A DNA stretch of 64,000 nt from Bradyrhizobium altum (lineage in GTDB: Bacteria > Pseudomonadota > Alphaproteobacteria > Rhizobiales > Xanthobacteraceae). The position numbers and the translations under genes were made by a program. Location of the stretch: contig NZ_JACMYP010000003.1 of assembly GCF_020889705.1 (NCBI RefSeq), forward strand, positions 62,001-126,000, written 5' to 3'. Under the pieces are notes generated by a model. The model did no database searches and was not told where the DNA came from. It worked only from the letters and a program-made list of their open reading frames with translations. Numbering within the stretch: the first letter of the stretch is position 1; each line of letters starts with the position of its first letter. Below are positions 1 to 64,000 of this stretch, piece after piece.

Positions 1-1
1 C

Positions 2-334
2 GTGATACTCGGCGCCATCGGCATCATCGTTGCCGCGGGCAACGTCTGGGCGTTCTTCATCCAGTGGCTGTCGCTGCTCGGCATTCTCGTGCCGCCGATC
101 GGCGCGATCATCCTGGTCGATCAGTATTTGTTGCGCACCGGGGCGCGTGCGGACGTCGACTGGCGCGCGAAGCCCTTCATCGCCTGGGGCATCGGGTCGC
201 TGTGCGCATTTGCGGTTGAAAATCTGATGCCGGGGCTGTCCACTGCGATCTCCGCCGCGCTGGTCGCCGGCATCGTGTACGGGGCGATCGCGCGAGTGGA
301 ATCTTCCACCGAAAAGGTGGCGCGTCCCGCGTAA
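2..334 (+). CDS. NCS1 family cytosine/purine permease, C-terminal part (truncated by window edge)
   Basis: The reading frame is open at the left edge, so the true start lies outside the window and only about 110 C-terminal residues are seen. They form three hydrophobic membrane segments separated by short charged loops. The stretch LGILVPPIGAIILVDQYLL matches the late transmembrane helix of CodB-like nucleobase:cation symporters, which import cytosine, purines or related compounds across the inner membrane. The gene is followed after 34 bases by a hydrolase gene on the same strand, so they may be cotranscribed. Family assignment rests on this short C-terminal segment, so the substrate is not determined. 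Confidence 0.7.
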   Translation: MILGAIGIIVAAGNVWAFFIQWLSLLGILVPPIGAIILVDQYLLRTGARADVDWRAKPFIAWGIGSLCAFAVENLMPGLSTAISAALVAGIVYGAIARVESSTEKVARPA

Positions 335-368
335 GCGACAAGCTCGATCAAGCAAGAAGGATACATCA

Positions 369-1388
369 ATGAGCGTCGACTATCAGATCTATGATCTCGG
401 CAATCTGGCCTTGCAGCGCGGCGCGACCCTCCGCGACTGCAAGCTCGCCTACAAAACGTTTGGCCAGCTCAACGCGGCCAAGGACAACGTGATCGTCTAT
501 CCGACCTGGTACTCCGGCCAGCACTACGACAATGAATGGCTGATCGGGCCGGGCATGGCGCTCGATCCGGCGAAATACTTCATCATCATTCCCAACATGT
601 TGGGCAACGGCCTGTCGTCGTCGCCGAGCAACACGCCGGAGCCTTATAACGGGCCGCGTTTTCCGCAGGTGACGGCCTATGACAATGTCCGCGCCCAGCA
701 CCGGTTGGTGACCGAGAAATTCGGCATCAAGCACATCCGTCTGGTCGTCGGCTGGTCGATGGGCGCGTTGCAGACGTTCCATTGGGGCGCGCTCTATCCC
801 GATATGATGGACCTGCTGGCGCCGTTCTGCGGCTCGGCCAAATGCTCGCGACACAACTACGTGTTCCTCGAGGGCGTCAAGGCCGCGCTGACCGCGGATG
901 CGGCATGGAAGGAGGGCTGGTACACCGATAAGCCGGCCCGCGGCCTGCGCGCCGCCGCGCGGGTCTATGCGGGTTGGGGCTTTTCGCAGGCCTTCTATCG
1001 CGAGCAACTCGACATCAAGACGATGGGCTTTTCGTCGCTGGAGGATTTCCTGGTGGCGTTCTGGGAGGGTTTCTTCCTGCCGAAGGATCCGAACAACCTG
1101 CTCACCATGCTGTGGACCTGGCAGAATGGCGACATCAGCGCCAACGAGATCTACAACGGCGACTTCAAGGCTGCGCTGAAGGCAATCAAGGCCAAGGCCT
1201 ATGTCATGCCGGGGCAGACCGATCTCTACTTCCCGCCTGAAGACAGCGAGAACGAGGTCGCTAACATGTCGAACGCCAAGTTCGTGCCGGTGCCGTCGAT
1301 CTGGGGACACTTCGCGGGCGGGCCGGGGACCAATCCGGTCGATGTCGCCTTCATCGATACCAAGCTCAAGGAACTGCTCGCATCGTGA
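369..1388 (+). CDS. MetX-like alpha/beta-fold hydrolase/acyltransferase
   Basis: This 339-residue protein has the alpha/beta-hydrolase fold of the homoserine O-acetyltransferase (MetX) family. The nucleophile elbow GWSMGA places the catalytic serine at residue 130. The acid is probably Asp285 (in GQTDLYF) and the base His314 (in WGHFAGG). An AAGGA ribosome-binding site precedes ATG 369. It lacks the longer form and CHAT-like features of true MetX and belongs to the shorter relatives often annotated only as alpha/beta hydrolases. It sits between a nucleobase-type permease and an AAA/VWA pair rather than with methionine genes, so hydrolysis of an imported amide or ester is as likely as acyl transfer. 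The substrate is unknown. Confidence 0.8.
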
Positions 1389-1437
1389 GTTCAATCGGTT
1401 GCGAACGGCTGCCTGCGCGATCATGGGAGGCGTGAGC

Positions 1438-2250
1438 TTGTCCAATCCCGCTTTGCTGCTCGACCAGTACCGCATCCGCCAGGAGCCGTATTACCGGCCG
1501 CTCAAGGATGAGGTCGAACTGTTCGGTGCAGCCTATGCGAACCGTATGCCGGTGATGCTGAAAGGCCCCACCGGCTGCGGCAAGACCCGCTTCATCGAAT
1601 ACATGGCCTGGCGGCTCGGCCGTCCGCTCATCACGGTCGCCTGTCACGAGGACATGACGGCGGCGGATCTGGTGGGACGCTGGCTGCTCGATGCGGAGGG
1701 TACGGTGTGGAGCGACGGGCCGCTCACGACGGCCGTGCGTCTTGGCGCGATCTGCTACCTCGACGAGATCGTCGAGGCGCGCCAGGACACGACGGTCGTG
1801 ATCCATCCCTTGACCGACGATCGGCGTGTACTGCCGCTGGAAAAGCGTGGCGAGCTGATCCACGCGCATTCCGATTTCCAGCTCGTGATCTCCTACAACC
1901 CGGGCTACCAGAGCGCGATCAAGGACCTCAAGGAATCCACCAAGCAGCGTTTTGCGGCGCTGGATTTCGGGTATCCCGACCGGCCGGTCGAAACCGAGGT
2001 GGTGTCGCGCGAGGCCGGCATCGAGCCCAATCTCGCCGATCTCCTGGTGAAGATCGCCCAGCACAGTCGCAATTTGAAAGGCCAGGGTCTCGACGAAGGC
2101 GCTTCGACCCGGATGCTGGTCAATGCCGGCCGCTTGATCGGATGCGGCATCAGCCTCGAAAAGGCCTGCGAGACCACGATCGTCGTTCCCTTGACCGATG
2201 ATGCGGACACCAGGAACACGTTGCGTGACGTGATTTCGGCCTCTGCGTAA
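1438..2250 (+). CDS. CbbQ/NirQ/NorQ-type MoxR AAA+ ATPase
   Basis: A 270-residue AAA+ ATPase of the MoxR branch. Walker A is GPTGCGKT at residues 43-50, Walker B ends in Asp109-Glu110 (ICYLDE), and the family-typical [13 protein letters not shown] and [18 protein letters not shown] blocks are present. CbbQ, NirQ and NorQ proteins work with a VWA partner to activate or remodel metalloenzymes such as RuBisCO or nitric-oxide reductase. The next gene encodes such a VWA partner. The start chosen is TTG 1438 because GGGAGG (1425-1430) lies seven bases upstream; ATG 1423 in the same frame is an alternative but has no good ribosome-binding site. No RuBisCO or NO-reductase gene is nearby, so the client is unknown. 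Confidence 0.85.
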
Positions 2251-2264
2251 ACGGAAACTCGGCG

Positions 2265-4553
2265 GTGGCGGTCGCGCAAATCAGTTCGCTCGATGGCTTC
2301 CGGTCCGGGCGCCGGCTTGCGGCGCTCCTGCGCGGCCACGATGAGATTTCCGTGGCAGTGCAGGCGGCGCGGGCCGCCTTGCACCGGATGTGGTCGTTCG
2401 ATCGTCTGGCGGCCTGGGACGAGGCGGTGCACGACCTGTTCGAGGCCAACCTCGGCCAGGCCGTGGTTCTGGGCTTTCTAAAGCTATCGGAGCAATGGCA
2501 GGCGCTGCGATCGACCAATGACCTGATCGCGATCGGACGCGCGGCAGGCGACATCGGCCGCAGCGCCGGAAGCCGCGCTGCCCATGCTTTGCTGATCGAA
2601 TTGTCCAAAGTGCTGCCGCGGCTTGCGGGCGCTGGAGAACTCACCGCCGTGCTTGCCGCGCTCGGCCAACTCGCAGATGCAGGCCCGGAATCGGTGGGCC
2701 TTGCGCTCGGCCGGCTGGAGCCGCTGCTCGCGCATGCCGGGGCCGACGATTTTTCCGCCTGGGTTTCGGCTGGCTTGCGCGCAAGCGGCGGCCGCGCATC
2801 GCGCCGGCGCGCCTATTTCGCGCTCGACGATCCGCTCTCGGTGCGGCTGTTCGCTGTCGGCAGGACCGGCGATGATTTTGCACGGCTGGAGAAGCGCCTC
2901 GCCGCAACCACGATCGCGCTGTGGAACAGGAAGCCGCGTCTCCGCAAGCTGGCCGTTGCGCCGACGCCGGTGCCGCGGCGTGCCTCGCTCGCCGCCGACC
3001 TGATCGGGCTCCCGGAGACCTTTCCCGGCTTCGCGGGCGAGGCGGCGGACACCGTCTATCTCGCCGCGGTCGTGCATGCCGGCGCGCATCTGGTGCATTC
3101 CGCTGTCCGCTTTCCGGTGGGCCGGCTGAAGGCGCTGCAGATCGCGCTGGTCTCGCTGATCGAGGATGCCAGGGTCGAGACGCTGGCGCTTCGCGAGATG
3201 CCGGGGCTACGCCGGCTGTGGTTGCCATTTCACAGTGCGACGCCGACCGGCCAGGCAACTGCCGCCGGACTGATGATGCGGCTCGCGCGGGCGCTGATCG
3301 ATCCGGACTATCAGGACCCGGATGCGTGGGTGACCAAGGGGCGGGCGCTGTTTGCCGAAGCCGCCGACCGCTGGATTGATCCTGCCATCAGCCGCGAGAT
3401 CGGCGGGCTGCTCGGCAACGACATCGGGCAGATGCGGCTGCAGTTCAACGCCAGGAGCTACGTCGTCGAGCCAGCCTATCGCGATGACAATCTGGCGCTG
3501 TGGGATTTTGGCGATCAGCCGGACAGCCCGGCCGAGACGATCGAACTTGCAGTCGATTCGGTGCGGATCGAGCGCCGCGACGACGCCGATGGGCAGTCCA
3601 CCGACGACAACGCAAAGCCCGACGAGACGCTGCGCGCGAAGGCCGCAGCGGTGACCCTGCTGGACGGATTTCCGGTCGCGACCTACCCGGAATGGGACTA
3701 TGCCACGCGCACCGAGCGGGCGGACTGGACCACGATCCTGGAGGCTGATGCTGCGGTTTCCGCACAGCCGTTCGACCCTTCGACGGATGCCGAGGCGATG
3801 CGCTGGATCACCGAATTGACCCGCGACGCCTCAATCGGCCGCCGCATCAGACACAAGGGCCAGCGCGACGGCGACGCGCTCGACATCGATGCTGCGATCG
3901 CGCTGACGATCGAGCGCCGCGCCGGCAGCATCAGCGAGCCCAGGGTCTACCAGCGCGATGCGCCGGGACCGCGTGACCTTGCCGTTCTGCTGCTGCTGGA
4001 CCTGTCGCAATCGACCGCGGACCGTGATCGTCGCGGCCGGACAGTTCTCGATGTCGAGCGCAAGGCCGCCGCGATCATGGCGACAGCGGTCGAGGCCGCC
4101 AATGATGCGATCGCGGTGCACGGCTTCAGCTCCGACGGCCGCGAACGCGTGCGCTATCTCCGCATCAAGGGCTTCGAGGAGCCGATGGACGCCGTCGTGC
4201 GCTCGCGTCTCGCGGGCCTTGGCAGCAGCCATTCGACCCGGCTCGGTGCCGCGTTGCGCCACGCCGGGGGCTACCTCGCGGGGCGACGCGCATTCCGCAA
4301 GGTGCTGCTGGTTCTGACCGACGGCGAGCCGTCCGACGTCGATGTGCCCGATCCGCAATATCTGGTGGAGGACGCGCGCCGTGCCGCTCAGCAGCTGCGG
4401 CGGCACGGCATCGATATTTTTGCCTTCGGCATCGGTGAGGACAGATTTCCCCAGCTCGATCGCATTTTCGGCGAGCGCCATGCGCTCCGGGTGCCCCGTA
4501 TCGAGGTTTTGCCGCAACGGGTGATGCAGCTTTATGCGGAACTGAAGAAATAG
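2265..4553 (+). CDS. CbbO/NorD-like VWA-domain protein, partner of the MoxR ATPase
   Basis: A 762-residue cytoplasmic protein with an unassigned alpha-helical N-terminal half and a von Willebrand A domain in the last 200 residues. The MIDAS motif DxSxS is intact at Asp579-Ser581-Ser583 (LLLDLSQST), and the TDGEPSD segment around Asp686 supplies the second metal-site loop. Size and layout match CbbO/NorD proteins, which use the VWA domain as adaptor to bind the client of the CbbQ/NorQ ATPase. It starts with GTG 2265, 14 bases after the ATPase stop, so the two are translated together. The acidic stretch near residues 430-460 is variable in this family. Confidence 0.85.
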   Translation: MAVAQISSLDGFRSGRRLAALLRGHDEISVAVQAARAALHRMWSFDRLAAWDEAVHDLFEANLGQAVVLGFLKLSEQWQALRSTNDLIAIGRAAGDIGRSAGSRAAHALLIELSKVLPRLAGAGELTAVLAALGQLADAGPESVGLALGRLEPLLAHAGADDFSAWVSAGLRASGGRASRRRAYFALDDPLSVRLFAVGRTGDDFARLEKRLAATTIALWNRKPRLRKLAVAPTPVPRRASLAADLIGLPETFPGFAGEAADTVYLAAVVHAGAHLVHSAVRFPVGRLKALQIALVSLIEDARVETLALREMPGLRRLWLPFHSATPTGQATAAGLMMRLARALIDPDYQDPDAWVTKGRALFAEAADRWIDPAISREIGGLLGNDIGQMRLQFNARSYVVEPAYRDDNLALWDFGDQPDSPAETIELAVDSVRIERRDDADGQSTDDNAKPDETLRAKAAAVTLLDGFPVATYPEWDYATRTERADWTTILEADAAVSAQPFDPSTDAEAMRWITELTRDASIGRRIRHKGQRDGDALDIDAAIALTIERRAGSISEPRVYQRDAPGPRDLAVLLLLDLSQSTADRDRRGRTVLDVERKAAAIMATAVEAANDAIAVHGFSSDGRERVRYLRIKGFEEPMDAVVRSRLAGLGSSHSTRLGAALRHAGGYLAGRRAFRKVLLVLTDGEPSDVDVPDPQYLVEDARRAAQQLRRHGIDIFAFGIGEDRFPQLDRIFGERHALRVPRIEVLPQRVMQLYAELKK

Positions 4554-4675
4554 CGCCGCCATCCCGAGCGGGCTCGGATCCTCGTCCACGGGCCTACGCA
4601 CCGCTGTCACACTTCGACGCTAACGTTGCAGATTGGACACAGCCGCCCGCCTGGGAAACAATCGACGCGGATACG

Positions 4676-5431
4676 ATGAGCATTGGATATCTTTCGAGGG
4701 GCTCGGCAGGGCGCCCCTCAGACGCTCGTCGATTGTGCGTTTTGATCTGCGTCTGCATGCTGGGCGCTGGCAGCGATGTCGCGATGGGGCAGGACAGTCC
4801 GATCGCTGCTGCGCCGCGCCTCACCTTTGATATTCCGTCGCAACCCCTGACATCCGCACTGGAAAGTTATGGCGCCACGTCGCGGCGTGAGGTGCTCTAC
4901 GATGCGCGGCTTGCGACTGGCCGACTCTCAGGCGAGGTGAGGGGCGTCTTCGCGCCGTCCGAGGCTTTGCAGCTCCTGCTCGATGGCACCGGCCTTGTCG
5001 GCCGCCTGACGTCGGAGAATGCCGTGGTGATCGTGCCCTCGTCTCCGGCCGGCGGGCAGCTGACGACGCCCGACGTCGATGCGCGAAAAGGCGATCCGGT
5101 CATTCGCGCCCGTTACTATGCCATGGTGCAGGAGCGCGTTCGCGACGCCTTCTGCAGGGACACTTTGCTGCGGCCCGGCCGCTATCGGATCGCCGTGCAG
5201 TTCTGGATCGCTCCAACGGGATCCGTGCAACAGACTAGGCTTCTGAGTAAGACAGGCGATGACCGCGTCGACAGCGCGATCGAGACGACGCTGCGCGGAT
5301 TGAGAATGAACGAGGTGCCGCCGCCCGGCATCTCGCAACCCCTCACGATGGTCGTTGCGGCGCGTCCGTCGGAACGGACCCAGGACTGCGCCGGGATCGA
5401 CGCAATCCGGACCATCGGTGGGGTGAATTGA
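4676..5431 (+). CDS. Secreted STN-domain plus TonB C-terminal-like protein
   Basis: A 251-residue exported protein. A signal peptide is visible (LCVLICVCMLGAGS, about residues 22-35). Residues about 48-120 form an STN (secretin/TonB short N-terminal) domain, with FDIPSQPLTSALESYG and a final VVIV strand. The last 110 residues resemble the TonB C-terminal domain (YRIAVQFWIAPTGSVQQTRLL, then DSAIETTLRGLRM). STN domains normally sit at the N-terminus of TonB-dependent transducers and signal to FecR. Here there is no beta-barrel receptor, only STN joined to a TonB-like tail. It lies directly upstream of an ECF sigma factor and FecR, so a role as signal relay to FecR is a reasonable inference. Confidence 0.75.
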   Translation: MSIGYLSRGSAGRPSDARRLCVLICVCMLGAGSDVAMGQDSPIAAAPRLTFDIPSQPLTSALESYGATSRREVLYDARLATGRLSGEVRGVFAPSEALQLLLDGTGLVGRLTSENAVVIVPSSPAGGQLTTPDVDARKGDPVIRARYYAMVQERVRDAFCRDTLLRPGRYRIAVQFWIAPTGSVQQTRLLSKTGDDRVDSAIETTLRGLRMNEVPPPGISQPLTMVVAARPSERTQDCAGIDAIRTIGGVN

Positions 5432-5441
5432 GCGTGCCGCA

Positions 5442-5945
5442 ATGAGCGACGCAACCCGGACCATGCTGCGTAGCTTCCTGGCTGCCCGCTACGACGATCT
5501 CAAGCTGCGGCTGAGCCGCCGTCTCGGATCGGCGGAGCTTGCCAGCGATGCGTTGCAGGACACCTATGTGCGTCTCGGGCGGGCCGAGGTGGCGGGGTCG
5601 GTGCAAAGCCCGGCGGCCTATCTGTTCCGCATGGCCTTTAACGTCGCAATCGACCGGCAGCGGGCCGAGAAACGGCGTCTGGCCCGCAATGAGGTTCAGG
5701 ATCTGCTTCATATTGTGGACGATGCGCCCGGGCCGGGTCAGATCACGGAGGCTCGCTTCGAGATTGAAGCCTTGGAGAAGGCGATCGCGGAACTGACGCC
5801 GCGCCGCCGGGTCATCCTGCTGGCCGCGCGGCTGCAAGGGATGCCGCAGCGGGAGATTGCCAGCCGGCTGGGGGTCTCGTTGCGCCTGGTTGAGAAGGAA
5901 CTCCGCCTCGCCCAGGAACACTGCGCGCTGAAGCTGGGAAAATAG
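5442..5945 (+). CDS. FecI-like ECF RNA polymerase sigma factor
   Basis: A 167-residue ECF sigma factor. Region 2 is visible as ELASDALQDTYVRLGRAE followed by the region 2.4-type helix SPAAYLFRMAFNVAIDRQRA. Region 4 ends in a helix-turn-helix, MPQREIASRLGVSLRLVEKE. The length and the DALQDTYVRL signature place it in the FecI group, whose members are held or activated by a FecR partner. It starts 10 bases after the STN gene and is followed by fecR-like and giant adhesin genes, so its regulon probably includes the exoprotein gene. Confidence 0.9.
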   Translation: MSDATRTMLRSFLAARYDDLKLRLSRRLGSAELASDALQDTYVRLGRAEVAGSVQSPAAYLFRMAFNVAIDRQRAEKRRLARNEVQDLLHIVDDAPGPGQITEARFEIEALEKAIAELTPRRRVILLAARLQGMPQREIASRLGVSLRLVEKELRLAQEHCALKLGK

Positions 5946-6039
5946 TTGTGCGGTTGATGGCTATCGCGAACGTCAAGCGGATAGGCGGACGGTTCGGCCG
6001 CGGAGGCTGCCGTTTGCGTGCGCGGCGGGGTAAGTCCGC

Positions 6040-7035
6040 ATGACGTACGAAGGCGGCAAATCGACGATAGGGCTCGGCGCGATGGAGCGGGAGGCACATG
6101 CCTGGGTGAGGCGCTTGACGTCCGGAGACGCGACAGTCGAGGACGCCGAGGCATTCCAGCTGTGGCGCCAGCAGAGCGCTGCCCATGCTATTGCCTTTGC
6201 CAAGGCTAGCAAGCTTTGGGAGACGGTTGGCAAAGCCGGCCATAACCTCCGGTATGACCCCGCGTCGCTGGGCGTGTTGCTTGATGGCGAAGCGAAGCGC
6301 GTGATGACCCGCAGGCTGGTGCTTGGCGGCGGGCTTGCAACCGCCGCGGCCGCCGTCGGAGCGGTGACGCTGCGGCCCCCGCTCGAGCTCTGGCCGTCAT
6401 GGTCCGAGCTTGCGGCCGACTACCGGACAGGTACGGGAGAGCAGCGCAAGCTCGCATTGAACGACAATGTGTCGATCAACCTCGACACGCGAACCAGCAT
6501 CGCGCTGCGCCCGGACCATGGCGACACCAGCCGTATCGAGTTGATCACGGGACAGGCATCGATCGCGACGGCCCCGCAGCAGTCCCGACCGGTGACGGTG
6601 ATCGCGTCCAGTGGTCAAACGGTTGCAACGCGAGCCTCGTTCGACGTGCGCTACCTCGGAGCCGAGGTGCGTGTCACCTGTCTCGGCGGCGAGGTTCGCG
6701 TCGAGCACCAGGGAAACGCCCGTACCGTTCGTGAAAGGCAGCAGATCGCCTATGACGAGAGGCGCATGAGCGACATCGTCGCGATCGATCCGGCCGTCGA
6801 GGCGGCCTGGCAAGAGGGATTGCTGATCTTCCGTTACACGCCCCTGCCCAAAGTGGTGGAGGAGGTGAACCGGTACCGATCGGGCCGGATCTTCATCGTC
6901 AATGCCGAGCTCAACGCCCATCTGATCAACGGCCGCTTCCATATCGATCGGATCGACGAGGTTCTCCTGCAGCTCGAACAAGCCTTTGGCGTGAAAGCCA
7001 AAACGCTTCCCGGCGGCATTGTGCTGCTCAGCTGA
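6040..7035 (+). CDS. FecR family anti-sigma/regulatory protein
   Basis: A 331-residue FecR protein. The N-terminal cytoplasmic part carries the DUF4880-type sigma-binding segment (REAHAWVRRLTSGDATVEDA, residues about 14-33). A single hydrophobic segment around residues 92-110 (LVLGGGLATAAAAVGAV) anchors it in the inner membrane. The periplasmic FecR domain follows (about 130-240), then a C-terminal DUF4974/STN-like region (FRYTPLPKVVEEVNRY to the end). FecR proteins pass the periplasmic STN signal to the ECF sigma factor. The neighbours on both sides (STN protein, ECF sigma, giant exoprotein) fit that scheme. Confidence 0.9.
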   Translation: MTYEGGKSTIGLGAMEREAHAWVRRLTSGDATVEDAEAFQLWRQQSAAHAIAFAKASKLWETVGKAGHNLRYDPASLGVLLDGEAKRVMTRRLVLGGGLATAAAAVGAVTLRPPLELWPSWSELAADYRTGTGEQRKLALNDNVSINLDTRTSIALRPDHGDTSRIELITGQASIATAPQQSRPVTVIASSGQTVATRASFDVRYLGAEVRVTCLGGEVRVEHQGNARTVRERQQIAYDERRMSDIVAIDPAVEAAWQEGLLIFRYTPLPKVVEEVNRYRSGRIFIVNAELNAHLINGRFHIDRIDEVLLQLEQAFGVKAKTLPGGIVLLS

Positions 7036-7050
7036 GGAGGCCTCTAGCGG

Positions 7051-7085
7051 TTTGCAAAAAATTTCGCATCCGGCGTGCGGGTCGG
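7051..7085 (+). promoter_or_regulatory. Candidate ECF promoter upstream of the giant exoprotein gene
   Basis: An A-tract, GCAAAAAATTT at 7054-7064, lies 115-125 bases upstream of the preferred start of the giant exoprotein gene and is followed by a GC-rich GTGCGGGTCGG block at 7075-7085. AT-rich tracts are rare in this GC-rich window, and similar A-tracts precede targets of FecI-type sigma factors in alphaproteobacteria. No start site can be read from sequence, so this is only a candidate for recognition by the ECF sigma factor encoded at 5442. Confidence 0.3.
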
Positions 7086-7179
7086 CCCATTCGGGATCGT
7101 CACAGCCGCGAGGGTCTCGGTGCTGGCGCTGAGACGCGAAATCTTCGGCTGTCGTCGCCCGGCGCAAGAAAGCGATTCC

Positions 7180-10100
7180 ATGGTTCGCCTCTCCAGGTCT
7201 CTCACCCGCGCGACGGTTCGCACTGCATTGTTTGGCAGCGTCAGCGTCGTGGCACTTCTCGCCAATACGCCGGTGGTCGCGCGCCCGTTTGGATCGAGCT
7301 GGACGGTGTCACCGTCAGCCGCGGCGATGGCAGCGTCGCAGTCGGCAGCGCAGGACGCGGCAGCAGCCGCCAAGCACGGTCAGGATGCGATGGCGCGGGC
7401 CACGCGCGCCATCCAGGCGATCCAGGGCCTGCAGAACGCAGCGCGCGCCGCGGCGCAGACCTCGCAGCGTTCGGCGACGCTGCCGCAGGTCGCAGTGCCC
7501 AACGGCCTTGCGACCGGTGGCCTGCAGGTAGCGCCGGGATGGCAGGGCGCGAATGCGCCGACGCAGGCGATCGATGCCGCCGGCCAGACCCAGGTCGGCA
7601 TCGCGCAGACCAGGGCGCAGGCGATCCTCAACTGGAATTCATTCAACGTCGGCGCGCGCACCACGCTGACCTTCGAGCAGCAAGGCCATGCAAACTGGGT
7701 GGCTCTCAACCGCGTCGTCGGCAGCGCGGCGCCGAGCCAGATTCTCGGCAATATCAAGGCCGACGGCTCGGTCTATGTGATCAATCAGAACGGCATCATC
7801 TTCGGTGGTGCGAGCCAGGTGAATGTCGGCTCGCTGATCGCCTCGACCGCCAACATCACCGACACCCAGTTCCTGCGCAATGGCATCTACTCGCAGCAGG
7901 CGAGTGGCCAATACGTGCCGAGCTTCACCGATGCCCGCGGCGCGGTGTGGGTCGAGGCCGGCGCGCTGATCTCGACCAACGCACCGTCCTCGGTGACGCA
8001 GGGGGGCGGCTTCGTGCTGCTGATGGGAACCGAAGTCAGCAATGCCGGCTCGATCAGCGCACCGCGAGGCCAGGTGCAGCTCGCAGCCGGCAACGACTTT
8101 CTGCTGCGGCCGGGTTACAGCACGGATGCCAACCAGGCCTCGACCACACGCGGCAACGAAATCTCGCCGATCGTGCGCGACGCGATCGCGGCTGTCGGCA
8201 ATTCCGGCCTGATCTTCGCCCAGCAAGGCGACATCACGCTTGCGGGCCGCAGCATCACCCAGGGCGGGGTGCTGGTCGCCACGACCTCGGTCAACACCCG
8301 CGGCACGATCCATCTCCTGAACGCAGCGTCCGATGCCGCGGGCAGCATCACGCTCGCCAGTGGCAGCCTGACCGCGATCCTGCCCGAGCTCGACAGCAGC
8401 GACACCGCGCTGGACAGCCAACGCAGCCAGCTTGTCGCCGATTCCAAGGCCTTCACCCACGCCCCGGCCGCCAACGCCCAGTTCGACAATCTTTCCCAGC
8501 TCGCCGACCGGCTCGACCAGGGACGTATCGAGATCGTCAGCGGCGGTACTGTAAATTTCAAGGACGGCTCGACCACGCAGGCTCAAGGCGGCCAGGTGGC
8601 GGTCAGCGCCAGCCGCCGCGTCTTCGCCGAGAGCGGATCGATCATCGACGTCTCGGGCGTGCGCGGCGTGCTGCTGCCGGTGTCGACCAACAACCTCCTG
8701 ATCAACGTTCAAGGCAACGAGCTGCGCGACTCGCCCGCCAATCGTGATCGGGACAATCTGAAGAACGCGGACGTCTGGATCGACGCGCGCGATCTGGTGC
8801 TGGTGCCGGCGGGCACCGGCGGCTATGCGACCGACCGCTACTATACGCCGGGTGGCCTGCTCGAGGTCTCGGGATATCTCGCCAACACCGCCCACCGGAT
8901 CGGCGAATGGGCCGCGGTCGGCGGCACCGTCACGCTGTCGGCGCAGGAAGTCGTCGCGCAGAAGGGGGCGGTGTTCGACGTCTCCGGCGGCTCGATCAGC
9001 TATCAGGGCGGCTACATCCGCGCCACCAATTTCCTTGGCGCGGACGGCCGTCTCTACAGCGTCAACCAGGCACGCGCCGATATGCAGTTCTACGGCTTCG
9101 GCGCGGGCTTCATTCGCGAGCACAAGCTCGGCGGCAAGGTTGCGCCGAATCTGACCGAGGTCTGGACCAGCCCGTTCGGCAAGGGCCGCGTGACCACCCG
9201 CTGGGAGGACGGCTACACCATCGGCCGTGACGCCGGCTCTCTCGTCCTGTCCACGCCGACGGCAGTGTTCGAAGCTGATATCGTCGCTGATGTCGTCACC
9301 GGCTCACGCCAGACGACGGCGCGGCCGGACGGCACCACCGACGGCTACAAGCTGTCGCAGAATGTCGCGCCGCTCCAGGGCAAGCTCGCGCTCGGTGGCT
9401 ATTCGGGGCTTGGCCTCACCAGTGCGTCCGCCGCGCGGGTCATCTTCGGCCGCACGCCTGAGATCACCGATGCGCTGAACGCCACGTCGGTCTTGCCCGA
9501 CGATCGGATCGGGACTGCATTGTTCAATTCGGACGCACTCAATGCCGCCAGGCTGGGCGGTCTCAGTGTTGCGAGCAGCAAGGAAATCCTCGTCGAGGCG
9601 CCGCTCGAGCTTGCTCCTGGCGCGCAGGTGATCTTCATGGCGCCGCATGTCGAGATCGGCGCGAGCGTCACGGCGCATGGTGGCAGCGTGACGCTGACCA
9701 ATCTCATGCATGCCGTGTTCGGCCAGGGGCAGAACGAGCTATGGTGGGCGCTCAACGCTCCGAACGGCAAGTCGCAGGTCACGATCGGCCAGAACGTCGC
9801 CGTCGATCTCAGTGGGTTGTGGAGCAACGAACTGACTGGAACCGATGGATCCGGCCGGGCGCATCTGGATGGCGGCAATTTCACTGTTTCGACCACGGGC
9901 GGCATTACGCTTGCGAGCGGGTCGCTCATCGATGTGTCGTCGGGTGGCGCCATCCTGGCGAATGGCAAGACGCAGGGCGGCAAGGGCGGCAATGTCAGCC
10001 TCGTCGCCAATGACTATTCGCATCTGCCTTCGACGCAGTTCTTCACCAATCCGCTCATCCTCGACGGCACCATTCGCGCTTACGGCTTCGGTGGCGGCGG

Positions 10101-13100
10101 CACGCTGATGCTGAACGCCGGCCAGGAGATATCGATCGGCCAAGCCGTGGCCGATGCGCTGGTGCTCGATCCGGCGATCTTCCAGTCCGGCTTCACGGCC
10201 TACAACATCAGCAGCAATACGGGCATCCGGATCGGCGAAGGCGCCCGTGTGGACGCCGAGGTGCCGGTCTATCGCTTCACCCCGCGCAGCTTCATCACGC
10301 CCAGCGGGAGCCTCGTCACCGAGGCCGCGGACCTCTGGACGCCTCCCAACTTCACGATCAATTCCTTCACGCGCAGCGCCACGCAGCGCGTCGGCGCCGA
10401 TCTGACGTTCTGGAGCCTGCATGATTTCACGCTGGCGAAGGGCGCGTCGATCAACGTCGATCCGGGGCGTTCGGTCTCGATCTTCGCCAATCGCCAGACT
10501 GTCATCGACGGTGCGATCAAGGCGCCCGCCGGCAATATCCTGATCACGAGCCTGCAGGACGCCACCAGCGACGCCCGCTACAATATGGGTTACGGCGAGT
10601 TCGGCCTGACGCGTTCGTTCTGGATCGGCGACGACGCGGTGCTGGATGTTTCCGCGCGTGATGCGGTGGGACGCGATGAGCGCGGGGTTTCGTATGCGGC
10701 CGTGCCCGACGGCGGCACGATCCGCATCGGAGCGCTGGATCCGAAAAATCCCGTTATCAGCGACGCCTTCGTGATCGTTCGCCCGGGCGCGCTGATCGAT
10801 GCGTCGGGTACCTCTGCACTGGTCGATGTCCAAAGCGGCAACGGCTATGTCCAGACGCCTGCCGCGAGTGATGGCGGGACGATCTCGCTCTATTCCAGCT
10901 TCGGTATGGCGCTCGACGGCACCTTGCGCGCGGCGTCGGGCGGCAGCGGCGCGTCCGGCGGCGCGCTGAACCTGACGATGTCTTGGCGTGGCTATATCGT
11001 TGGGCAGCCGAATGCAAACGCGCCCTATGCCAGCGGCGATCTGCCTGAGGCGTTCCAGAGGTCGCGCGATATCACGCTCGTGCAGAACGCCACAGGCAGC
11101 GGCCTGAGCGCCGATCTGTCGCCCGGTCAGGCCGATCCGGCGCTGCAATTCGGACGGACGGTGATTGGCGTCAACCAGGTCGAGAAGGGCGGCTTCGGCT
11201 CGCTCGCACTCTTTACCCGCGATCTTCTCATCTTCGGCGGCAATGTGGATCTCAGCCTGTCGCGCAGCCTCCGGCTTTCGAGCGGCGTCATCGCCGCGGC
11301 GCCTGACACCCCGAACAGCACAGTTCGCTTGTCCGCGCCCTATGTCCGGCTCGATGGCGTCTACAACGCCGCAGATGCGCAGACGTCGATGGGATATTCG
11401 CCCGGGATCAACAATCTCCACGTCCGCAATCCGGCGGCGGGCGGAAGTTTCTCCGTCGCAGGCAACTTGATCGATGTCTACGGCTCCGTCCTGTTCGGAG
11501 CCACCGGCGTGCAGGGCAGTGGGGCGGTCGATTTCGGTCCCGGACGTCCGGTCAGCATTCCATTCGATGCCCGCGGCTTTCGTCAAGTCGCGTTGCAGAG
11601 CAGCGGTGATATCCGGTTCGGCAATGGCGGCCTCGATGTTGAAAATCTCGCGCTGACCGCCGACCAGATCTATCCCTTGAGCGGCGCGGTCGCCACGATC
11701 GTGGTTGGGCTCCGTCCGAATGGAATAAGTGCCGCCTATGATCCCGACGCCCGTCTCGTGATCCGCCGCAACGACGACCAGACACCGGCGGTACCGGCTG
11801 CGGTGTTCGGCGATCTAACTCTTGTTGCCGCCAATGTCGACCAGGGGGGTGTTCTCCGCGCGCCACTGGGGCGCATCTCGTTCAACAGCGATGCCGGGGC
11901 ACGGATCACCTTCCGCAGCGGAAGCATCACCTCCGCAAGCGCAGCCGGCTTGATCATGCCGTTTGGCGGCACCTCGGATGGCATCACCTATCAGGGCGCG
12001 GACGGCACGCTGCACAACCTGGCGAGCGCCTTCTTTGACGATCATACGAGCAATCTAAAGATCGCCAGCGGCATTTCGATCAATGCTGCATCCGTTGTGG
12101 GTGAGCCGGGCTCGGTGCTCGATCTCTCCGGCGGCGGCACGCTCACCGGCGCGGGCTTCGTCTCCGGCCGTGGCGGTTCGGTCGACGTGTTGAAGACCGC
12201 GCTCGTCAACGCCAATCCGGTCAACAGCTACAGCGCCGCGGGCAACAAGGTCTATGCCATCCTGCCCGGTTACGCCGCCGACTACGCGCCGGTGATCGCA
12301 TCCAATGGCGCCGGTGATCCCGTGATCGGCCAGCAGATCACGCTTCGTTCGGGTGCGCCAGGATTGCCCGCGGGCACCTATACGCTACTCCCCTCGAGCT
12401 ACGCGCTGTTGCCTGGCGGTTACCGCGTCGAGCTTGGCGCCACCGGAACGAGCATGATAGCGCCCGTGACCGCGGGCAATGGCTCGGTGGTCACATCTGG
12501 CTATCTTGGCGTCGCCAACGCCGGAATGAGGGACACGCTGCCAACACGGGTGATCCTGACCGCCGGCCAGACCACGCGGCTTTATTCGCAGTATAACGAG
12601 ACCGGCTATGCCGATTTCGAGCGCGCACAGGCGGCCCAGTTCAGTGGCTTCCGGCCTCATCTGCCGGAAGACGGCAAGGTCCTTGTACTGAATCTCTTCC
12701 CGTCGCCGGATAATACGAAATCGCTGTCCTTCGCCGGCACCGCGCTGTTCGACGGTGCCAAAGGCGGCGTTGACGGCACGCTGGTCATCAGGCCGCGGCT
12801 CGCCTCATCGGGTGACGGCGTGCTCGACGTCACGGCGCCGGGAACCGCACCCATCGCGGGTCATACGTCGATTTCGAGCGACGACATCAATGCCTTCAAG
12901 GCATCGACGGTGCTGCTGGGCGGCGCCAGCGTGTACTCCGAGGTCGATAATTCCGGGGCCGGTGCCAATATTTACTTTGATGGGAGCTCGACCACGGCCG
13001 TCAACCTGCTCGACGGCGCTACGATTCGCGCGGGCCAGGTGTTCCTGATCGGCAAGACCGTCAACATGGCGGGCGGCGCGACCATCGACACGCGCGGCTT

Positions 13101-16100
13101 GAGCAGCAACGCGGTCGATTCCACGCTGGGTTACTTCTACGCCAACATATCGCCTGACTCGTCTGCAAACCCTGCCTACAGTCCGGCTGTGCTCGCGGTC
13201 GCCAATGGCCGGTTCCAGTTCCTGGATGCCGTTGGGCCCGGCAACATCAGCATCGCGAGCGGTGCCTCGTTGCTCACGGACGGCAGCGTGGTGCTGGCCG
13301 CGCCGGGCGGGCTCTCGATGGGTGACGTCAATTTCGGCGCGCGCTACCTCAACGTCACGCAGGAGCAGATCAATGTCGGCACCGCGGCCGCGGTTGCCGC
13401 GGCGCAGGCCGCAGGTCAACTGCCGTCGGGCTGGAATCTCACCCAGAGTGTGCTCGACAAGCTGCTGCGGCCGTCGACGACTGCCGGCAGCCCGACGCTC
13501 GAGCAACTCATCATCACGGCAAGCGGCGCCTTCAATCTGATCGGCAGTGTCGACCTCGACGCCACGCGCCGGGGCGGCGCCTCCTCCGATTCCCTCAAAT
13601 TCGTTCTCAATACACCGGCGATTTATGGCCTCGGCTCCGCGGGCGACACCGCCGGCATCACCGCCGACACGCTGGTCTGGAACGGCATTCGCACGGGCAA
13701 CGGCAGCACCACGAGCCCTTACGGCAGCCAGACGCCAGCCGCGGTGCTGCCCGGCGGCCCGGGCACGGGATCGGGGCATCTCGCCATCACGGCCAGCGAG
13801 ATTCTGTTCGGCTACGACGCCGCGCTGAGCAAGCCGACCGATGGCGCAACGCTGAACCGCCTGGCGCTTGGCTTCTCCGATGTCACGCTGACGGCTACGA
13901 AACGCATCACCGCGAACAGCAACGGCACCCTGAAGGTGGGGCTCAGCCAGGACAGCACCGGCGCATTGCAGGGCGGTGCGCTCACCATTGCGACCCCGCT
14001 GATCACGGCGAGCGGTGGGGCTACGCTCGATGTCAGCGCGGGCGCAGCCTTGCGTCTGGTCGCGCCGGCTGGAGCCACGCCTGCCGACACGCGTGGTGCG
14101 ACTGATCTCGGCGGCACGCTCTCGTTCGGCGGCGACAGCGTCTTTGTCGACACCGCCTTTGCCTTGCCGTCCGGCAAGCTGACGCTGAATGCGACGCACG
14201 ACGTCGTGCTTGGCGCAAACGCGACCGTCGACCTGTCGGGCCGCGGCATCGCCTTCTTCGATGTCACCAAATTCAGCTGGGGTGGCGATCTCATCCTGAG
14301 CTCCACCAACGGCGACATCATCCAGGGCGCCGGTTCGGTGATCGATGTCTCGGCCGCGTACAACGCAGCGGGCTCGATCACGGCCAAGGCGATCGATGCT
14401 GCGCATGGGCAGGTCTCGTTCGCCGGTACGCTCAAGGGATCGTCGACCGGCGATTACGACAGCGGCCAGCTCACGGTAGCGGCACAGAGTTTCGGCGATT
14501 TCGCCGCGTTGAATGCCAAGCTCAACGATGCCGGTTTCTTCAGCGCCCGCAGCTTTGATCTCCGTCAAGGCAGCCTTGTCATTGGCGATGGCGTCAAGGC
14601 GCGCTACCTCGCGGTCTCGGTCGATCAAGGAAGCCTCACGGTCGACGGCCGGATCGACGCGAGCGGGGCGAAGCCCGGCACCATCCGCCTGTCCGCGCGC
14701 GACGATCTCAGGCTCACTTCGAATGCCGTGCTCGATGCCCATGGCAATGTGCTCCAGACCGACAGCTACGGCGTGGCGATCGAAGCCAATAACACTGCGC
14801 ATATCGAACTCACCACCACGCAGGGCACCATGACGGTGGCCGCGGGCGCGACGATCGACATGACCTCGCCGGATGGCGTGGCGCGCGGCAAGCTCGAGCT
14901 CAATGCGCCGCGCCGCGGCGGCGCTGGCGGCGACGGTGCTGGCGCCAACGACATCGCCATCGAAGCGCGCGGCCCGTTCAATATTCGCGGTGCCAGCAGC
15001 ATCGCGATGAACGGCTTCCGCACCTACTGCCTGCCGGGCGGCAGCGTCATCGATCAGGCCTACCTCGACGGTCTGAATAACGACAGCGCGGCATTCATCA
15101 ACGCTGCGCTCCAGAATGGCGACTTGCAGAACCGCCTGGCCGGGCTTGCGGCCTATGGCTCCGCCTTCCATCTGCGGCCCGGCGTTGCCATCACCTCAAG
15201 CGGTGGTCTGTCGACGAAGGGCGATCTCGATTTCTCCGGCTATCGCTATGGACCAAACGCCGATCCGGCCGTGCGCGGCTCCGGTGAGCCGGGCGTGCTG
15301 GTCGTGCGTGCCGCCGGCGACCTCAAGATCAACGGCAGCATCAATGATGGATTCGCACCACCGCCGGCGTCACCCGATGCGGTGACGGTGATTGCCACCG
15401 GCACGTTGCCGGACGCCTATACGGTTCGGACGGATGGGGTCGTCCTCGGCAATGGTTCGACCATTCCGAGCGATGGCACAATCAACCTCGAGCTCGATCT
15501 CGCCGACGGAAGCGTCGTGCAGAGCCCGACCGCCGTGCATCCGCTCCCCGTCGCGCTAACCTTGTCGGAGGCCTTCACTGTGAAAGGACCCGCCAATCGG
15601 ATCAGGACGCTGAATGGCGGGCGCATCATAGCTCCGGGAAAGACTTACAATCCGGGTGATGTGCTGCCAGTTGGGACAGTATTTCCGGACGGCACCGTAT
15701 TTGAAAAGGGCGTCTATTTTACCGGGCAGATCTTCATCAATGCTGCGCTCAGTCTGGCGGTTGAGCCTGTGAAACTGCCGGCGGGGACCAGCCTTGTGCT
15801 GTTCGGGGGGTACACATTCACGGCCGATACGCCGCTTGCCAAGGGCACGGTGCTTCCGGCGGGCATGACGAACGTCAATCTGCTCGGACCGGGCGACCGC
15901 CAAATCTGGGCGATCTCGCCGATGCTCGCTCCCGGAACGCAGTCCTGGTCGATGCGGCTCGTGGGCGGCGCCGATCTTGCCAGCGCCGACAGCCGTGCGC
16001 TGCGGACGGTCGATGCACTCGCCGGTTCGGGCAACGTGGTGTTCAATGATCCGTTCAGCGTCACCATCAACAAGCCGACGACATCAGGCGTCAGCGTGGT

Positions 16101-19095
16101 GCGCACCGGGACGGGTGATCTCGAAATTCTCGCGGGCGGCAGCTATGACCAGCAATCGCCATTTGGCGTCTACACCGCTGGCACCGCCATCATGGAGACC
16201 GGTACCACGGCGAACGAGCCTTACAATCTCAGCCGCGGCACGTTATCCGACGGCACGGTGCTTGGCTCGGCAAACACCGCGTATCAAGCGACCCTTGGTT
16301 CGGAGCGGATGTATTACGCCGAGCATGGCGGCGACTTCCTGCTTGTCGCGCAGGGCGATGTCAGAGGCACCCTAGCGAGCCGGACGACCGAGATCGGGTC
16401 CTGGCTGTGGCGCCAGGGTGGTTCGGAGATCGTCCAGCGGACGGCCTGGGGCATCAATTTCGGCGGCTATACGTTTGATCCGGCGCTCAACAATGGCACG
16501 CTGGCCTTGAATCTCTCCGCCTTCTCCGGCCTCGGCACGCTCGGCGGCGGCAATGTCACGGTGCAAGCCGGAGGCACGATGGGTGACACAGGCCGGGGCG
16601 TCGTCATCGCCGTCGGCGGCAGCGGACGTATCATGGCCGATGGCAGCCTGGTGCAGACCGGCGGCGGCACGCTGTCGGTGCAGGCCGGCGATCTCGGCAC
16701 CGGCGGCAATCAGTTCGTCAATCTGCGTGGACGGATGGATGTCGCGACCGGAGACTTCGGCAGCCTGACCGCGACAAACATTCGCAACACGGCGGATCTG
16801 CGACCGATCAACCCGCTGACGCCCTATTCCATGACCACGCTCGCCGGTGGAGATTTCGCTCCGGGTGACAGCGTGATCGATATCCGCGCGCGCGGCGACA
16901 TGGCCGTGGGAACCATACTCGATCCGGGCCGTGTCGGCGTCACTGGTCTGACCGCTGCGGATAACGGCGGCGAGGGTGCAAGCTGGTTCACGCTCTGGAC
17001 GGCGACAACCGCGGTCAATATGGTCGCCGCGGGCGGTTCGCTCGCACCGGGCAGTAGCCCGTCAAACTCGCGCTTCCTGCCCTCGATCGTGCGAGCGGTC
17101 GCCGCGAACGGCAACATCTATAATCCGGGCGGAGGAATGCTGCTGCCATCAGCGAACGGAACGCTCGAGCTGCTGGCGCAAGGGTCGATCTTTGGCGACG
17201 CACTCGAGACGGGTCTCTTGACAACACCGATGTCGGCCCTGGCAACCCCGTTCAGGCCTGGCTGGGCGACCCTGAGGGATGGAACGACGATCACTGCCTC
17301 CAATTATTGGGGCGACTATACCGCTGTGGACGATCAACCAGGCGGCGGGCTGCCCGTTTACTCGTACGATACCGGCGGACAGCCCTTTGTGTTCGATGCA
17401 AACACGGTGCAGAACAGGGCCGTGCCGGTCCAACGCGATCTGTCGCACATCTATGCGGTGAACGGCGATATCACGGACATCACTTATGGTTGGATCCTCA
17501 ACAAGAGCCGGACCGGGGCCGATGGCACCGTCAACAGCGTCTATTATCAGGCGGCAAGGCCACTGCGGATGCTGGCCGGCGGTGACATTGTCGATATCAA
17601 GGGCTTGATCCTGCAGAGCGACGCCAATGATGTGTCCACGATAGCGGCCGGGGGCAGCATCATCTATGCAGGCAGGCCAGGGCTCTCTCCCGGGGAGAAG
17701 GGTGGCCTGACGATTGCAGGCCCGGGTACGCTCGAAATCACGGCCGGCAAGAACATCTATCAGGGGTCAACCGCGACGGTCGAAAGCCTCGGAGCTCTGG
17801 TCGCCGGCGACAAGCGGCCTGGCGCTGGCGTTGTGATGCAGGCTGGCGTCGGTACGGGCGAGGTCGGTGTTGGACAGGTCGACTGGACCAATTTTGCGAA
17901 GCTCTATCTCGATCCGAGCAATCTCGCAGCCGCGGGGCCGATCGCGGACCAGCCAGGCAAGGTGGCCAAGACCTATGGAGACGAGCTCTACGATTGGCTG
18001 AAGCAACGCGTCGGGTACAGTGGGGCCAAGGCCGATGCGCTCAATTTCTTCCTCGCGCTGCCAGATGCGCAGCAGCGCGTTTTCCTGCGCCAGGTCTACT
18101 ATGCCGAGCTGACCGCGGGCGGGCGCGAGTATAACGAAGTCGGCGGCGCGCGCGCAGGCTCCTATCTGCGCGGGCGCGAGGCGATCGCCGCGCTGTTCCC
18201 GAATGATGCCGCCTATCGTGGCGACATCACGATATTCACCGCGGCAACCGGTACGCCGGGCCAGCCGAATTACGCCATTCAAAGTGGCTTCGTTCACACC
18301 GATTTCGGCGGCGACATCCAGTTCCTCACGCCGGGCGGCGGCGTCACGATCGGGACCGAGGGGCTGCTGCCGGGCGCCGATGCCGGCCTCGTCACGCAAG
18401 GCGCGGGCAACATCCAGATCTATTCGCAGAACAGCGTGCTGATGGGCCTGTCGCGCATCATGACGACGTTCGGCGGCAATATCGTGATCTGGTCGGCCGA
18501 AGGCGACATCAATGCCGGCCGCGGCGCCAAGACCACGGTGATCTATACGCCGCCGAAGCGCGCCTACGACAATTACGGCGATATCACGATATCGCCGGTA
18601 GTGCCGTCCAGCGGCGCCGGCATCGCAACGCTGCAACCGATCCCGGAGGTGCCGCGCGGGACGGTCGATCTGATCGCGCCGCTTGGCACCGTCGATGCCG
18701 GCGAGGCCGGTATCCGCGCGTCGAGCTTCGTCAACATCGCTGCATTGCATATCGTCAACGCAGCCAACATTCAGGCGCAGGGTGGCGTGATCGGCGTGCC
18801 GCAGGTGCAGGCGCCCAACATGGGCTCCTTGAGCGAAGCCTCGAACACGGCGGGCGCCGCTGCCAAGCAAGTGGCCGTGCCGCCGCCGCAGACGAACGAG
18901 CAGCCTTCCGTCATCATCGTCGAAGTGCTCGGCTATGGCGGAGGCGACGGCAGCGATGATCAAAAGCGGCGCAGCAACGACAAGCAAAGCCAATACGACC
19001 CGAATAGCGCTTTCCAATTGATCGGCGATGGCCAGTTGACCGCGGAGCAGTTGAAGAAGCTGACGCCGGATGAGCGCCGTCAGGTCGCGAACTAG
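7180..19095 (+). CDS. Giant filamentous-haemagglutinin-like two-partner-secretion exoprotein (TpsA)
   Basis: A 3,971-residue surface protein, the largest gene in the window. The start at ATG 7180 is preferred over an earlier in-frame GTG at 7075 because it gives a clear signal peptide (RTALFGSVSVVALLANTPVVA) and has a purine-rich AAGAAAG upstream. Residues about 110-330 form the TPS/haemagglutination-activity domain (RAQAILNWNSFNVG, then NQNG at 202-205 followed by IIFGGASQVNVGSLIAS). The long centre is rich in G, S, A, N, T and D with short repeated beta-strand phrases such as SGSLIDVSSGG, as expected of a right-handed beta-helix. The final 500 residues, including PGTLEITAGKNIYQGS and SGAKADALNFFLALP, resemble DUF3739. 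It probably mediates adhesion or biofilm formation. No TpsB exporter gene accompanies it. Confidence 0.88.
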   Translation: MVRLSRSLTRATVRTALFGSVSVVALLANTPVVARPFGSSWTVSPSAAAMAASQSAAQDAAAAAKHGQDAMARATRAIQAIQGLQNAARAAAQTSQRSATLPQVAVPNGLATGGLQVAPGWQGANAPTQAIDAAGQTQVGIAQTRAQAILNWNSFNVGARTTLTFEQQGHANWVALNRVVGSAAPSQILGNIKADGSVYVINQNGIIFGGASQVNVGSLIASTANITDTQFLRNGIYSQQASGQYVPSFTDARGAVWVEAGALISTNAPSSVTQGGGFVLLMGTEVSNAGSISAPRGQVQLAAGNDFLLRPGYSTDANQASTTRGNEISPIVRDAIAAVGNSGLIFAQQGDITLAGRSITQGGVLVATTSVNTRGTIHLLNAASDAAGSITLASGSLTAILPELDSSDTALDSQRSQLVADSKAFTHAPAANAQFDNLSQLADRLDQGRIEIVSGGTVNFKDGSTTQAQGGQVAVSASRRVFAESGSIIDVSGVRGVLLPVSTNNLLINVQGNELRDSPANRDRDNLKNADVWIDARDLVLVPAGTGGYATDRYYTPGGLLEVSGYLANTAHRIGEWAAVGGTVTLSAQEVVAQKGAVFDVSGGSISYQGGYIRATNFLGADGRLYSVNQARADMQFYGFGAGFIREHKLGGKVAPNLTEVWTSPFGKGRVTTRWEDGYTIGRDAGSLVLSTPTAVFEADIVADVVTGSRQTTARPDGTTDGYKLSQNVAPLQGKLALGGYSGLGLTSASAARVIFGRTPEITDALNATSVLPDDRIGTALFNSDALNAARLGGLSVASSKEILVEAPLELAPGAQVIFMAPHVEIGASVTAHGGSVTLTNLMHAVFGQGQNELWWALNAPNGKSQVTIGQNVAVDLSGLWSNELTGTDGSGRAHLDGGNFTVSTTGGITLASGSLIDVSSGGAILANGKTQGGKGGNVSLVANDYSHLPSTQFFTNPLILDGTIRAYGFGGGGTLMLNAGQEISIGQAVADALVLDPAIFQSGFTAYNISSNTGIRIGEGARVDAEVPVYRFTPRSFITPSGSLVTEAADLWTPPNFTINSFTRSATQRVGADLTFWSLHDFTLAKGASINVDPGRSVSIFANRQTVIDGAIKAPAGNILITSLQDATSDARYNMGYGEFGLTRSFWIGDDAVLDVSARDAVGRDERGVSYAAVPDGGTIRIGALDPKNPVISDAFVIVRPGALIDASGTSALVDVQSGNGYVQTPAASDGGTISLYSSFGMALDGTLRAASGGSGASGGALNLTMSWRGYIVGQPNANAPYASGDLPEAFQRSRDITLVQNATGSGLSADLSPGQADPALQFGRTVIGVNQVEKGGFGSLALFTRDLLIFGGNVDLSLSRSLRLSSGVIAAAPDTPNSTVRLSAPYVRLDGVYNAADAQTSMGYSPGINNLHVRNPAAGGSFSVAGNLIDVYGSVLFGATGVQGSGAVDFGPGRPVSIPFDARGFRQVALQSSGDIRFGNGGLDVENLALTADQIYPLSGAVATIVVGLRPNGISAAYDPDARLVIRRNDDQTPAVPAAVFGDLTLVAANVDQGGVLRAPLGRISFNSDAGARITFRSGSITSASAAGLIMPFGGTSDGITYQGADGTLHNLASAFFDDHTSNLKIASGISINAASVVGEPGSVLDLSGGGTLTGAGFVSGRGGSVDVLKTALVNANPVNSYSAAGNKVYAILPGYAADYAPVIASNGAGDPVIGQQITLRSGAPGLPAGTYTLLPSSYALLPGGYRVELGATGTSMIAPVTAGNGSVVTSGYLGVANAGMRDTLPTRVILTAGQTTRLYSQYNETGYADFERAQAAQFSGFRPHLPEDGKVLVLNLFPSPDNTKSLSFAGTALFDGAKGGVDGTLVIRPRLASSGDGVLDVTAPGTAPIAGHTSISSDDINAFKASTVLLGGASVYSEVDNSGAGANIYFDGSSTTAVNLLDGATIRAGQVFLIGKTVNMAGGATIDTRGLSSNAVDSTLGYFYANISPDSSANPAYSPAVLAVANGRFQFLDAVGPGNISIASGASLLTDGSVVLAAPGGLSMGDVNFGARYLNVTQEQINVGTAAAVAAAQAAGQLPSGWNLTQSVLDKLLRPSTTAGSPTLEQLIITASGAFNLIGSVDLDATRRGGASSDSLKFVLNTPAIYGLGSAGDTAGITADTLVWNGIRTGNGSTTSPYGSQTPAAVLPGGPGTGSGHLAITASEILFGYDAALSKPTDGATLNRLALGFSDVTLTATKRITANSNGTLKVGLSQDSTGALQGGALTIATPLITASGGATLDVSAGAALRLVAPAGATPADTRGATDLGGTLSFGGDSVFVDTAFALPSGKLTLNATHDVVLGANATVDLSGRGIAFFDVTKFSWGGDLILSSTNGDIIQGAGSVIDVSAAYNAAGSITAKAIDAAHGQVSFAGTLKGSSTGDYDSGQLTVAAQSFGDFAALNAKLNDAGFFSARSFDLRQGSLVIGDGVKARYLAVSVDQGSLTVDGRIDASGAKPGTIRLSARDDLRLTSNAVLDAHGNVLQTDSYGVAIEANNTAHIELTTTQGTMTVAAGATIDMTSPDGVARGKLELNAPRRGGAGGDGAGANDIAIEARGPFNIRGASSIAMNGFRTYCLPGGSVIDQAYLDGLNNDSAAFINAALQNGDLQNRLAGLAAYGSAFHLRPGVAITSSGGLSTKGDLDFSGYRYGPNADPAVRGSGEPGVLVVRAAGDLKINGSINDGFAPPPASPDAVTVIATGTLPDAYTVRTDGVVLGNGSTIPSDGTINLELDLADGSVVQSPTAVHPLPVALTLSEAFTVKGPANRIRTLNGGRIIAPGKTYNPGDVLPVGTVFPDGTVFEKGVYFTGQIFINAALSLAVEPVKLPAGTSLVLFGGYTFTADTPLAKGTVLPAGMTNVNLLGPGDRQIWAISPMLAPGTQSWSMRLVGGADLASADSRALRTVDALAGSGNVVFNDPFSVTINKPTTSGVSVVRTGTGDLEILAGGSYDQQSPFGVYTAGTAIMETGTTANEPYNLSRGTLSDGTVLGSANTAYQATLGSERMYYAEHGGDFLLVAQGDVRGTLASRTTEIGSWLWRQGGSEIVQRTAWGINFGGYTFDPALNNGTLALNLSAFSGLGTLGGGNVTVQAGGTMGDTGRGVVIAVGGSGRIMADGSLVQTGGGTLSVQAGDLGTGGNQFVNLRGRMDVATGDFGSLTATNIRNTADLRPINPLTPYSMTTLAGGDFAPGDSVIDIRARGDMAVGTILDPGRVGVTGLTAADNGGEGASWFTLWTATTAVNMVAAGGSLAPGSSPSNSRFLPSIVRAVAANGNIYNPGGGMLLPSANGTLELLAQGSIFGDALETGLLTTPMSALATPFRPGWATLRDGTTITASNYWGDYTAVDDQPGGGLPVYSYDTGGQPFVFDANTVQNRAVPVQRDLSHIYAVNGDITDITYGWILNKSRTGADGTVNSVYYQAARPLRMLAGGDIVDIKGLILQSDANDVSTIAAGGSIIYAGRPGLSPGEKGGLTIAGPGTLEITAGKNIYQGSTATVESLGALVAGDKRPGAGVVMQAGVGTGEVGVGQVDWTNFAKLYLDPSNLAAAGPIADQPGKVAKTYGDELYDWLKQRVGYSGAKADALNFFLALPDAQQRVFLRQVYYAELTAGGREYNEVGGARAGSYLRGREAIAALFPNDAAYRGDITIFTAATGTPGQPNYAIQSGFVHTDFGGDIQFLTPGGGVTIGTEGLLPGADAGLVTQGAGNIQIYSQNSVLMGLSRIMTTFGGNIVIWSAEGDINAGRGAKTTVIYTPPKRAYDNYGDITISPVVPSSGAGIATLQPIPEVPRGTVDLIAPLGTVDAGEAGIRASSFVNIAALHIVNAANIQAQGGVIGVPQVQAPNMGSLSEASNTAGAAAKQVAVPPPQTNEQPSVIIVEVLGYGGGDGSDDQKRRSNDKQSQYDPNSAFQLIGDGQLTAEQLKKLTPDERRQVAN

Positions 19096-19099
19096 CTAG

Positions 19100-19149
19100 A
19101 GCGTTTTCGAGCGAAGTGGGTACCGGTTCGCGTGAAGAAAACGCGTCAA
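19100..19149. repeat. 50-bp dispersed palindromic repeat, copy 1
   Basis: This 50-base segment is an exact reverse complement of 48393-48442. It folds on itself: GCGTTTTC (19101-19108) pairs with GAAAACGC (19137-19144) and an inner GCGAA/TTCGC stem surrounds GGTACC. It lies five bases after the stop codon of the giant exoprotein gene and may act as a transcript end or stability element. Such short dispersed palindromes are common in Bradyrhizobium intergenic DNA (recollection, not checked). Confidence 0.8.
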
Positions 19150-19208
19150 GACAAGAATCCAGCCTGCGCGGCGGCCGCTGCGACTTGGCTTGAGCGATGC
19201 TGGTCTAG

Positions 19209-19796
19209 TTAGCCCGCCGCGCGGGGCAGGGAACCGTTTGCCGTGATCTCGGCCGAGAGCTCCTCGATGGTCTTGCGCTGCTCCATGGCGGCGCGCCGGA
19301 TCAGCGCAAAGGCGGCCGGCTCGGCGAGTGCATGGGTGTGCATGACCTGAAGGACGGCGGCGAGCACGACGCGGCGGGATCGAAGACGTTGCTCGAGCTT
19401 AAGCACCTGCTGCTTCAGCTCATTGGTGCGCTCGCTTCGCTCGAAGGCGAGGACCAGCGCGGCATAGATGCCGGCCGAGCGCAGCGGCTTGACCAGGAAC
19501 GAGGCCGGATCGAGGTCGAGCACCAGCTTGAGGCGGCTTGGCGTCTCCGTGCCGAGCAGGGCGATGACCGGGCTTCGCCCAAGCGCCGCGCGCTGCGCCG
19601 GTGAGGTGAGCGGCAGGAACTCGTCGTCGATCAGCGTCACGTCCGGCCGGCAGTCGATTTTGGCGCCGCCATCCCATGTGACGATGTCGATCCCGAGACG
19701 TTCGAACTGGCGCCTGACGATGGTGGCGTCGCGCTCGTCCTTGATGGCGACGAGCGCCTTGCGCCCGCGCAGCGAAAATGACGACGGCTTGCTCAT
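19209..19796 (-). CDS. amiR: AmiR-like ANTAR-domain antitermination regulator
   Basis: A 195-residue protein with a pseudo-receiver-like N-terminal half (RKALVAIKDERDATIVRRQF; VTLIDDEFLP), a connecting coiled coil (RTNELKQQVLKLEQRL) and a C-terminal ANTAR three-helix domain (AEPAAFALIRRAAMEQRKTI). AmiR binds the leader RNA of the amidase operon and prevents early termination; AmiC keeps it inactive without amide. Its ATG overlaps the stop codon of the amiC-like gene by four bases (ATGA), the classic amiC-amiR arrangement. Its target is probably the leader of the divergent amidase operon that starts at 21375. Confidence 0.85.
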   Translation of the reverse strand: MSKPSSFSLRGRKALVAIKDERDATIVRRQFERLGIDIVTWDGGAKIDCRPDVTLIDDEFLPLTSPAQRAALGRSPVIALLGTETPSRLKLVLDLDPASFLVKPLRSAGIYAALVLAFERSERTNELKQQVLKLEQRLRSRRVVLAAVLQVMHTHALAEPAAFALIRRAAMEQRKTIEELSAEITANGSLPRAAG

Positions 19797-20956
19797 TTCA
19801 CAACCCGCAAATGGGGCGCATTCGGCAACGTTCCATCCCTTGCGGGGCCGGCGGCGATGTCGAGCTGCGTCAGATAGGGATCCGGTTTAACCGGAGCTTC
19901 AGCTTCCCAGAAGATGTCAAACTGTCCGTCGGCGTTGGAGACGGCGAGCCGCGGCGTCAGGACGCAGTGGTTGTTGCTGCCGTCGATCCAGACCGGACCT
20001 TGCGGCGAATTGTAGCGGTGGCCGGCCGCGGCGCGCCGCACCTCGCCGATATCGGATGTGCCGGCGCGTTGTAGCGCGCGGGCCAGCAGATAGACCGCGA
20101 CATAGGCGGATTGCCCGTCCACCGACGGGCTGCTGTGCTCGCCGTGACGCGCCTTCCAGCGCGCGACGAAGGCCTGGTTCTCGGGCAGCCGGATGCTTTC
20201 GAAATAGGCCGACGACGTGATGCAGCCGGCCGATGCGGGACCTGCGATCTTGAGCTCGGGCTCGCACAGGCTGCAGCTCAGCATCGGGATATCGAGACCT
20301 GCCGCGGAGGTCGCGGCATGAAACGCGCGGATGAAATCATAGCTCGAACTGCCGACCAGCGTGTTGAACACAACCGGCGGCCGGCGCCGCACGATCTCGT
20401 CGACGATATGCGTGACCGCGCTTTCACCGAGCTCGAGCAGGCGTTCGGCGAGAATCCGTCCCCGCGCCGCCGTCACCAACTCACGGGTGACGCGGTTGGT
20501 TTCCCAGGTCCAGACATAGTTGGAGCCGACGCAGAAGATCTCGCGCGACAGATTGTCGAGCACGTAGCGCACCAGCGGCAGCACGTTGTGATTGGGCGAG
20601 GCGCCGACATAGATGACGTTGTCGGAGCATTCGAACCCCTCGTAGCGTGCCGGATACCAGAGCAGGCGGTCGGTGCGCTCGACGATCGGGAGCACCTGTT
20701 TGCGGGAGGCCGAGGTGTAGCAGCCGATGATGTGCTCGACCCCGACATTGCGAATGAGATCGTCGCAGACCGTATGATATTCCGAAATGACGCCGCGGGG
20801 GTCGCGGACATGCGCCGATATCGCGAAGTCGAACTCGTCCTGCTCGTTGATCTCGTCGACCGCCATCATGGCGCTCTTCAGGATCTCGCGCCCCATGGCC
20901 TGATAGGGCCCGTGCTGCGAGCAGATAATGCCAACGGGAATGGACGGCTTTGTCAT
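19793..20956 (-). CDS. amiC: AmiC-like amide-sensing negative regulator (periplasmic-binding fold, cytosolic)
   Basis: A 387-residue type I periplasmic-binding-protein fold without a signal peptide, as in AmiC, the cytoplasmic amide sensor that sequesters AmiR. The N-terminus PVGIICSQHGPYQAMGREIL and the conserved IIGCYTSASRKQVLPIVER, YPARYEGFE and GASPNHNVLPLVRY blocks are typical of the AmiC/UrtA group. The start is set at ATG 20956; an in-frame TTG lies two codons upstream. It is divergent from the amidase/ABC operon, and its binding-protein relative at 23822 probably delivers the same class of ligand to the membrane transporter. Confidence 0.85.
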   Translation of the reverse strand: MTKPSIPVGIICSQHGPYQAMGREILKSAMMAVDEINEQDEFDFAISAHVRDPRGVISEYHTVCDDLIRNVGVEHIIGCYTSASRKQVLPIVERTDRLLWYPARYEGFECSDNVIYVGASPNHNVLPLVRYVLDNLSREIFCVGSNYVWTWETNRVTRELVTAARGRILAERLLELGESAVTHIVDEIVRRRPPVVFNTLVGSSSYDFIRAFHAATSAAGLDIPMLSCSLCEPELKIAGPASAGCITSSAYFESIRLPENQAFVARWKARHGEHSSPSVDGQSAYVAVYLLARALQRAGTSDIGEVRRAAAGHRYNSPQGPVWIDGSNNHCVLTPRLAVSNADGQFDIFWEAEAPVKPDPYLTQLDIAAGPARDGTLPNAPHLRVVK

Positions 20957-21228
20957 CGACAACTTTCAGTGCAACTCATGCAGGAAACCATCTTCGCAGA
21001 GGCCGGTGCAAGAGGTCATGCCATTTTGCTGCGCAGCACCTCGCGAAATTTGTGCAGCCAGCCTCGTTGACAACGCGCTGCACACCTCCTTAGAATTTTC
21101 TCCTACAGGGCTTCCTGTCGAACCTTGCGTGCGTCGATTTGGCCGATGACGTCCCGATCGCCGCGCAGAGTGCTCCGTTCGATCCCGGACCCACGCGATA
21201 GTTCATAGCCGCGGCATTTGGGCCATTC

Positions 21229-21267
21229 GTCACCTTCGTTTGGAGGGGCGGGTGGCTTTTTGCTTTT
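21229..21267 (+). terminator. Possible leader attenuator (weak stem plus U-rich run)
   Basis: GTCACC at 21229-21234 can pair with GGTGGC at 21251-21256 (one G-U pair), followed at once by five T and, after GC, four more T. The stem is only six pairs with a 16-base loop, so this is a weak terminator at best. It lies in the leader of the amidase operon, where an AmiR-type antiterminator would act. Confidence 0.3.
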
Positions 21268-21280
21268 GCCGCGAAACAAA

Positions 21281-21304
21281 TTGGCGATACGTCCGTGTCG
21301 CCAA
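21281..21304 (+). promoter_or_regulatory. Leader hairpin with six-base loop
   Basis: TTGGCGATA (21281-21289) pairs with TGTCGCCAA (21296-21304), nine pairs with one G-U, closing a six-base loop CGTCCG. ANTAR proteins bind hairpins with hexanucleotide loops, but the A1/G4 loop consensus known for ANTAR targets is not met here. The location 71 bases before the amidase start is suggestive only. Confidence 0.3.
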
Positions 21305-21374
21305 GCCGGAGGCGCATGCGCGGTGATGGGCAGTGCCTGCGCTTGCGTCGTGCCAAGTGCGGGGATGAGAAACG

Positions 21375-22775
21375 ATGCCGACGACGGATCTTCACTATCT
21401 CGGGCTCATTGAGGTCGGGCAGCAAATCCAGGCCAGGAAACTCTCGCCGGTCGAGGTGACCAAGGCGATGCTCGGGCGGATCGAGCAACTCGACGGCCAG
21501 CTCAAGAGCTACACCCATGTGATGGGCGACGCAGCGCTCGCCCAAGCCGCGGCAGCCGAAAAGGAGATCGCGTCCGGCAAGATCAAGGGGCCGCTGCACG
21601 GCGTGCCGATCGCAGTCAAGGATTTGTGCTGGGTCAAGGGCGCGCCGGCCGCGCATGGCATGACCATTCATCGCGACTTCCGTCCGAGTGAGGATGCCAC
21701 CGTGGTCGCGCGGCTGAAGGATGCCGGCGCTGTGATCCTCGGCAAGCTGCAGCAGACCGAGGGCGCCTATGCCGATCATCACCCGAAGATCGATCCGCCG
21801 AAGAACCCGTGGAATGCGGATCTGTGGTCCGGCGCATCGTCGAGCGGTTCCGGCGTCGCCACCGCGGCGGGGCTTTGCTTCGGTTCGCTTGGAACTGATA
21901 CTGGGGGATCGATCCGCTTTCCGTCAGCGGCCAACGGCATCACCGGGCTGAAGCCCACCTGGGGACGCGTCAGCCGTTACGGCGCTTTCGAACTCGCGGC
22001 CACGCTGGATCACATCGGCCCGATGGCGCGCAGCGCGGCCGATTGCGGCGCGATATTGGCCGTGATCGCGGGCCGGGATCCGAAGGACACCACGTCCGTG
22101 CCGCTATCCGTGCCAGACTATCTCACTGGTTTGTCCGGAGACTTGCGCGGCGTGACGATCGGGGTCGATCGGCGCTGGACCAGCGAGGGCACCGACGAGG
22201 CTGCCGGCAAGGTGCTCAGCGAAGGTCTGCGTGTTGCCGCTGATCTGGGTGCGAAGATCAAGGAGATTACGTTCCCCGATCCGAAGGCGGTCATCGAGGA
22301 CTGGTTCCCGCTGTGCGGTATCGAAGTGGCCGTTGCGCACGAAGAAACCTATCCGGCGCGCAAGGACGAATATGGTCCGGCGCTTGCCGGCCTGCTCGAT
22401 CTCGGTCGAGCGCAATCCGGCATGGACTATCAGAAGATCGTGCTGCGGCGCGAGGTGTTTCGCGGTGCCGTGCGGCTGCTGTTCGACACGGTCGATCTCA
22501 TCGCGGTTCCGGCCCAGGCGTTCGCTGCGCCGACATTGGCCAAGATGGCGGCGCTCGGCGAGGAGCCGTCGCTGATTACCGGGCTGCTGCGCTTCACCTG
22601 TCCGTTCGACATGACCGGCAGCCCGACCGTGACGCTTCCCGGCGGCTTCGCGCCGAACGGCGGTCCGGTCGCCTTCCAGTTTGTCGGCCGTCATTTCGAC
22701 GAGGCAAGTCTCGTCCGTGCCGGCGATGCGTTCCAGCGCGTCACCGACTGGCACAAGCGCCATCCCGCGATCTGA
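21375..22775 (+). CDS. Amidase signature family amidase
   Basis: A 466-residue amidase. The Ser-cisSer-Lys triad is complete: Lys82 (VAVKDL), Ser155 (GASSSGSG) and Ser179 (TDTGGSIRFP). It hydrolyses a carboxamide to acid and ammonium in the cytoplasm. No signal peptide is present. It is the first gene of a rightward operon with a formamidase/acetamidase and a five-gene amide/urea-type ABC transporter, controlled by divergent amiCR-like genes. It is a paralogue of the broken amidase at 29373: both share PLHGVPI, the SGSGVAT block and LKPTWGRVSR or IKPTWGRVSR. The substrate is not set by the sequence; short aliphatic or aryl amides are likely. Confidence 0.92.
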   Translation: MPTTDLHYLGLIEVGQQIQARKLSPVEVTKAMLGRIEQLDGQLKSYTHVMGDAALAQAAAAEKEIASGKIKGPLHGVPIAVKDLCWVKGAPAAHGMTIHRDFRPSEDATVVARLKDAGAVILGKLQQTEGAYADHHPKIDPPKNPWNADLWSGASSSGSGVATAAGLCFGSLGTDTGGSIRFPSAANGITGLKPTWGRVSRYGAFELAATLDHIGPMARSAADCGAILAVIAGRDPKDTTSVPLSVPDYLTGLSGDLRGVTIGVDRRWTSEGTDEAAGKVLSEGLRVAADLGAKIKEITFPDPKAVIEDWFPLCGIEVAVAHEETYPARKDEYGPALAGLLDLGRAQSGMDYQKIVLRREVFRGAVRLLFDTVDLIAVPAQAFAAPTLAKMAALGEEPSLITGLLRFTCPFDMTGSPTVTLPGGFAPNGGPVAFQFVGRHFDEASLVRAGDAFQRVTDWHKRHPAI

Positions 22776-22792
22776 GTTGAGGAGCCGTTCGC

Positions 22793-23788
22793 ATGACCGA
22801 AGACTGGTTGAAGAGTTCCATCATGGCCAAGCGGGCCGTTGCCAAGGGCGCGACGGGCACGACCCATAGTTTGACGATCGAGCAACAGGGCAGCTTCCAT
22901 TACGTCTATGGACCTTATGCCAATCCGACCCTGTCGATCGATCCGGGCGGGGTGGTCGTCGTCGAGACTGAGGATGCCTTCGGCGGCGTGCTCACCAGCG
23001 AAAGCGACAGCCCCACGGCGAAGCTGAATTTCCCCTATCTGAACCCGCAATGCGGGCCGATCGCGGTGAAGGGCGCCAGGAAGGGCGATTGCCTCGCCGT
23101 CTATATCCGCGACGTCGAGACCCGCGGCGCGCAGCCGGCCGGAACCACCTGCATCATTCCGGAGTTCGGCGGCCTGGTCGGAACCGCATCCACGGCGCTG
23201 CTCAATCCGCCGCTGCCGGAGCGCGTCAAGAAGCTGCACGTCGACCGCAACGGCGTGCGCTGGAACGACAAGATCACGCTGCCCTATGAGCCGTTCATCG
23301 GCACGATCGGCGTGTCGCCCGAGATCGAGGCGATCTCCTCGCTGCAGCCCGACTACCACGGCGGCAACATGGACCTGCCTGACGTCGCACCTGGCTCGAT
23401 TATCTATTTTCCGGTGCATACCGAAGGCGGGCTGCTCTATGTCGGCGACTGCCACGCCACGCAGGGCGACGGCGAGCTCTCGGGCGTCGCGCTCGAACAG
23501 CGCGCCACCGTCACGCTGCAGATCGATCTGATCAAGAACTGGAGTTTCGCCTGGCCGCGGCTCGAGACGCGCGACTTCATCATGACGATCGGCAGCGCGC
23601 GGCCGCTCGAAGATGCAGCGCGGATCGCCTATCGCGAGCTCGTGCGCTGGATGAGCGCGGACTACGGCTTCGACGAGATCGACGCCTACATGCTGCTCAG
23701 CCAGGCCGGCCGCATGCGGCTCGGCAACATGGTCGACCCCAAATACACGATGGGGGCGTCGATCCTGAAGAATTACCTCAAGGCGTGA
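22793..23788 (+). CDS. fmdA: Acetamidase/formamidase family protein
   Basis: A 331-residue FmdA/AmdA family enzyme, which hydrolyses formamide or acetamide to ammonium and the acid. Family blocks visible are FHYVYGPYANPTLSIDPG, the ETEDAFGG segment, PVHTEGGLLYVGDCHATQGDGE with its conserved His and Asp, and EVSG-like ELSGVALE. Length is somewhat shorter than the 400-residue FmdA of Methylophilus. The ATG 22793 has GAGGAG upstream. It follows the amidase by 17 bases and precedes the transport genes, the same gene content as the fmdABDEF cluster of short-chain amide utilisers. Confidence 0.9.
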   Translation: MTEDWLKSSIMAKRAVAKGATGTTHSLTIEQQGSFHYVYGPYANPTLSIDPGGVVVVETEDAFGGVLTSESDSPTAKLNFPYLNPQCGPIAVKGARKGDCLAVYIRDVETRGAQPAGTTCIIPEFGGLVGTASTALLNPPLPERVKKLHVDRNGVRWNDKITLPYEPFIGTIGVSPEIEAISSLQPDYHGGNMDLPDVAPGSIIYFPVHTEGGLLYVGDCHATQGDGELSGVALEQRATVTLQIDLIKNWSFAWPRLETRDFIMTIGSARPLEDAARIAYRELVRWMSADYGFDEIDAYMLLSQAGRMRLGNMVDPKYTMGASILKNYLKA

Positions 23789-23821
23789 CTTCCACATCTT
23801 TCAACGACAAGGAACATCGCG

Positions 23822-25060
23822 ATGAATTCGGGGCGTATAGTCGGAATGGCTTTGCTTGGTGCCGTGCTCGGGACGGCGGTCATTGGTGCTGCTCAGGCGG
23901 CCGACCCGCCATTGAAGGTCGGCTTGCTGGAGGACGTCTCCGGCGATCTGGCATTCATGGGCATGCCGAAGCTGCATGGATCGCAGCTCGCGGTCGAGGA
24001 GATCAACAAGAGCGGCGGCATTCTCGGCCGCCAGATCGAGCTGATCCATCTCGATCCACAGGGCGACAACGCCCGCTACCAGGAGTTCGGCCGCCGCCTG
24101 CTCAACCGCGACAAGGTCGACGTGCTGATCGGCGGCATTACCTCTGCCTCGCGCGAGGCATTGCGTCCGATCGTCGATCGCACCACCACGCCGTATTTCT
24201 ACACGAACCAGTATGAAGGCGGCGTCTGCGATGCCTCCATGGTCAGCATGGGCGCGGTGCCGGAGCAGCAGTTCTCGACCCTGATCCCCTGGATGGTCCA
24301 GAAGTTCGGCAAGAAGGTCTATGTCATCGCGGCAGACTATAATTTCGGCCAGATCTCGGCGGAGTGGAACCGCAAGATCATGAAGGACCTCGGCGGCGAG
24401 GTCGTGGGCGAGGAGTTCATCCCGCTCGGCGTATCGCAGTTCGCGCAGACGATCCAAAATATCCAGAAGGCGAAGCCAGACTGGCTGCTGACGATCAATG
24501 TCGGTGCCGCGCAGGACTCGTTCTTCGAGCAGGCGGCCGCCGCCAACCTCAATTTGCCGATGGGGTCCTCGATCAAGGTCATGCTTGGCTTCGAGCACAA
24601 GCGGTTCAAGCCGCCGGCGCTCAACAACATGCATGCGACCGCCAACTGGTTCGAGGAGATCGACACGCCCGAAGCCAACGACTTCAAGAAGCGCTGGCAC
24701 GCCAAGTTCCCCGACGAGCTCTACATCAACGACATGGGCTACAACGCCTACAACGCGCTCTACATGTACAAGGCGCTGGTCGAGAAGGCGAAGTCGACCA
24801 AGCTCGAGGACATGCGCAAGGTGATCGCGACCGGTGATGCCTGCATCGACGCCCCCGAGGGCAAGGTCTGCATCGATCCGAAGAGCCAGCATACGTCGCA
24901 CCGCATGCGCCTGATCTCGGTCGGGCCCAAGCATGAGGTGACCGTCGAGAAGGACTACGGGACGATCCAGCCATATTGGCTCGGCGAGATCGGCTGCGAC
25001 CTCACCAAGAAGAACGACAAGGATCAGTACACGCCGAGTCATCTTCCCAGCAAATCGTGA
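23822..25060 (+). CDS. ABC transporter substrate-binding protein, urea/short-chain-amide type (UrtA/FmdD-like)
   Basis: A 412-residue periplasmic binding protein. The signal peptide ends at about residue 26 (VIGAAQA|ADPP). The mature part follows the type I fold of UrtA/FmdD: LKVGLLEDVSGDLAFMGMPK, EINKSGGILGRQIELI, LIGGITSASREALRPIVDR, FYTNQYEGGVCD. It captures amide or urea-like ligands for the permeases encoded downstream. AAGGA precedes its ATG. It is followed by a GC-rich stem-loop (25114-25137) that probably protects its transcript, giving more binding protein than permease. Confidence 0.88.
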   Translation: MNSGRIVGMALLGAVLGTAVIGAAQAADPPLKVGLLEDVSGDLAFMGMPKLHGSQLAVEEINKSGGILGRQIELIHLDPQGDNARYQEFGRRLLNRDKVDVLIGGITSASREALRPIVDRTTTPYFYTNQYEGGVCDASMVSMGAVPEQQFSTLIPWMVQKFGKKVYVIAADYNFGQISAEWNRKIMKDLGGEVVGEEFIPLGVSQFAQTIQNIQKAKPDWLLTINVGAAQDSFFEQAAAANLNLPMGSSIKVMLGFEHKRFKPPALNNMHATANWFEEIDTPEANDFKKRWHAKFPDELYINDMGYNAYNALYMYKALVEKAKSTKLEDMRKVIATGDACIDAPEGKVCIDPKSQHTSHRMRLISVGPKHEVTVEKDYGTIQPYWLGEIGCDLTKKNDKDQYTPSHLPSKS

Positions 25061-25070
25061 TGCAAGCGGG

Positions 25071-25092
25071 CACGAATCTTGCTCGTGTTTTT
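25071..25092 (+). terminator. Short stem with T-run after the binding-protein gene
   Basis: CACGA (25071-25075) pairs with TCGTG (25083-25087) and is followed by five T. It lies ten bases after the stop of the binding-protein gene. The stem is short, so it is likely a partial terminator within the operon. Confidence 0.35.
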
Positions 25093-25113
25093 CATTGCTG
25101 CTTTGAAGCGAAC

Positions 25114-25137
25114 CGGCGCCGCAATGATGCGGCGCCG
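25114..25137 (+). other. Strong intercistronic stem-loop between binding-protein and permease genes
   Basis: CGGCGCCGCA and TGCGGCGCCG form ten perfect pairs around the loop ATGA. There is no T-run after it. Stem-loops at this place in ABC transporter operons usually block 3' exonucleases and raise the level of the upstream binding-protein message; that role is inferred. Confidence 0.7.
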
Positions 25138-25154
25138 TGATCAGGGAGAGTGGA

Positions 25155-26021
25155 ATGTCGGCTGAACTCTTCTCGCTATTCTATCAGTTCGCCGACGTCT
25201 TCGCGTTCCTGATCCTGTCGGCGGCGGGCCTTGCCATCGTGTTCGGCATGATGGGCGTCATCAACATGGCGCATGGCGAGTTCATCATGTGCGGGGCCTA
25301 TGTGACGGTCGGGCTCGTGAATCTCGGCGTGCCGCTCCCGATCGCCCAGATCCTGGCCACGCTGACGGCGGGGATCATCGGCATGATCGTCGAGTACCTG
25401 ATCGTGCGGCGCTTCTACAAGCGTCCGCTCGACTCGCTGCTCGCCACCTGGGGCCTCAGCCTGATCGTGACGCAGTCGATGCTGCTGATCGTAGGCTCCG
25501 CGGTGCGCGGCATCGGCACGCCGGAAGGAAGCTTTGCGATCGGCGGCTACACGTTCTCGACCTATCGCCTCGTGCTGTTCGGCTGTGCGGTGGCGGTGCT
25601 GGCCGGGCTCTACATCATCTTCATGAAGACGCGCTTTGGCGTGATCGCGCGCGCCACGATGCAGAATGCGGCAATGGCGAAGGCGCTCGGCGCGCGCACC
25701 GGCCGCATCTATTCCATCAGCTTCGGGATCGGCACGGCGCTCGCGGGACTCTGCGGTGCGCTCTACGCGCCGACCATGACGCTGATCCCGACCATGGGCG
25801 CGACTTTCGTGGTCGAGAGCTTTGTCACCGTCGTGATCGGCGGCGCCAATGTCCTGCTCGGAACCGCACCGGCGGCGGTGTTCCTGGCGATGATCAGGAT
25901 GGCGTTGAATGCGGGCTATGGCCAGATCATCGGGCAGATCGGCATGCTGTTTGCTGTGATCCTGATCATACGGGTGCTGCCTGAAGGGCTATCCAGCGTG
26001 CTGGTTCGCCGTGGGCGCTAG
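25155..26021 (+). CDS. Branched-chain/urea-type ABC permease subunit (UrtB/LivH-like)
   Basis: A 288-residue integral membrane protein with about eight hydrophobic segments. The signature GMMGVINMAHGEFIMCGAYV near residue 33 is the conserved N-terminal block of LivH/UrtB permeases, and the EAA-like loop ARATMQNAAMAKALGAR follows. The start is ATG 25155, with AGGGAGAG upstream, rather than the in-frame GTG at 25137, which lies inside the stem-loop. It pairs with the next gene to form the channel. Confidence 0.9.
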   Translation: MSAELFSLFYQFADVFAFLILSAAGLAIVFGMMGVINMAHGEFIMCGAYVTVGLVNLGVPLPIAQILATLTAGIIGMIVEYLIVRRFYKRPLDSLLATWGLSLIVTQSMLLIVGSAVRGIGTPEGSFAIGGYTFSTYRLVLFGCAVAVLAGLYIIFMKTRFGVIARATMQNAAMAKALGARTGRIYSISFGIGTALAGLCGALYAPTMTLIPTMGATFVVESFVTVVIGGANVLLGTAPAAVFLAMIRMALNAGYGQIIGQIGMLFAVILIIRVLPEGLSSVLVRRGR

Positions 26022-26034
26022 ACGGGAATTTCTG

Positions 26035-27108
26035 ATGTTCAAGCTGCTCGACGGTCCGCAGACGCTCGGACGCGGAAAGATCTTCTGGTCCTGCTTCCTT
26101 GCCGTGCTGGCGGGGGCGCTGATCTATCCGCTGTTCGCCGACTCCTATGATGTCGGCAACTTTGCCTACTTCCTGATCTGGATCTTCATGGCGCTCGGGC
26201 TCTGCCTGATGTGGGGCTACGGCGGCATGCTGTCGTTCGGCCAGACCTTCTTCTTCGGCATCGCTGGCTACGGCTATGGCGTGCTCGCCATCAACATGGG
26301 CGGGGGAACGGCCACGATCGCCGCACTCATTCTTTCGGTTGTCATCGCGATGATCGCGGCGGGAATCCTCGGCTACTTCATGATCTGGGGCGGCATCAGC
26401 GGGATTTTCTTCGGCATCGTGACGCTGTCGGCGACGCTGGTGCTGGCCTTCTTCCTCGGGCAGACGGCCGGGCCGGAATGGCATATCGGTCCGGCGCGGC
26501 TGAACGGCTTCAACGGCATGAAGGGAATGGATCCGCTCACCGTCGGCAGCTTCGACATCGAGGGATCGGCGCTCTATTACCTCATGATCGCGCTGATCGT
26601 GATCGTCTACGTTGCGCTGCGCATTCTGGTGAACTCGAGCGTCGGCAACGTGATCGTGGCGACGCGCGAAAACCCGCAGCGCGCCGAGATGCTCGGCTAC
26701 GACGTTCGCAAGTATCAGCTCCTGACATTCGTGATCGGCAGCGGCCTCGCCGGCCTCAGCGGCGCGCTTTATACGTCCTGGGGGCAGTTCATCACGCCGT
26801 CCAGCATCGGCCTGCCGGCGGCGGCGATGCCGATCGTCTGGGTCGCATTCTCCGGACGCAATGATCTGACCGCGACCCTGGTCGGATCGTTCCTGCTGCT
26901 GTTCGGCTTCCAGACCATCACGGTCTACAGCCAGCAGGCAGCGCTGGTGCTGATGGGTGTCCTCCTGCTCGCCACCGTGATGCTAGCGCCCCAGGGCTTT
27001 GTCCTTGGCATCGGCAGGCTCGTCGTCGACTGGTGGTCCAGGCGCCGGCGGCGCGACGAGGCCCCCGCGCTGGCGGATGCCGGCCGTCTGCAATCGGATG
27101 AGACCTGA
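26035..27108 (+). CDS. Branched-chain/urea-type ABC permease subunit (UrtC/LivM-like)
   Basis: A 357-residue membrane protein with about ten hydrophobic segments and the LivM/UrtC hallmark MWGYGGMLSFGQTFFFGI near residue 60. The cytoplasmic coupling loop VATRENPQRAEMLGYDVRKY is present. The C-terminal tail is basic (WWSRRRRRDE). The start ATG 26035 lies 13 bases after the stop of the partner permease; an in-frame GTG at 26011 would overlap it. It forms the second half of the transport channel. Confidence 0.9.
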   Translation: MFKLLDGPQTLGRGKIFWSCFLAVLAGALIYPLFADSYDVGNFAYFLIWIFMALGLCLMWGYGGMLSFGQTFFFGIAGYGYGVLAINMGGGTATIAALILSVVIAMIAAGILGYFMIWGGISGIFFGIVTLSATLVLAFFLGQTAGPEWHIGPARLNGFNGMKGMDPLTVGSFDIEGSALYYLMIALIVIVYVALRILVNSSVGNVIVATRENPQRAEMLGYDVRKYQLLTFVIGSGLAGLSGALYTSWGQFITPSSIGLPAAAMPIVWVAFSGRNDLTATLVGSFLLLFGFQTITVYSQQAALVLMGVLLLATVMLAPQGFVLGIGRLVVDWWSRRRRRDEAPALADAGRLQSDET

Positions 27109-27111
27109 ACC

Positions 27112-27831
27112 ATGGCACTGGTCGATGTAAAAGGCGTCTCAAAGCGCTTCGGTGGATTGACCGCCGTCTCCGACGTCGACCTGACGGTCAATGCCGGTGA
27201 AGTCCATTGCCTGATCGGGCCCAACGGGGCCGGGAAGAGCACGCTGTTCAAGCTGATCGTCGGCCTCTATCCACCGACCACCGGCAGCATCTTCTTCGAC
27301 ACCGTCGATATCACCGCGGAGCGACCCTACGCGCGGGTGCAACGTGGCATGAGCATCAAGATGCAGGCGCCGAGCGTGTTCAAGGAGTTGCCGGTGCGGC
27401 AGAACATCCAGATCGCGCTGCAGGAGCGGCTTTCGGGCGCGGAATGCCGGGCTGAGGAGGAACGGCTGCTGGCGCTGCTCAATCTGGCTGATGATAGCGG
27501 CAAGCTCGCCGGTGCGCTGTCGCATGGCCAGCAGCAATGGCTGGAGATCGGGATGGCGCTGGCGCTGCAGCCGCAGCTTCTGCTGCTGGACGAGCCGACC
27601 GCCGGCATGTCGCCGGAAGAGACCTACAAGACCGGCGAATTGATCAAGTCGTTCAATGCCGAGGGCATGACGGTCCTGGTCGTCGAGCACGACATGGCGT
27701 TCGTGCGTCAGGTCGCCCAACGCGTCACCGTTCTGCATCTTGGCAAGATCTTCGCGCGCGGCAGCCTCGAAGCCATTCTGGAAGACGAGAAGGTCGCGGA
27801 AATCTACTTGGGTAAGACCCATGCCCACTGA
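27112..27831 (+). CDS. ABC transporter ATP-binding protein, UrtD/LivG-like
   Basis: A 239-residue ATPase. Walker A GPNGAGKST lies at residues 37-45 and the signature LSHGQQQWLEIGMAL is close to the LSHGQKQWLEIGM of UrtD proteins. Walker B is LLLLDEPTAGMS and the switch histidine follows in VVEHDMAF. It energises the permease pair encoded just upstream. It starts three bases after the upstream stop and overlaps the next ATPase gene by 11 bases. Confidence 0.92.
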   Translation: MALVDVKGVSKRFGGLTAVSDVDLTVNAGEVHCLIGPNGAGKSTLFKLIVGLYPPTTGSIFFDTVDITAERPYARVQRGMSIKMQAPSVFKELPVRQNIQIALQERLSGAECRAEEERLLALLNLADDSGKLAGALSHGQQQWLEIGMALALQPQLLLLDEPTAGMSPEETYKTGELIKSFNAEGMTVLVVEHDMAFVRQVAQRVTVLHLGKIFARGSLEAILEDEKVAEIYLGKTHAH

Positions 27832-28531
27832 TCGCATCCTGGACGTATCGGGACTTTGGGCGGGCTTCGGCGCGACGCCGATACTGCAGGGTGTCAGCAT
27901 GTCGGTCTCGCGCGGCGAGATCGTCGGCGTGATCGGCCGCAACGGCGTCGGCAAGTCGACCTTGATGCGGTGCCTGATCGGGCTGCTGCAGACCTGGCGC
28001 GGCACCATCACCTTCATGGATCAGGATGTCACGCAGCTCGAGGCCGATGCGCGGGCGCGCGCCGGCTTCGGCTACATCCCGCAGGGCCGCGACGTGTTTC
28101 CGCAAATGAGCGTCGAGGAGAACCTGCAGGTCGGCGAGCTGATCGGCGGACCCGGCGGAAAAAAACTGCCGGAGCTGGTCTATACGTATTTTCCGCGCCT
28201 GAAGGAGCGCCGGCGCCAGATCGCGGGCACCATGTCGGGTGGCGAGCAGCAGCAGCTTGCGATCGGCCGCGCGCTGATCGGCAATCCGTCGCTGATGATC
28301 CTCGACGAGCCGTCCGAGGGCATCCAGCCCTCGATCGTGCAGCACATTTGCGAAGCGCTGCAATCGTTCCGCGCCGAGCTCGGGACCACGATCATCTTCG
28401 TCGAGCAGAACCTCGACACCATCCTGGCGATCGCCCAACGCTGCTACATCATGGAAAAGGGCAAGATCACGCGATCGCTGGCCGGCGAGGAGGTCAACGC
28501 GGACAATGTTCGCGCGCAGCTGCTGCTTTGA
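27821..28531 (+). CDS. ABC transporter ATP-binding protein, UrtE/LivF-like
   Basis: A 236-residue ATPase. Walker A is GRNGVGKST, the signature MSGGEQQQLAIGRAL, Walker B LMILDEPSEGIQ, and the switch residue is Glu-Gln in FVEQNLD, as in LivF/UrtE. The chosen start ATG 27821 (MPTDRILDVSG) overlaps the upstream ATPase gene by 11 bases; a longer in-frame opening from 27740 reads as out-of-frame shadow. It completes the five-gene importer. Confidence 0.92.
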   Translation: MPTDRILDVSGLWAGFGATPILQGVSMSVSRGEIVGVIGRNGVGKSTLMRCLIGLLQTWRGTITFMDQDVTQLEADARARAGFGYIPQGRDVFPQMSVEENLQVGELIGGPGGKKLPELVYTYFPRLKERRRQIAGTMSGGEQQQLAIGRALIGNPSLMILDEPSEGIQPSIVQHICEALQSFRAELGTTIIFVEQNLDTILAIAQRCYIMEKGKITRSLAGEEVNADNVRAQLLL

Positions 28532-28594
28532 TCGGCCGCGCCATGTGATGAGGAAGTGCGCGTTCCATAATCGATAACAACGGAGGGAATGGAT

Positions 28595-29356
28595 ATGGAT
28601 CTGGGACTCAAGGGAGCAAGGGTTCTCGTGACCGGCAGCACCAAGGGGATCGGGCGCGCGATCGCCGATACGTTCGCGGCCGAGGGTGCCAATGTCGGCA
28701 TCTGCGCGCGCAATCAGGCGGATGTCGACACTGCGATTACCGCGATCAAGGCCAAGGGCGTCGCGGCATTCGGCGGTGCGGTCGACGTCTCGAACGGACC
28801 GGCGCTGAAGGCCTGGGTCGCCGACATGGCTGGAAAGCTCGGCGGCATCGATGTCGTGGTCGCCAATGTCAGCGCGCTGTCGATCGGGCAGGACGAGGAA
28901 AGCTGGGAGAAGGAATTCTCCACCGACATGATGGGGACGGTACGCCTCGTCAATGCGGCGATGCCGTATCTCGAGAAAAGCGCGGCGGCCGCGATCGTCA
29001 CCATCTCCAGCGTGTCGGGACGCGAGGTCGATTTTGCCAGCGGTCCTTACGGCACCTTCAAGGCCGCCATCATCCACTACACGCAGGGCCTCGCCTACCA
29101 GCTCGCGGCCAAGGGCATCCGGGCCAATTCGGTGTCGCCGGGAAACACCTATTTCGAGGGCGGCGTCTGGAACATGATCAAGGACGGCAATCCCGAGCTG
29201 TACAAGACTGCGCTGGCGCTCAATCCGACCGGTCGCATGGGCACGCCGCAGGAGATGGCGAACGCCGCGGTGTTCCTTGCGAGCAAGGCGGCGAGCTTCA
29301 TCACGGGGACCAATCTCGTCGTGGACGGCGCGTTGACGCGCGGTGTTCAGTTCTAG
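28595..29356 (+). CDS. SDR family oxidoreductase
   Basis: A 253-residue classical short-chain dehydrogenase/reductase. The cofactor motif is TGSTKGIG near residue 13. The NNAG position reads VANVSAL, and the catalytic segment is SSVSGRE followed by YGTFKAA, giving Ser, Tyr and Lys. The C-terminal GTNLVVDGALTRG is typical. ATG 28595 is preferred over ATG 28589 because GGAGGG ends seven bases before it. Its place between transporter and amidase genes suggests it acts on the acid, alcohol or carbonyl released from imported amides; the substrate is unknown. Confidence 0.88.
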   Translation: MDLGLKGARVLVTGSTKGIGRAIADTFAAEGANVGICARNQADVDTAITAIKAKGVAAFGGAVDVSNGPALKAWVADMAGKLGGIDVVVANVSALSIGQDEESWEKEFSTDMMGTVRLVNAAMPYLEKSAAAAIVTISSVSGREVDFASGPYGTFKAAIIHYTQGLAYQLAAKGIRANSVSPGNTYFEGGVWNMIKDGNPELYKTALALNPTGRMGTPQEMANAAVFLASKAASFITGTNLVVDGALTRGVQF

Positions 29357-29372
29357 CCGGGGCCACAACGAC

Positions 29373-30774
29373 ATGTCAGCGGATTCATTGCACTATAAGT
29401 CCATCACCGAGATCTCCGGGCTTATTCGCCGTGGCGAGGCGAAGCCCTCGGAGATCACGGAGGCGACCCTCGGCCGGATCGCGAAACTCGATGGGCAGTT
29501 TCATGGCTATGCGCACGTCCTTGCGGAGCGGGCCATGGCGCAGGCGAAGCAGCGCGATGCGGAGATCGCCGAAGGCATCTGGCGCGGCCCGCTGCATGGC
29601 GTTCCGATCGGGCTGAAGGACCTCTGCTACACGTCGTTTGCGCCGACCGCCGGCGGCACGACGATCCACGCCAAGTTCGTGCCGTCCTTCAATGCCACGA
29701 TCGTGGATCGGCTCGAGCTCGCCGGTGCAGTCACGCTCGGCAAGCTCAAGATGACGGAGGGCGCCTATACCAGCCACCATCCGGCCGTGCAGACCCCGCT
29801 CAATCCGTGGAATGTGAACTACTGGGTCGGCTCGTCGTCGAGCGGGTCGGGCGTCGCGACGTCGGCCGGCCTCTGCTACGGCTCGATCGGCAGCGACACC
29901 GGCGGTTCGATCAGGTTTCCGTCGGCGACCTGCGGCTTGACCGGCATCAAGCCGACCTGGGGCCGCGTCAGCCGGCACGGCATCTTCCCGCTGGCGGACT
30001 CGCTCGATCACGTCGGACCGATGTGCCGCAGCGCGGCCGACGCCGGAGCAATGCTCGGCGTCATCGCCGGCGCGGATGCCAACGATCCGACCGCCCTGCG
30101 GGCGCCGGTGCCGAACTATCTGGCCGGCGTCGGCGAGAGCATCCGGGGCTTGAGGATCGGCGTCGATCGCAGGTACACCCAGGAGGGGATCGATCGGCAG
30201 GTCGTCGCCGCGCTGGTGCAAGCCGAGCGCACGCTGGCCGATCTCGGTGCAGAGATCCGCGAGGTGCATTTCCCGCCTTATCAGAAGCTCGTGAGCCAGT
30301 GGATTGCGATGTGCTCGGTGGAAACGGCGGAGGCGCATCTGGACACCTACCCGTCGCGCAAGTCGGAATATGGACCGGACCTCGCGCAGCTGATCGAGCA
30401 GGGCAGGGCGACGAGCGGCGTCGATATCGCCGCGATCCATCACGAGCGGCTGAAGTTCAGGCAGCCTCTCCGCGATGTTCGAGGATATCGATCTCCTGTT
30501 GATCCCGACGATGCCGGTGCCGATCCCGACTCTGACGAAGATGAGCGAGTACGGCGCCGACCCCAACGTCCTCCTGAACATCCTGCGCTTCACGGCGGTG
30601 TTCGACTTCTCGGGCAGCCCGACCATCACGCTGCCGATGGGCATGGCGTCGGACCAGACGCCGCTCAGCATGCAGCTGGTCGGCCCGCATCTGTCCGAAG
30701 ACCTGCTGGTCCGCACCGGCGCGGCATTCCAGTCGGTGACGGACTGGCATACGCGGCGGCCGCCGATCGAATAG
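29373..30774 (+). pseudogene. Second amidase signature enzyme, interrupted by one frameshift
   Basis: The first frame (29373 to about 30461) encodes a normal amidase up to ERLKFR, with the lysine (GLKDLCY), cis-serine (SSSSGSG) and nucleophile serine (SDTGGSIR) all present. The remaining family sequence, from SLSAMFEDIDLLLIPTMP to the end, continues in another frame and stops at 30774. Removing one base near 30459-30463 joins the two parts to about 467 residues, the length of its paralogue at 21375. In the unshifted frame translation runs on as non-family sequence to 30788. No slippery heptamer is seen, so this is a recent null mutation or a base-calling error. Confidence 0.82.
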
Positions 30775-30807
30775 CGCGTCGTCGTTGACTCGCCCCGTCG
30801 CGCCCCG

Positions 30808-32008
30808 TCAGGCCTTGCTGGCAAGCTGGGCCGCGATCGCGCGATAGCCGCGCATCCACATGTGATCGAGATCGAGGTCCATCGGCAGCGGCTGCGAGGA
30901 GACCCGCGCGATCACGGTCTCGTTGGCCGGATCGATGTAGATCCATTGGCCGTGGATGCCGACGGCGGCGAACGGGGTTTCGTTGCGATCGATCGTGTAC
31001 CACTTGTTGCGGTAGTTGCCGTTCGGAAACACCTTGGTCAGGTCGCCGCGCGCCCAAGCCTCGGCATTGCCGTTCTGCCTGATGTCATCGACCCACCAGC
31101 CAGGCACCACCTGCCGTCCGTTGCCGATGCCGTGGTTGCGCATCATCTCGCCGAAGCGGGCGAGATCGCGCAGTGTCGCGCAGATGCCGCCGGCGACGCG
31201 CGCCGCGCCGCGCGAGTCGACGGCGATGTAGGCATCGTGCTCGGCGCCCATCGGCTGCCACAGATACTGCGCGAGGATCTTCGCGTAGGACATGCCGCAG
31301 GCGCGCTCATAGACCCAGCCGAGCGCGTCGGTGTTGGTCGAGACGTAGTGGAAGGTCCGCCCGTGCGGCGTACCGTTCGGCCGCAGGGTGCGCAGATAGT
31401 CGCGTAGGTTGGTCGGCGGCACGGTCGGGTCGGGTGGCTCCCAGCCGGTCGAGCGCCGGTAGTTCATGACGTCGCCGTCGCGCGCCATGTAGTCCTCGTC
31501 GAAGCGGATGCCGACGCTCATGTCGAGCAGGTGGCGCACCGTGCAGCTGCCGCCATAGACCGATCCCTCCATCTCCGGGATGTAGCGCGTCACCGGCGCG
31601 TCGGGATCGAGCTTGCCGTGATCGGCCAGGATGCCGCCAAGCGTTCCGGCGACCGACTTGCTGACCGAGAAAATCAGATGCGGGGTGTCCGGCGTCAGGC
31701 CGTGGGCATACCATTCGAAGGCGACCTGTCCGCGATGCGACACGACGATGCCGTCGGTGGCTTGCGCGCAGGGCCTGGCCGACGCCGACCGTCTCGCCGC
31801 GCGGGTCAGCGAAGCTGACGTCGTCGAGATAGCGCGGCGCAAAGGACAGCGGGGCCGGCGTCGAGGCGCGCGCGATGTTGGCGGTGGGCAGCAACTCGCG
31901 GACATTGCGGAATGCCCACTCGCTGAAGGGATGCTGGCGCCAGTTGGCGAGCGTGACTTGTTCGTCGGCCGCCGACGGGAAGGCGGCCATGATGCGACGC
32001 GAGTTCAT
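30808..32008 (-). pseudogene. Beta-lactamase-related serine hydrolase, interrupted by one frameshift
   Basis: The N-terminal part (from ATG 32008, MNSRRIMAAFPSAADEQ) ends in family sequence at GVGQALRA. The protein then continues in another frame with ATDGIVVSHRGQVAFEW down to the stop at 30808. The switch lies at about 31760-31772. Catalytic motifs are all in the second part: SxxK as SVSK, the tyrosine motif in FHYVSTN, and HGQ in place of KTG. Repaired, it would be about 400 residues, normal for these class C-like esterases or amide hydrolases. It converges on the amidase operon. As with the neighbouring amidase, one added base explains the break. Confidence 0.8.
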
Positions 32009-32231
32009 TGTTGATCCAATAATGATATCGGGGACGTACAAAAGTTCCGTATAGGTCGCGCCGTTCGCAATCAACCGGATGGTGGAGGTCATGTCCGGGT
32101 TACTCCGGCGTAACCGTTTCCGGGAGGTGCGTTTGGCCCGCAATTTGCTTGACTATGCCCCGCGTCTGTCTCAGCGTGGCCGCCATGCGACGCGCAGACG
32201 TTCGCCATCGGGAAACATCGGGAGGTAGGTC

Positions 32232-32906
32232 ATGATCGCGCTTCTGGGCCGACCGGATCCGGCAACCACACAGGCCATCCAGTTCGCGCGGGGGATTCTC
32301 GAGGGCTCGGCGACCGCGTTCTACGAGGTCGACGGCAATCTGACCCTCAACCGCTTCGTGCTCAGCAGCAACGTTCCGCCGAGCTTCCACGACCAGTATC
32401 TTGCCGGCATGAACCGGCTCGATCCGTTGCACCCGCGCTCCGCGAGCAACCGGCCGATCGCCCGGCTCAGCGTCGCCCTCGACCAATGCGCGTCCCAGGA
32501 GGCGGCGACCTATCGTGCGTTTGCCGGCCAATGCGGCGTCGCCGACATGATCGAGTTCTTCTTCCGCCGCAACGACCGGATCGTGGCCGGAATGAGCGTG
32601 CTCTGGGCGCCGGGCTGCACGATTCCCGACGGCAGCATGCATATTGCCGAGAAGATCCATGACTACCTCGAGTTCAACCTGACCAGCCGCCTGTCCCCGA
32701 ATCCCGACGAGCCGGCGCGCTACGGACTGACCTCGCGCGAGATGGAAGTGGTCGAGCTGTTGTGCTGCGGCCGCACCAACCGTGAGATCGGCGAGTGCCT
32801 GAGCATCGGTCTCGCGACGGTGAAGACGCATCTGATCCATATCTTCGAGAAACTCGGCGTCGAGACTCGCTCCGCCGTCGTCGCGCTGATGTCGCGGCCG
32901 CATTGA
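32232..32906 (+). CDS. LuxR-type helix-turn-helix transcriptional regulator
   Basis: A 224-residue regulator. The last 65 residues form a LuxR/GerE helix-turn-helix (YGLTSREMEVVELLCCGRTN, REIGECLSIGLATVKTHLIH). The first 150 residues have no receiver aspartate signature and no clear autoinducer-binding block, so the signal is unknown. GGGAGG precedes ATG 32232. It is divergent from the serine hydrolase gene with 223 bases between them, so it may control that gene or the amide locus. Confidence 0.85.
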   Translation: MIALLGRPDPATTQAIQFARGILEGSATAFYEVDGNLTLNRFVLSSNVPPSFHDQYLAGMNRLDPLHPRSASNRPIARLSVALDQCASQEAATYRAFAGQCGVADMIEFFFRRNDRIVAGMSVLWAPGCTIPDGSMHIAEKIHDYLEFNLTSRLSPNPDEPARYGLTSREMEVVELLCCGRTNREIGECLSIGLATVKTHLIHIFEKLGVETRSAVVALMSRPH

Positions 32907-32940
32907 GGCGGGGGTGTCGCGATCCAGCTGCCTTCCAGGC

Positions 32941-33061
32941 GTCGTCCTGGCGAAAGCCAGGACCCATAACCACCGCCGTTGATTGTGAACGGGGTTGTGG
33001 CTCCAGCGTCGCACAGCAATTGCCATTTGTGGTAATGGGTCCTGGCTTTCGCCAGGACGAC
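32941..33061. repeat. 121-bp inverted-repeat element
   Basis: The outer 31 bases at 32941-32971 are the reverse complement of 33031-33061 with one mismatch. The arms themselves contain the small palindrome CCTGGCGAAAGCCAGG. It has the form of a short non-coding mobile or BIME-like element, inserted 34 bases after the LuxR-type gene. I recognise it as similar to dispersed Bradyrhizobium repeats from memory only. Confidence 0.8.
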
Positions 33062-33158
33062 ACTGAGTGAGTGGCGCGGTCTGTGAGTCATGGCTCCACA
33101 TTCTCGCGACATGATTTGTCCGAGCTTTGCTCTTCGTTCCGCCCTCCTCGAACAGAGG

Positions 33159-33265
33159 GCGCAGGGAAAGCCGGGTGCCGATCGCACCCATGGGCCCCGA
33201 GCAAAAGGTAGAAAGCTCGGGGGTAGGACCACAGGTGTAACCGGAGACTCCGGCTTTCCCTGCGC
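33159..33265. other. Multibranched RNA-like palindromic element
   Basis: GCGCAGGGAAAGCCGG (33159-33174) pairs perfectly with 33250-33265 over 16 bases. Inside lie two further perfect hairpins: GGGTGC/GCACCC at 33173-33189 with a five-base loop, and CCCCGAGC/GCTCGGGG at 33195-33222 with a 12-base loop. The result is a closed multibranch fold typical of structured RNA or of a complex repeat. The open frames across it are incidental. No known RNA family was recognised. Confidence 0.65.
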
Positions 33266-33437
33266 GATGGGTTACGGCTTACTTCGTGCTCTCCCCGGCG
33301 AGACTGGGCTTGTTTGTCACCGTCTTCACAAGACGTGTGAGCGTTTTGTGAAAAGACACCTGCCGCTAGGGCGTCAGGACCACACGACTTCACCGTCCGT
33401 CTCGTGCGCACTCGTCAGTTGCGCAATCAACGTCCAC

Positions 33438-33495
33438 CGCATCTCACCGCAACACCCGTGACGATGCGCAGCGCCCCTCGATCGGGTGAGATGCG
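33438..33495. repeat. 11-bp inverted repeat closing a 36-base loop
   Basis: CGCATCTCACC (33438-33448) is the exact reverse complement of 33485-33495. It lies downstream of the multibranch element and probably belongs to the same composite repeat, which seems to run from about 33100 to 33600. The stretch from 32907 to 33972 has no gene I can support. Confidence 0.6.
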
Positions 33496-33551
33496 TCAAC
33501 CATACACTGAGTTGCCGTTCCGATAAACCGAATTATTTTGATGGCGAGGGG

Positions 33552-33574
33552 TTGACACGTTTTGCTGAGTTGCC
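33552..33574. repeat. Direct repeat, left copy
   Basis: These 23 bases, ending GTTTTGCTGAGTTGCC, match 35199-35221 at 21 of 23 positions in the same orientation. The two copies bracket the M15-like peptidase gene. Confidence 0.6.
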
Positions 33575-33901
33575 CGTCGGGTTAGTTTGTCGCATCCCGA
33601 ATGGGGCGGGACCGTCGCTCCGTGGGCCGAAGCGGCGATCCCTGATCGCGCGATGTGCATGGTCGGGGTGTGGGGCTGACGTCGGCCAATCCGCACGACT
33701 GAGGACATAGTAAAATCGACAGTTGCGCGCGACAATTGCCATTCTGAACTAGCTCTGAGCAACAGATCTCGCGGTGAGCAGACTCAGGAGCGCAAAGGTA
33801 GTAGCGCGGCGCAGCAATTACAGTTCCTAGTGGATGAAATTCAGGGGAGAGGCGTAACGTCATGGCTGGAGGCTGGCCGCTACAGTCTCCGAAGCCGCCG
33901 T

Positions 33902-33932
33902 GAGCCCCAGCTCACCCCCTGAGCTGGGGCTC
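33902..33932. terminator. Strong hairpin downstream of the M15-like gene
   Basis: GAGCCCCAGCTCA and TGAGCTGGGGCTC form 13 perfect pairs around a five-C loop, 40 bases past the stop of the leftward gene at 33973. No T-run follows on either strand, so it may block or stabilise transcript ends rather than act as a classic intrinsic terminator. Confidence 0.5.
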
Positions 33933-33972
33933 GCCGGAGCGCACATTCGAAGCGCAGCGACAACTGCGCCGA

Positions 33973-35061
33973 TCACAGGCGCGAGCTGATTTTCGTTGTC
34001 GCAGGCTTCGTCGCTGCCTTTGACTTTGCTCGCGTTTTCACGCCATGCCTGGAAGATGCTGCAATTCGGGTGTGTCGCTTGCCGATCAGCCTGGCGTGGC
34101 TCGATGCTGAACGATGAGCTACGTATTCCGGACCGTCGACTGGTCCGAGATGCGCTGGGTCTCCATTCAAATATGGACGGCCGACTCCGAACTGCTTTTC
34201 GTGTTCGTCGATCCATTTCCATAATCGCTTGGTCTCGATTACGCGCTCGTCCTTGCTCCCGCCGTTCATGCTGATGACGTCTGCGGCGAGCCCGTGACCA
34301 TAGCCTCCTCGCGAACTGCCACCGTGATAGGACTTGTCATTCGCGGCCTTCAGCCCGCTTGCGATTGATTGGCGATAGTCATCTCGGAATCCGCTTGTAA
34401 TCCCAGGTGCCAGTCCGGCCTGTTCTGCTGCATGGAGCAAATAGAACAGCTTTCCCTTGAAGGCTCGATCCATCCCTCCGATCACATAATCCATCAGAGG
34501 CATGCCGGCTTTGTCTGCTGCTTTGGGGTCCTTCCATCCGAAGTCATTTTCGACCCGCTTGGGGATGCTGCGAGTGACGGTGATCTGTTTTCCCTTCCGC
34601 TTGATCGTTACGTCCGTTTTCTCGTAGACGACGATCCAGTCGGTCTTCGGCGCTCGCGCGTAAAGTACTCCAAGGAACCGGTCGATGCATGCCTCGGCAA
34701 CAAAGCACTCGTCCAGGACCAAGACTGTATCGACATTGTCAGGAGCGGTCTTGAGCGAGTCGACAACGTTGGCCGTCTGAGATGCTTGCTCGGATTGCTT
34801 CTCGGTTTCCGTCGTAGGCAGAGCCTCGGGGTTCGCTCGGTCCGCACCTGGCGGCGCGCTCCGAGCATCGGCTTGAGCCGACGGTTCGGATGCTGTCACC
34901 TGTGGGCCCGACTCTTCCGCGGGCGACGCCGCGTGCACATCGCGAACGACGACACCGCATGACAGTGTGATCAGAGGCGCGGCAATGCGTAACCAACCAG
35001 CCCCGCAACCGAACTGATTTCGCCTGGTGCCATGAACCTCTTTGCGAGATGACATCCGCAT
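33973..35061 (-). CDS. Secreted M15-like (D-Ala-D-Ala carboxypeptidase-type) protein
   Basis: A 362-residue exported protein with a signal peptide (about residues 22-44, ending VHAA|SPAE), a low-complexity Pro/Ser/Glu linker to residue 100, and a C-terminal domain with GITSGFRDDYRQSIASGLKA, SYHGG, GYGHGLAADV and GDPAHLGP. The GxAxD pattern (Asp261) and a distal His304 recall M15 zinc peptidases acting on peptidoglycan. The usual first zinc histidine of SxHxxGxAxD is not in place; His256, or the histidine of SYHGG, would have to serve. The extreme C-terminus is Lys/Arg-rich. The gene lies alone between two direct repeats, in DNA of lower GC than its surroundings. Confidence 0.6.
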   Translation of the reverse strand: MRMSSRKEVHGTRRNQFGCGAGWLRIAAPLITLSCGVVVRDVHAASPAEESGPQVTASEPSAQADARSAPPGADRANPEALPTTETEKQSEQASQTANVVDSLKTAPDNVDTVLVLDECFVAEACIDRFLGVLYARAPKTDWIVVYEKTDVTIKRKGKQITVTRSIPKRVENDFGWKDPKAADKAGMPLMDYVIGGMDRAFKGKLFYLLHAAEQAGLAPGITSGFRDDYRQSIASGLKAANDKSYHGGSSRGGYGHGLAADVISMNGGSKDERVIETKRLWKWIDEHEKQFGVGRPYLNGDPAHLGPVDGPEYVAHRSASSHARLIGKRHTRIAASSRHGVKTRAKSKAATKPATTKISSRL

Positions 35062-35401
35062 TGGAAATCAAACATGAGCCAAATTGATCATGACAGCGTG
35101 CCATCGCGCTCGGAGCTTGGCAACCAGTTAACCACCGCAGAATTAGCCGGCGAACACGCAACTATTCAGATAGGCCAAAGCACTCCTCACGCACAGGTTT
35201 GACGGGTTTTGCTGAGTTGCCGTTGAATCAATTCGCCGCTTCGGGAAAGCGTCCAGCGAGACAAACCTCGCCTGTATTCACCGATCCACCGTTAGGTGGA
35301 TTGCCGCTCGCCGTGCGGCCGGCCGAGACTCCGCCAAGGACCGGTGTCGTTTTCGACAATGTTGGCGAGCGGCTGCCGCTCACAACATTTGAGGATCCGA
35401 C
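35062..35401. other. Gene-free stretch between divergent M15-like and gamma-glutamyltransferase genes
   Basis: These 340 bases must carry the promoters of both flanking genes. I see no coding sequence in them. The right copy of the 23-base direct repeat lies at 35199-35221. Confidence 0.5.
35199..35221. repeat. Direct repeat, right copy
   Basis: Matches 33552-33574 at 21 of 23 bases in the same orientation; the different bases are the sixth and seventh. Confidence 0.6.
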
Positions 35402-36979
35402 ATGCGTGATTTCATGGCCATCGGCCGCTCGGTGGCGGTTGCGGAGCGTGGCATGGCCGCAACCTCGCACCCGCAGGCGACGCTTGCCGCGGTCGAGATG
35501 TTGAAGACCGGTGGCAACGCGGTCGATGCAGCCGTGGCCGCGGTGGCGGTGCAGGGCGTCGTCGAGCCGCAGATGACCGGGATCGGCGGCGACTGCTTTG
35601 CGCTGTATTCGCCGAAGGCCGGCGGGCCGATCGCGCTGAACGGCTCGGGCCGCACGCCCGCCGGCACCGATACTGAAAAATATGCCGGCAGCGGCGCGCG
35701 CGACATTCCGCCGACCGCGCCTGAGGCTGTGACCGTGCCGGGCGCCATCGACGCGTGGTGCAGGCTGGTCGCCGATCACGGCGGTAGGTCGCTGGAGGAC
35801 ATCTTCCGGCCGGCGATTGCGGCGGCCGAGCAGGGCTTTTGCGTGACACCGCGCGTCGCGGAAGACTGGCGCCGCTTCCGGGCGCGGATCGAGATCGACG
35901 CCAATGCCGCTGCGCAGTTCCTTCCCGGCGGCAAGGCGCCTGAGGTCGGCGACATCCGCACGCAGCCTGCGCTTGGCCGGACCCTGCGCCGGATCGCGCA
36001 GCACGGGCGCGAGGCGTTCTACGCAGGCGAGGCCGCCGACGAGATGGCCGGCATCTTGCGCGGGCTCGGCGGCGCCCACAGCACTGATGATTTCGCGGCG
36101 CAGACCTCGGACTACGTGCAGCCGATCTCGGCACGCTACCATGACCACGACGTGATCGAGTGTCCGCCGAACGGGCAGGGCCTGGCGGCGCTGATGATCC
36201 TGCGGACACTTGCCGGCTTCGATGTCGGCGCGCTGGCGCAGGCCGATCGGATCCATCTGCTGGCCGAAGCGACCAAGGCCGCCTACCGCGCGCGCGACGC
36301 CTTCTTCTGCGATCCAACCACCAGCAACATCGATCCCGTCGCATTCCTTGCCGAAGACTATATCGGGAGGATCCGCAGCAAGATCGACATGCGCCGCGCC
36401 TCCGCACCCGCGGTCTGGGATGATATCGAGCATCGCGACACCGTCTATGTCACGGTGGTCGACCGCGACCTCAACGCCGTCTCGCTGATCAACTCGCTGT
36501 TCTATCCGTTCGGCAGCGGCATCTATGCGCCGAAGTCCGGCGTCCTGCTGCACAACCGCGGCTGGAGTTTTCGCGCCCGGCCCGGACATCTCAATTCGCT
36601 CGGGCCGCGCAAGCGCCCGATGCACACCATCATCCCGGGCCTGCTGCGCAAGGACGGCAAGACCGTGATGTCGTTCGGCGTGATGGGCGGGCACTACCAG
36701 GCCGCCGGTCACGCCAATCTGCTGTCGAACATCTTCGATATGAAGATGGACATCCAGGCGGCCGCCGAGGCACCGCGCTCCTTTGCTTTCGACGGCGCGC
36801 TGTCGCTGGAGACGACGATATCACCAGCGATCCGCGACGAGCTGCGCACCCGCGACCACGATGCCCGCTTCTCCGAGGAGCCGATCGGCGGCTGCCAGGC
36901 GATCCGCATCGACCATGCGCGCGGCGTTCTGCTCGGCGCCTCCGACCACCGCAAGGACGGGCTGGCGCTGGGCTTTTGA
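35402..36979 (+). CDS. ggt: Gamma-glutamyltransferase family protein
   Basis: A 525-residue Ntn-hydrolase precursor. The autocatalytic threonine is Thr347 ([12 protein letters not shown]), which becomes the N-terminus of the small subunit; [14 protein letters not shown] and the [15 protein letters not shown] block follow. The N-terminal [20 protein letters not shown] is typical. There is no signal peptide, so this member is probably cytoplasmic, unlike the periplasmic enzyme of enterics. It cleaves or transfers gamma-glutamyl groups from glutathione-like or gamma-glutamyl-amine compounds. It is the first gene of a rightward block with an amidohydrolase, CobW and a Liv-type transporter. Confidence 0.9.
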
Positions 36980-37152
36980 GCCGCTGCCGCTTGCCCGCAC
37001 TGCAGCAGGCGGCGGAGCATCCACCGGACGGTGGATTGTTCCAAATGCCGACATGCCGAACGTTTGTCGTCACGCTGGTGTCGTGCGCGGTTCGGCCGCT
37101 GTGCACCGCACAGCGAGCGCTCCAGGCTTTCCCAATCGAGAAGTTGATCCGT

Positions 37153-38819
37153 ATGAACAGGACATTCGCCGACACGGTCTTCCGCAACGGCCGGATCTAC
37201 ACGTCGAACCGGGCGCAGCCTTGGGCGGCGTGCGCAGCCGTGAAGGCCGGCCGCTTCATCGCCGTGGGCGAGGAACGCGACGTCGCGGCGCTGGTCGGCG
37301 AGGGGACCAAGACCGTCGATCTCGGTGGACGAATGGCGATGCCGGGCATCATCGACATCCACAATCACATCATGATGGGCGGGCAGGCCGATCTCTACGA
37401 GCTGCGCTTCTCCAACGCCGACAGCGTGCCAAGGATCGCCGAGACCTTGCACAAGGCTGCCTCGGTGGCTGCGCCCGGCGCCTGGATCGTCGGCGGCCAG
37501 TTCGGCAACAATCTCCTGAACGAGATGAACACCGCGGAGTCCTGCGCGCTGCTGGATGCGGCGTGCCTCGGACATCCCGTCGTGCTGCGCGACGACACCT
37601 ATCACAATCGCTGGGCGAGTTCGGCGGCGCTGCGGCTGGCCGGCGTGCAGGCAGAGACCCCCGATCCGACCGACGGCGAGATCGGCCGCGACCTCAAGAC
37701 CGGGACGCTGACCGGGATCATGATCGAGGCCGCATCCGGCCTGGTCGAGCGGGCGCTCGCGGCCTCCGGTCACTACACGGCCGAGATGGACCGCGCGGCG
37801 GTGGCGCGTTCGATCTCGGTGCTGAACGCCTATGGCGTCACCGCCTTCATCGACGCCGCCAGCATGCAGCCGATCATGGCGGCGCTGAAGGGGCTCGACG
37901 ATCGCGGCGAGCTGACCGCCTGGGCGGTCTGCGCGATGCCGGTGGTCGAGCCGGGCTTCATGTTCGGCAAGGCCGGCGAGGAGCTGTTTGCGCTGCGCGA
38001 GCAGTATCGCGGCGCGCATGTGAAGCCGGACTATGTGAAAGTGTTCCTCGACGGCGTGCCCGGCGCCAAGACCGCGGCTTTCCACGAGCCTTATATGGCC
38101 GACCCCGTGCGCGGCTGCTGCTTCCGCGGATCGACCATGCTGACCGTGCCGGACCTGATCCGCTGGCTCGGGCGCTGCGAGAAGCTCGGCCTTGCGGCGA
38201 AGATTCATTGCGCTGGTGATGCCGCGGTGACGCAGGCGCTCGACGCGATCGATGTCGTGCGCAGCTTCAACGGGGCGACCGATCTGGTCCACCAGATCGC
38301 ACATGCGAGCTACATCGCGCCCGACGACATCAAGCGCTTCGCCGAGCTCGGGGTTGCGGCCGATCTATCACCGATCATCTGGTATCCAACCGTCTTCCTC
38401 GAGGCGCACAAGGCTGCGATGGGCGAGGAGCGCGCGCAACGGTTCTGGCCGAACAAGGACCTGAAGGCGGCCGGCGCACTGATGGCCGGTGGCTCGGACT
38501 GGCCGGTGATCCCGATTCCCGATCCCTGGCAGGGCATCGAGGGCATGGTGACCCGGCAAAATCCCACCGGGGATTTTCCCGGCAAGTCGTTGTGGGCCGA
38601 GCAGGCGCTCGATCTTGCCACCGTGATCGACATCTACACCATCGATGCCGCGCGGGCGGCCGGCCTCGGCCAATCGATCGGCTCGATCGAGGTCGGCAAG
38701 TCGGCCGATTTGATCGTGCTCGACCAGATGATCTTCGACATCCCGCCGGACCAGCTTGCCGACACGCGGGTCGAGATGACCTTCTTCGAAGGCCGCAAGG
38801 TTTACGAGCGGGGCGCGTG

Positions 38820-38820
<1 letters not shown>
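37153..38820 (+). CDS. YtcJ-like metal-dependent amidohydrolase
   Basis: A 555-residue amidohydrolase-superfamily enzyme. The first metal motif is His70-x-His72 ([13 protein letters not shown]). Later family blocks are [39 protein letters not shown] and [14 protein letters not shown]. It should cleave an amide, imide or similar C-N bond in the cytoplasm. ATG 37153 with GAGAAG upstream is preferred to the open frame from 36976, which has no ribosome-binding site and would overlap the previous gene. Its stop overlaps the ATG of the CobW gene, suggesting that the GTPase may serve it. Confidence 0.9.
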
Positions 38821-39908
<1,088 letters not shown>

Positions 39909-39953
39909 GCCCGCGGTCAAGCAATTTCATCATTGGTTGTGGAGGGAGAGGAC

Positions 39954-41267
39954 ATGACTGAGACAAAGAACAATTCGGCGTCCGGCCGGCTCGACCGGCG
40001 TACGCTGCTGAAGGCGGCCGGTGCGACCGGTCTCGCATCCGCGATGAACGTACCGCTGGTCAATATCGCGCGGGCCGCCGGCAATACCATCAAGATCGGC
40101 TGGGTCGGATGCCTCTCCGGCGTCCGCGCGCCGTTTGCCGAGCCCGACACCTGGATCCATGAGCGCATCAAGGCCCGGCTGAAGGACGGCCTGAAGATCG
40201 GCGGCAAGACCTGGCAGGTCGAGTTTGTCTTCAAGGACAACCAATCCGACCCGAACCGCTCGTCGGTGGTCGCGAGTGAACTGGTGCTGCGAGAGAAATG
40301 CGACCTGATCCTGATCGAGGATGGCGACGCGCAGGCTCCGGTGCAGGAGCTCGCCGATGCCCGCGGCATTCCGTCGATTTCGACCATGGTGCCGTGGCAG
40401 GGCTGGATGTTCCCGCGCAAGTCGACGCCCGACAAGGGCTTCCCCTACAGCTATCACTTCTTCTGGGGCGCCGATGATGTCGTGAAGAATTTCCTCGGCA
40501 TGTGGCAGTCGGTCGAGACCAACAAGAAGGTCGGTACGCTCTACATCGACAATCCCGCAGGTCAGGCGTTCTCCGATCCGAAGGTCGGTCTGCCCGGCGG
40601 CATTGCGGGGGCCGGCTATCAGGAATTCTCCGCCGGAAAATTCCAGATCGCGACCGACGACTTCACCAACCAGGTGTCGTCGTTCAAGAGCAACGGCGTC
40701 GATATCGTGTCCGGCTTCACCTACGGCAATCACTGGGTGACACTGTGGAACCAGGCGGCGCAGGCCGGCTTCAAGCCGCAGATCTGCACGGTGGCGGCGG
40801 CTTTCCTGTTCCCCAGTGCGGTGAACGCGCTCGGCGATCGCGGCGACGGCATGTCGACCGAGGTGTGGTGGACGCCGGCCTATCCGTTCAAGTCCTCGCT
40901 GACCGGGCAGAGCGCCGCCGAGCTCGCCGCGGAATGGGAGAAGACCACCGGCAAGCAATGGACCCAGCCGATCGGCTACGCGCATGCTCTATGGGAGGTT
41001 GCACTCGCCGCGTTGCAGGACAGCGATCCGAAGGACAAGAACTCGTTGCGCGATGCCATCGCGGGGCTCGACATGGAGACGGTGGTCGGACCCGTGAAGT
41101 TCAAGGGGACGCCGATCAAGAACGTCGCGGTGACGTCGCTTTCGGGCGGGCAATGGCGCAAGAGCAAGGGCGGCAAGTCGAAATACGAGCTCCTGATCGT
41201 GCACAACGGCACCGCGCCTTTCATCCCGAAGCAGGCCGATCTCCAGCTGCTCTCCAAGCTGGCCTGA
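39954..41267 (+). CDS. ABC transporter substrate-binding protein, branched-chain amino acid/amide type, with Tat-like signal
   Basis: A 437-residue periplasmic binding protein of the type I fold. The N-terminus has a twin-arginine signal (LDRRTLLKAAGATGLASA) and cleavage near ARAAG. Core segments are IKIGWVGCLSGVRAPFAEPD, LILIEDGDAQAPVQELAD and YSYHFFWGADDV. GGAGGGAGAG precedes ATG 39954. The ligand is unknown; the context (amine oxidase, amidohydrolase, gamma-glutamyltransferase) favours an amine, amide or amino-acid derivative. The four downstream genes form its membrane complex. Confidence 0.88.
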   Translation: MTETKNNSASGRLDRRTLLKAAGATGLASAMNVPLVNIARAAGNTIKIGWVGCLSGVRAPFAEPDTWIHERIKARLKDGLKIGGKTWQVEFVFKDNQSDPNRSSVVASELVLREKCDLILIEDGDAQAPVQELADARGIPSISTMVPWQGWMFPRKSTPDKGFPYSYHFFWGADDVVKNFLGMWQSVETNKKVGTLYIDNPAGQAFSDPKVGLPGGIAGAGYQEFSAGKFQIATDDFTNQVSSFKSNGVDIVSGFTYGNHWVTLWNQAAQAGFKPQICTVAAAFLFPSAVNALGDRGDGMSTEVWWTPAYPFKSSLTGQSAAELAAEWEKTTGKQWTQPIGYAHALWEVALAALQDSDPKDKNSLRDAIAGLDMETVVGPVKFKGTPIKNVAVTSLSGGQWRKSKGGKSKYELLIVHNGTAPFIPKQADLQLLSKLA

Positions 41268-41268
41268 G

Positions 41269-42000
41269 ATGGCACCGCTTCTGCGCGTCAGCGGGCTCTG
41301 CAAGCGCTTCGGCGAGATCGTGGTGGCCGACAATGTCAGCTTCGAGCTGGCGCGCGGCGAGTGTCTCGGCGTGATCGGCCCGAACGGCGCCGGCAAGAGC
41401 TCGCTGCTGAACCTGATCGTCGGCCTGCTCACGGCCGACGGCGGTTCGATCATGCTCGACGACAGGGAGATATCTGGCCTGCCGCCGCATCGCCGGGCGC
41501 GGATGGGTCTTGGGCGCGCGTTCCAGATCCCGCAGCCGTTTCCGCATCTGTCGGTCTACGAGAACGCGCTGGTCGCCGCGTCCTACGGCGCGGGCCTGTA
41601 TGGCGAGGCGGCAACCAGCTGGACGATGGAGGTGTTGCAGCGCACCGGGCTCGACGCCAAGGCGGACAAGCTCGCGGGCGCCTTGCCGCTAATCGATCGC
41701 AAGCGGCTGGAATTCGCCAAGGCGCTGGCCTCGAAGCCCAAGCTGATCCTGCTCGACGAGATCGCGGCCGGGCTGACCGAGCCCGAGGTCGAGCGCCTCG
41801 TCGCCATCATCAAGTCGGTGAAGGCAGATCACGCCATGATCTGGATCGAGCATATTCCGCACGCCCTGCGCGCAGTATCGGATCGCATCCTGGTGCTCGA
41901 TTTCGGCCGCAAGGTGCTGGAAGGGCCGCCGGCCGAGGTGATGGACAGCGCCGTGGTGCGCGAGATCTACATGGGATTGAAGGCCGATGGCGTTGCTTGA
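41269..42000 (+). CDS. livG: ABC transporter ATP-binding protein, LivG-like
   Basis: A 243-residue ATPase with Walker A GPNGAGKSS, Q-loop AFQIPQPFPHLSVYEN and Walker B LILLDEIAAGLTEPE followed by WIEHIPH. The ABC signature is degenerate: where LSGGQ is expected the text reads LPLIDRKRLEFAKAL, a form often seen in LivG proteins of this group. It starts one base after the stop of the binding-protein gene and overlaps the next ATPase by 14 bases. Confidence 0.9.
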   Translation: MAPLLRVSGLCKRFGEIVVADNVSFELARGECLGVIGPNGAGKSSLLNLIVGLLTADGGSIMLDDREISGLPPHRRARMGLGRAFQIPQPFPHLSVYENALVAASYGAGLYGEAATSWTMEVLQRTGLDAKADKLAGALPLIDRKRLEFAKALASKPKLILLDEIAAGLTEPEVERLVAIIKSVKADHAMIWIEHIPHALRAVSDRILVLDFGRKVLEGPPAEVMDSAVVREIYMGLKADGVA

Positions 42001-42685
42001 TGTGAACGGCCTGCAGATCTTCTACGGCGATCTCCAGGCCGTGTTCGACATGAATTTCACCGTCGCGGACGGCGAGGCGGTGGCGCTGGTCGGCGCCAAC
42101 GGCGCCGGCAAGTCGACCTTCCTGAAGGCGCTGGTCGGGCTCAACGAGGAGCGGCGAGGGGCGGTGCATTTCGACGGCATCGACATCTCGCAGATGCCGG
42201 CCGAGCAGGTGTCGCGGCTCGGGCTCATCATGGTGCCCGAGGGGCGCCTGCTGTTCGATTCGCTGACCATCGAGGAGAACCTGCTGATGGGCAGCGTCAA
42301 CCGTCGCAAGGGCAGCTGGACGCTGCGGCGGGTGTTCGACCTGTTCCCGATCCTGGAAGAGCGGCGGCGGATGTTTCCGGGCCAGCTCTCCGGTGGCCAG
42401 CAGCAGATGGCGGCGATCGGCCGCGCGTTGATGTCGAACCCGCGGCTGTTGCTGTGCGACGAGATCTCGCTCGGGCTCGCGCCCGTCGTGGTCGAGCAGA
42501 TCTATCGCTCCTTTGCCGATATTCGCCGCGAGGGCACCGCCGTCGTGCTGGTCGAGCAGGACGTCAAGCGCGCGCTCGCGACCTCCGAACGAATCTACTG
42601 CCTGTTGAAGGGGCGGGTGTCGCTGACCGGCCCGGCGCAAGGGTTGCAGCCGGAGCAGCTGACGCACGCTTATTTCGGTAACTAG
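41987..42685 (+). CDS. livF: ABC transporter ATP-binding protein, LivF-like
   Basis: A 232-residue ATPase with Walker A GANGAGKST, signature LSGGQQQMAAIGRAL, Walker B LLLCDEISLGLAP and switch VLVEQDVK. It is the second nucleotide-binding subunit of the importer. The gene overlaps the LivG-like gene and lies 16 bases before the permease genes. Confidence 0.92.
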   Translation: MALLDVNGLQIFYGDLQAVFDMNFTVADGEAVALVGANGAGKSTFLKALVGLNEERRGAVHFDGIDISQMPAEQVSRLGLIMVPEGRLLFDSLTIEENLLMGSVNRRKGSWTLRRVFDLFPILEERRRMFPGQLSGGQQQMAAIGRALMSNPRLLLCDEISLGLAPVVVEQIYRSFADIRREGTAVVLVEQDVKRALATSERIYCLLKGRVSLTGPAQGLQPEQLTHAYFGN

Positions 42686-42701
42686 CCAGGATTGGCACGA
42701 T

Positions 42702-43568
42702 ATGATCTGGGTTGAGACATTGATCAACGGAGCCCTGCTGGGCGGGCTCTACGGCCTGCTCGGCATCGGGCTCGCCCTGGTGTTCGGCGTGATGCGCGTC
42801 GTCAACATTGCGCATGGCGAATTCATGGTGCTGAGCGCGTTCTGCGCCGTGCTGCTTTCCAACCTGTTTCCGCAGGTGTCGCCGCTGCTGATGCTGATCC
42901 CGGTGATCGCGCTGTCGTTTGCGGTCGGCTGGCTCTATCAGGCGGCTATCGTCAATCGTGTCGTGACGTCGCCCGATCCGCTGTCGCCGTTGCTGCTGAC
43001 CTTCGGCGTCTCGGTGATCCTGCGTAACGTCATGGTCGAAATATTCGGCGCCGACGTGCGCAGCCTCCAGGTCGGCGAACTGTCGCGCGCCAGCCTCGAG
43101 ATCGCCGGCCTCAACATCGGCATCATGCCGCTGCTCACGCTGGTGCTCGCCGCGCTGCTGTTCATGGCGCTGCAGCTCGTGCTGCGCCACACCGAGTTCG
43201 GCCGGATCGTGCGCGCCACCGCCGACCGCCGCGACATCGTCCGGCTGTCCGGGGTCAAGCCGGACCGGGTCTACAATTATGTCATGGGCCTGTCGCTCGC
43301 GCTCGGCGCGATCGGCGGCGTGCTGCTTGCGGTGCGATCGGGCTTCACGCCGTTCTCGGGCGCCGAGCGGCTCTTGATCGCCTTCGAGGTCGTGGTGCTC
43401 GGCGGGCTCGGCTCGTTCTGGGGCGCGCTGCTCGGCGGCATCGCGCTCGGCATGGCGCAATTGATCGGGTTGAAGATCGATCCGAATGCGGGGCTGCTCT
43501 ATGCGCATCTGTTGTTCTTCATCATGCTGTTGATCCGCCCGTCGGGTCTCGTGTCGAGCAGGGTATGA
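42702..43568 (+). CDS. livH: ABC permease, LivH-like
   Basis: A 288-residue inner-membrane protein with about eight hydrophobic helices and the LivH hallmark GVMRVVNIAHGEFMVLSAF near residue 30. The coupling loop VRATADRRDIVRLSGVKPDR is present. Its stop overlaps the start of the LivM-like gene (ATGA). Confidence 0.92.
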   Translation: MIWVETLINGALLGGLYGLLGIGLALVFGVMRVVNIAHGEFMVLSAFCAVLLSNLFPQVSPLLMLIPVIALSFAVGWLYQAAIVNRVVTSPDPLSPLLLTFGVSVILRNVMVEIFGADVRSLQVGELSRASLEIAGLNIGIMPLLTLVLAALLFMALQLVLRHTEFGRIVRATADRRDIVRLSGVKPDRVYNYVMGLSLALGAIGGVLLAVRSGFTPFSGAERLLIAFEVVVLGGLGSFWGALLGGIALGMAQLIGLKIDPNAGLLYAHLLFFIMLLIRPSGLVSSRV

Positions 43569-44593
43569 CGCTGATGCCGACACGGACAATTCTCCTCGCC
43601 TGTGCCATCGTGCTGGTCGCGATCATCGCCGGCGCACCCTTCGTGCTGAATGAAGGCATCCTGCGGCTCGCGACCGAATGCCTGCTGCTGCTGACGATGG
43701 CGCAGATGTGGAACCTGCTGGCGGGCTATGCCGGGCTGGTCTCGCTCGGCCATCAGGTCTTCATCGCCTTCGGCGCCTATGCGCTGTTCCTCACCTCCGG
43801 CTGGCTCGAGGTGACCCCGATCTGGGTGCTGCCGGTGGCGCCGCTGGTGGCCGCCGCCGTCGCGGCGATCATCGCCTTTCCGCTGTTTCGTTTGCGCGAC
43901 GCCTATTTCTCGATCGCGATGTGGGTGTTCGCCGAGATCATCGGCGCCTTCACGATGAAATCGCAGGCGGTCGGCGGCACGTCGGGCGTGCCGCTCGCCA
44001 CCAGCAAGCTGATCGATTTCGACTGGTTCGAGCCGACCATGTTCTGGCTCGCGGGCGGCCTGACGCTCGTCACCATCGCGGCGCTGTACAAGATGATGAC
44101 CTCGAGCTTCGGGCTCGGGCTGATGAGCGTGCGCGACAATGATCTCGCCGCGATGAGCGTCGGGGTCGACGTCCGGCATAATCGCTTCATCGCCTTCGTG
44201 CTGTCCGCGGCTGGATGCGGGCTTGCGGGTGCGCTGAGCTTCATGGGCAATCTGTTCATCGCGCCGCTGGCGGCATTCGATGTCAACTGGTCCGTCTACA
44301 TGATGTTCATCGTGATCATCGGCGGCATCGGAACGCTGGAAGGCCCGATCCTGGGCGTCATCATCTTCTTCGGCCTGCGCGAATTGATGACCGGGCCGCT
44401 CGGCCTGTCCGGCGGCTGGTATCTGGTTGGGCTCGGCATCATTGCCGTCGTTGTGATGATCGTGGCGCCGCGCGGCATCTGGCCGGCGTTGCGCGATCGC
44501 CTCGGCGTACGGCTGCTCGATGTCCACCGCGCCGCGCCACGGCCGGCCGCGGCCACCATCCTGCCGGGCGCATCGGAACGGGTTACCGGATGA
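43565..44593 (+). CDS. livM: ABC permease, LivM-like
   Basis: A 342-residue inner-membrane protein with about ten hydrophobic helices and the LivM motif MWNLLAGYAGLVSLGHQVF near residue 45. The coupling loop SVRDNDLAAMSVGVDVRHNR follows. ATG 43565 overlaps the LivH stop; ATG 43574 is a possible alternative. It completes the second ABC importer of the window. Confidence 0.92.
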   Translation: MTLMPTRTILLACAIVLVAIIAGAPFVLNEGILRLATECLLLLTMAQMWNLLAGYAGLVSLGHQVFIAFGAYALFLTSGWLEVTPIWVLPVAPLVAAAVAAIIAFPLFRLRDAYFSIAMWVFAEIIGAFTMKSQAVGGTSGVPLATSKLIDFDWFEPTMFWLAGGLTLVTIAALYKMMTSSFGLGLMSVRDNDLAAMSVGVDVRHNRFIAFVLSAAGCGLAGALSFMGNLFIAPLAAFDVNWSVYMMFIVIIGGIGTLEGPILGVIIFFGLRELMTGPLGLSGGWYLVGLGIIAVVVMIVAPRGIWPALRDRLGVRLLDVHRAAPRPAAATILPGASERVTG

Positions 44594-44658
44594 GGCGGGC
44601 CTTCACGCCGTCATCATTGCTTGTATTCTGACAGTTCTGGTTTTGAGTGGAGGTCGTG

Positions 44659-46671
44659 ATGGCTCTGGTATTCCGGCATGGCGGATGGGCATTAGCCGGC
44701 CTGGTTGCGGCGACCTTGGCGGTGCCGCTGCCGGCGCAGGCCGAGCGCAGGATGTGGCCGCAGGCGGCCGCAACGCACCCGATGGATGGGCTAACAACGG
44801 ACGAAATCCGTTCGGTCTCCGAGATTCTCCGCGGCGCCGGCAAGCTCGACGATGCGGCGCGGGTCGTCTCCATGACGGTCGACGAGGACCCCAAGGACGA
44901 GGTGCGGGCGTGGAAGCCCGGACAACCCTTCGCGCGGCGGGCGAACGCGACGCTGCTGAGCGGCGGGCATCTCTACGAAGCGCATATCGATCTCGCCGCG
45001 CGCAGCCTGCTTGGCTGGGACGAGGTCAGGGATCATGAGGCCGCGCTGACCATCGACGAGCTGATGTCCGCCGGTGATCTGCCGAAGCAGGACCCGCGCT
45101 GGATCGCCGCGATGGCCAAGCGCGGCATCACCGATTTCCATAATGTGCTGTGCCTGCCGCTGACGGTCGGTCCGGTGAGCGACCCGGCCCTGAAGGGCCG
45201 CCGCCTGCTCAACGTGCCCTGTGTCGACACCACGGGCGCCGCCAACAACCTCTGGGGCAAGCCGATCGAGAACCTGGTCGCCCAGGTCGATCTCAAAAGC
45301 AGAACGGTGCTGTCGGTGACCGATCTCGGTGTGGTGCCGCCACCGCCGCAGACGCCATCGCACGCCTATGCCGATTCCGGAAAATACCGCAAGCCGCCGA
45401 AGCCGATCGAGATCACGGCGCCAGAAGGCAGCAATGTGAAGGTGGAGGGCGGCCAGGTCCACTGGGACAATTGGTCGTTCCATGTCCGGCTCGAGCCGCG
45501 CGTCGGCGCGGTGCTGTCGCTGATCCGCTACGACGACCACGGCACGTTGCGCGACATCGCCTACCAGATCTCGGCGAGCGAGATGTTCGTGCCCTATATG
45601 GATCCTTCGCCGACCTGGTCGTTCCGCGCCTATATGGATATCGGCGAATATGGCTTTGGCGTGCTCTCCAGTGAATTGCAGCGCGGCATCGATTGCCCCG
45701 AAGGCGCGCATTTCCTCGATCTGACGATCTCGGACACCAAAGGCAATCCGGTCGTCTCCAAGGGCGCGGTCTGCATCTTCGAGCGCCCGACCGGCGATCC
45801 GATCTGGCGCCACAGCGAACTCATCAACAACACCGCCGAGGTGCGGCCGAACAACGAGCTGGTGGTGCGGATGGCGCCGGTGGTCGGTAATTACGACTAT
45901 CTGGTGGACTACGTGTTCGACCGCGCCGGCAATATCGACGTGCGGCTCGGCGCCTACGGCATCGATGCGACCAAGGGCGTCGCGAGCCGGGCACTGAGCG
46001 ATCCGACGGCCGCGCAGGACACGGCCTACGGGACGCTGGTCGACGAGCGGCTGCTTGCCGTCAATCACGATCACTACATGACGTTCCGGATCGACATGGA
46101 CGTCGACGGCGCTTCGAACCGACTGGTCGAGGACCGCTTCAGCGTCCGCCGGCTGGATGAGGGCCAGCGCAAGAGCCTGTGGCAGGTCGAAACGAAACCG
46201 GTCACGACCGAAGGACCGATCACGACGCCGCTGAGCGCGGCGCAGTTCAGGATCGAAAGTACGGGCAAGACCAACAGCCGCGGCTATCGCACCAGTTATC
46301 AGCTGATGCCCGGCCACTCCGACGTCTCATTGCTCGCCAAGGACGATCCGATCCAGCTCCGCGCCGGCTTCAGCGCCTACACGCTGTGGACCTCGGCCTA
46401 TGCCAAGGATGAGAGATATGCCGCAGGCATGTACCCGAACGAGAATCCTGAGGTCGATGGCTTGCCGAAATGGACCGCCGCGAAACGGCCGATCGAGGAT
46501 CGCGACCTCGTGCTGTGGTACACCGTCGGCTTCCGCCACGTGCCGCGCGCAGAGGATTGGCCGGTCATGCCGGGCCTTTGGCACGGCTTCCGGCTCCGTC
46601 CGTTCAACTTCTTCGATCGCAATCCCGCGCTCGACGTGCCGCCGATGGTGAATGCCAGGGACACCAAATGA
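44659..46671 (+). CDS. Copper-containing primary amine oxidase
   Basis: A 670-residue copper amine oxidase, probably periplasmic: the signal peptide ends PLPAQA|ERR near residue 29. The topaquinone precursor is Tyr412 in VVGNYDYLVDY, the catalytic base is Asp327 (RAYMDIGEYGFG), and the copper ligands are His470, His472 (NHDHYMTF) and His627 (GFRHVPRAEDW). The spacing agrees with the Arthrobacter enzyme. It oxidises primary amines to aldehyde, ammonia and hydrogen peroxide. ATG 44659 is chosen because GGAGG lies five bases upstream. The aldehyde dehydrogenase at 50588 could act on the product. Its stop overlaps the next small gene. Confidence 0.93.
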   Translation: MALVFRHGGWALAGLVAATLAVPLPAQAERRMWPQAAATHPMDGLTTDEIRSVSEILRGAGKLDDAARVVSMTVDEDPKDEVRAWKPGQPFARRANATLLSGGHLYEAHIDLAARSLLGWDEVRDHEAALTIDELMSAGDLPKQDPRWIAAMAKRGITDFHNVLCLPLTVGPVSDPALKGRRLLNVPCVDTTGAANNLWGKPIENLVAQVDLKSRTVLSVTDLGVVPPPPQTPSHAYADSGKYRKPPKPIEITAPEGSNVKVEGGQVHWDNWSFHVRLEPRVGAVLSLIRYDDHGTLRDIAYQISASEMFVPYMDPSPTWSFRAYMDIGEYGFGVLSSELQRGIDCPEGAHFLDLTISDTKGNPVVSKGAVCIFERPTGDPIWRHSELINNTAEVRPNNELVVRMAPVVGNYDYLVDYVFDRAGNIDVRLGAYGIDATKGVASRALSDPTAAQDTAYGTLVDERLLAVNHDHYMTFRIDMDVDGASNRLVEDRFSVRRLDEGQRKSLWQVETKPVTTEGPITTPLSAAQFRIESTGKTNSRGYRTSYQLMPGHSDVSLLAKDDPIQLRAGFSAYTLWTSAYAKDERYAAGMYPNENPEVDGLPKWTAAKRPIEDRDLVLWYTVGFRHVPRAEDWPVMPGLWHGFRLRPFNFFDRNPALDVPPMVNARDTK

Positions 46672-46985
46672 GGGGCCGCGTGCATCGCACGGGAGCGGTG
46701 GCCGGCGCGCTGCTGGCGTTGTTGGCGGCGCAGCCGGTCGCGTGGGGCGCGGCGGCCGAAAGCGGTGCTGACGATGCGTCCTTACTCTATTTGAGCAGCG
46801 GCGACTGGGAGCGCCAATCCGCGCCGCGGAAGGTCGCGCTCGCGGCCGACTTCATGCGGATATTCTGCACCGATCAGAGAATGTCTGCAGCATCGCTGGC
46901 CGATTGCCTCGACCGCGACAAGGCGGATGGCGCGCCGTTCGAGCGCGCCATGGCGTGTGTCAGTGCGCTGTCAGCCGGCCGCTGA
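46668..46985 (+). CDS. Small exported protein of unknown function, coupled to the amine oxidase
   Basis: A 105-residue protein with a signal peptide (AVAGALLALLAAQPVAWGAA). The mature part is short and mostly helical, with two cysteines (FCTDQRM and ADCLDRDK) that could form a disulfide and a third near the end. The ATG overlaps the amine oxidase stop (ATGA), so it is translationally coupled and may be an accessory or maturation factor of that enzyme. I do not recognise a family. Its 3' end overlaps the convergent aminotransferase gene by 15 bases. Confidence 0.7.
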   Translation: MRGRVHRTGAVAGALLALLAAQPVAWGAAAESGADDASLLYLSSGDWERQSAPRKVALAADFMRIFCTDQRMSAASLADCLDRDKADGAPFERAMACVSALSAGR

Positions 46986-48323
46986 GAGGCCGGCGTCGAT
47001 CCCCTCGGCGATCGCCTTCACATCCAATGCGGTGAGGATCAGGGGCGGGGACAGGATCAGGTTGTTGCCCGAGACGCGCAGCATCACGCCGGCCTCGTAG
47101 GCGGCATCGGCAACCTTCGCCATGATCTTCTTGTCGGCGGGCTTCTTGCTGTCGCGATCGGCGACCAGCTCGAGCGCGGCCATCAGGCCCTTGCCCCTGA
47201 CGTCGCCGACCAGCGGATGCTTGGCCTTGAGCGCGGCCAGCGCCTGCGCGAGGTCCTTTCCGCGTGCGGCCGCATTCTCGTCGAGCTTGAGGCGGCGGGT
47301 CTCGGCCAGCGCCGCAAGGCCCGCGGCGCAGCCGACCGGATGGCCCGAATAGGTGTAGCCATGGCCGATCGAGCCGAACGTGGTCGTGTCAGTCTCGAAG
47401 GTTTCCGCGACCTGCTCTCCGATCAGCGTCGCGCCGAGCGGGAAATAGCCCGAGGTGATCGCCTTGGCCATCGTCATCATGTCGGGCTTGGCGCCCCACA
47501 GACGCGAACCCGACCACGCGCCGGTGCGTCCGAACCCGGTGACGACCTCGTCGGCGATCATCAGGATGCCGTGCCGGTCGCAGATCTCGCGCGCCAGCTT
47601 CATGAAGCTGTCCGGCGGCACGATCACGCCGCCGGCCCCTAACACCGGCTCCATGATGAAGGCCGCGATGGTATCGGCGCCCTGGAACGCGATCTCCTCC
47701 TCCATCGCCGCCGCGCACAGCTGCGCGAGCCTGGCAGGATCGGTCTCGTTGAAGGGATTGCGATAGGTCGACGGCGCCGGGATATGGAATACGCCGGGCA
47801 GCATCGGCTCATAGTTGCGGCGGAAATTGGCGTTGCCGTTGACGGACGCGCCGCCGAAATGGGTGCCGTGATAGCCCTTTTTCAGCGCCAGGAACTTGGT
47901 GCGGTCAGCCTGGCCCTTGATCTTCCAGTATTGCCGCGCAAGCCGCAGCGCGGTCTCGACCGAGTCCGATCCGCCCGACGTGAAGAAGGCGCGAACCATG
48001 CCTTCCGGCTTGAACCATTCGGTGAGCTCGTAGGCGAGCTCGATCGAGGGGCCGCTCGAGGTGCCGCGGAAGCCTGAATAATACGGCAGCGCGCTGAGCT
48101 GGTCCGCGATCGCTTGCTTGATCGGATCGCAGCTGTAGCCGAGGTTGACGTTCCACAGGCCGCCGACCGCATCGATCACGGTGTTGCCGTCGATGTCGGT
48201 GACGTGGACGCCTTCGCCCTTCATCACGATCCGCGGCGGCTGCGCCCGCATCTCGGCGGGATGAGCCATCGGGTGCCAGATCGGCTTGGCGTTGTTCTCA
48301 ACCAGGAAGTTTCTGTCGCGCAT
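46971..48323 (-). CDS. Class III (omega) aminotransferase, PLP-dependent
   Basis: A 450-residue fold-type I aminotransferase. The PLP lysine is Lys287 (MTMAKAITSGYFPLGA), the cofactor-binding aspartate lies in LMIADEVVTGFGRTG, and SGGSDSVETALRLAR and KKGYHGTHFGG are typical of beta-alanine/taurine/putrescine:pyruvate transaminases. It moves amino groups from an amine or omega-amino acid to pyruvate or another oxo-acid in the cytoplasm. It is transcribed leftwards, convergent with the amine oxidase, downstream of the HAD gene from which a repeat-bearing spacer separates it. Confidence 0.92.
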   Translation of the reverse strand: MRDRNFLVENNAKPIWHPMAHPAEMRAQPPRIVMKGEGVHVTDIDGNTVIDAVGGLWNVNLGYSCDPIKQAIADQLSALPYYSGFRGTSSGPSIELAYELTEWFKPEGMVRAFFTSGGSDSVETALRLARQYWKIKGQADRTKFLALKKGYHGTHFGGASVNGNANFRRNYEPMLPGVFHIPAPSTYRNPFNETDPARLAQLCAAAMEEEIAFQGADTIAAFIMEPVLGAGGVIVPPDSFMKLAREICDRHGILMIADEVVTGFGRTGAWSGSRLWGAKPDMMTMAKAITSGYFPLGATLIGEQVAETFETDTTTFGSIGHGYTYSGHPVGCAAGLAALAETRRLKLDENAAARGKDLAQALAALKAKHPLVGDVRGKGLMAALELVADRDSKKPADKKIMAKVADAAYEAGVMLRVSGNNLILSPPLILTALDVKAIAEGIDAGLSAAG

Positions 48324-48340
48324 GATCGCTCTCTGTCCGG

Positions 48341-48383
48341 CTGGAGCCTTTTCCGTTCCGATGGAATCGGAACGGGGCTCCAG
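48341..48383. repeat. Strong intergenic hairpin next to the 50-bp repeat
   Basis: CTGGAGCC (48341-48348) pairs with GGCTCCAG (48376-48383) and, after a four-T bulge, CCGTTCCGAT pairs with ATCGGAACGG around a three-base loop. With 18 pairs it is very stable. It lies between the HAD gene and the aminotransferase gene, both leftward. Confidence 0.65.
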
Positions 48384-48392
48384 ATTCTAGTT

Positions 48393-48442
48393 TTGACGCG
48401 TTTTCTTCACGCGAACCGGTACCCACTTCGCTCGAAAACGCT
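48393..48442. repeat. 50-bp dispersed palindromic repeat, copy 2
   Basis: Exact reverse complement of 19100-19149. It ends at the stop codon of the HAD gene (48443), so as in copy 1 the element abuts the 3' end of a gene. Confidence 0.8.
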
Positions 48443-49108
48443 TTAGTCGAATTGCAGCCCGAGGTGCCGCAGCGCCTCGATGTAGGACGCGGCCGGGCTG
48501 CGCACGTCAAACAGCACCGTGCGCATGTTGCACGCGGCAGCGCCGGTGATGTTGCGGCGCTGGTCGTCGACGAAGACGCAATCTTCTGCTTCCAGCGCCA
48601 ATTCGTCCAGCACGCTTTGATAGGCGCGCCGATCGGGTTTCAGGATCCCGGTATGGGTCGCGTCGACGATGGTGTCGAAGCGCTTCAGGATGGAGAGGCG
48701 GGTGCGGAAATCCGCACCGTAGAATAGGTCGAGTTCGTTCGAGAGGATCGCAAGCCGGAAGCCGGCGTCGGCGGCGAGGGTGATCGCGCGCACCGCCTCG
48801 GGGCGGATCACGGTGTCGGGATCGGCGCCGCGCGCGCGTTTCACGAAGGTCTCCATGTCGCGCCAGTCTTCGCCGACCATGCGCCCGACCTCGCTGCTGC
48901 GGGTCAGCCAGTAGTCGCGTTCCGAAATCTCGCCGCGCTGCATCGCAGCCCAAAGCGGATCGCTGTCAGGGGCAAATGGTCCGAGCCATTTCAGCGTGCA
49001 CGGTGCGAGCCCGAGGGCGCGCTCGGTCAGGTCATGGGTCTCGAACAGGGTCTTCGAGATGACACCGCCGAAATCGAGCACCAGCGCCTGGGCGAGCGGC
49101 CTCGTCAT
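48443..49108 (-). CDS. HAD-superfamily hydrolase
   Basis: A 221-residue HAD phosphatase-like protein. Motif I is LVLDFGGVIS with the nucleophile aspartate, motif II LAILSNELDLF, the lysine motif GILKPDRRAY, and motif IV CVFVDDQRRNITGA. The helical cap between residues 20 and 95 places it in subclass I. The ATG 49108 overlaps the stop of the UPF0261 gene (ATGA). The substrate is unknown, a small phosphorylated or halogenated compound being usual. Confidence 0.88.
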   Translation of the reverse strand: MTRPLAQALVLDFGGVISKTLFETHDLTERALGLAPCTLKWLGPFAPDSDPLWAAMQRGEISERDYWLTRSSEVGRMVGEDWRDMETFVKRARGADPDTVIRPEAVRAITLAADAGFRLAILSNELDLFYGADFRTRLSILKRFDTIVDATHTGILKPDRRAYQSVLDELALEAEDCVFVDDQRRNITGAAACNMRTVLFDVRSPAASYIEALRHLGLQFD

Positions 49109-50367
49109 GCGGCAACCGTCGCGCGGCCGGGGCGGACAATGCCGGCTGCGACCCATCGGTCGAAGATACCGAGCACCGTTTCATTGAATGTCGCGCTGTT
49201 GATGTGATCCCTGATCTCGTGCAACTCGACCGGCGGCCGGACCGCCGACCGCATCGCGTCGACAAAGGCGGCGAGGGCGTCGGGATCGTGCAGGGCTTCG
49301 CCTTCGCGGTCCCATTGCTGGATGCCGCCGGCCGGCAGCACAAAGGCGACGGGTGCGCTGGCGCCGGCCAGCTTCTCCGCAATCGCGTATGCGATCCGGC
49401 GGCGATCGGCGGCTCCCGATGTCGCCGACGCGAGCAGCCGGTTGTGTGCGTGGAACGGCCGATCCGACAGCTCGTTCGGAATCCCAAGCCATGCCGGGAA
49501 GTCGACCATGTCGACCGCCCCGGGGGCGACGATCTGCGGAATGCCGGCTCTGCCCGCATTCTCCAGCCGGTCGGCGCCTGAATTGACCACCGAGCCGGTG
49601 AGCTGATTGGCGACCTCCTGCAGGCTGAGGTCCAGCACCGCGGCAAAGCCGCCTTGGGCGGCGATCGACTCCATGGCACGGCCACCCATGCCTGTGGTGT
49701 GGAAGACAACCACCTCGTAGCCGCGCTGCTCGAGCTGCGGCTTGAGCTCCACCATGTAGCGCAGGCAGCTCTTGCCGAGCGAGGTGATCGCAACGACCGG
49801 CCGGTCCCGGCTCGGCTTGATGGCGCTCTTCGCCGCGCCGACGATCGCGCCGCAGGCTTGCGACAGCACGGCGGTGCAGGTGCCGTTGAGGCCATAGAGG
49901 CCGCCGGCCCACAGGATCATCATCAGATCGGCGGCGACGCGCTCGGGCGGGATCAGATGCGAGAAGGCGACGGTCGAGACGATCAGCTTCGGCAGGCCGA
50001 GCGGCAGCGCCTGCGCGACGTCGAGCGCGAGGTCGGTTCCCATCGTGCCGCCGATCGCAATTACGCCGTCGATGGCATCGCGCGCCGCGAGTTCGCGCGC
50101 TAGATTTGCGGCGCCAATCGCCATCAGGGACATCGCCGAGTTTTCGTCGCCGCTGGATGCGATCGCCGCGATCGTGGTCTCCGCAGCGGATGCCACCGCG
50201 TGCTTGTCATGTGCGGGTTGATACGGCGGATCGCCGAGCACGCTGATGTCCATCATGATCGTGCTGCCGCCGGCGCGCGCGATGCACGCGCTCATGAACA
50301 GCAGTTCGTCGGCCTTGGTGTCTCCAGTGCCGATCAGAAGAATACGGGGCTGCGTGATCTCGGGCAT
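49105..50367 (-). CDS. UPF0261/Tm-1-like ATP-binding domain protein
   Basis: A 420-residue cytoplasmic protein. The N-terminal half is the Tm-1-like ATP-binding domain (PRILLIGTGDTKADELLFM; DGVIAIGGTMGTDLALDVA). The C-terminal half has VVFHTTGMGGRAMESIAAQG and VLPAGGIQQWDREG, typical of UPF0261. Bacterial members are often found beside catabolic TIM-barrel enzymes, but their reaction is not settled. ATG 50367 has AGAAGG upstream. It is the first gene of a leftward unit with the HAD hydrolase and is divergent from the aldehyde dehydrogenase with 220 bases between. Confidence 0.88.
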   Translation of the reverse strand: MPEITQPRILLIGTGDTKADELLFMSACIARAGGSTIMMDISVLGDPPYQPAHDKHAVASAAETTIAAIASSGDENSAMSLMAIGAANLARELAARDAIDGVIAIGGTMGTDLALDVAQALPLGLPKLIVSTVAFSHLIPPERVAADLMMILWAGGLYGLNGTCTAVLSQACGAIVGAAKSAIKPSRDRPVVAITSLGKSCLRYMVELKPQLEQRGYEVVVFHTTGMGGRAMESIAAQGGFAAVLDLSLQEVANQLTGSVVNSGADRLENAGRAGIPQIVAPGAVDMVDFPAWLGIPNELSDRPFHAHNRLLASATSGAADRRRIAYAIAEKLAGASAPVAFVLPAGGIQQWDREGEALHDPDALAAFVDAMRSAVRPPVELHEIRDHINSATFNETVLGIFDRWVAAGIVRPGRATVAA

Positions 50368-50587
50368 GACCTTCTGCTCGCCGGCGGCGTGAGGGATGTG
50401 GACGAGTTGGTTTGCACCCAGCGGGCAGGGCGTTCGGCCATCGTGCGAGCACGCTATGAGGGCGCTGGCCGCGGCGACATCCACCTATCGGTTGATTGCT
50501 GCCAAAGCCTTGATTTGGCGAGGATTGCGCCATGCCAGCGGTCCCGGTCCGGAGCCGCTGCTTTTGTCACCGTCATGATGATCCCGC

Positions 50588-52072
50588 ATGCAGCAAGCCC
50601 AGATCGATCTGTTACGCTCGGCCGCCATTCCGGCCCAGCAGCTCTTCATCGGCGGCCGGCCGGCGCGGCCGTTTGGCGAGGCGCGGCTCGATGTGGTGTC
50701 GCCGATCGACGGCCAGGTGCTGACGACGATTGCAGACGGCGATGCGGCCGATATCGACCTTGCGGTGAAGCGGGCGCGGCAGGTTTTCGAGCAGGGAAGC
50801 TGGTCGCGTGCGGCGCCGGCGCAGCGCAAGAAGGTGCTGCTGCGGTTCGCCGATCTGATCGAGCAGCACGCGCTCGAGATCGCGGTGCTCGGTGTGCGCG
50901 ACAACGGCACCGAGATCGGCATGGCCTACAAGGCCGAACCGCTGTCGGCGGCCGGCGCCGTCAGGTACTACGCCGAGGCGATCGACAAGGTGTATGGCGA
51001 GATCGCGCCGACCTCGGGTGACGTGCTCGGGCTCGTGCATCGCGAGCCGCTCGGTGTCGTCGGCGTCATCGTGCCGTGGAATTTCCCGCTGATGATCGGA
51101 GCGTGGAAGATCGGTCCCGCGCTCGCCGCCGGAAACTCGGTCGTGGTCAAGCCGCCGGAGCTGGCGTCGCTCACGCTGCTGCGGCTGGCCGAGCTTGCGA
51201 CCGAGGCAGGCCTGCCGGACGGCGTGCTCAACGTCGTCACCGGCCGCGGCGCATCGGCCGGCGAGGCGCTCGCGCTGCATATGGATGTCGATGTGCTTGC
51301 CTTCACCGGCTCGGGCGCGGTTGGCCGCCGCCTGCTGGAATGTTCGGCGCGATCGAACCTGAAGCGTGTCCATCTCGAGCTTGGCGGCAAGTCGCCCAAC
51401 ATCGTTTGCGCCGATGTGCCCGACATCAAGCATGCGGCCAAGGTGTCCGCGAATGGCATCTTCAGGAATTCGGGCCAGGTCTGCGTGGCGGGCTCGCGGC
51501 TGCTGGTGCAGTCCGCGATCTATGATCGCTTCATGGATGAGCTGCTTGACGCCACGGCAAAGCTCAGGGTCGGTGATCCCCTCGATTTGACGTCGGATAT
51601 CGGCGCCATCTCGAGCCAGGTGCAGTTGCGCAAAAATCTTGACGCGGTTGCCCGCGCGGAAGCGCAGGGCGCAAAGCGGTTGATCGGCGGCGAGCAAATC
51701 CGCGTCGAGAGCGGCGGCAACTTCATGGCGCCCGCGATCCTCACGGAGGTGACGCCATCGATGGAGGTTTGGCGCGAGGAGGTGTTCGGTCCGGTACTGT
51801 CGGTCACGCGGTTCGATGGCGAGCAAGATGCCACGACACTTGCCAACGCGACGCCCTATGGACTCGCATCGGCGGTGTGGACCGGAAGTCTGTCAACGGC
51901 GCATCGCATGGTGCGCGCCATCAAGGCCGGCGTCGTGCACGTCAACGCCTATGGTGGCGCCGACATCACGGTGCCGCTCGGCGGCTTCAAGCAATCCGGC
52001 TTCGGACGCGACAAGTCGCTCCACGCCCTCGACGCCTATACCGACCTCAAGACCGCCTGGATCGCGCTATGA
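50588..52072 (+). CDS. NAD(P)-dependent aldehyde dehydrogenase
   Basis: A 494-residue aldehyde dehydrogenase. The catalytic cysteine is Cys299 (NSGQVCVAGSR) and the general base Glu264 (HLELGGKSPN); VPWNFPLMIGAWKIGPAL and EVFGPVLSV are standard cofactor and core motifs. It oxidises an aldehyde to the acid in the cytoplasm. The link to the amine oxidase and to the two aminotransferases, which yield aldehydes from amines, is strong by context. Its stop overlaps the start of the next aminotransferase gene. Confidence 0.93.
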   Translation: MQQAQIDLLRSAAIPAQQLFIGGRPARPFGEARLDVVSPIDGQVLTTIADGDAADIDLAVKRARQVFEQGSWSRAAPAQRKKVLLRFADLIEQHALEIAVLGVRDNGTEIGMAYKAEPLSAAGAVRYYAEAIDKVYGEIAPTSGDVLGLVHREPLGVVGVIVPWNFPLMIGAWKIGPALAAGNSVVVKPPELASLTLLRLAELATEAGLPDGVLNVVTGRGASAGEALALHMDVDVLAFTGSGAVGRRLLECSARSNLKRVHLELGGKSPNIVCADVPDIKHAAKVSANGIFRNSGQVCVAGSRLLVQSAIYDRFMDELLDATAKLRVGDPLDLTSDIGAISSQVQLRKNLDAVARAEAQGAKRLIGGEQIRVESGGNFMAPAILTEVTPSMEVWREEVFGPVLSVTRFDGEQDATTLANATPYGLASAVWTGSLSTAHRMVRAIKAGVVHVNAYGGADITVPLGGFKQSGFGRDKSLHALDAYTDLKTAWIAL

Positions 52073-53456
52073 CATCAGCAACTACTGAGCGCGCAGGCGT
52101 TCTGAACCGCTTGCTCGATGCCGAGCAGGAGCGCTTCCGGGCGCTGCATCCGCGATCGGCGGCGGCCTGGCAGCAAGGCCGGCAGCACTACCTCTATGGC
52201 GGTCCGTCGCACTGGATGCGGCGCTGGGCCGGCGGTTTTCCGATCTATGCCGATGAGGCGCACGGCGCGCATATCCGGGATATCGACGGCCGCGACTATA
52301 TCGATTTCTGCCTCGGCGACACCGGCGGCATGTGCGGCCACGCGCCCGAGGCGGTGACGGAAGCCGCGCTGGCTCAGCTCAAGCGTGGCGCGACCATGAT
52401 GCTGCCGACGGAGGACAGCCTTTGGGTCGGCGCCGAGCTGTCGCGCCGGTTCGGTGCGAAATACTGGACCTTGACGACGTCGGCGACCGATGCCAACCGC
52501 GCCGCGATCCGCATCTCGCGCATGATCACCGGCCGGCGCAAGGTGCTGGTGTTCTCCGGCTGCTATCATGGCGGCGTCGAGGAGGCCCATGTCGAGATCC
52601 GCGACGGCCGCGTCGGCTTGCGCAACATGATCCATCCCAACGGCATCGATCATGACGCCGTGAGCCGGGTGGTCGAGTTCAACGATGTCACCGCGCTCGA
52701 GGCGGCGCTGGCGCAGGGCGACGTCGCCTGCGTGCTGACCGAGCCGCTGATGACGAATTTCGGCATGATCCCGGTCGACCCTGGTTTCCACCAGGCCCTG
52801 CGCGACCTGACCCGCCGCGCCGGTACCGTGCTCATCATCGACGAGACCCATACGCTGTCGTGCGGGCCGGGCGGCTACACGGAGAGCCACGGGCTCGAGC
52901 CGACATCTTCGTCGCCGGCAAGGCGATCGCGGGCGGCATCCCCGCCGGCGTGTTCGGTCTGAGCGAGGAGGTTGCCGAGCGGCTCTGGAAACTCGTCCCC
53001 CATGTCAATCCGCGCGAGCGGCAGTCGGCGCATCTTGGATTCGGCGGCACGCTCGCCGGCAACGCGCTGACGGTCGCGACCATGCGCGCGGTGCTGGAGA
53101 AGGTCCTGACCTCAGCGAATTACGAACGGATGATCGGAACCGCGACCTGGCTCGCGCAGGAGGCGCGCCGGCTGATCGAGGCGGCCGGGCTGCCCTGGCA
53201 CGTCACCCAGATCGGCGCGCGTGCCGAGATCATGTTCATGCCACGGCCGCCACGCAGCGGCGCCGACGTCATTGCCGGCCGGCAGCCCGATCTCGAGACC
53301 TTGCTGCATGCGTTCTACATGAACGAGGGCATTCTGGTGACGCCGTTCCACACCATGCTGCTGATGTGTCCGGCGACGTCGGGGCGGGACGTCGACAAGC
53401 ACACGGTGGTGTTCGCGCAGTTCATCGATCTGCTGCGCGGCGCGGGAGCAATCTGA
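52069..53456 (+). pseudogene. Class III aminotransferase (glutamate-1-semialdehyde-type), interrupted by one frameshift
   Basis: The first frame starts at ATG 52069 and holds the N-terminal two thirds, ending with LIIDETHTLSCGPGGYTESH and GLEP. The family sequence goes on in the next frame with DIFVAGKAIAGGIPAGVFGL, which carries the PLP lysine, and stops at 53456. One missing G at about 52900 (GAGCCGACATC where GAGCCGGACATC is expected) explains the break. Repaired, it would be about 463 residues. It lies between an intact aldehyde dehydrogenase and two SDR genes with overlapping ends, so the operon itself looks intact, which favours a recent change or base-calling error. Confidence 0.83.
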
Positions 53457-54253
53457 TGCAGGCGCTTCCGTTCAATCTCGACGGCCGGGTCGCCATCATC
53501 ACCGGCGGCGGCCGCGGGATCGGTGCGGCCATTGTCCGGCGCCTTGCGCAGGCGGGTGCGACCGTGGTGATCGCCAACCGGACGCTCGATGTGGCCGAGG
53601 CGCTGGCGCGCGAACTCGCCGACGACGGACGAACCGCGCATTGCGTGCCGTTTGACAGGCTCGATCGCAGCAGCTTGCGTGCGATGATTGACGATGTCGC
53701 CGCCAAGTTCGGCCGGCTCGATATCGTCGTGCACAATGCCGGCGGTTGTCCGTGGGCCTCGCTTGACGAGCTCGACGAAGTCAAGCTTGACGATACGCTG
53801 GCGCTGAACCTCAACGCCAGCATCTGGCTCGCACAGGCTGCGATTCCGCATATGCGCGCCAACCGGTTCGGACGCATTCTCGTGACGTCCTCGGTCTCGG
53901 CGCGCGTCGCGATGGGTGGCGGCGCGCATTACTCGGCGGCGAAGGCCGGCGTCAACGCGTTCATCCGCGGCGCCGCCTTCGAGCTCGCGCGCGACGGCAT
54001 CACGGTCAACGGCGTCGAAGCCGGCTTCATCGAGAAGCCGGGCCGCGGCACCATGAGCGCGCCGGAGAACAAGGCGAAACTCGAACGCTTCATTCCGATG
54101 GGGCATATGGGGAGCGCGGACGACATCGCCTGCGCGATGCTCTATCTCACCTCCACTGAGGCCAAATATGTCACCGGGCAGACCATCGTCGTCGACGGCG
54201 GCTCGACGCTGCCGGAGACCGGATTTGCCGTCGAACGGCAGTGGGGGCTCTAG
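53456..54253 (+). CDS. SDR family oxidoreductase
   Basis: A 265-residue classical SDR with cofactor motif TGGGRGIG, the HNAG motif (VVHNAGG), catalytic SSVSARVAMGGGAHYSAAKA giving Ser, Tyr and Lys, and the C-terminal QTIVVDGGSTLPE. ATG 53456 overlaps the stop of the aminotransferase gene (TGATG). It probably oxidises or reduces an intermediate of the amine-catabolic block. The following SDR gene is related in fold but not a close copy. Confidence 0.9.
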   Translation: MQALPFNLDGRVAIITGGGRGIGAAIVRRLAQAGATVVIANRTLDVAEALARELADDGRTAHCVPFDRLDRSSLRAMIDDVAAKFGRLDIVVHNAGGCPWASLDELDEVKLDDTLALNLNASIWLAQAAIPHMRANRFGRILVTSSVSARVAMGGGAHYSAAKAGVNAFIRGAAFELARDGITVNGVEAGFIEKPGRGTMSAPENKAKLERFIPMGHMGSADDIACAMLYLTSTEAKYVTGQTIVVDGGSTLPETGFAVERQWGL

Positions 54254-54257
54254 ATGA

Positions 54258-54302
54258 GCATGATCCTTTCGGAAGACCGGTTTCCATTTTTCCGGATCAT
54301 GC
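54258..54302. repeat. Short dispersed palindrome between the two SDR genes
   Basis: GCATGATCC (54258-54266) pairs with GGATCATGC (54294-54302), with an inner GGAA/TTCC stem around ACCGGT. It fills almost the whole 53-base gap between the two SDR genes. Palindromes of this form are familiar to me from Bradyrhizobium genomes (not checked). Confidence 0.65.
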
Positions 54303-54306
54303 CCTG

Positions 54307-55077
54307 ATGCCGCGGCTGGACGGAAAGACCGCGCTGGTGACAGGCGCAGCCACGGGGATCGGCCGGGCCACGGCTTCACTGCTGGCATTGAGCGGCGCGC
54401 GCGTCGTGCTGTTCGGCCTCGGTGAGGCTGAGTTGCAAGCAGCCGCGGCGGAGTGCGGCGGGCAGGCGGTCCATGGCGACGTCACGCGTCCGGACGACAT
54501 TGCCAACGCCGTCGCCGCCTGCGGCGCGTGGCTCGATATCGTCGTCAACGCCGCCGGCCTGATCGTGCCGGATCAGCCAGCGAGCATCTCCGACGAGGTC
54601 TGGGCCAGGACGCTCGATGTCAACCTCACGGGGACCATGCGGGTCTGCCGGGCATCCCTGCCGCTGCTCCAGCAGCGTGGCGGCGCGATCGTCAACATCG
54701 CCTCGGTTGCCGCGTTCAATGCCAGCCCGGACAGCGCAAGCTACGCCGCCAGCAAGGCGGCCGTCGTCGCCTATACGCGTTCGCTGGCCTATGCCCACGG
54801 CGCCGACGGCGTTCGCGCCAATGCCGTGGCGCCCGGCTGGGTGCGGACGCCGATGAGCGCCTATGAAATGCAGCTGCTCGCGGACCAGAATGGCACCACC
54901 GCCGAGACCGAGTTTCGCGGTGTCGAGCGGCGGATCGCTTTGGGACGGATGGCCGAGCCCGCCGAGATCGCGGCATGCTGCCTGTTCCTCGCTTCCGACG
55001 AGGCGTCCTTCGTGACCGGAGCAGTGCTGGTCGCCGATGGCGGCGGCCGCTCGCCGACGCAAAATCGCGCCGTGTAG
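54307..55077 (+). CDS. SDR family oxidoreductase
   Basis: A 256-residue SDR with TGAATGIG, VVNAAGL, and the catalytic IASVAAFNASPDSASYAASK segment (Ser, Tyr, Lys). The C-terminus has VTGAVLVADGGGR. ATG 54307 is taken as the start; the open frame from 54241 reads through the palindromic repeat and overlaps the previous gene. It is the last gene of the rightward amine-catabolic group. Confidence 0.88.
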   Translation: MPRLDGKTALVTGAATGIGRATASLLALSGARVVLFGLGEAELQAAAAECGGQAVHGDVTRPDDIANAVAACGAWLDIVVNAAGLIVPDQPASISDEVWARTLDVNLTGTMRVCRASLPLLQQRGGAIVNIASVAAFNASPDSASYAASKAAVVAYTRSLAYAHGADGVRANAVAPGWVRTPMSAYEMQLLADQNGTTAETEFRGVERRIALGRMAEPAEIAACCLFLASDEASFVTGAVLVADGGGRSPTQNRAV

Positions 55078-55217
55078 GGCCTCGTTTCGAAGCAATCGGA
55101 ACGTGGCACGAGAAGCGGCCGCGGCAATGACGACTGACTTGTTCAAACGCCCTGGATCGTGCCGCGCTCGCGTCTCCAGCCGATCTCCGCCGGCGACGTG
55201 GGCAGGCGGCCGCAACG

Positions 55218-55754
55218 TCACTCCGGCGCGATCGGATGCGCTGGACGCTCGATCGATGACCTGAGGCTCTCGAGTTCAACGAAGGCATCGGCGTGTCTGC
55301 GAAGCTCATCGGCGATCATCGGAGGCTTCGTTCGGATGCTGGAAACGACGGTGACACGCACGCCCATCCGCCTGACGGCGTCGACAACGGCTCGCAGGTC
55401 ACCATCGCCGGAGAACACGAACGCATGGTCGATGCGGTGCGCGATCTCCATTGCGTCGACCGCGAGGTCGATGCCGATGCTGCGCTTCATTCGTCGCCGT
55501 CCCTCGCCGTCGTCGTGCTGCTTGGCGGCCTTTCTCCTCACCGCATATCCGTTGTAATCGAGCCAGTCCACCAGCGGCCGAAGGCTGCTGAATTCGTCGT
55601 CGTCCCTCACGACCGTGTAGAAATAGGCACGGACGATTTGCCCATGCTTGCCGAACTCCGAGAGCAATCGCCGGAAGTCGACTTCAAAGCCGAGGTTCTT
55701 GACCGTCGTGTGCAAATTCGCACCATCGATGAAAAGTGCAATACGATCGGTCAT
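55218..55754 (-). CDS. NYN-domain (LabA/DUF88) putative ribonuclease
   Basis: A 178-residue NYN-domain protein of the PIN-like nuclease fold. Acidic active-site segments are visible: ALFIDGANLHTTVKNLGF near the start, GIDLAVDAMEIAH in the middle and HAFVFSGDGDLRAVVDAV after it. Members cut RNA or act in RNA processing. ATG 55754 is preferred; ATG 55766 is four codons upstream in frame. It stands alone, convergent with the SDR operon. Confidence 0.88.
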   Translation of the reverse strand: MTDRIALFIDGANLHTTVKNLGFEVDFRRLLSEFGKHGQIVRAYFYTVVRDDDEFSSLRPLVDWLDYNGYAVRRKAAKQHDDGEGRRRMKRSIGIDLAVDAMEIAHRIDHAFVFSGDGDLRAVVDAVRRMGVRVTVVSSIRTKPPMIADELRRHADAFVELESLRSSIERPAHPIAPE

Positions 55755-57309
55755 CTGAAGCCCCATGACGCCGGATCAGTCGCCTTCTTGCTTTTCGTTC
55801 TAAGAATTTCTTGAGCGCATCGCGGCGCCACCTAATGTCTTCGCTTAAATCACTCATCCTAAGGCAAGGACTCGGTCGGGAAAAAGCACAAATTGAGCGG
55901 CGCGATCACCACGCTGATCGTGCGCTTATTGATAAAGGTGCCTAAGCCACGCCGAGTCCGAGTGCAGACGGACCAGTGCACGTTGAACGGTGATGCTGGC
56001 CGGCCCCCGACGTACACACACGTTCAGCTAACAAGAGAATTGCCCGCTATGGCGCTTTGATGGCATCGGTTGCAATGACCGGGTGTACTTATCTCCAATT
56101 CGGATGTCCGTCGGCCCTCGGAACAACAACCCTCGCTTCGTCGGCGAAAGCGTCCGTAGGCAACAATGCGGCGCAGCGGTCGTAACGGGTCGTCGCGCAC
56201 AGGGTTACGTGACCAACGAAATTACATCGAAAATTCAATCCAGAGTACCGCCGCGTTTTGCTGCTGGCGCGATATTTCGAGATACTACTTTTTTGCAATG
56301 CGGGCTTTGTCGATACCTACTGGCCAGATGAAAGCGAATGAATTTGCTGCCCTTAACTGTGCATAGCTTGCTCGTACCAGCGAGCGCTCGCGGACCCTCT
56401 CCAGCGCTCGCCGATAGCGAGCGGGTCGTGGTCGACCAATCGCCCAATGTTGAGGATCAGTGGGATTTCTTGCTACCTGTGGATACGACGTCTTCGACGA
56501 CGCTGATCTCTTATCAGCTGAGACCCTGGTTTGGTTAGGCGCTGTGACGCTGCCCCCGCAAAACGCCGATGATCGACTTTGACCGATCGCTCAGTTTGGC
56601 CACGCGGTGGGCGGAAGCCAGCGTTGACATCCCGACATTGGCGCCGGCCGGCAGCTCCACGGGCAGGGTGTTGGCCGGACTTTCGGGATGCTTGCTCGGC
56701 CGCCGGGTGGCGCGACTCGGTCGAAGCGAGCGCGATGCCTCGTCGTTCTCCCGCTCTGCTTCCTGCTGTTGCGGGGGTAGCCCGCCCGACCATCGACAAG
56801 GAGGCGCAGCCGAGCCCGGTCAACCTGGCGCCAGTTAGCCCGAACGGCGCGCTCGCGGATTGCCGCAGTGCCTTTCCGGATCAGATCGCACAGGCGTAGG
56901 CGAGGGCGTCCTGCGTGATCAAGGCGACGGAGCTCGTACGGCCGCAGTTGCCGTTTCCCGAATTGCTCGATCGGGAGAATGCCCTGCGCAAGGTACTGGC
57001 CGGGCAGGTCTAGGCCAGGACAATGTCCCCGCTCGAGCGAAACGTGCAGATCCAGAAGCTTCATTCGCAGCCCCTCGATGAAGAGCGCAGCAGGCAATCG
57101 GCAGCGCCGGCCGACGCGAGCAGGCCGTCGCTGGCGGTCGCGCAGTGGCGACAATCGAACCCGGAGAGTTGCGGGCGGCTCGGAGGGGATTCTGCGATCT
57201 GCTTTTGACACGGCGCGAAGTCCCGATGGCCCTCGCTTCGTAGACCGAGCGGTCGATCGCCATCAACATTGTGCGATTGAGGAGCGCCCCAAACGGCAGG
57301 GCTGGGCGT
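55755..57309. other. 1.55-kb region without an intact gene
   Basis: No open frame here has the look of a functional gene. GC is lower and more variable than in the flanks. The only coding-like remnants I see are a rightward double-nonsense frame at 56735-57208 and, less surely, a leftward frame ending at 56535 without a start codon. It looks like decayed DNA between the catabolic block and the glycan operon. Confidence 0.5.
56735..57208 (+). pseudogene. Remnant of a small hypothetical-protein gene with two in-frame amber codons
   Basis: From ATG 56735 one frame stays coding-like to TGA 57206-57208, about 157 codons, apart from TAG at 56897-56899 and 57011-57013. Coding-like segments are NGALADCRSAFPDQIAQA, CVIKATELVRPQLPFPELL and SPLERNVQIQKLHSQPLDEE. 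Both ambers would be explained by CAG to TAG changes. The family is not recognised and the call rests on residue composition. Confidence 0.4.
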
Positions 57310-58731
57310 TCACATTCTTCGACCCTCAATCAGGTCAACCCAATCTTGTATCGAGAATTGCCAATCGAACTTTCTTGCGGCCTCTTGGATCGAGTGGCAC
57401 TTCTCGACGTAGGCTGAGGGGTTCTCTTTGTAGAACTTCAAGGTCGCAGCGGTGAAAGACACAAACCTGTCGGCTTGAACGGGTGCAAGGATGCCCCCGC
57501 CCTGACAGGCTTTCTGCGGGAAATGACCGACTGGCGTTCCGATGACCAGGCGGCCTGCGGCTGCTCCCTCCATGACCGGTAACTGTGCAGCTTCGCTGAT
57601 CGAGCTTGTTATAATGGCGCCGACAGACCGGTAGAACTCCGGCATGTCATGAAATGATGTTTGCTTCGCTGTCGAGCCGGCGACTTTGAACGGTAGCCCG
57701 GCGGCAGCCGCGGCCGATTGAGCGAGCGCTCCTCTCTTCCATTCGACACCGTAAGTCTTTGTCGCCATGGAAGATGCATAGCCGACCGCGTCCAAATGCT
57801 GAGCTATTGGGGAGTGGAATGTTTCGTAGTCGATGCCTAGAGAGGCCACCATGGGTGGCCTGGAAATGCCACTCATCATGGAAGCGCAATAGACATAGTC
57901 GCTGACAACGGCATAGTTGGAGAGTTTTTCAAAAGCCTCGATGCCCTTCCGTTCGATGAGCATGCGGATGTCGAATTCGTGGTGAGACACCGCAATGATC
58001 CGCTCGTACGGCACCTTGTACGTATCAACCAGGACACTGACCCCATCCAGGGCAGTAATGAAGCAGTCATAGTACGATTGAAGGGCGTCGAAATGTTGCG
58101 CGTGGTTCTGCTGCCAATTCAGGATGTCTACGATGTAGCCTTCCTTGTACAAATTCTTGCTCAGGTCGTAGTAGACCCGTCCATGTGACCAGGCCGGGTA
58201 GCCAAAGGCCAATAGCTTCGCCTTAGGTGGTTTCGCACCGGTTCGAGCCCGGATCGTGGGGTGAACGATGTATTCCTGAATATCTCTAACCGCGTAGCCT
58301 TCAGACCTGTAGTCCGTCTCGGGATATTTGTCGGGTGCGAGGTTTGAGGAGATAAGAAACAATTCCCAGGTGCTGCAGATCTCCGCCAAGCCGAAGCCGC
58401 CGTCGGGATAGGCAGAGAGAAAGGTGCTGCCCAGCTTCAGGCAGAATAGCCCGCGCTCCAGAGCGATCAGTTCCAGCGGCGCAGCTGTGCTGCTCTTGTC
58501 CAGGATCGGCTTGAGCCCGTCTCGACCAAACCCAAAGTCTTCCGCCTTCTCGGCGCCTGGCGTATAGCGCGCGCGACATTGATGGCTTGTCGACTGCTGG
58601 GGCACCAATAGGACCAGATTGTCAGGCACATGATCGATTGGACCGTGCCGAAGCGTTCTCGTCGCCGGGTCGAGATAGACGATTGTGCCAAACGACGTCA
58701 ATAATCCGGCCTGCAAGCAATCGGGACTCAC
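57310..58731 (-). CDS. Glycosyltransferase-like protein (GT4/CgeB-type C-terminal half)
   Basis: A 473-residue protein starting with GTG 58731 that overlaps the stop of the upstream GT gene by four bases (GTGA). The N-terminal 160 residues are unassigned and strand-rich. The C-terminal 300 residues look like a GT-B fold: KAKLLAFGYPAWSHGRVYYD, IIAVSHHEFDIRMLIERKGI, a Rossmann part with MVASLGIDYETFHS, and a donor-site-like segment SISEAAQLPVMEGAAAGRLV. It probably transfers sugar in the cytoplasm to a lipid carrier or protein. It is the last gene of the leftward glycan operon. Confidence 0.7.
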   Translation of the reverse strand: MSPDCLQAGLLTSFGTIVYLDPATRTLRHGPIDHVPDNLVLLVPQQSTSHQCRARYTPGAEKAEDFGFGRDGLKPILDKSSTAAPLELIALERGLFCLKLGSTFLSAYPDGGFGLAEICSTWELFLISSNLAPDKYPETDYRSEGYAVRDIQEYIVHPTIRARTGAKPPKAKLLAFGYPAWSHGRVYYDLSKNLYKEGYIVDILNWQQNHAQHFDALQSYYDCFITALDGVSVLVDTYKVPYERIIAVSHHEFDIRMLIERKGIEAFEKLSNYAVVSDYVYCASMMSGISRPPMVASLGIDYETFHSPIAQHLDAVGYASSMATKTYGVEWKRGALAQSAAAAAGLPFKVAGSTAKQTSFHDMPEFYRSVGAIITSSISEAAQLPVMEGAAAGRLVIGTPVGHFPQKACQGGGILAPVQADRFVSFTAATLKFYKENPSAYVEKCHSIQEAARKFDWQFSIQDWVDLIEGRRM

Positions 58732-59813
58732 GATGGCGACCCCGCCATCATCTCGCTTCGTCTCTTTACAAAGAACTCCAGATTATTGATCAGCCGCTGA
58801 TTGTGAGGGTCCAGTTCGAGGGCGGCACGTCCCCATGCGACGGCCTGGTCCATCGCGTTAAGATGCCAGGCGGCGATCGCGCCAAGATCGTGCAGTCGAA
58901 ACCCCCAGCTATGCTCATCATCGAGATAGCTCCCGGTCCGGCTGGTCTTTCCGATGCCGTTTGCACAGGCCCAGAAGAGATTATACCAATCTGCCTGGCT
59001 ATGAAGGTGTTCGGCCAAATCCAACCAGATCTCGCGCCGGTGTGGGGCTTCCAGTCGCGCTCTTTCGAGCCAGTTGATCTTTCTGGCCGGGTCAGTCCGT
59101 GCGAGGTAGCGCATCGCCTCCGCACGTTCCTCGCCCCACGTACTTGTTGGCAGCTCCAAATACCGTGAAAGCAGTGCAGTCGCCTCGTCGCTTCTGTTCG
59201 CCCACATATAGTCCCGGCCGAGCCAAAAGCAGATCTGCGAATCGTCGGGATCCTCTCGATGAGCGACTTCCATCAGCGGCAGATATTGCTGCCGGGTATC
59301 TTTCGAATGATCCTGCACCTCGCACATCACGATATCGAGGCACTCCGTGGTGACTTCTGCTCCGGAGTATGAGAGAGCTTCATGGACCGGACGCTTGAAC
59401 CGATATCCCCAACGATGATGAAAATTCTTCGTCGGCCAGCCGCGCAAGATCGCTGGATCGCCAGGATGTGCCCGGTAGACCGTGCGGCAGAACAGGGCCG
59501 TCGTATCGGCTAACCACGCAGCCTCGAGCCTCTCCCGCCATCCCGGCTCGAGATAGCGATCCATATCCATGGAACAGCAGACATCGACATCGGATGGAAT
59601 GAGCGCCATTGCAGCGTTCCGCGCGACATCAAAACGCCAGGGACGGACCGAAATCGTGTGAACGATGACGCCTGCACGCTGCAAACGCTCTACCGTGTCA
59701 TCACTGCTACCCGTGTCCGCCACAATCCGATGGTCGGCATCCAAGGCAGAGTGCGCCCAGCGCTCGGCATGTGCGGCCTCGTTCAATGCAATCGTGTAGA
59801 CTGCGACTTTCAA
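58728..59813 (-). CDS. GT2-like glycosyltransferase with TPR-like C-terminal half
   Basis: A 361-residue protein. The start is TTG 59813, with GAGGAG five bases upstream. Residues 1-110 are a GT-A (family 2) domain: VAVYTIALNEAAHAERW, VADTGSSDDTVERL and the metal-binding CCSMDMDRYLEPGW. The acceptor segment WPTKNFHHRWGYRFKRPVHE follows. Residues 190-350 are TPR-like helical repeats. The layout matches the N-terminal part of the giant neighbour upstream, suggesting duplication. It is followed by the GT4-like gene with overlap. Confidence 0.85.
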   Translation of the reverse strand: MKVAVYTIALNEAAHAERWAHSALDADHRIVADTGSSDDTVERLQRAGVIVHTISVRPWRFDVARNAAMALIPSDVDVCCSMDMDRYLEPGWRERLEAAWLADTTALFCRTVYRAHPGDPAILRGWPTKNFHHRWGYRFKRPVHEALSYSGAEVTTECLDIVMCEVQDHSKDTRQQYLPLMEVAHREDPDDSQICFWLGRDYMWANRSDEATALLSRYLELPTSTWGEERAEAMRYLARTDPARKINWLERARLEAPHRREIWLDLAEHLHSQADWYNLFWACANGIGKTSRTGSYLDDEHSWGFRLHDLGAIAAWHLNAMDQAVAWGRAALELDPHNQRLINNLEFFVKRRSEMMAGSPS

Positions 59814-59878
59814 TCGGGCTCCTCAGCGAACGCCAAAGTGAAGCGGGCTTTTCTGGTCGTCGGTTCAACGTGCACTTA

Positions 59879-62800
59879 TCAAGCCGGATCCCCCCGCTTG
59901 CGGATGGCAACCAACCCTCCCATCAGCTTGGCCCTGGCCAACTCATAATGACTTTCGAAAAAGAGAATATCCGCGAACTGGTGAGCGATGCGGGCCACGC
60001 CGAAAGGATCCGGCGAGCGGGCTTCGTTGTGCTGCTTTATCTCGCGCAGCAGTGTCTTCGTGAGCGTAATCTTGGCCGGGTCCTCACCGGGCGGCTGCCA
60101 GTCCAGATCCTCGATGAAGTACCATCCACCATCGGCCAACAGGGGAAAGAGTTCGACCAACGTTTGCTGTTCGTCGAGCGAGGCATGGCTGCCGTCATCG
60201 ATGATGACGTCAAACGAGCCTTGTTCGATCCGCGCAGCCAGATCACGCAGCTTCCCCCGGTCCGACTGATCGCAAACATGCGACGTGAACCTACTGTTGT
60301 TGAGTGCTGAGAAGTCGGTGAGATCGACGCCGGTAACATGGCAGAACGGAAAATAGCTTTGCCAAAGCGCGACCGACGGTACGTCGCTTTGATTTCCTTC
60401 CGCAAGCCCTCTGCAAAGGCCGATCTCCATGAGCCGTCGCAACGAAAATCGTCTGCTTGACAGCAAGCGCTGGTAGATCCGCGCATAGCTGTGCCGGTTG
60501 CCGGTGTGGCGGTTCTTGTCGGTATTGAACTGGTCTGCCAGATCCGCGAATGTGGGTGGGCCATCCTCGGATTTCGTGAGCATCGCGATCAGAGAGTTGG
60601 GATCCTCTGAGCGGGTCTGATTGCGGGCTGTCCAGAGATGCAGCCCGAACACACGGTTATCGTTGAGGTAGTTGGCGAGCTCGCTGGCCGGCCGCTGAAA
60701 GGCATTAACCTCGGTCCAATCGATCGAGTTGAAGAGGACTGGACTGAAGACGCTCGCACGCAATTCCTGGCCTTCGGGTGATGCGATATAGTCGGACAGC
60801 AGTTTGGGCCCGATGTCGCCAAACATGATCGGTTCTTTACTGTACAAGCAGTCGACCGAACGCTCGTACAGGGTACGCAAGTGGCGGCTGAATGGCTTGG
60901 CATAGATCACATTGCCGCAAACGAAGTGCCGGCGATGTCCGCCGCGCCATTGCAGGTTGAAGAAGTAGTCGCCGACGAACGGGAATGGCTTTAGCAGGAT
61001 AACGTCGGAGTCCATCCAAAGACCGCCATGCTCGTAAAGCAGGGCGTACCGGAATATGTCGCTGAAGAATCGCACTTCCGACCGAGTGGCCGCTCGATCG
61101 AACAGCGCCTTGGGCACAACATCCGACGCGTTCCGAATGTCGATCCCTCGCGCCGCAAGGAACGCGAACTTATCAGGCGAATAAGTCCAGATGCGAACCG
61201 CATGCCCGGCGGCGCGCATTGACGATGTCGCGGCCATCAGCGTTCGGTGCTGATCCGACATTGGCTCGTAGAACAGATTGATTTGCGGCAACGGCCCAGA
61301 TTCGTCTCCGAGCTGGGGTGCAATCCGGTCATCGAAGGCTTTAGTCGAGCTGAGACGTCCTTCGGTGGAATCAGCGAGGCGGAGGAATGGGGCGAGGCTC
61401 TCGAAGAAAGTTTCGGTTGATTGTGGCTCTGCGGCGTCATTCGTCGCGACCGGGAGCGGGGCAATCAGGTAATTCTGGATCCCGTCATAGCGTTGGTATT
61501 GTCCGACGGTATGGTATCCGTATTGAGCACACCAGTGTTCGAAGGCAGCGCCCGCGGAATCCCATATCTCGATGAAGATGGTCGGACGCCAACGTTTGAT
61601 CGTTTCGCGCAGTCCATCGAGTATCTCGAACTCCATTCCCTCAGCGTCGAGCTTGATGAGTTCTATCGGTTCATCAAGCAGTACGGAGTCGCCGGGAATT
61701 GCATCGGCCTCGCCGAGCGGATCGGCGAAGAAGCGGGTGTGGCCGAGATTGTCAGGGTCGGGCGTTTCCTTGCGGAATCTGCCGCATCTCGCACCGAGCG
61801 CGGTGCCGAGATTGCTCATGTCTATGTTTCGGCAGCCATTCATGCTGCAGTTTGCCTTGAGGATCGATACGGCGACATCATTGGGCTCGAAGACGATGAT
61901 CTTTGGAGCGTTCGTGAACTTCGACATGTATATCGCGTGATTGCCGACGTTTGCTCCAATGTCGACGAATGCCCCGGTTCCTCGGTAGTGACTCGCAATG
62001 AGTCCGAGCTCCTCGCTCTCGTAGAACTGTCCTTGCTGGTGAAACTTCATCACCGCGTCTGACGGGTTGGTCACGAAGAATCGGACCGGCTGCCCCTTTA
62101 CAACGGACTCGACGACGGAGCCGAGCGGGAGGGATGGGCGGCGCCCGGTCCGGCCGTCCCAAATCTCGTTCGTGCGCTCCAGCATGCGACGGACGTCGTA
62201 AGCCTCGATCGTGGCGATCCACGATTCAGAGTCCGCAACGCTGTAGGATACCAGCAGCCGCTGCTGATCCGGATGCCAGGCTAGCCCGGCCGCAAATTCC
62301 ACGCCCTTTCGATTGAAATAGAACGGGCGGCTGACTGCCACCATCCGGTTCGAATTGTTGAACCAGACGAACCGGTGGTAGTAGAAGCGTCTTCGTTCGG
62401 CCGGGCGCCACTGAACCTCGTGGATGACAGCAAGCCAACCGTCGTCGAACGGAACCAGTTGCGTGCCGCCGCGAAAGCGCGTCGCTGAAATGCGGGGAGG
62501 GTGCTCCTGAAGCGTTTTGCCTTCGGCGTTCACGACGCGGGTCGGGTCGCAAAGATACAGAAAGTTTAGGTCGCCATCCGCGACCTGAGGCATCCAGTTC
62601 TTTTCATCTCGTTTTGGGCCTTCGGGCTCAAGCTTTCGCCATTCAACCAGACGATAGTGCCTGCTCTCGTCCTGCTGCAGCCGTGCCAGCACCTGTTCGC
62701 ACCAGCCCTCGGGCGTGAGCTCTCGCACGCAGGCGATGCTCCATAGGGCGTCGCGCCAGGCGAACAATCGCATGTCCTCGAAGCCTTGAACCCCCGGAAA

Positions 62801-64000
62801 GGCAGGTGGCGGCATGTCGCTGGGAGGCAGAACTTCGGTGCTGGAACGGACCGAGAGATCGTCGCCAAGATGAAGAAGGAAGTTGCGCGTCTTGATCGGT
62901 TCGCCATCGGAGGTCCGATACTCGAGCCCGTCTTCCGTCATGGCGTAATTGACCGCCCTCTGAGCGACAAGAATCTGGTCCCCCAATCGTGTCACCGACG
63001 GATTGAGCGGGACATAGCCGTCGGGCGCGGAAAAGTCGATCCGCTTCGGCGCGAACGAGGGCAGGACGACGTTCGCCGGCTGTACATAGAAATGCAGGTT
63101 TGACCACGCCAGTTCGCGCGGCCCGTCGGCAACGTCCCGGTTGAGCGCGAGATAGTTGCACGCTGCAAAGCCGCGGTTCCTGCGCTCCGTGTCGCCGGCG
63201 TAGTTCGCTGCGATCGAATACTCCTCAAGCAGTCCGGTTTTGTAGACATGGTCCTCCACAAACAGGATGTCCGACCTGGGATATCCGATTGTCAGCCCGA
63301 ACTCCGCGAACAGCGCCGCCGTGTGGTTCTGCCCTCTTTCCCGGTGAAACCTCGAGAGGTCGTAAAGCGGCTCCGCTCGCTGTGACCGTTCGTTGAACGC
63401 CTGGAGAGCTTTGCTGACAAATCCGGCGTCGTCGCCCAAGCCACGCAGGCAGCGCGCCTGTTGCAGGCGCGCCATCCAGGCTTCTTCGTCCCAGCCGCCC
63501 ATGCCGGCGCGCCTGGCATATGCATCGGCGGCCTCGGCGAGGCGGCCGGCGTCGCGAAGGGATTGCGCGAGGTAGAACCAGTAACGGGCGTTCTCCGGAT
63601 CGCCTTCGAGCGCCGCTTTCAGGAGGCGGATGTCGCGCTCGAATTTGTCGACGCGATTGGATCCGCTGGCATGGTCGATATACGACACACCGATCAGCTC
63701 TTCCACGCCGCCCGGCACGTCGAGGTATTCGTGAGTGACACCGTGATAGCGTGCGCCGGCGTCTCGCCGAACCAGACGTGTGTTCGAATAGCTGAGGCCG
63801 CCCGATGTCATCTGCCGCAGGCGATAGCCGGCGCCGGTCAGCTTCCCGCGGAAATCCGCGTCCTCGACGACCAGCTCCATGTCTGCGTCGTCGAACAGGA
63901 GATAGTCGTAATCAAGCGGCGATGCGTAGGCATGATCGAGCGCCGCGTTGCGAGCCTGTTCGAAATTGTGAAACGGGAAACTGTGCAACTCGCCGGGAAT
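59879..64000 (-). CDS. Very large fusion: GT2/TPR, beta-propeller, FkbM methyltransferase, DXD glycosyltransferase, class I methyltransferase (5' end outside window)
   Basis: The frame is open to the right edge, so the N-terminus is missing; 1,373 residues are seen. In order: the end of a GT-A domain with LLFDDADMELVVED (about 63990-63660); TPR-like helices (63650-63300); a GH130-like five-bladed propeller (about 63090-62190; YVPLNPSVTRLGDQILVAQR, GLAWHPDQQRLLVSYS); an FkbM-type methyltransferase (about 62080-61450; VDIGANVGNHAIYMS and KLDAEGMEFEIL); a DXD sugar-transferase domain (about 61290-60600; GGLWMDSDVILLKPF); and a class I methyltransferase (about 60570-59900; LMEIGLCRG, DVIIDDGSHASLDE). 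It would build and methylate a glycan. It is first in an operon with two more glycosyltransferases. Confidence 0.85.
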   Translation of the reverse strand: MPGELHSFPFHNFEQARNAALDHAYASPLDYDYLLFDDADMELVVEDADFRGKLTGAGYRLRQMTSGGLSYSNTRLVRRDAGARYHGVTHEYLDVPGGVEELIGVSYIDHASGSNRVDKFERDIRLLKAALEGDPENARYWFYLAQSLRDAGRLAEAADAYARRAGMGGWDEEAWMARLQQARCLRGLGDDAGFVSKALQAFNERSQRAEPLYDLSRFHRERGQNHTAALFAEFGLTIGYPRSDILFVEDHVYKTGLLEEYSIAANYAGDTERRNRGFAACNYLALNRDVADGPRELAWSNLHFYVQPANVVLPSFAPKRIDFSAPDGYVPLNPSVTRLGDQILVAQRAVNYAMTEDGLEYRTSDGEPIKTRNFLLHLGDDLSVRSSTEVLPPSDMPPPAFPGVQGFEDMRLFAWRDALWSIACVRELTPEGWCEQVLARLQQDESRHYRLVEWRKLEPEGPKRDEKNWMPQVADGDLNFLYLCDPTRVVNAEGKTLQEHPPRISATRFRGGTQLVPFDDGWLAVIHEVQWRPAERRRFYYHRFVWFNNSNRMVAVSRPFYFNRKGVEFAAGLAWHPDQQRLLVSYSVADSESWIATIEAYDVRRMLERTNEIWDGRTGRRPSLPLGSVVESVVKGQPVRFFVTNPSDAVMKFHQQGQFYESEELGLIASHYRGTGAFVDIGANVGNHAIYMSKFTNAPKIIVFEPNDVAVSILKANCSMNGCRNIDMSNLGTALGARCGRFRKETPDPDNLGHTRFFADPLGEADAIPGDSVLLDEPIELIKLDAEGMEFEILDGLRETIKRWRPTIFIEIWDSAGAAFEHWCAQYGYHTVGQYQRYDGIQNYLIAPLPVATNDAAEPQSTETFFESLAPFLRLADSTEGRLSSTKAFDDRIAPQLGDESGPLPQINLFYEPMSDQHRTLMAATSSMRAAGHAVRIWTYSPDKFAFLAARGIDIRNASDVVPKALFDRAATRSEVRFFSDIFRYALLYEHGGLWMDSDVILLKPFPFVGDYFFNLQWRGGHRRHFVCGNVIYAKPFSRHLRTLYERSVDCLYSKEPIMFGDIGPKLLSDYIASPEGQELRASVFSPVLFNSIDWTEVNAFQRPASELANYLNDNRVFGLHLWTARNQTRSEDPNSLIAMLTKSEDGPPTFADLADQFNTDKNRHTGNRHSYARIYQRLLSSRRFSLRRLMEIGLCRGLAEGNQSDVPSVALWQSYFPFCHVTGVDLTDFSALNNSRFTSHVCDQSDRGKLRDLAARIEQGSFDVIIDDGSHASLDEQQTLVELFPLLADGGWYFIEDLDWQPPGEDPAKITLTKTLLREIKQHNEARSPDPFGVARIAHQFADILFFESHYELARAKLMGGLVAIRKRGDPA

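Follow-up and report, generated by a model that had tools for sequence, protein, structure and literature searches.

The closest described relative of the locus studied here is PUMA3 (VreA-VreI-VreR, PdtA/PdtB) of Pseudomonas aeruginosa. According to the part of Llamas et al. (2009, PMC2729926) that describes this system, VreA is barrel-less, joins an FpvA-like N-terminal domain to a TolA/TonB-like C-terminal domain and has VreI and VreR as its partners, and in P. aeruginosa the PUMA3 sigma factor increases transcript levels or output of a TPS system and of exbBD. In the same part, Rhodopseudomonas palustris and Janthinobacterium sp. are reported to have four PUMA3 clusters: a tpsA homologue follows three of them, and a tpsB-like gene accompanied by exbBD follows the remaining one. 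As for export, one TpsB serves several TpsA proteins in Bordetella bronchiseptica (FhaC) and Neisseria meningitidis (TpsB2), and many TpsB proteins export only their own partner, as stated in the portion of PMC10449530 on TpsB partners.

The window analysed here is the whole stretch of 64,000 nucleotides from Bradyrhizobium altum. A reading made from the DNA letters alone (the sequence-only reading) had described an STN protein, an ECF sigma factor, FecR and a TPS exoprotein consecutively on one strand, and four such plus-strand ORFs were found, together with two candidate promoter elements:

4593..4622, plus strand: Pho-box-like promoter candidate 5' of the STN gene, with the proximal half-site CTGTCAC, 10 nt and then TA
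4676..5431, plus strand: VreA-like barrel-less signalling protein (STN and TolA/TonB-type C-terminal domain), 251 aa, from Pfam, PDB sequence matches and a model
5442..5945, plus strand: ECF sigma factor, FecI/VreI-like, 167 aa, from Pfam and NCBIfam; groups with other barrel-less sigmas
6040..7035, plus strand: FecR/VreR-like anti-sigma factor, 331 aa, from Pfam (FecR and DUF4880) and a PDB match to 6ovk
7056..7064, plus strand: A-rich element (AAAAAATTT) between fecR and tpsA, a candidate part of the tpsA promoter, from a two-block motif
7180..19095 (frame open from GTG 7075), plus strand: TpsA-type giant adhesin (TPS domain, C-terminal DUF3739), from Pfam

The order of STN, sigma and FecR genes on one strand is of the vreA-vreI-vreR type, and a survey of 68 entries showed this order in 66 (L162 and L163 are without sigma or FecR in the stretch, and L153 is the same place as L030).

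The STN protein contains the Pfam STN domain (29.6 bits, cut-off 28.4) and a C-terminal TonB_2 domain (32.8 bits, cut-off 22); the latter was absent from the sequence-only reading, and it identifies the system. No barrel family was detected by Pfam in this 251-aa protein, so that its STN domain does not head a TonB-dependent barrel as in FecIRA. In a sequence search, the STN part matched PDB chains of FemA, PupB, FpvA, PupA, FecA and HasR. The predicted model of the protein (mean pLDDT 74.4, pTM 0.45, 15 sequences) consists of two mostly confident parts and a poor linker (residues 124-138); residues 47-121 superpose on the FpvA signalling domain (Z 15.5, rmsd 0.8) and residues 140-230 on the TolA C-terminal domain (Z 10.1, rmsd 2.3 over 87 residues). 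Pfam assigned sigma-70 r2 and r4_2 to the sigma protein, and a PDB sequence search matched the anti-sigma protein to the anti-sigma chain of 6ovk (E 2.7e-16), an entry whose titles name PupR in complex with the signalling domain of a receptor.

Like PUMA3 of P. aeruginosa, the unit has a barrel-less STN-TolA/TonB protein, a sigma factor and FecR, arranged in that order; it is likewise linked to a TPS exoprotein, the system includes tpsB and exbBD, and related modules have Pho-box-like promoters. Unlike PUMA3, it has no adjacent hxc type II secretion genes, tpsA follows fecR directly, the TpsB of the genome lies in another module, there are several modules per genome, and the Pho box here is weak. 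With signalling of the FecIRA/FpvA type, the unit shares the STN domain, the ECF sigma factor and FecR; it differs in lacking a TonB-dependent barrel, in the position of the STN gene before the sigma-FecR pair and in having the adhesin in the receptor's place.

Among the scanned neighbours of the unit, both upstream (an AAA protein, a VWA protein and an alpha/beta hydrolase by Pfam) and downstream (an AmiR/AmiC-like pair, an amidase, a formamidase-like protein and ABC-transporter proteins), neither a TpsB nor a TonB receptor was found, in agreement with the sequence-only reading. Its further suggestion, an exporter coded elsewhere, was borne out by the genome-wide search for TpsB that it had proposed: PF03865 matched one TpsB-type ORF in the whole window genome, on contig C313, which rules out a genome with no TpsB at all. 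The near relative G004, whose genome is complete in one contig, also has a single PF03865 gene, whose locus comprises STN, a TonB_C protein, sigma, FecR, TpsB, ExbB and ExbD. The window genome (G000) and G004 each contain four barrel-less STN modules, four DUF3739 matches and four TPS-domain matches. In G004, three modules precede a DUF3739 adhesin, the fourth precedes TpsB with ExbB and ExbD, and the adhesin near 6.57 Mb has no adjacent STN-sigma-FecR module. In G000, two adhesins are on contigs separate from their modules, and the STN gene and TpsB of the exporter locus are likewise split; because these parts are on separate contigs, the adhesin-module and STN-TpsB links in G000 rest on likeness to G004. 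The pieces on contigs C62 and C389 are guessed to belong to one gene, the fourth adhesin. The link to a TPS system with exbBD is distributed over the genome, tpsA being in the window and tpsB, exbB and exbD in another module. At the level of predicted genes and domains, it is established that a two-domain STN protein, a sigma factor and FecR are followed by tpsA in the classical position of the receptor gene, and that the one TpsB-type gene of the genome belongs to a fourth such module.

In the exporter locus L023, the ExbB-like protein beside TpsB (9647-11686) is large and unusual, with DUF2341 and a laminin-G/concanavalin-like domain before MotA/TolQ/ExbB, and a Porin_5 family protein (13511-15403, 715 bits) comes after TpsB-ExbB-ExbD.

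The sequence-only reading had also named a case that would speak against it, namely a TpsB that belongs to the same operon in close relatives and was merely lost here. The first half of this case has some counterpart, as TpsB lies near the adhesin in four genomes: the distance from the start of the DUF3739 domain to the TpsB start downstream is about 7 kb in G162 and G183, whose adhesin has an STN gene upstream, and about 4.7 kb in G083 and G205. The second half does not hold, because G004 has an equal TpsB-less unit, and a recent loss of TpsB in the window strain is thereby ruled out. In G162 (L284, L285), the STN gene is found immediately before the adhesin with neither sigma nor FecR between them, and downstream is a TonB_C-sigma-FecR-TpsB-ExbB-ExbD locus with no STN gene in front, an undivided form of the system. 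Such an STN gene directly at the adhesin indicates that STN proteins may in some cases work without a sigma factor encoded next to them.

The proposal that the unit represents a new coupling found no support. It is of the PUMA3 kind, and the division into tpsA and tpsB clusters was stated for R. palustris in 2009 in the cluster description of PMC2729926. As given there, the layout in R. palustris and Janthinobacterium sp. equals that of G004 and, across contigs, that of G000, so that the arrangement was already in print; the R. palustris layout, seen in both genomes, puts the exporter gene outside the unit and makes the unit itself no novelty. Compared with the R. palustris clusters of that description, an extra module-less adhesin is present here and about 10-17 modules occur in other genomes of the genus; nothing essential differs otherwise. 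The systems of B. bronchiseptica FhaC and N. meningitidis TpsB2 resemble the window in having TpsA proteins without an adjoining TpsB and an exporter elsewhere, whereas a sigma switch for each adhesin, as seen here, is not mentioned in the corresponding portion of PMC10449530. In the open-licence papers searched, no earlier report was found of the genus-wide co-occurrence of exporter and adhesin, of module multiplication or of the Pho-box pattern outside Pseudomonas, nor did they yield a joint mention of filamentous hemagglutinin with DUF3739 or of an ECF sigma factor, FecR and hemagglutinin in Bradyrhizobium. The present analysis adds the co-occurrence of the TpsB subfamily with DUF3739, the multiplication of modules, the sigma branch and the Pho-box pattern beyond Pseudomonas.

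Among 195 genomes of the genus, DUF3739 was detected in 57 (best 22 candidates per genome scored) and the TpsB subfamily of the exporter (E<=1e-50) in 49 (best 6 candidates per genome scored); all 49 fall within the 57, and none of the other 138 genomes has the subfamily. PF03865 overall matched in 165 of the 195, so it is only the exporter subfamily, not TpsB in general, that tracks DUF3739. Eight genomes have DUF3739 without the subfamily: in six of them (G073, G076, G085, G136, G138, and G178) the DUF3739 frames are short or the match is weak, G201 is 81% complete, and G089, in about 1,000 contigs, has a TpsB fragment. The subfamily is single per genome except in G097, which has two partial genes at contig ends (C76, C21; L286) that overlap on the query; in each of G065 and G190, two TpsB pieces together resemble one split gene.

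For the relation of adhesins to modules, a table was made of 147 DUF3739 rows from among the matches listed (leaving out the fragments G089 C28:38215 and G160 C162:147085 and 147020) and of 140 of the 150 STN rows listed (leaving out ten receptor-type or half matches). The matches listed include 106 adhesin frames with 3,600 codons or more, from 49 genomes. For 73 of these frames, from 31 genomes, a same-strand STN module lies 12.5-15.8 kb upstream; the remaining 33 are without an upstream module, some at contig ends and many in module-free genomes. A TpsB of the subfamily lies within 30 kb on the contig for eight of the 73 module-linked frames listed and is not found there for the other 65. 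The TpsB genes themselves have an STN module 3.7-4.7 kb upstream in 28 of 49 cases. By the matches listed, 16 of the 49 genomes have no module in the table and one adhesin row each, and the other 33 have one or more modules together with 1 to 15 adhesin rows; the numbers of modules and adhesin rows are correlated over 56 genomes (Spearman 0.94), the largest sets (adhesin rows, modules) being those of G089 (16, 17), G097 (15, 15) and G175 (10, 10). Some giant adhesins and their modules are consecutive on one contig (G097 C28, G175 C100).

The adhesin of the window is 4,006 aa long from GTG 7075 and 3,971 aa from ATG 7180, the latter standing before a signal-peptide-like stretch. It is a TpsA protein by its TPS domain (PF05860, residues 168-412, 85.2 bits, cut-off 33.5), has DUF3739 at residues 3800-3909 (Pfam, 127.4 bits) and is 91% identical in G004. 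When 21 adhesins were aligned over about 2,600 N-terminal residues and identity was measured to the window protein, the best-conserved 100-residue block lay within the TPS region, with mean identities of 60, 54, and 50% in the blocks of residues 161-460, which contain the TPS domain. Other blocks of high identity are 561-660 (56%) and 1661-1860 (48-49%), and much of the remaining alignment is at roughly 30-35%. Conservation of the TPS region is compatible with recognition by a common kind of TpsB, short of proving it.

The pstS-like gene of the window genome has a perfect Pho box (14/14) with TA 10 nt downstream, and its pattern, of 16 consensus positions, was used to score the modules against AT-matched tiles as background. 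Upstream of the STN gene, the pattern reached p<=0.05 in 24 of 36 modules. In named genomes it did so in 24 of 42 barrel-less loci (8/19 outside Bradyrhizobium and 16/23 inside), as against 0/19 classical loci and 1/42 reverse complements (L230 and L242 excluded from the 42-versus-19 comparison); the sets of 36 and 42 share ortholog groups, and the p-values, which treat related loci as independent, are too small. These figures supersede a first comparison with badly placed regions (p<=0.05 in 4/19 non-Bradyrhizobium, 4/22 Bradyrhizobium and 0/19 classical loci); the earliest scan, which used the Pho consensus alone, had shown only a small difference (mean 8.97 vs 7.93 of 14). The window's own Pho box matches 10 of 16 positions (p 0.149), which is weak alone, and its distal half is degenerate; its named orthologs L165-L167 also match 10 of 16 (p 0.15-0.23). 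The heptamer TGTCACA upstream of the STN gene is invariant in 15 aligned orthologous loci among the alignments listed (L123 and L150 left out).

Before tpsA of the window, no significant Pho box was found, the best (p 0.055) being at an unfitting place. Behind fecR, a Pho 22-mer reached p<=0.05 in 10 of 36 modules but not in the window. An A-rich motif of two blocks was detected there in 27 modules, related copies included; its best run scored 15.2 bits and other runs down to 12.2, compared with 10.5-11.0 in 12 mononucleotide-shuffled sets. Both the Pho 22-mer and the A-rich element are candidate promoter elements only.

Beyond the genus, a search of 398 genomes of the phylum revealed at least 11 with a full-length barrel-less STN match (best 7 candidates per genome, among the matches listed), and nearly all other STN matches listed represent the STN half of a frame about 770-1,200 codons long. 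A genome collection contributed 79 loci (L165-L243). All 44 loci L165-L208 have an STN ORF of 237-401 aa, with the complete STN-sigma-FecR set in 42 (the exceptions are L176, at the locus end, and L201); their source genera include Bradyrhizobium, Bordetella, Variovorax, Cupriavidus, Herbaspirillum, Hyphomicrobium, Rhodoplanes, Pseudomonas and Halomonas. The loci L209-L243 are of the receptor type (L242 is cut). In loci L282 and L274 (genomes G303 and G338), Pfam detected type II secretion genes after STN-sigma-FecR, and in L282/G303 PstS-like (PBP_like_2) genes and a TPS protein come next, so that the G303 locus resembles the published PUMA3 locus in its succession of STN-sigma-FecR, type II secretion, PstS-like and TPS protein genes. 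In Pseudomonas otitidis, locus L188 was considered as the PUMA3 locus itself and rejected, its VreA-like STN-sigma-FecR set adjoining a chemotaxis gene cluster with no TPS gene found within 8 kb downstream.

In a sigma tree of 76 rows, one branch (support 100/98.7) splits 57 barrel-less from 19 receptor-linked sigma factors. Three of the 57 are from type II secretion loci (two by Pfam, and L281 by likeness to L282); L230 and L242, whose receptors are cut at the locus end, and eight near-copy Bradyrhizobium sigmas of TpsB loci were left out, and P. aeruginosa VreI is absent. An earlier tree of 74 rows had grouped 53 barrel-less rows together (99/99), with two mislabelled rows outside.

We consider it highly likely that the unit represents a signalling module of the PUMA3 type (VreA-VreI-VreR) that serves an adhesin of its own; its signalling, sigma-target and export steps are inferred. 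The STN domain would touch FecR on its periplasmic side; an envelope signal, which may enter via the TolA/TonB-like domain, would lead to FecR processing and release of the sigma factor, which would transcribe tpsA, and the adhesin would leave through the TpsB encoded in the other module. The STN-sigma-FecR operon may answer phosphate starvation via PhoB, as in P. aeruginosa, though less surely in the window copy. Points against this reading are the non-significant Pho-box scores of the window and of L165-L167, the G162 adhesin with neither sigma nor FecR between it and the STN gene, the 33 long adhesin frames that lack an upstream module and the frequent PF03865 proteins outside the exporter subfamily. 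The idea of the sequence-only reading that the cue comes from the envelope rather than from a siderophore is plausible. The opposite view, in which classical FecIRA siderophore signalling has recently lost its receptor and the adhesin is a bystander, could draw on the FecI/FecR similarity and on the resemblance of the STN domain to its counterparts in FecA and FpvA, but the barrel-less sigmas stand apart from the 19 receptor-linked ones, the second domain of the STN protein is common to its relatives, and the adhesin link recurs in 73 frames of 31 genomes (among the matches listed) and also in other genera, all of which makes it very improbable. An orphan TpsA that is not exported, with the TpsB serving only another partner, seems improbable as well: no TpsB adjoins, and the relevant portion of PMC10449530 describes many TpsB proteins as bound to their own partner, but against this stand the open frame of 4,006 codons with 91% identity in G004, the TPS region as the best-conserved part, the occurrence of the TpsB subfamily only in DUF3739 genomes (best-scored candidates, 195 genomes) and the precedents for one TpsB with several TpsAs in B. 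bronchiseptica and N. meningitidis that the same portion gives.

Tentatively, many Bradyrhizobium genomes may keep a wardrobe of giant adhesins, each with its own STN-sigma-FecR switch and phosphate-starvation promoter and all with one shared TpsB; if private switches choose the adhesin that is worn, phosphate stress and a specific envelope signal would form an AND gate for each adhesin. Rather unlikely, in our judgement, is a secretion checkpoint, in which the STN-TolA/TonB protein would report on TpsB/ExbBD or on adhesin transit and the adhesin gene would be on only when the exporter is free. The TolA/TonB-like domain of the STN protein, the genes for ExbB, ExbD and another TonB_C protein beside TpsB, and the G162 STN gene directly at the adhesin with no sigma between would all agree with such a checkpoint; however, coupling to ExbBD in the manner of TonB would be unusual, because the N-terminus of the STN protein, judged by eye, is only signal-peptide-like.

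A system investigated as a virulence regulator in one pathogen appears in part of Bradyrhizobium, as well as in other genera, in the form of a repeated module that precedes giant surface proteins, which apparently have one exporter in common. Should the phosphate link prove true, adhesion of soil and root bacteria would be tied to the phosphate supply. As many natural VreA-adhesin pairs can be compared, the question of what VreA senses becomes more approachable.

Downstream of the adhesin, at window positions 19209-26021, lies what is probably an amide-use cluster, with an AmiR/ANTAR and AmiC-like pair and, facing it, an amidase, a formamidase/acetamidase-like protein and an ABC transporter of the branched-chain type.
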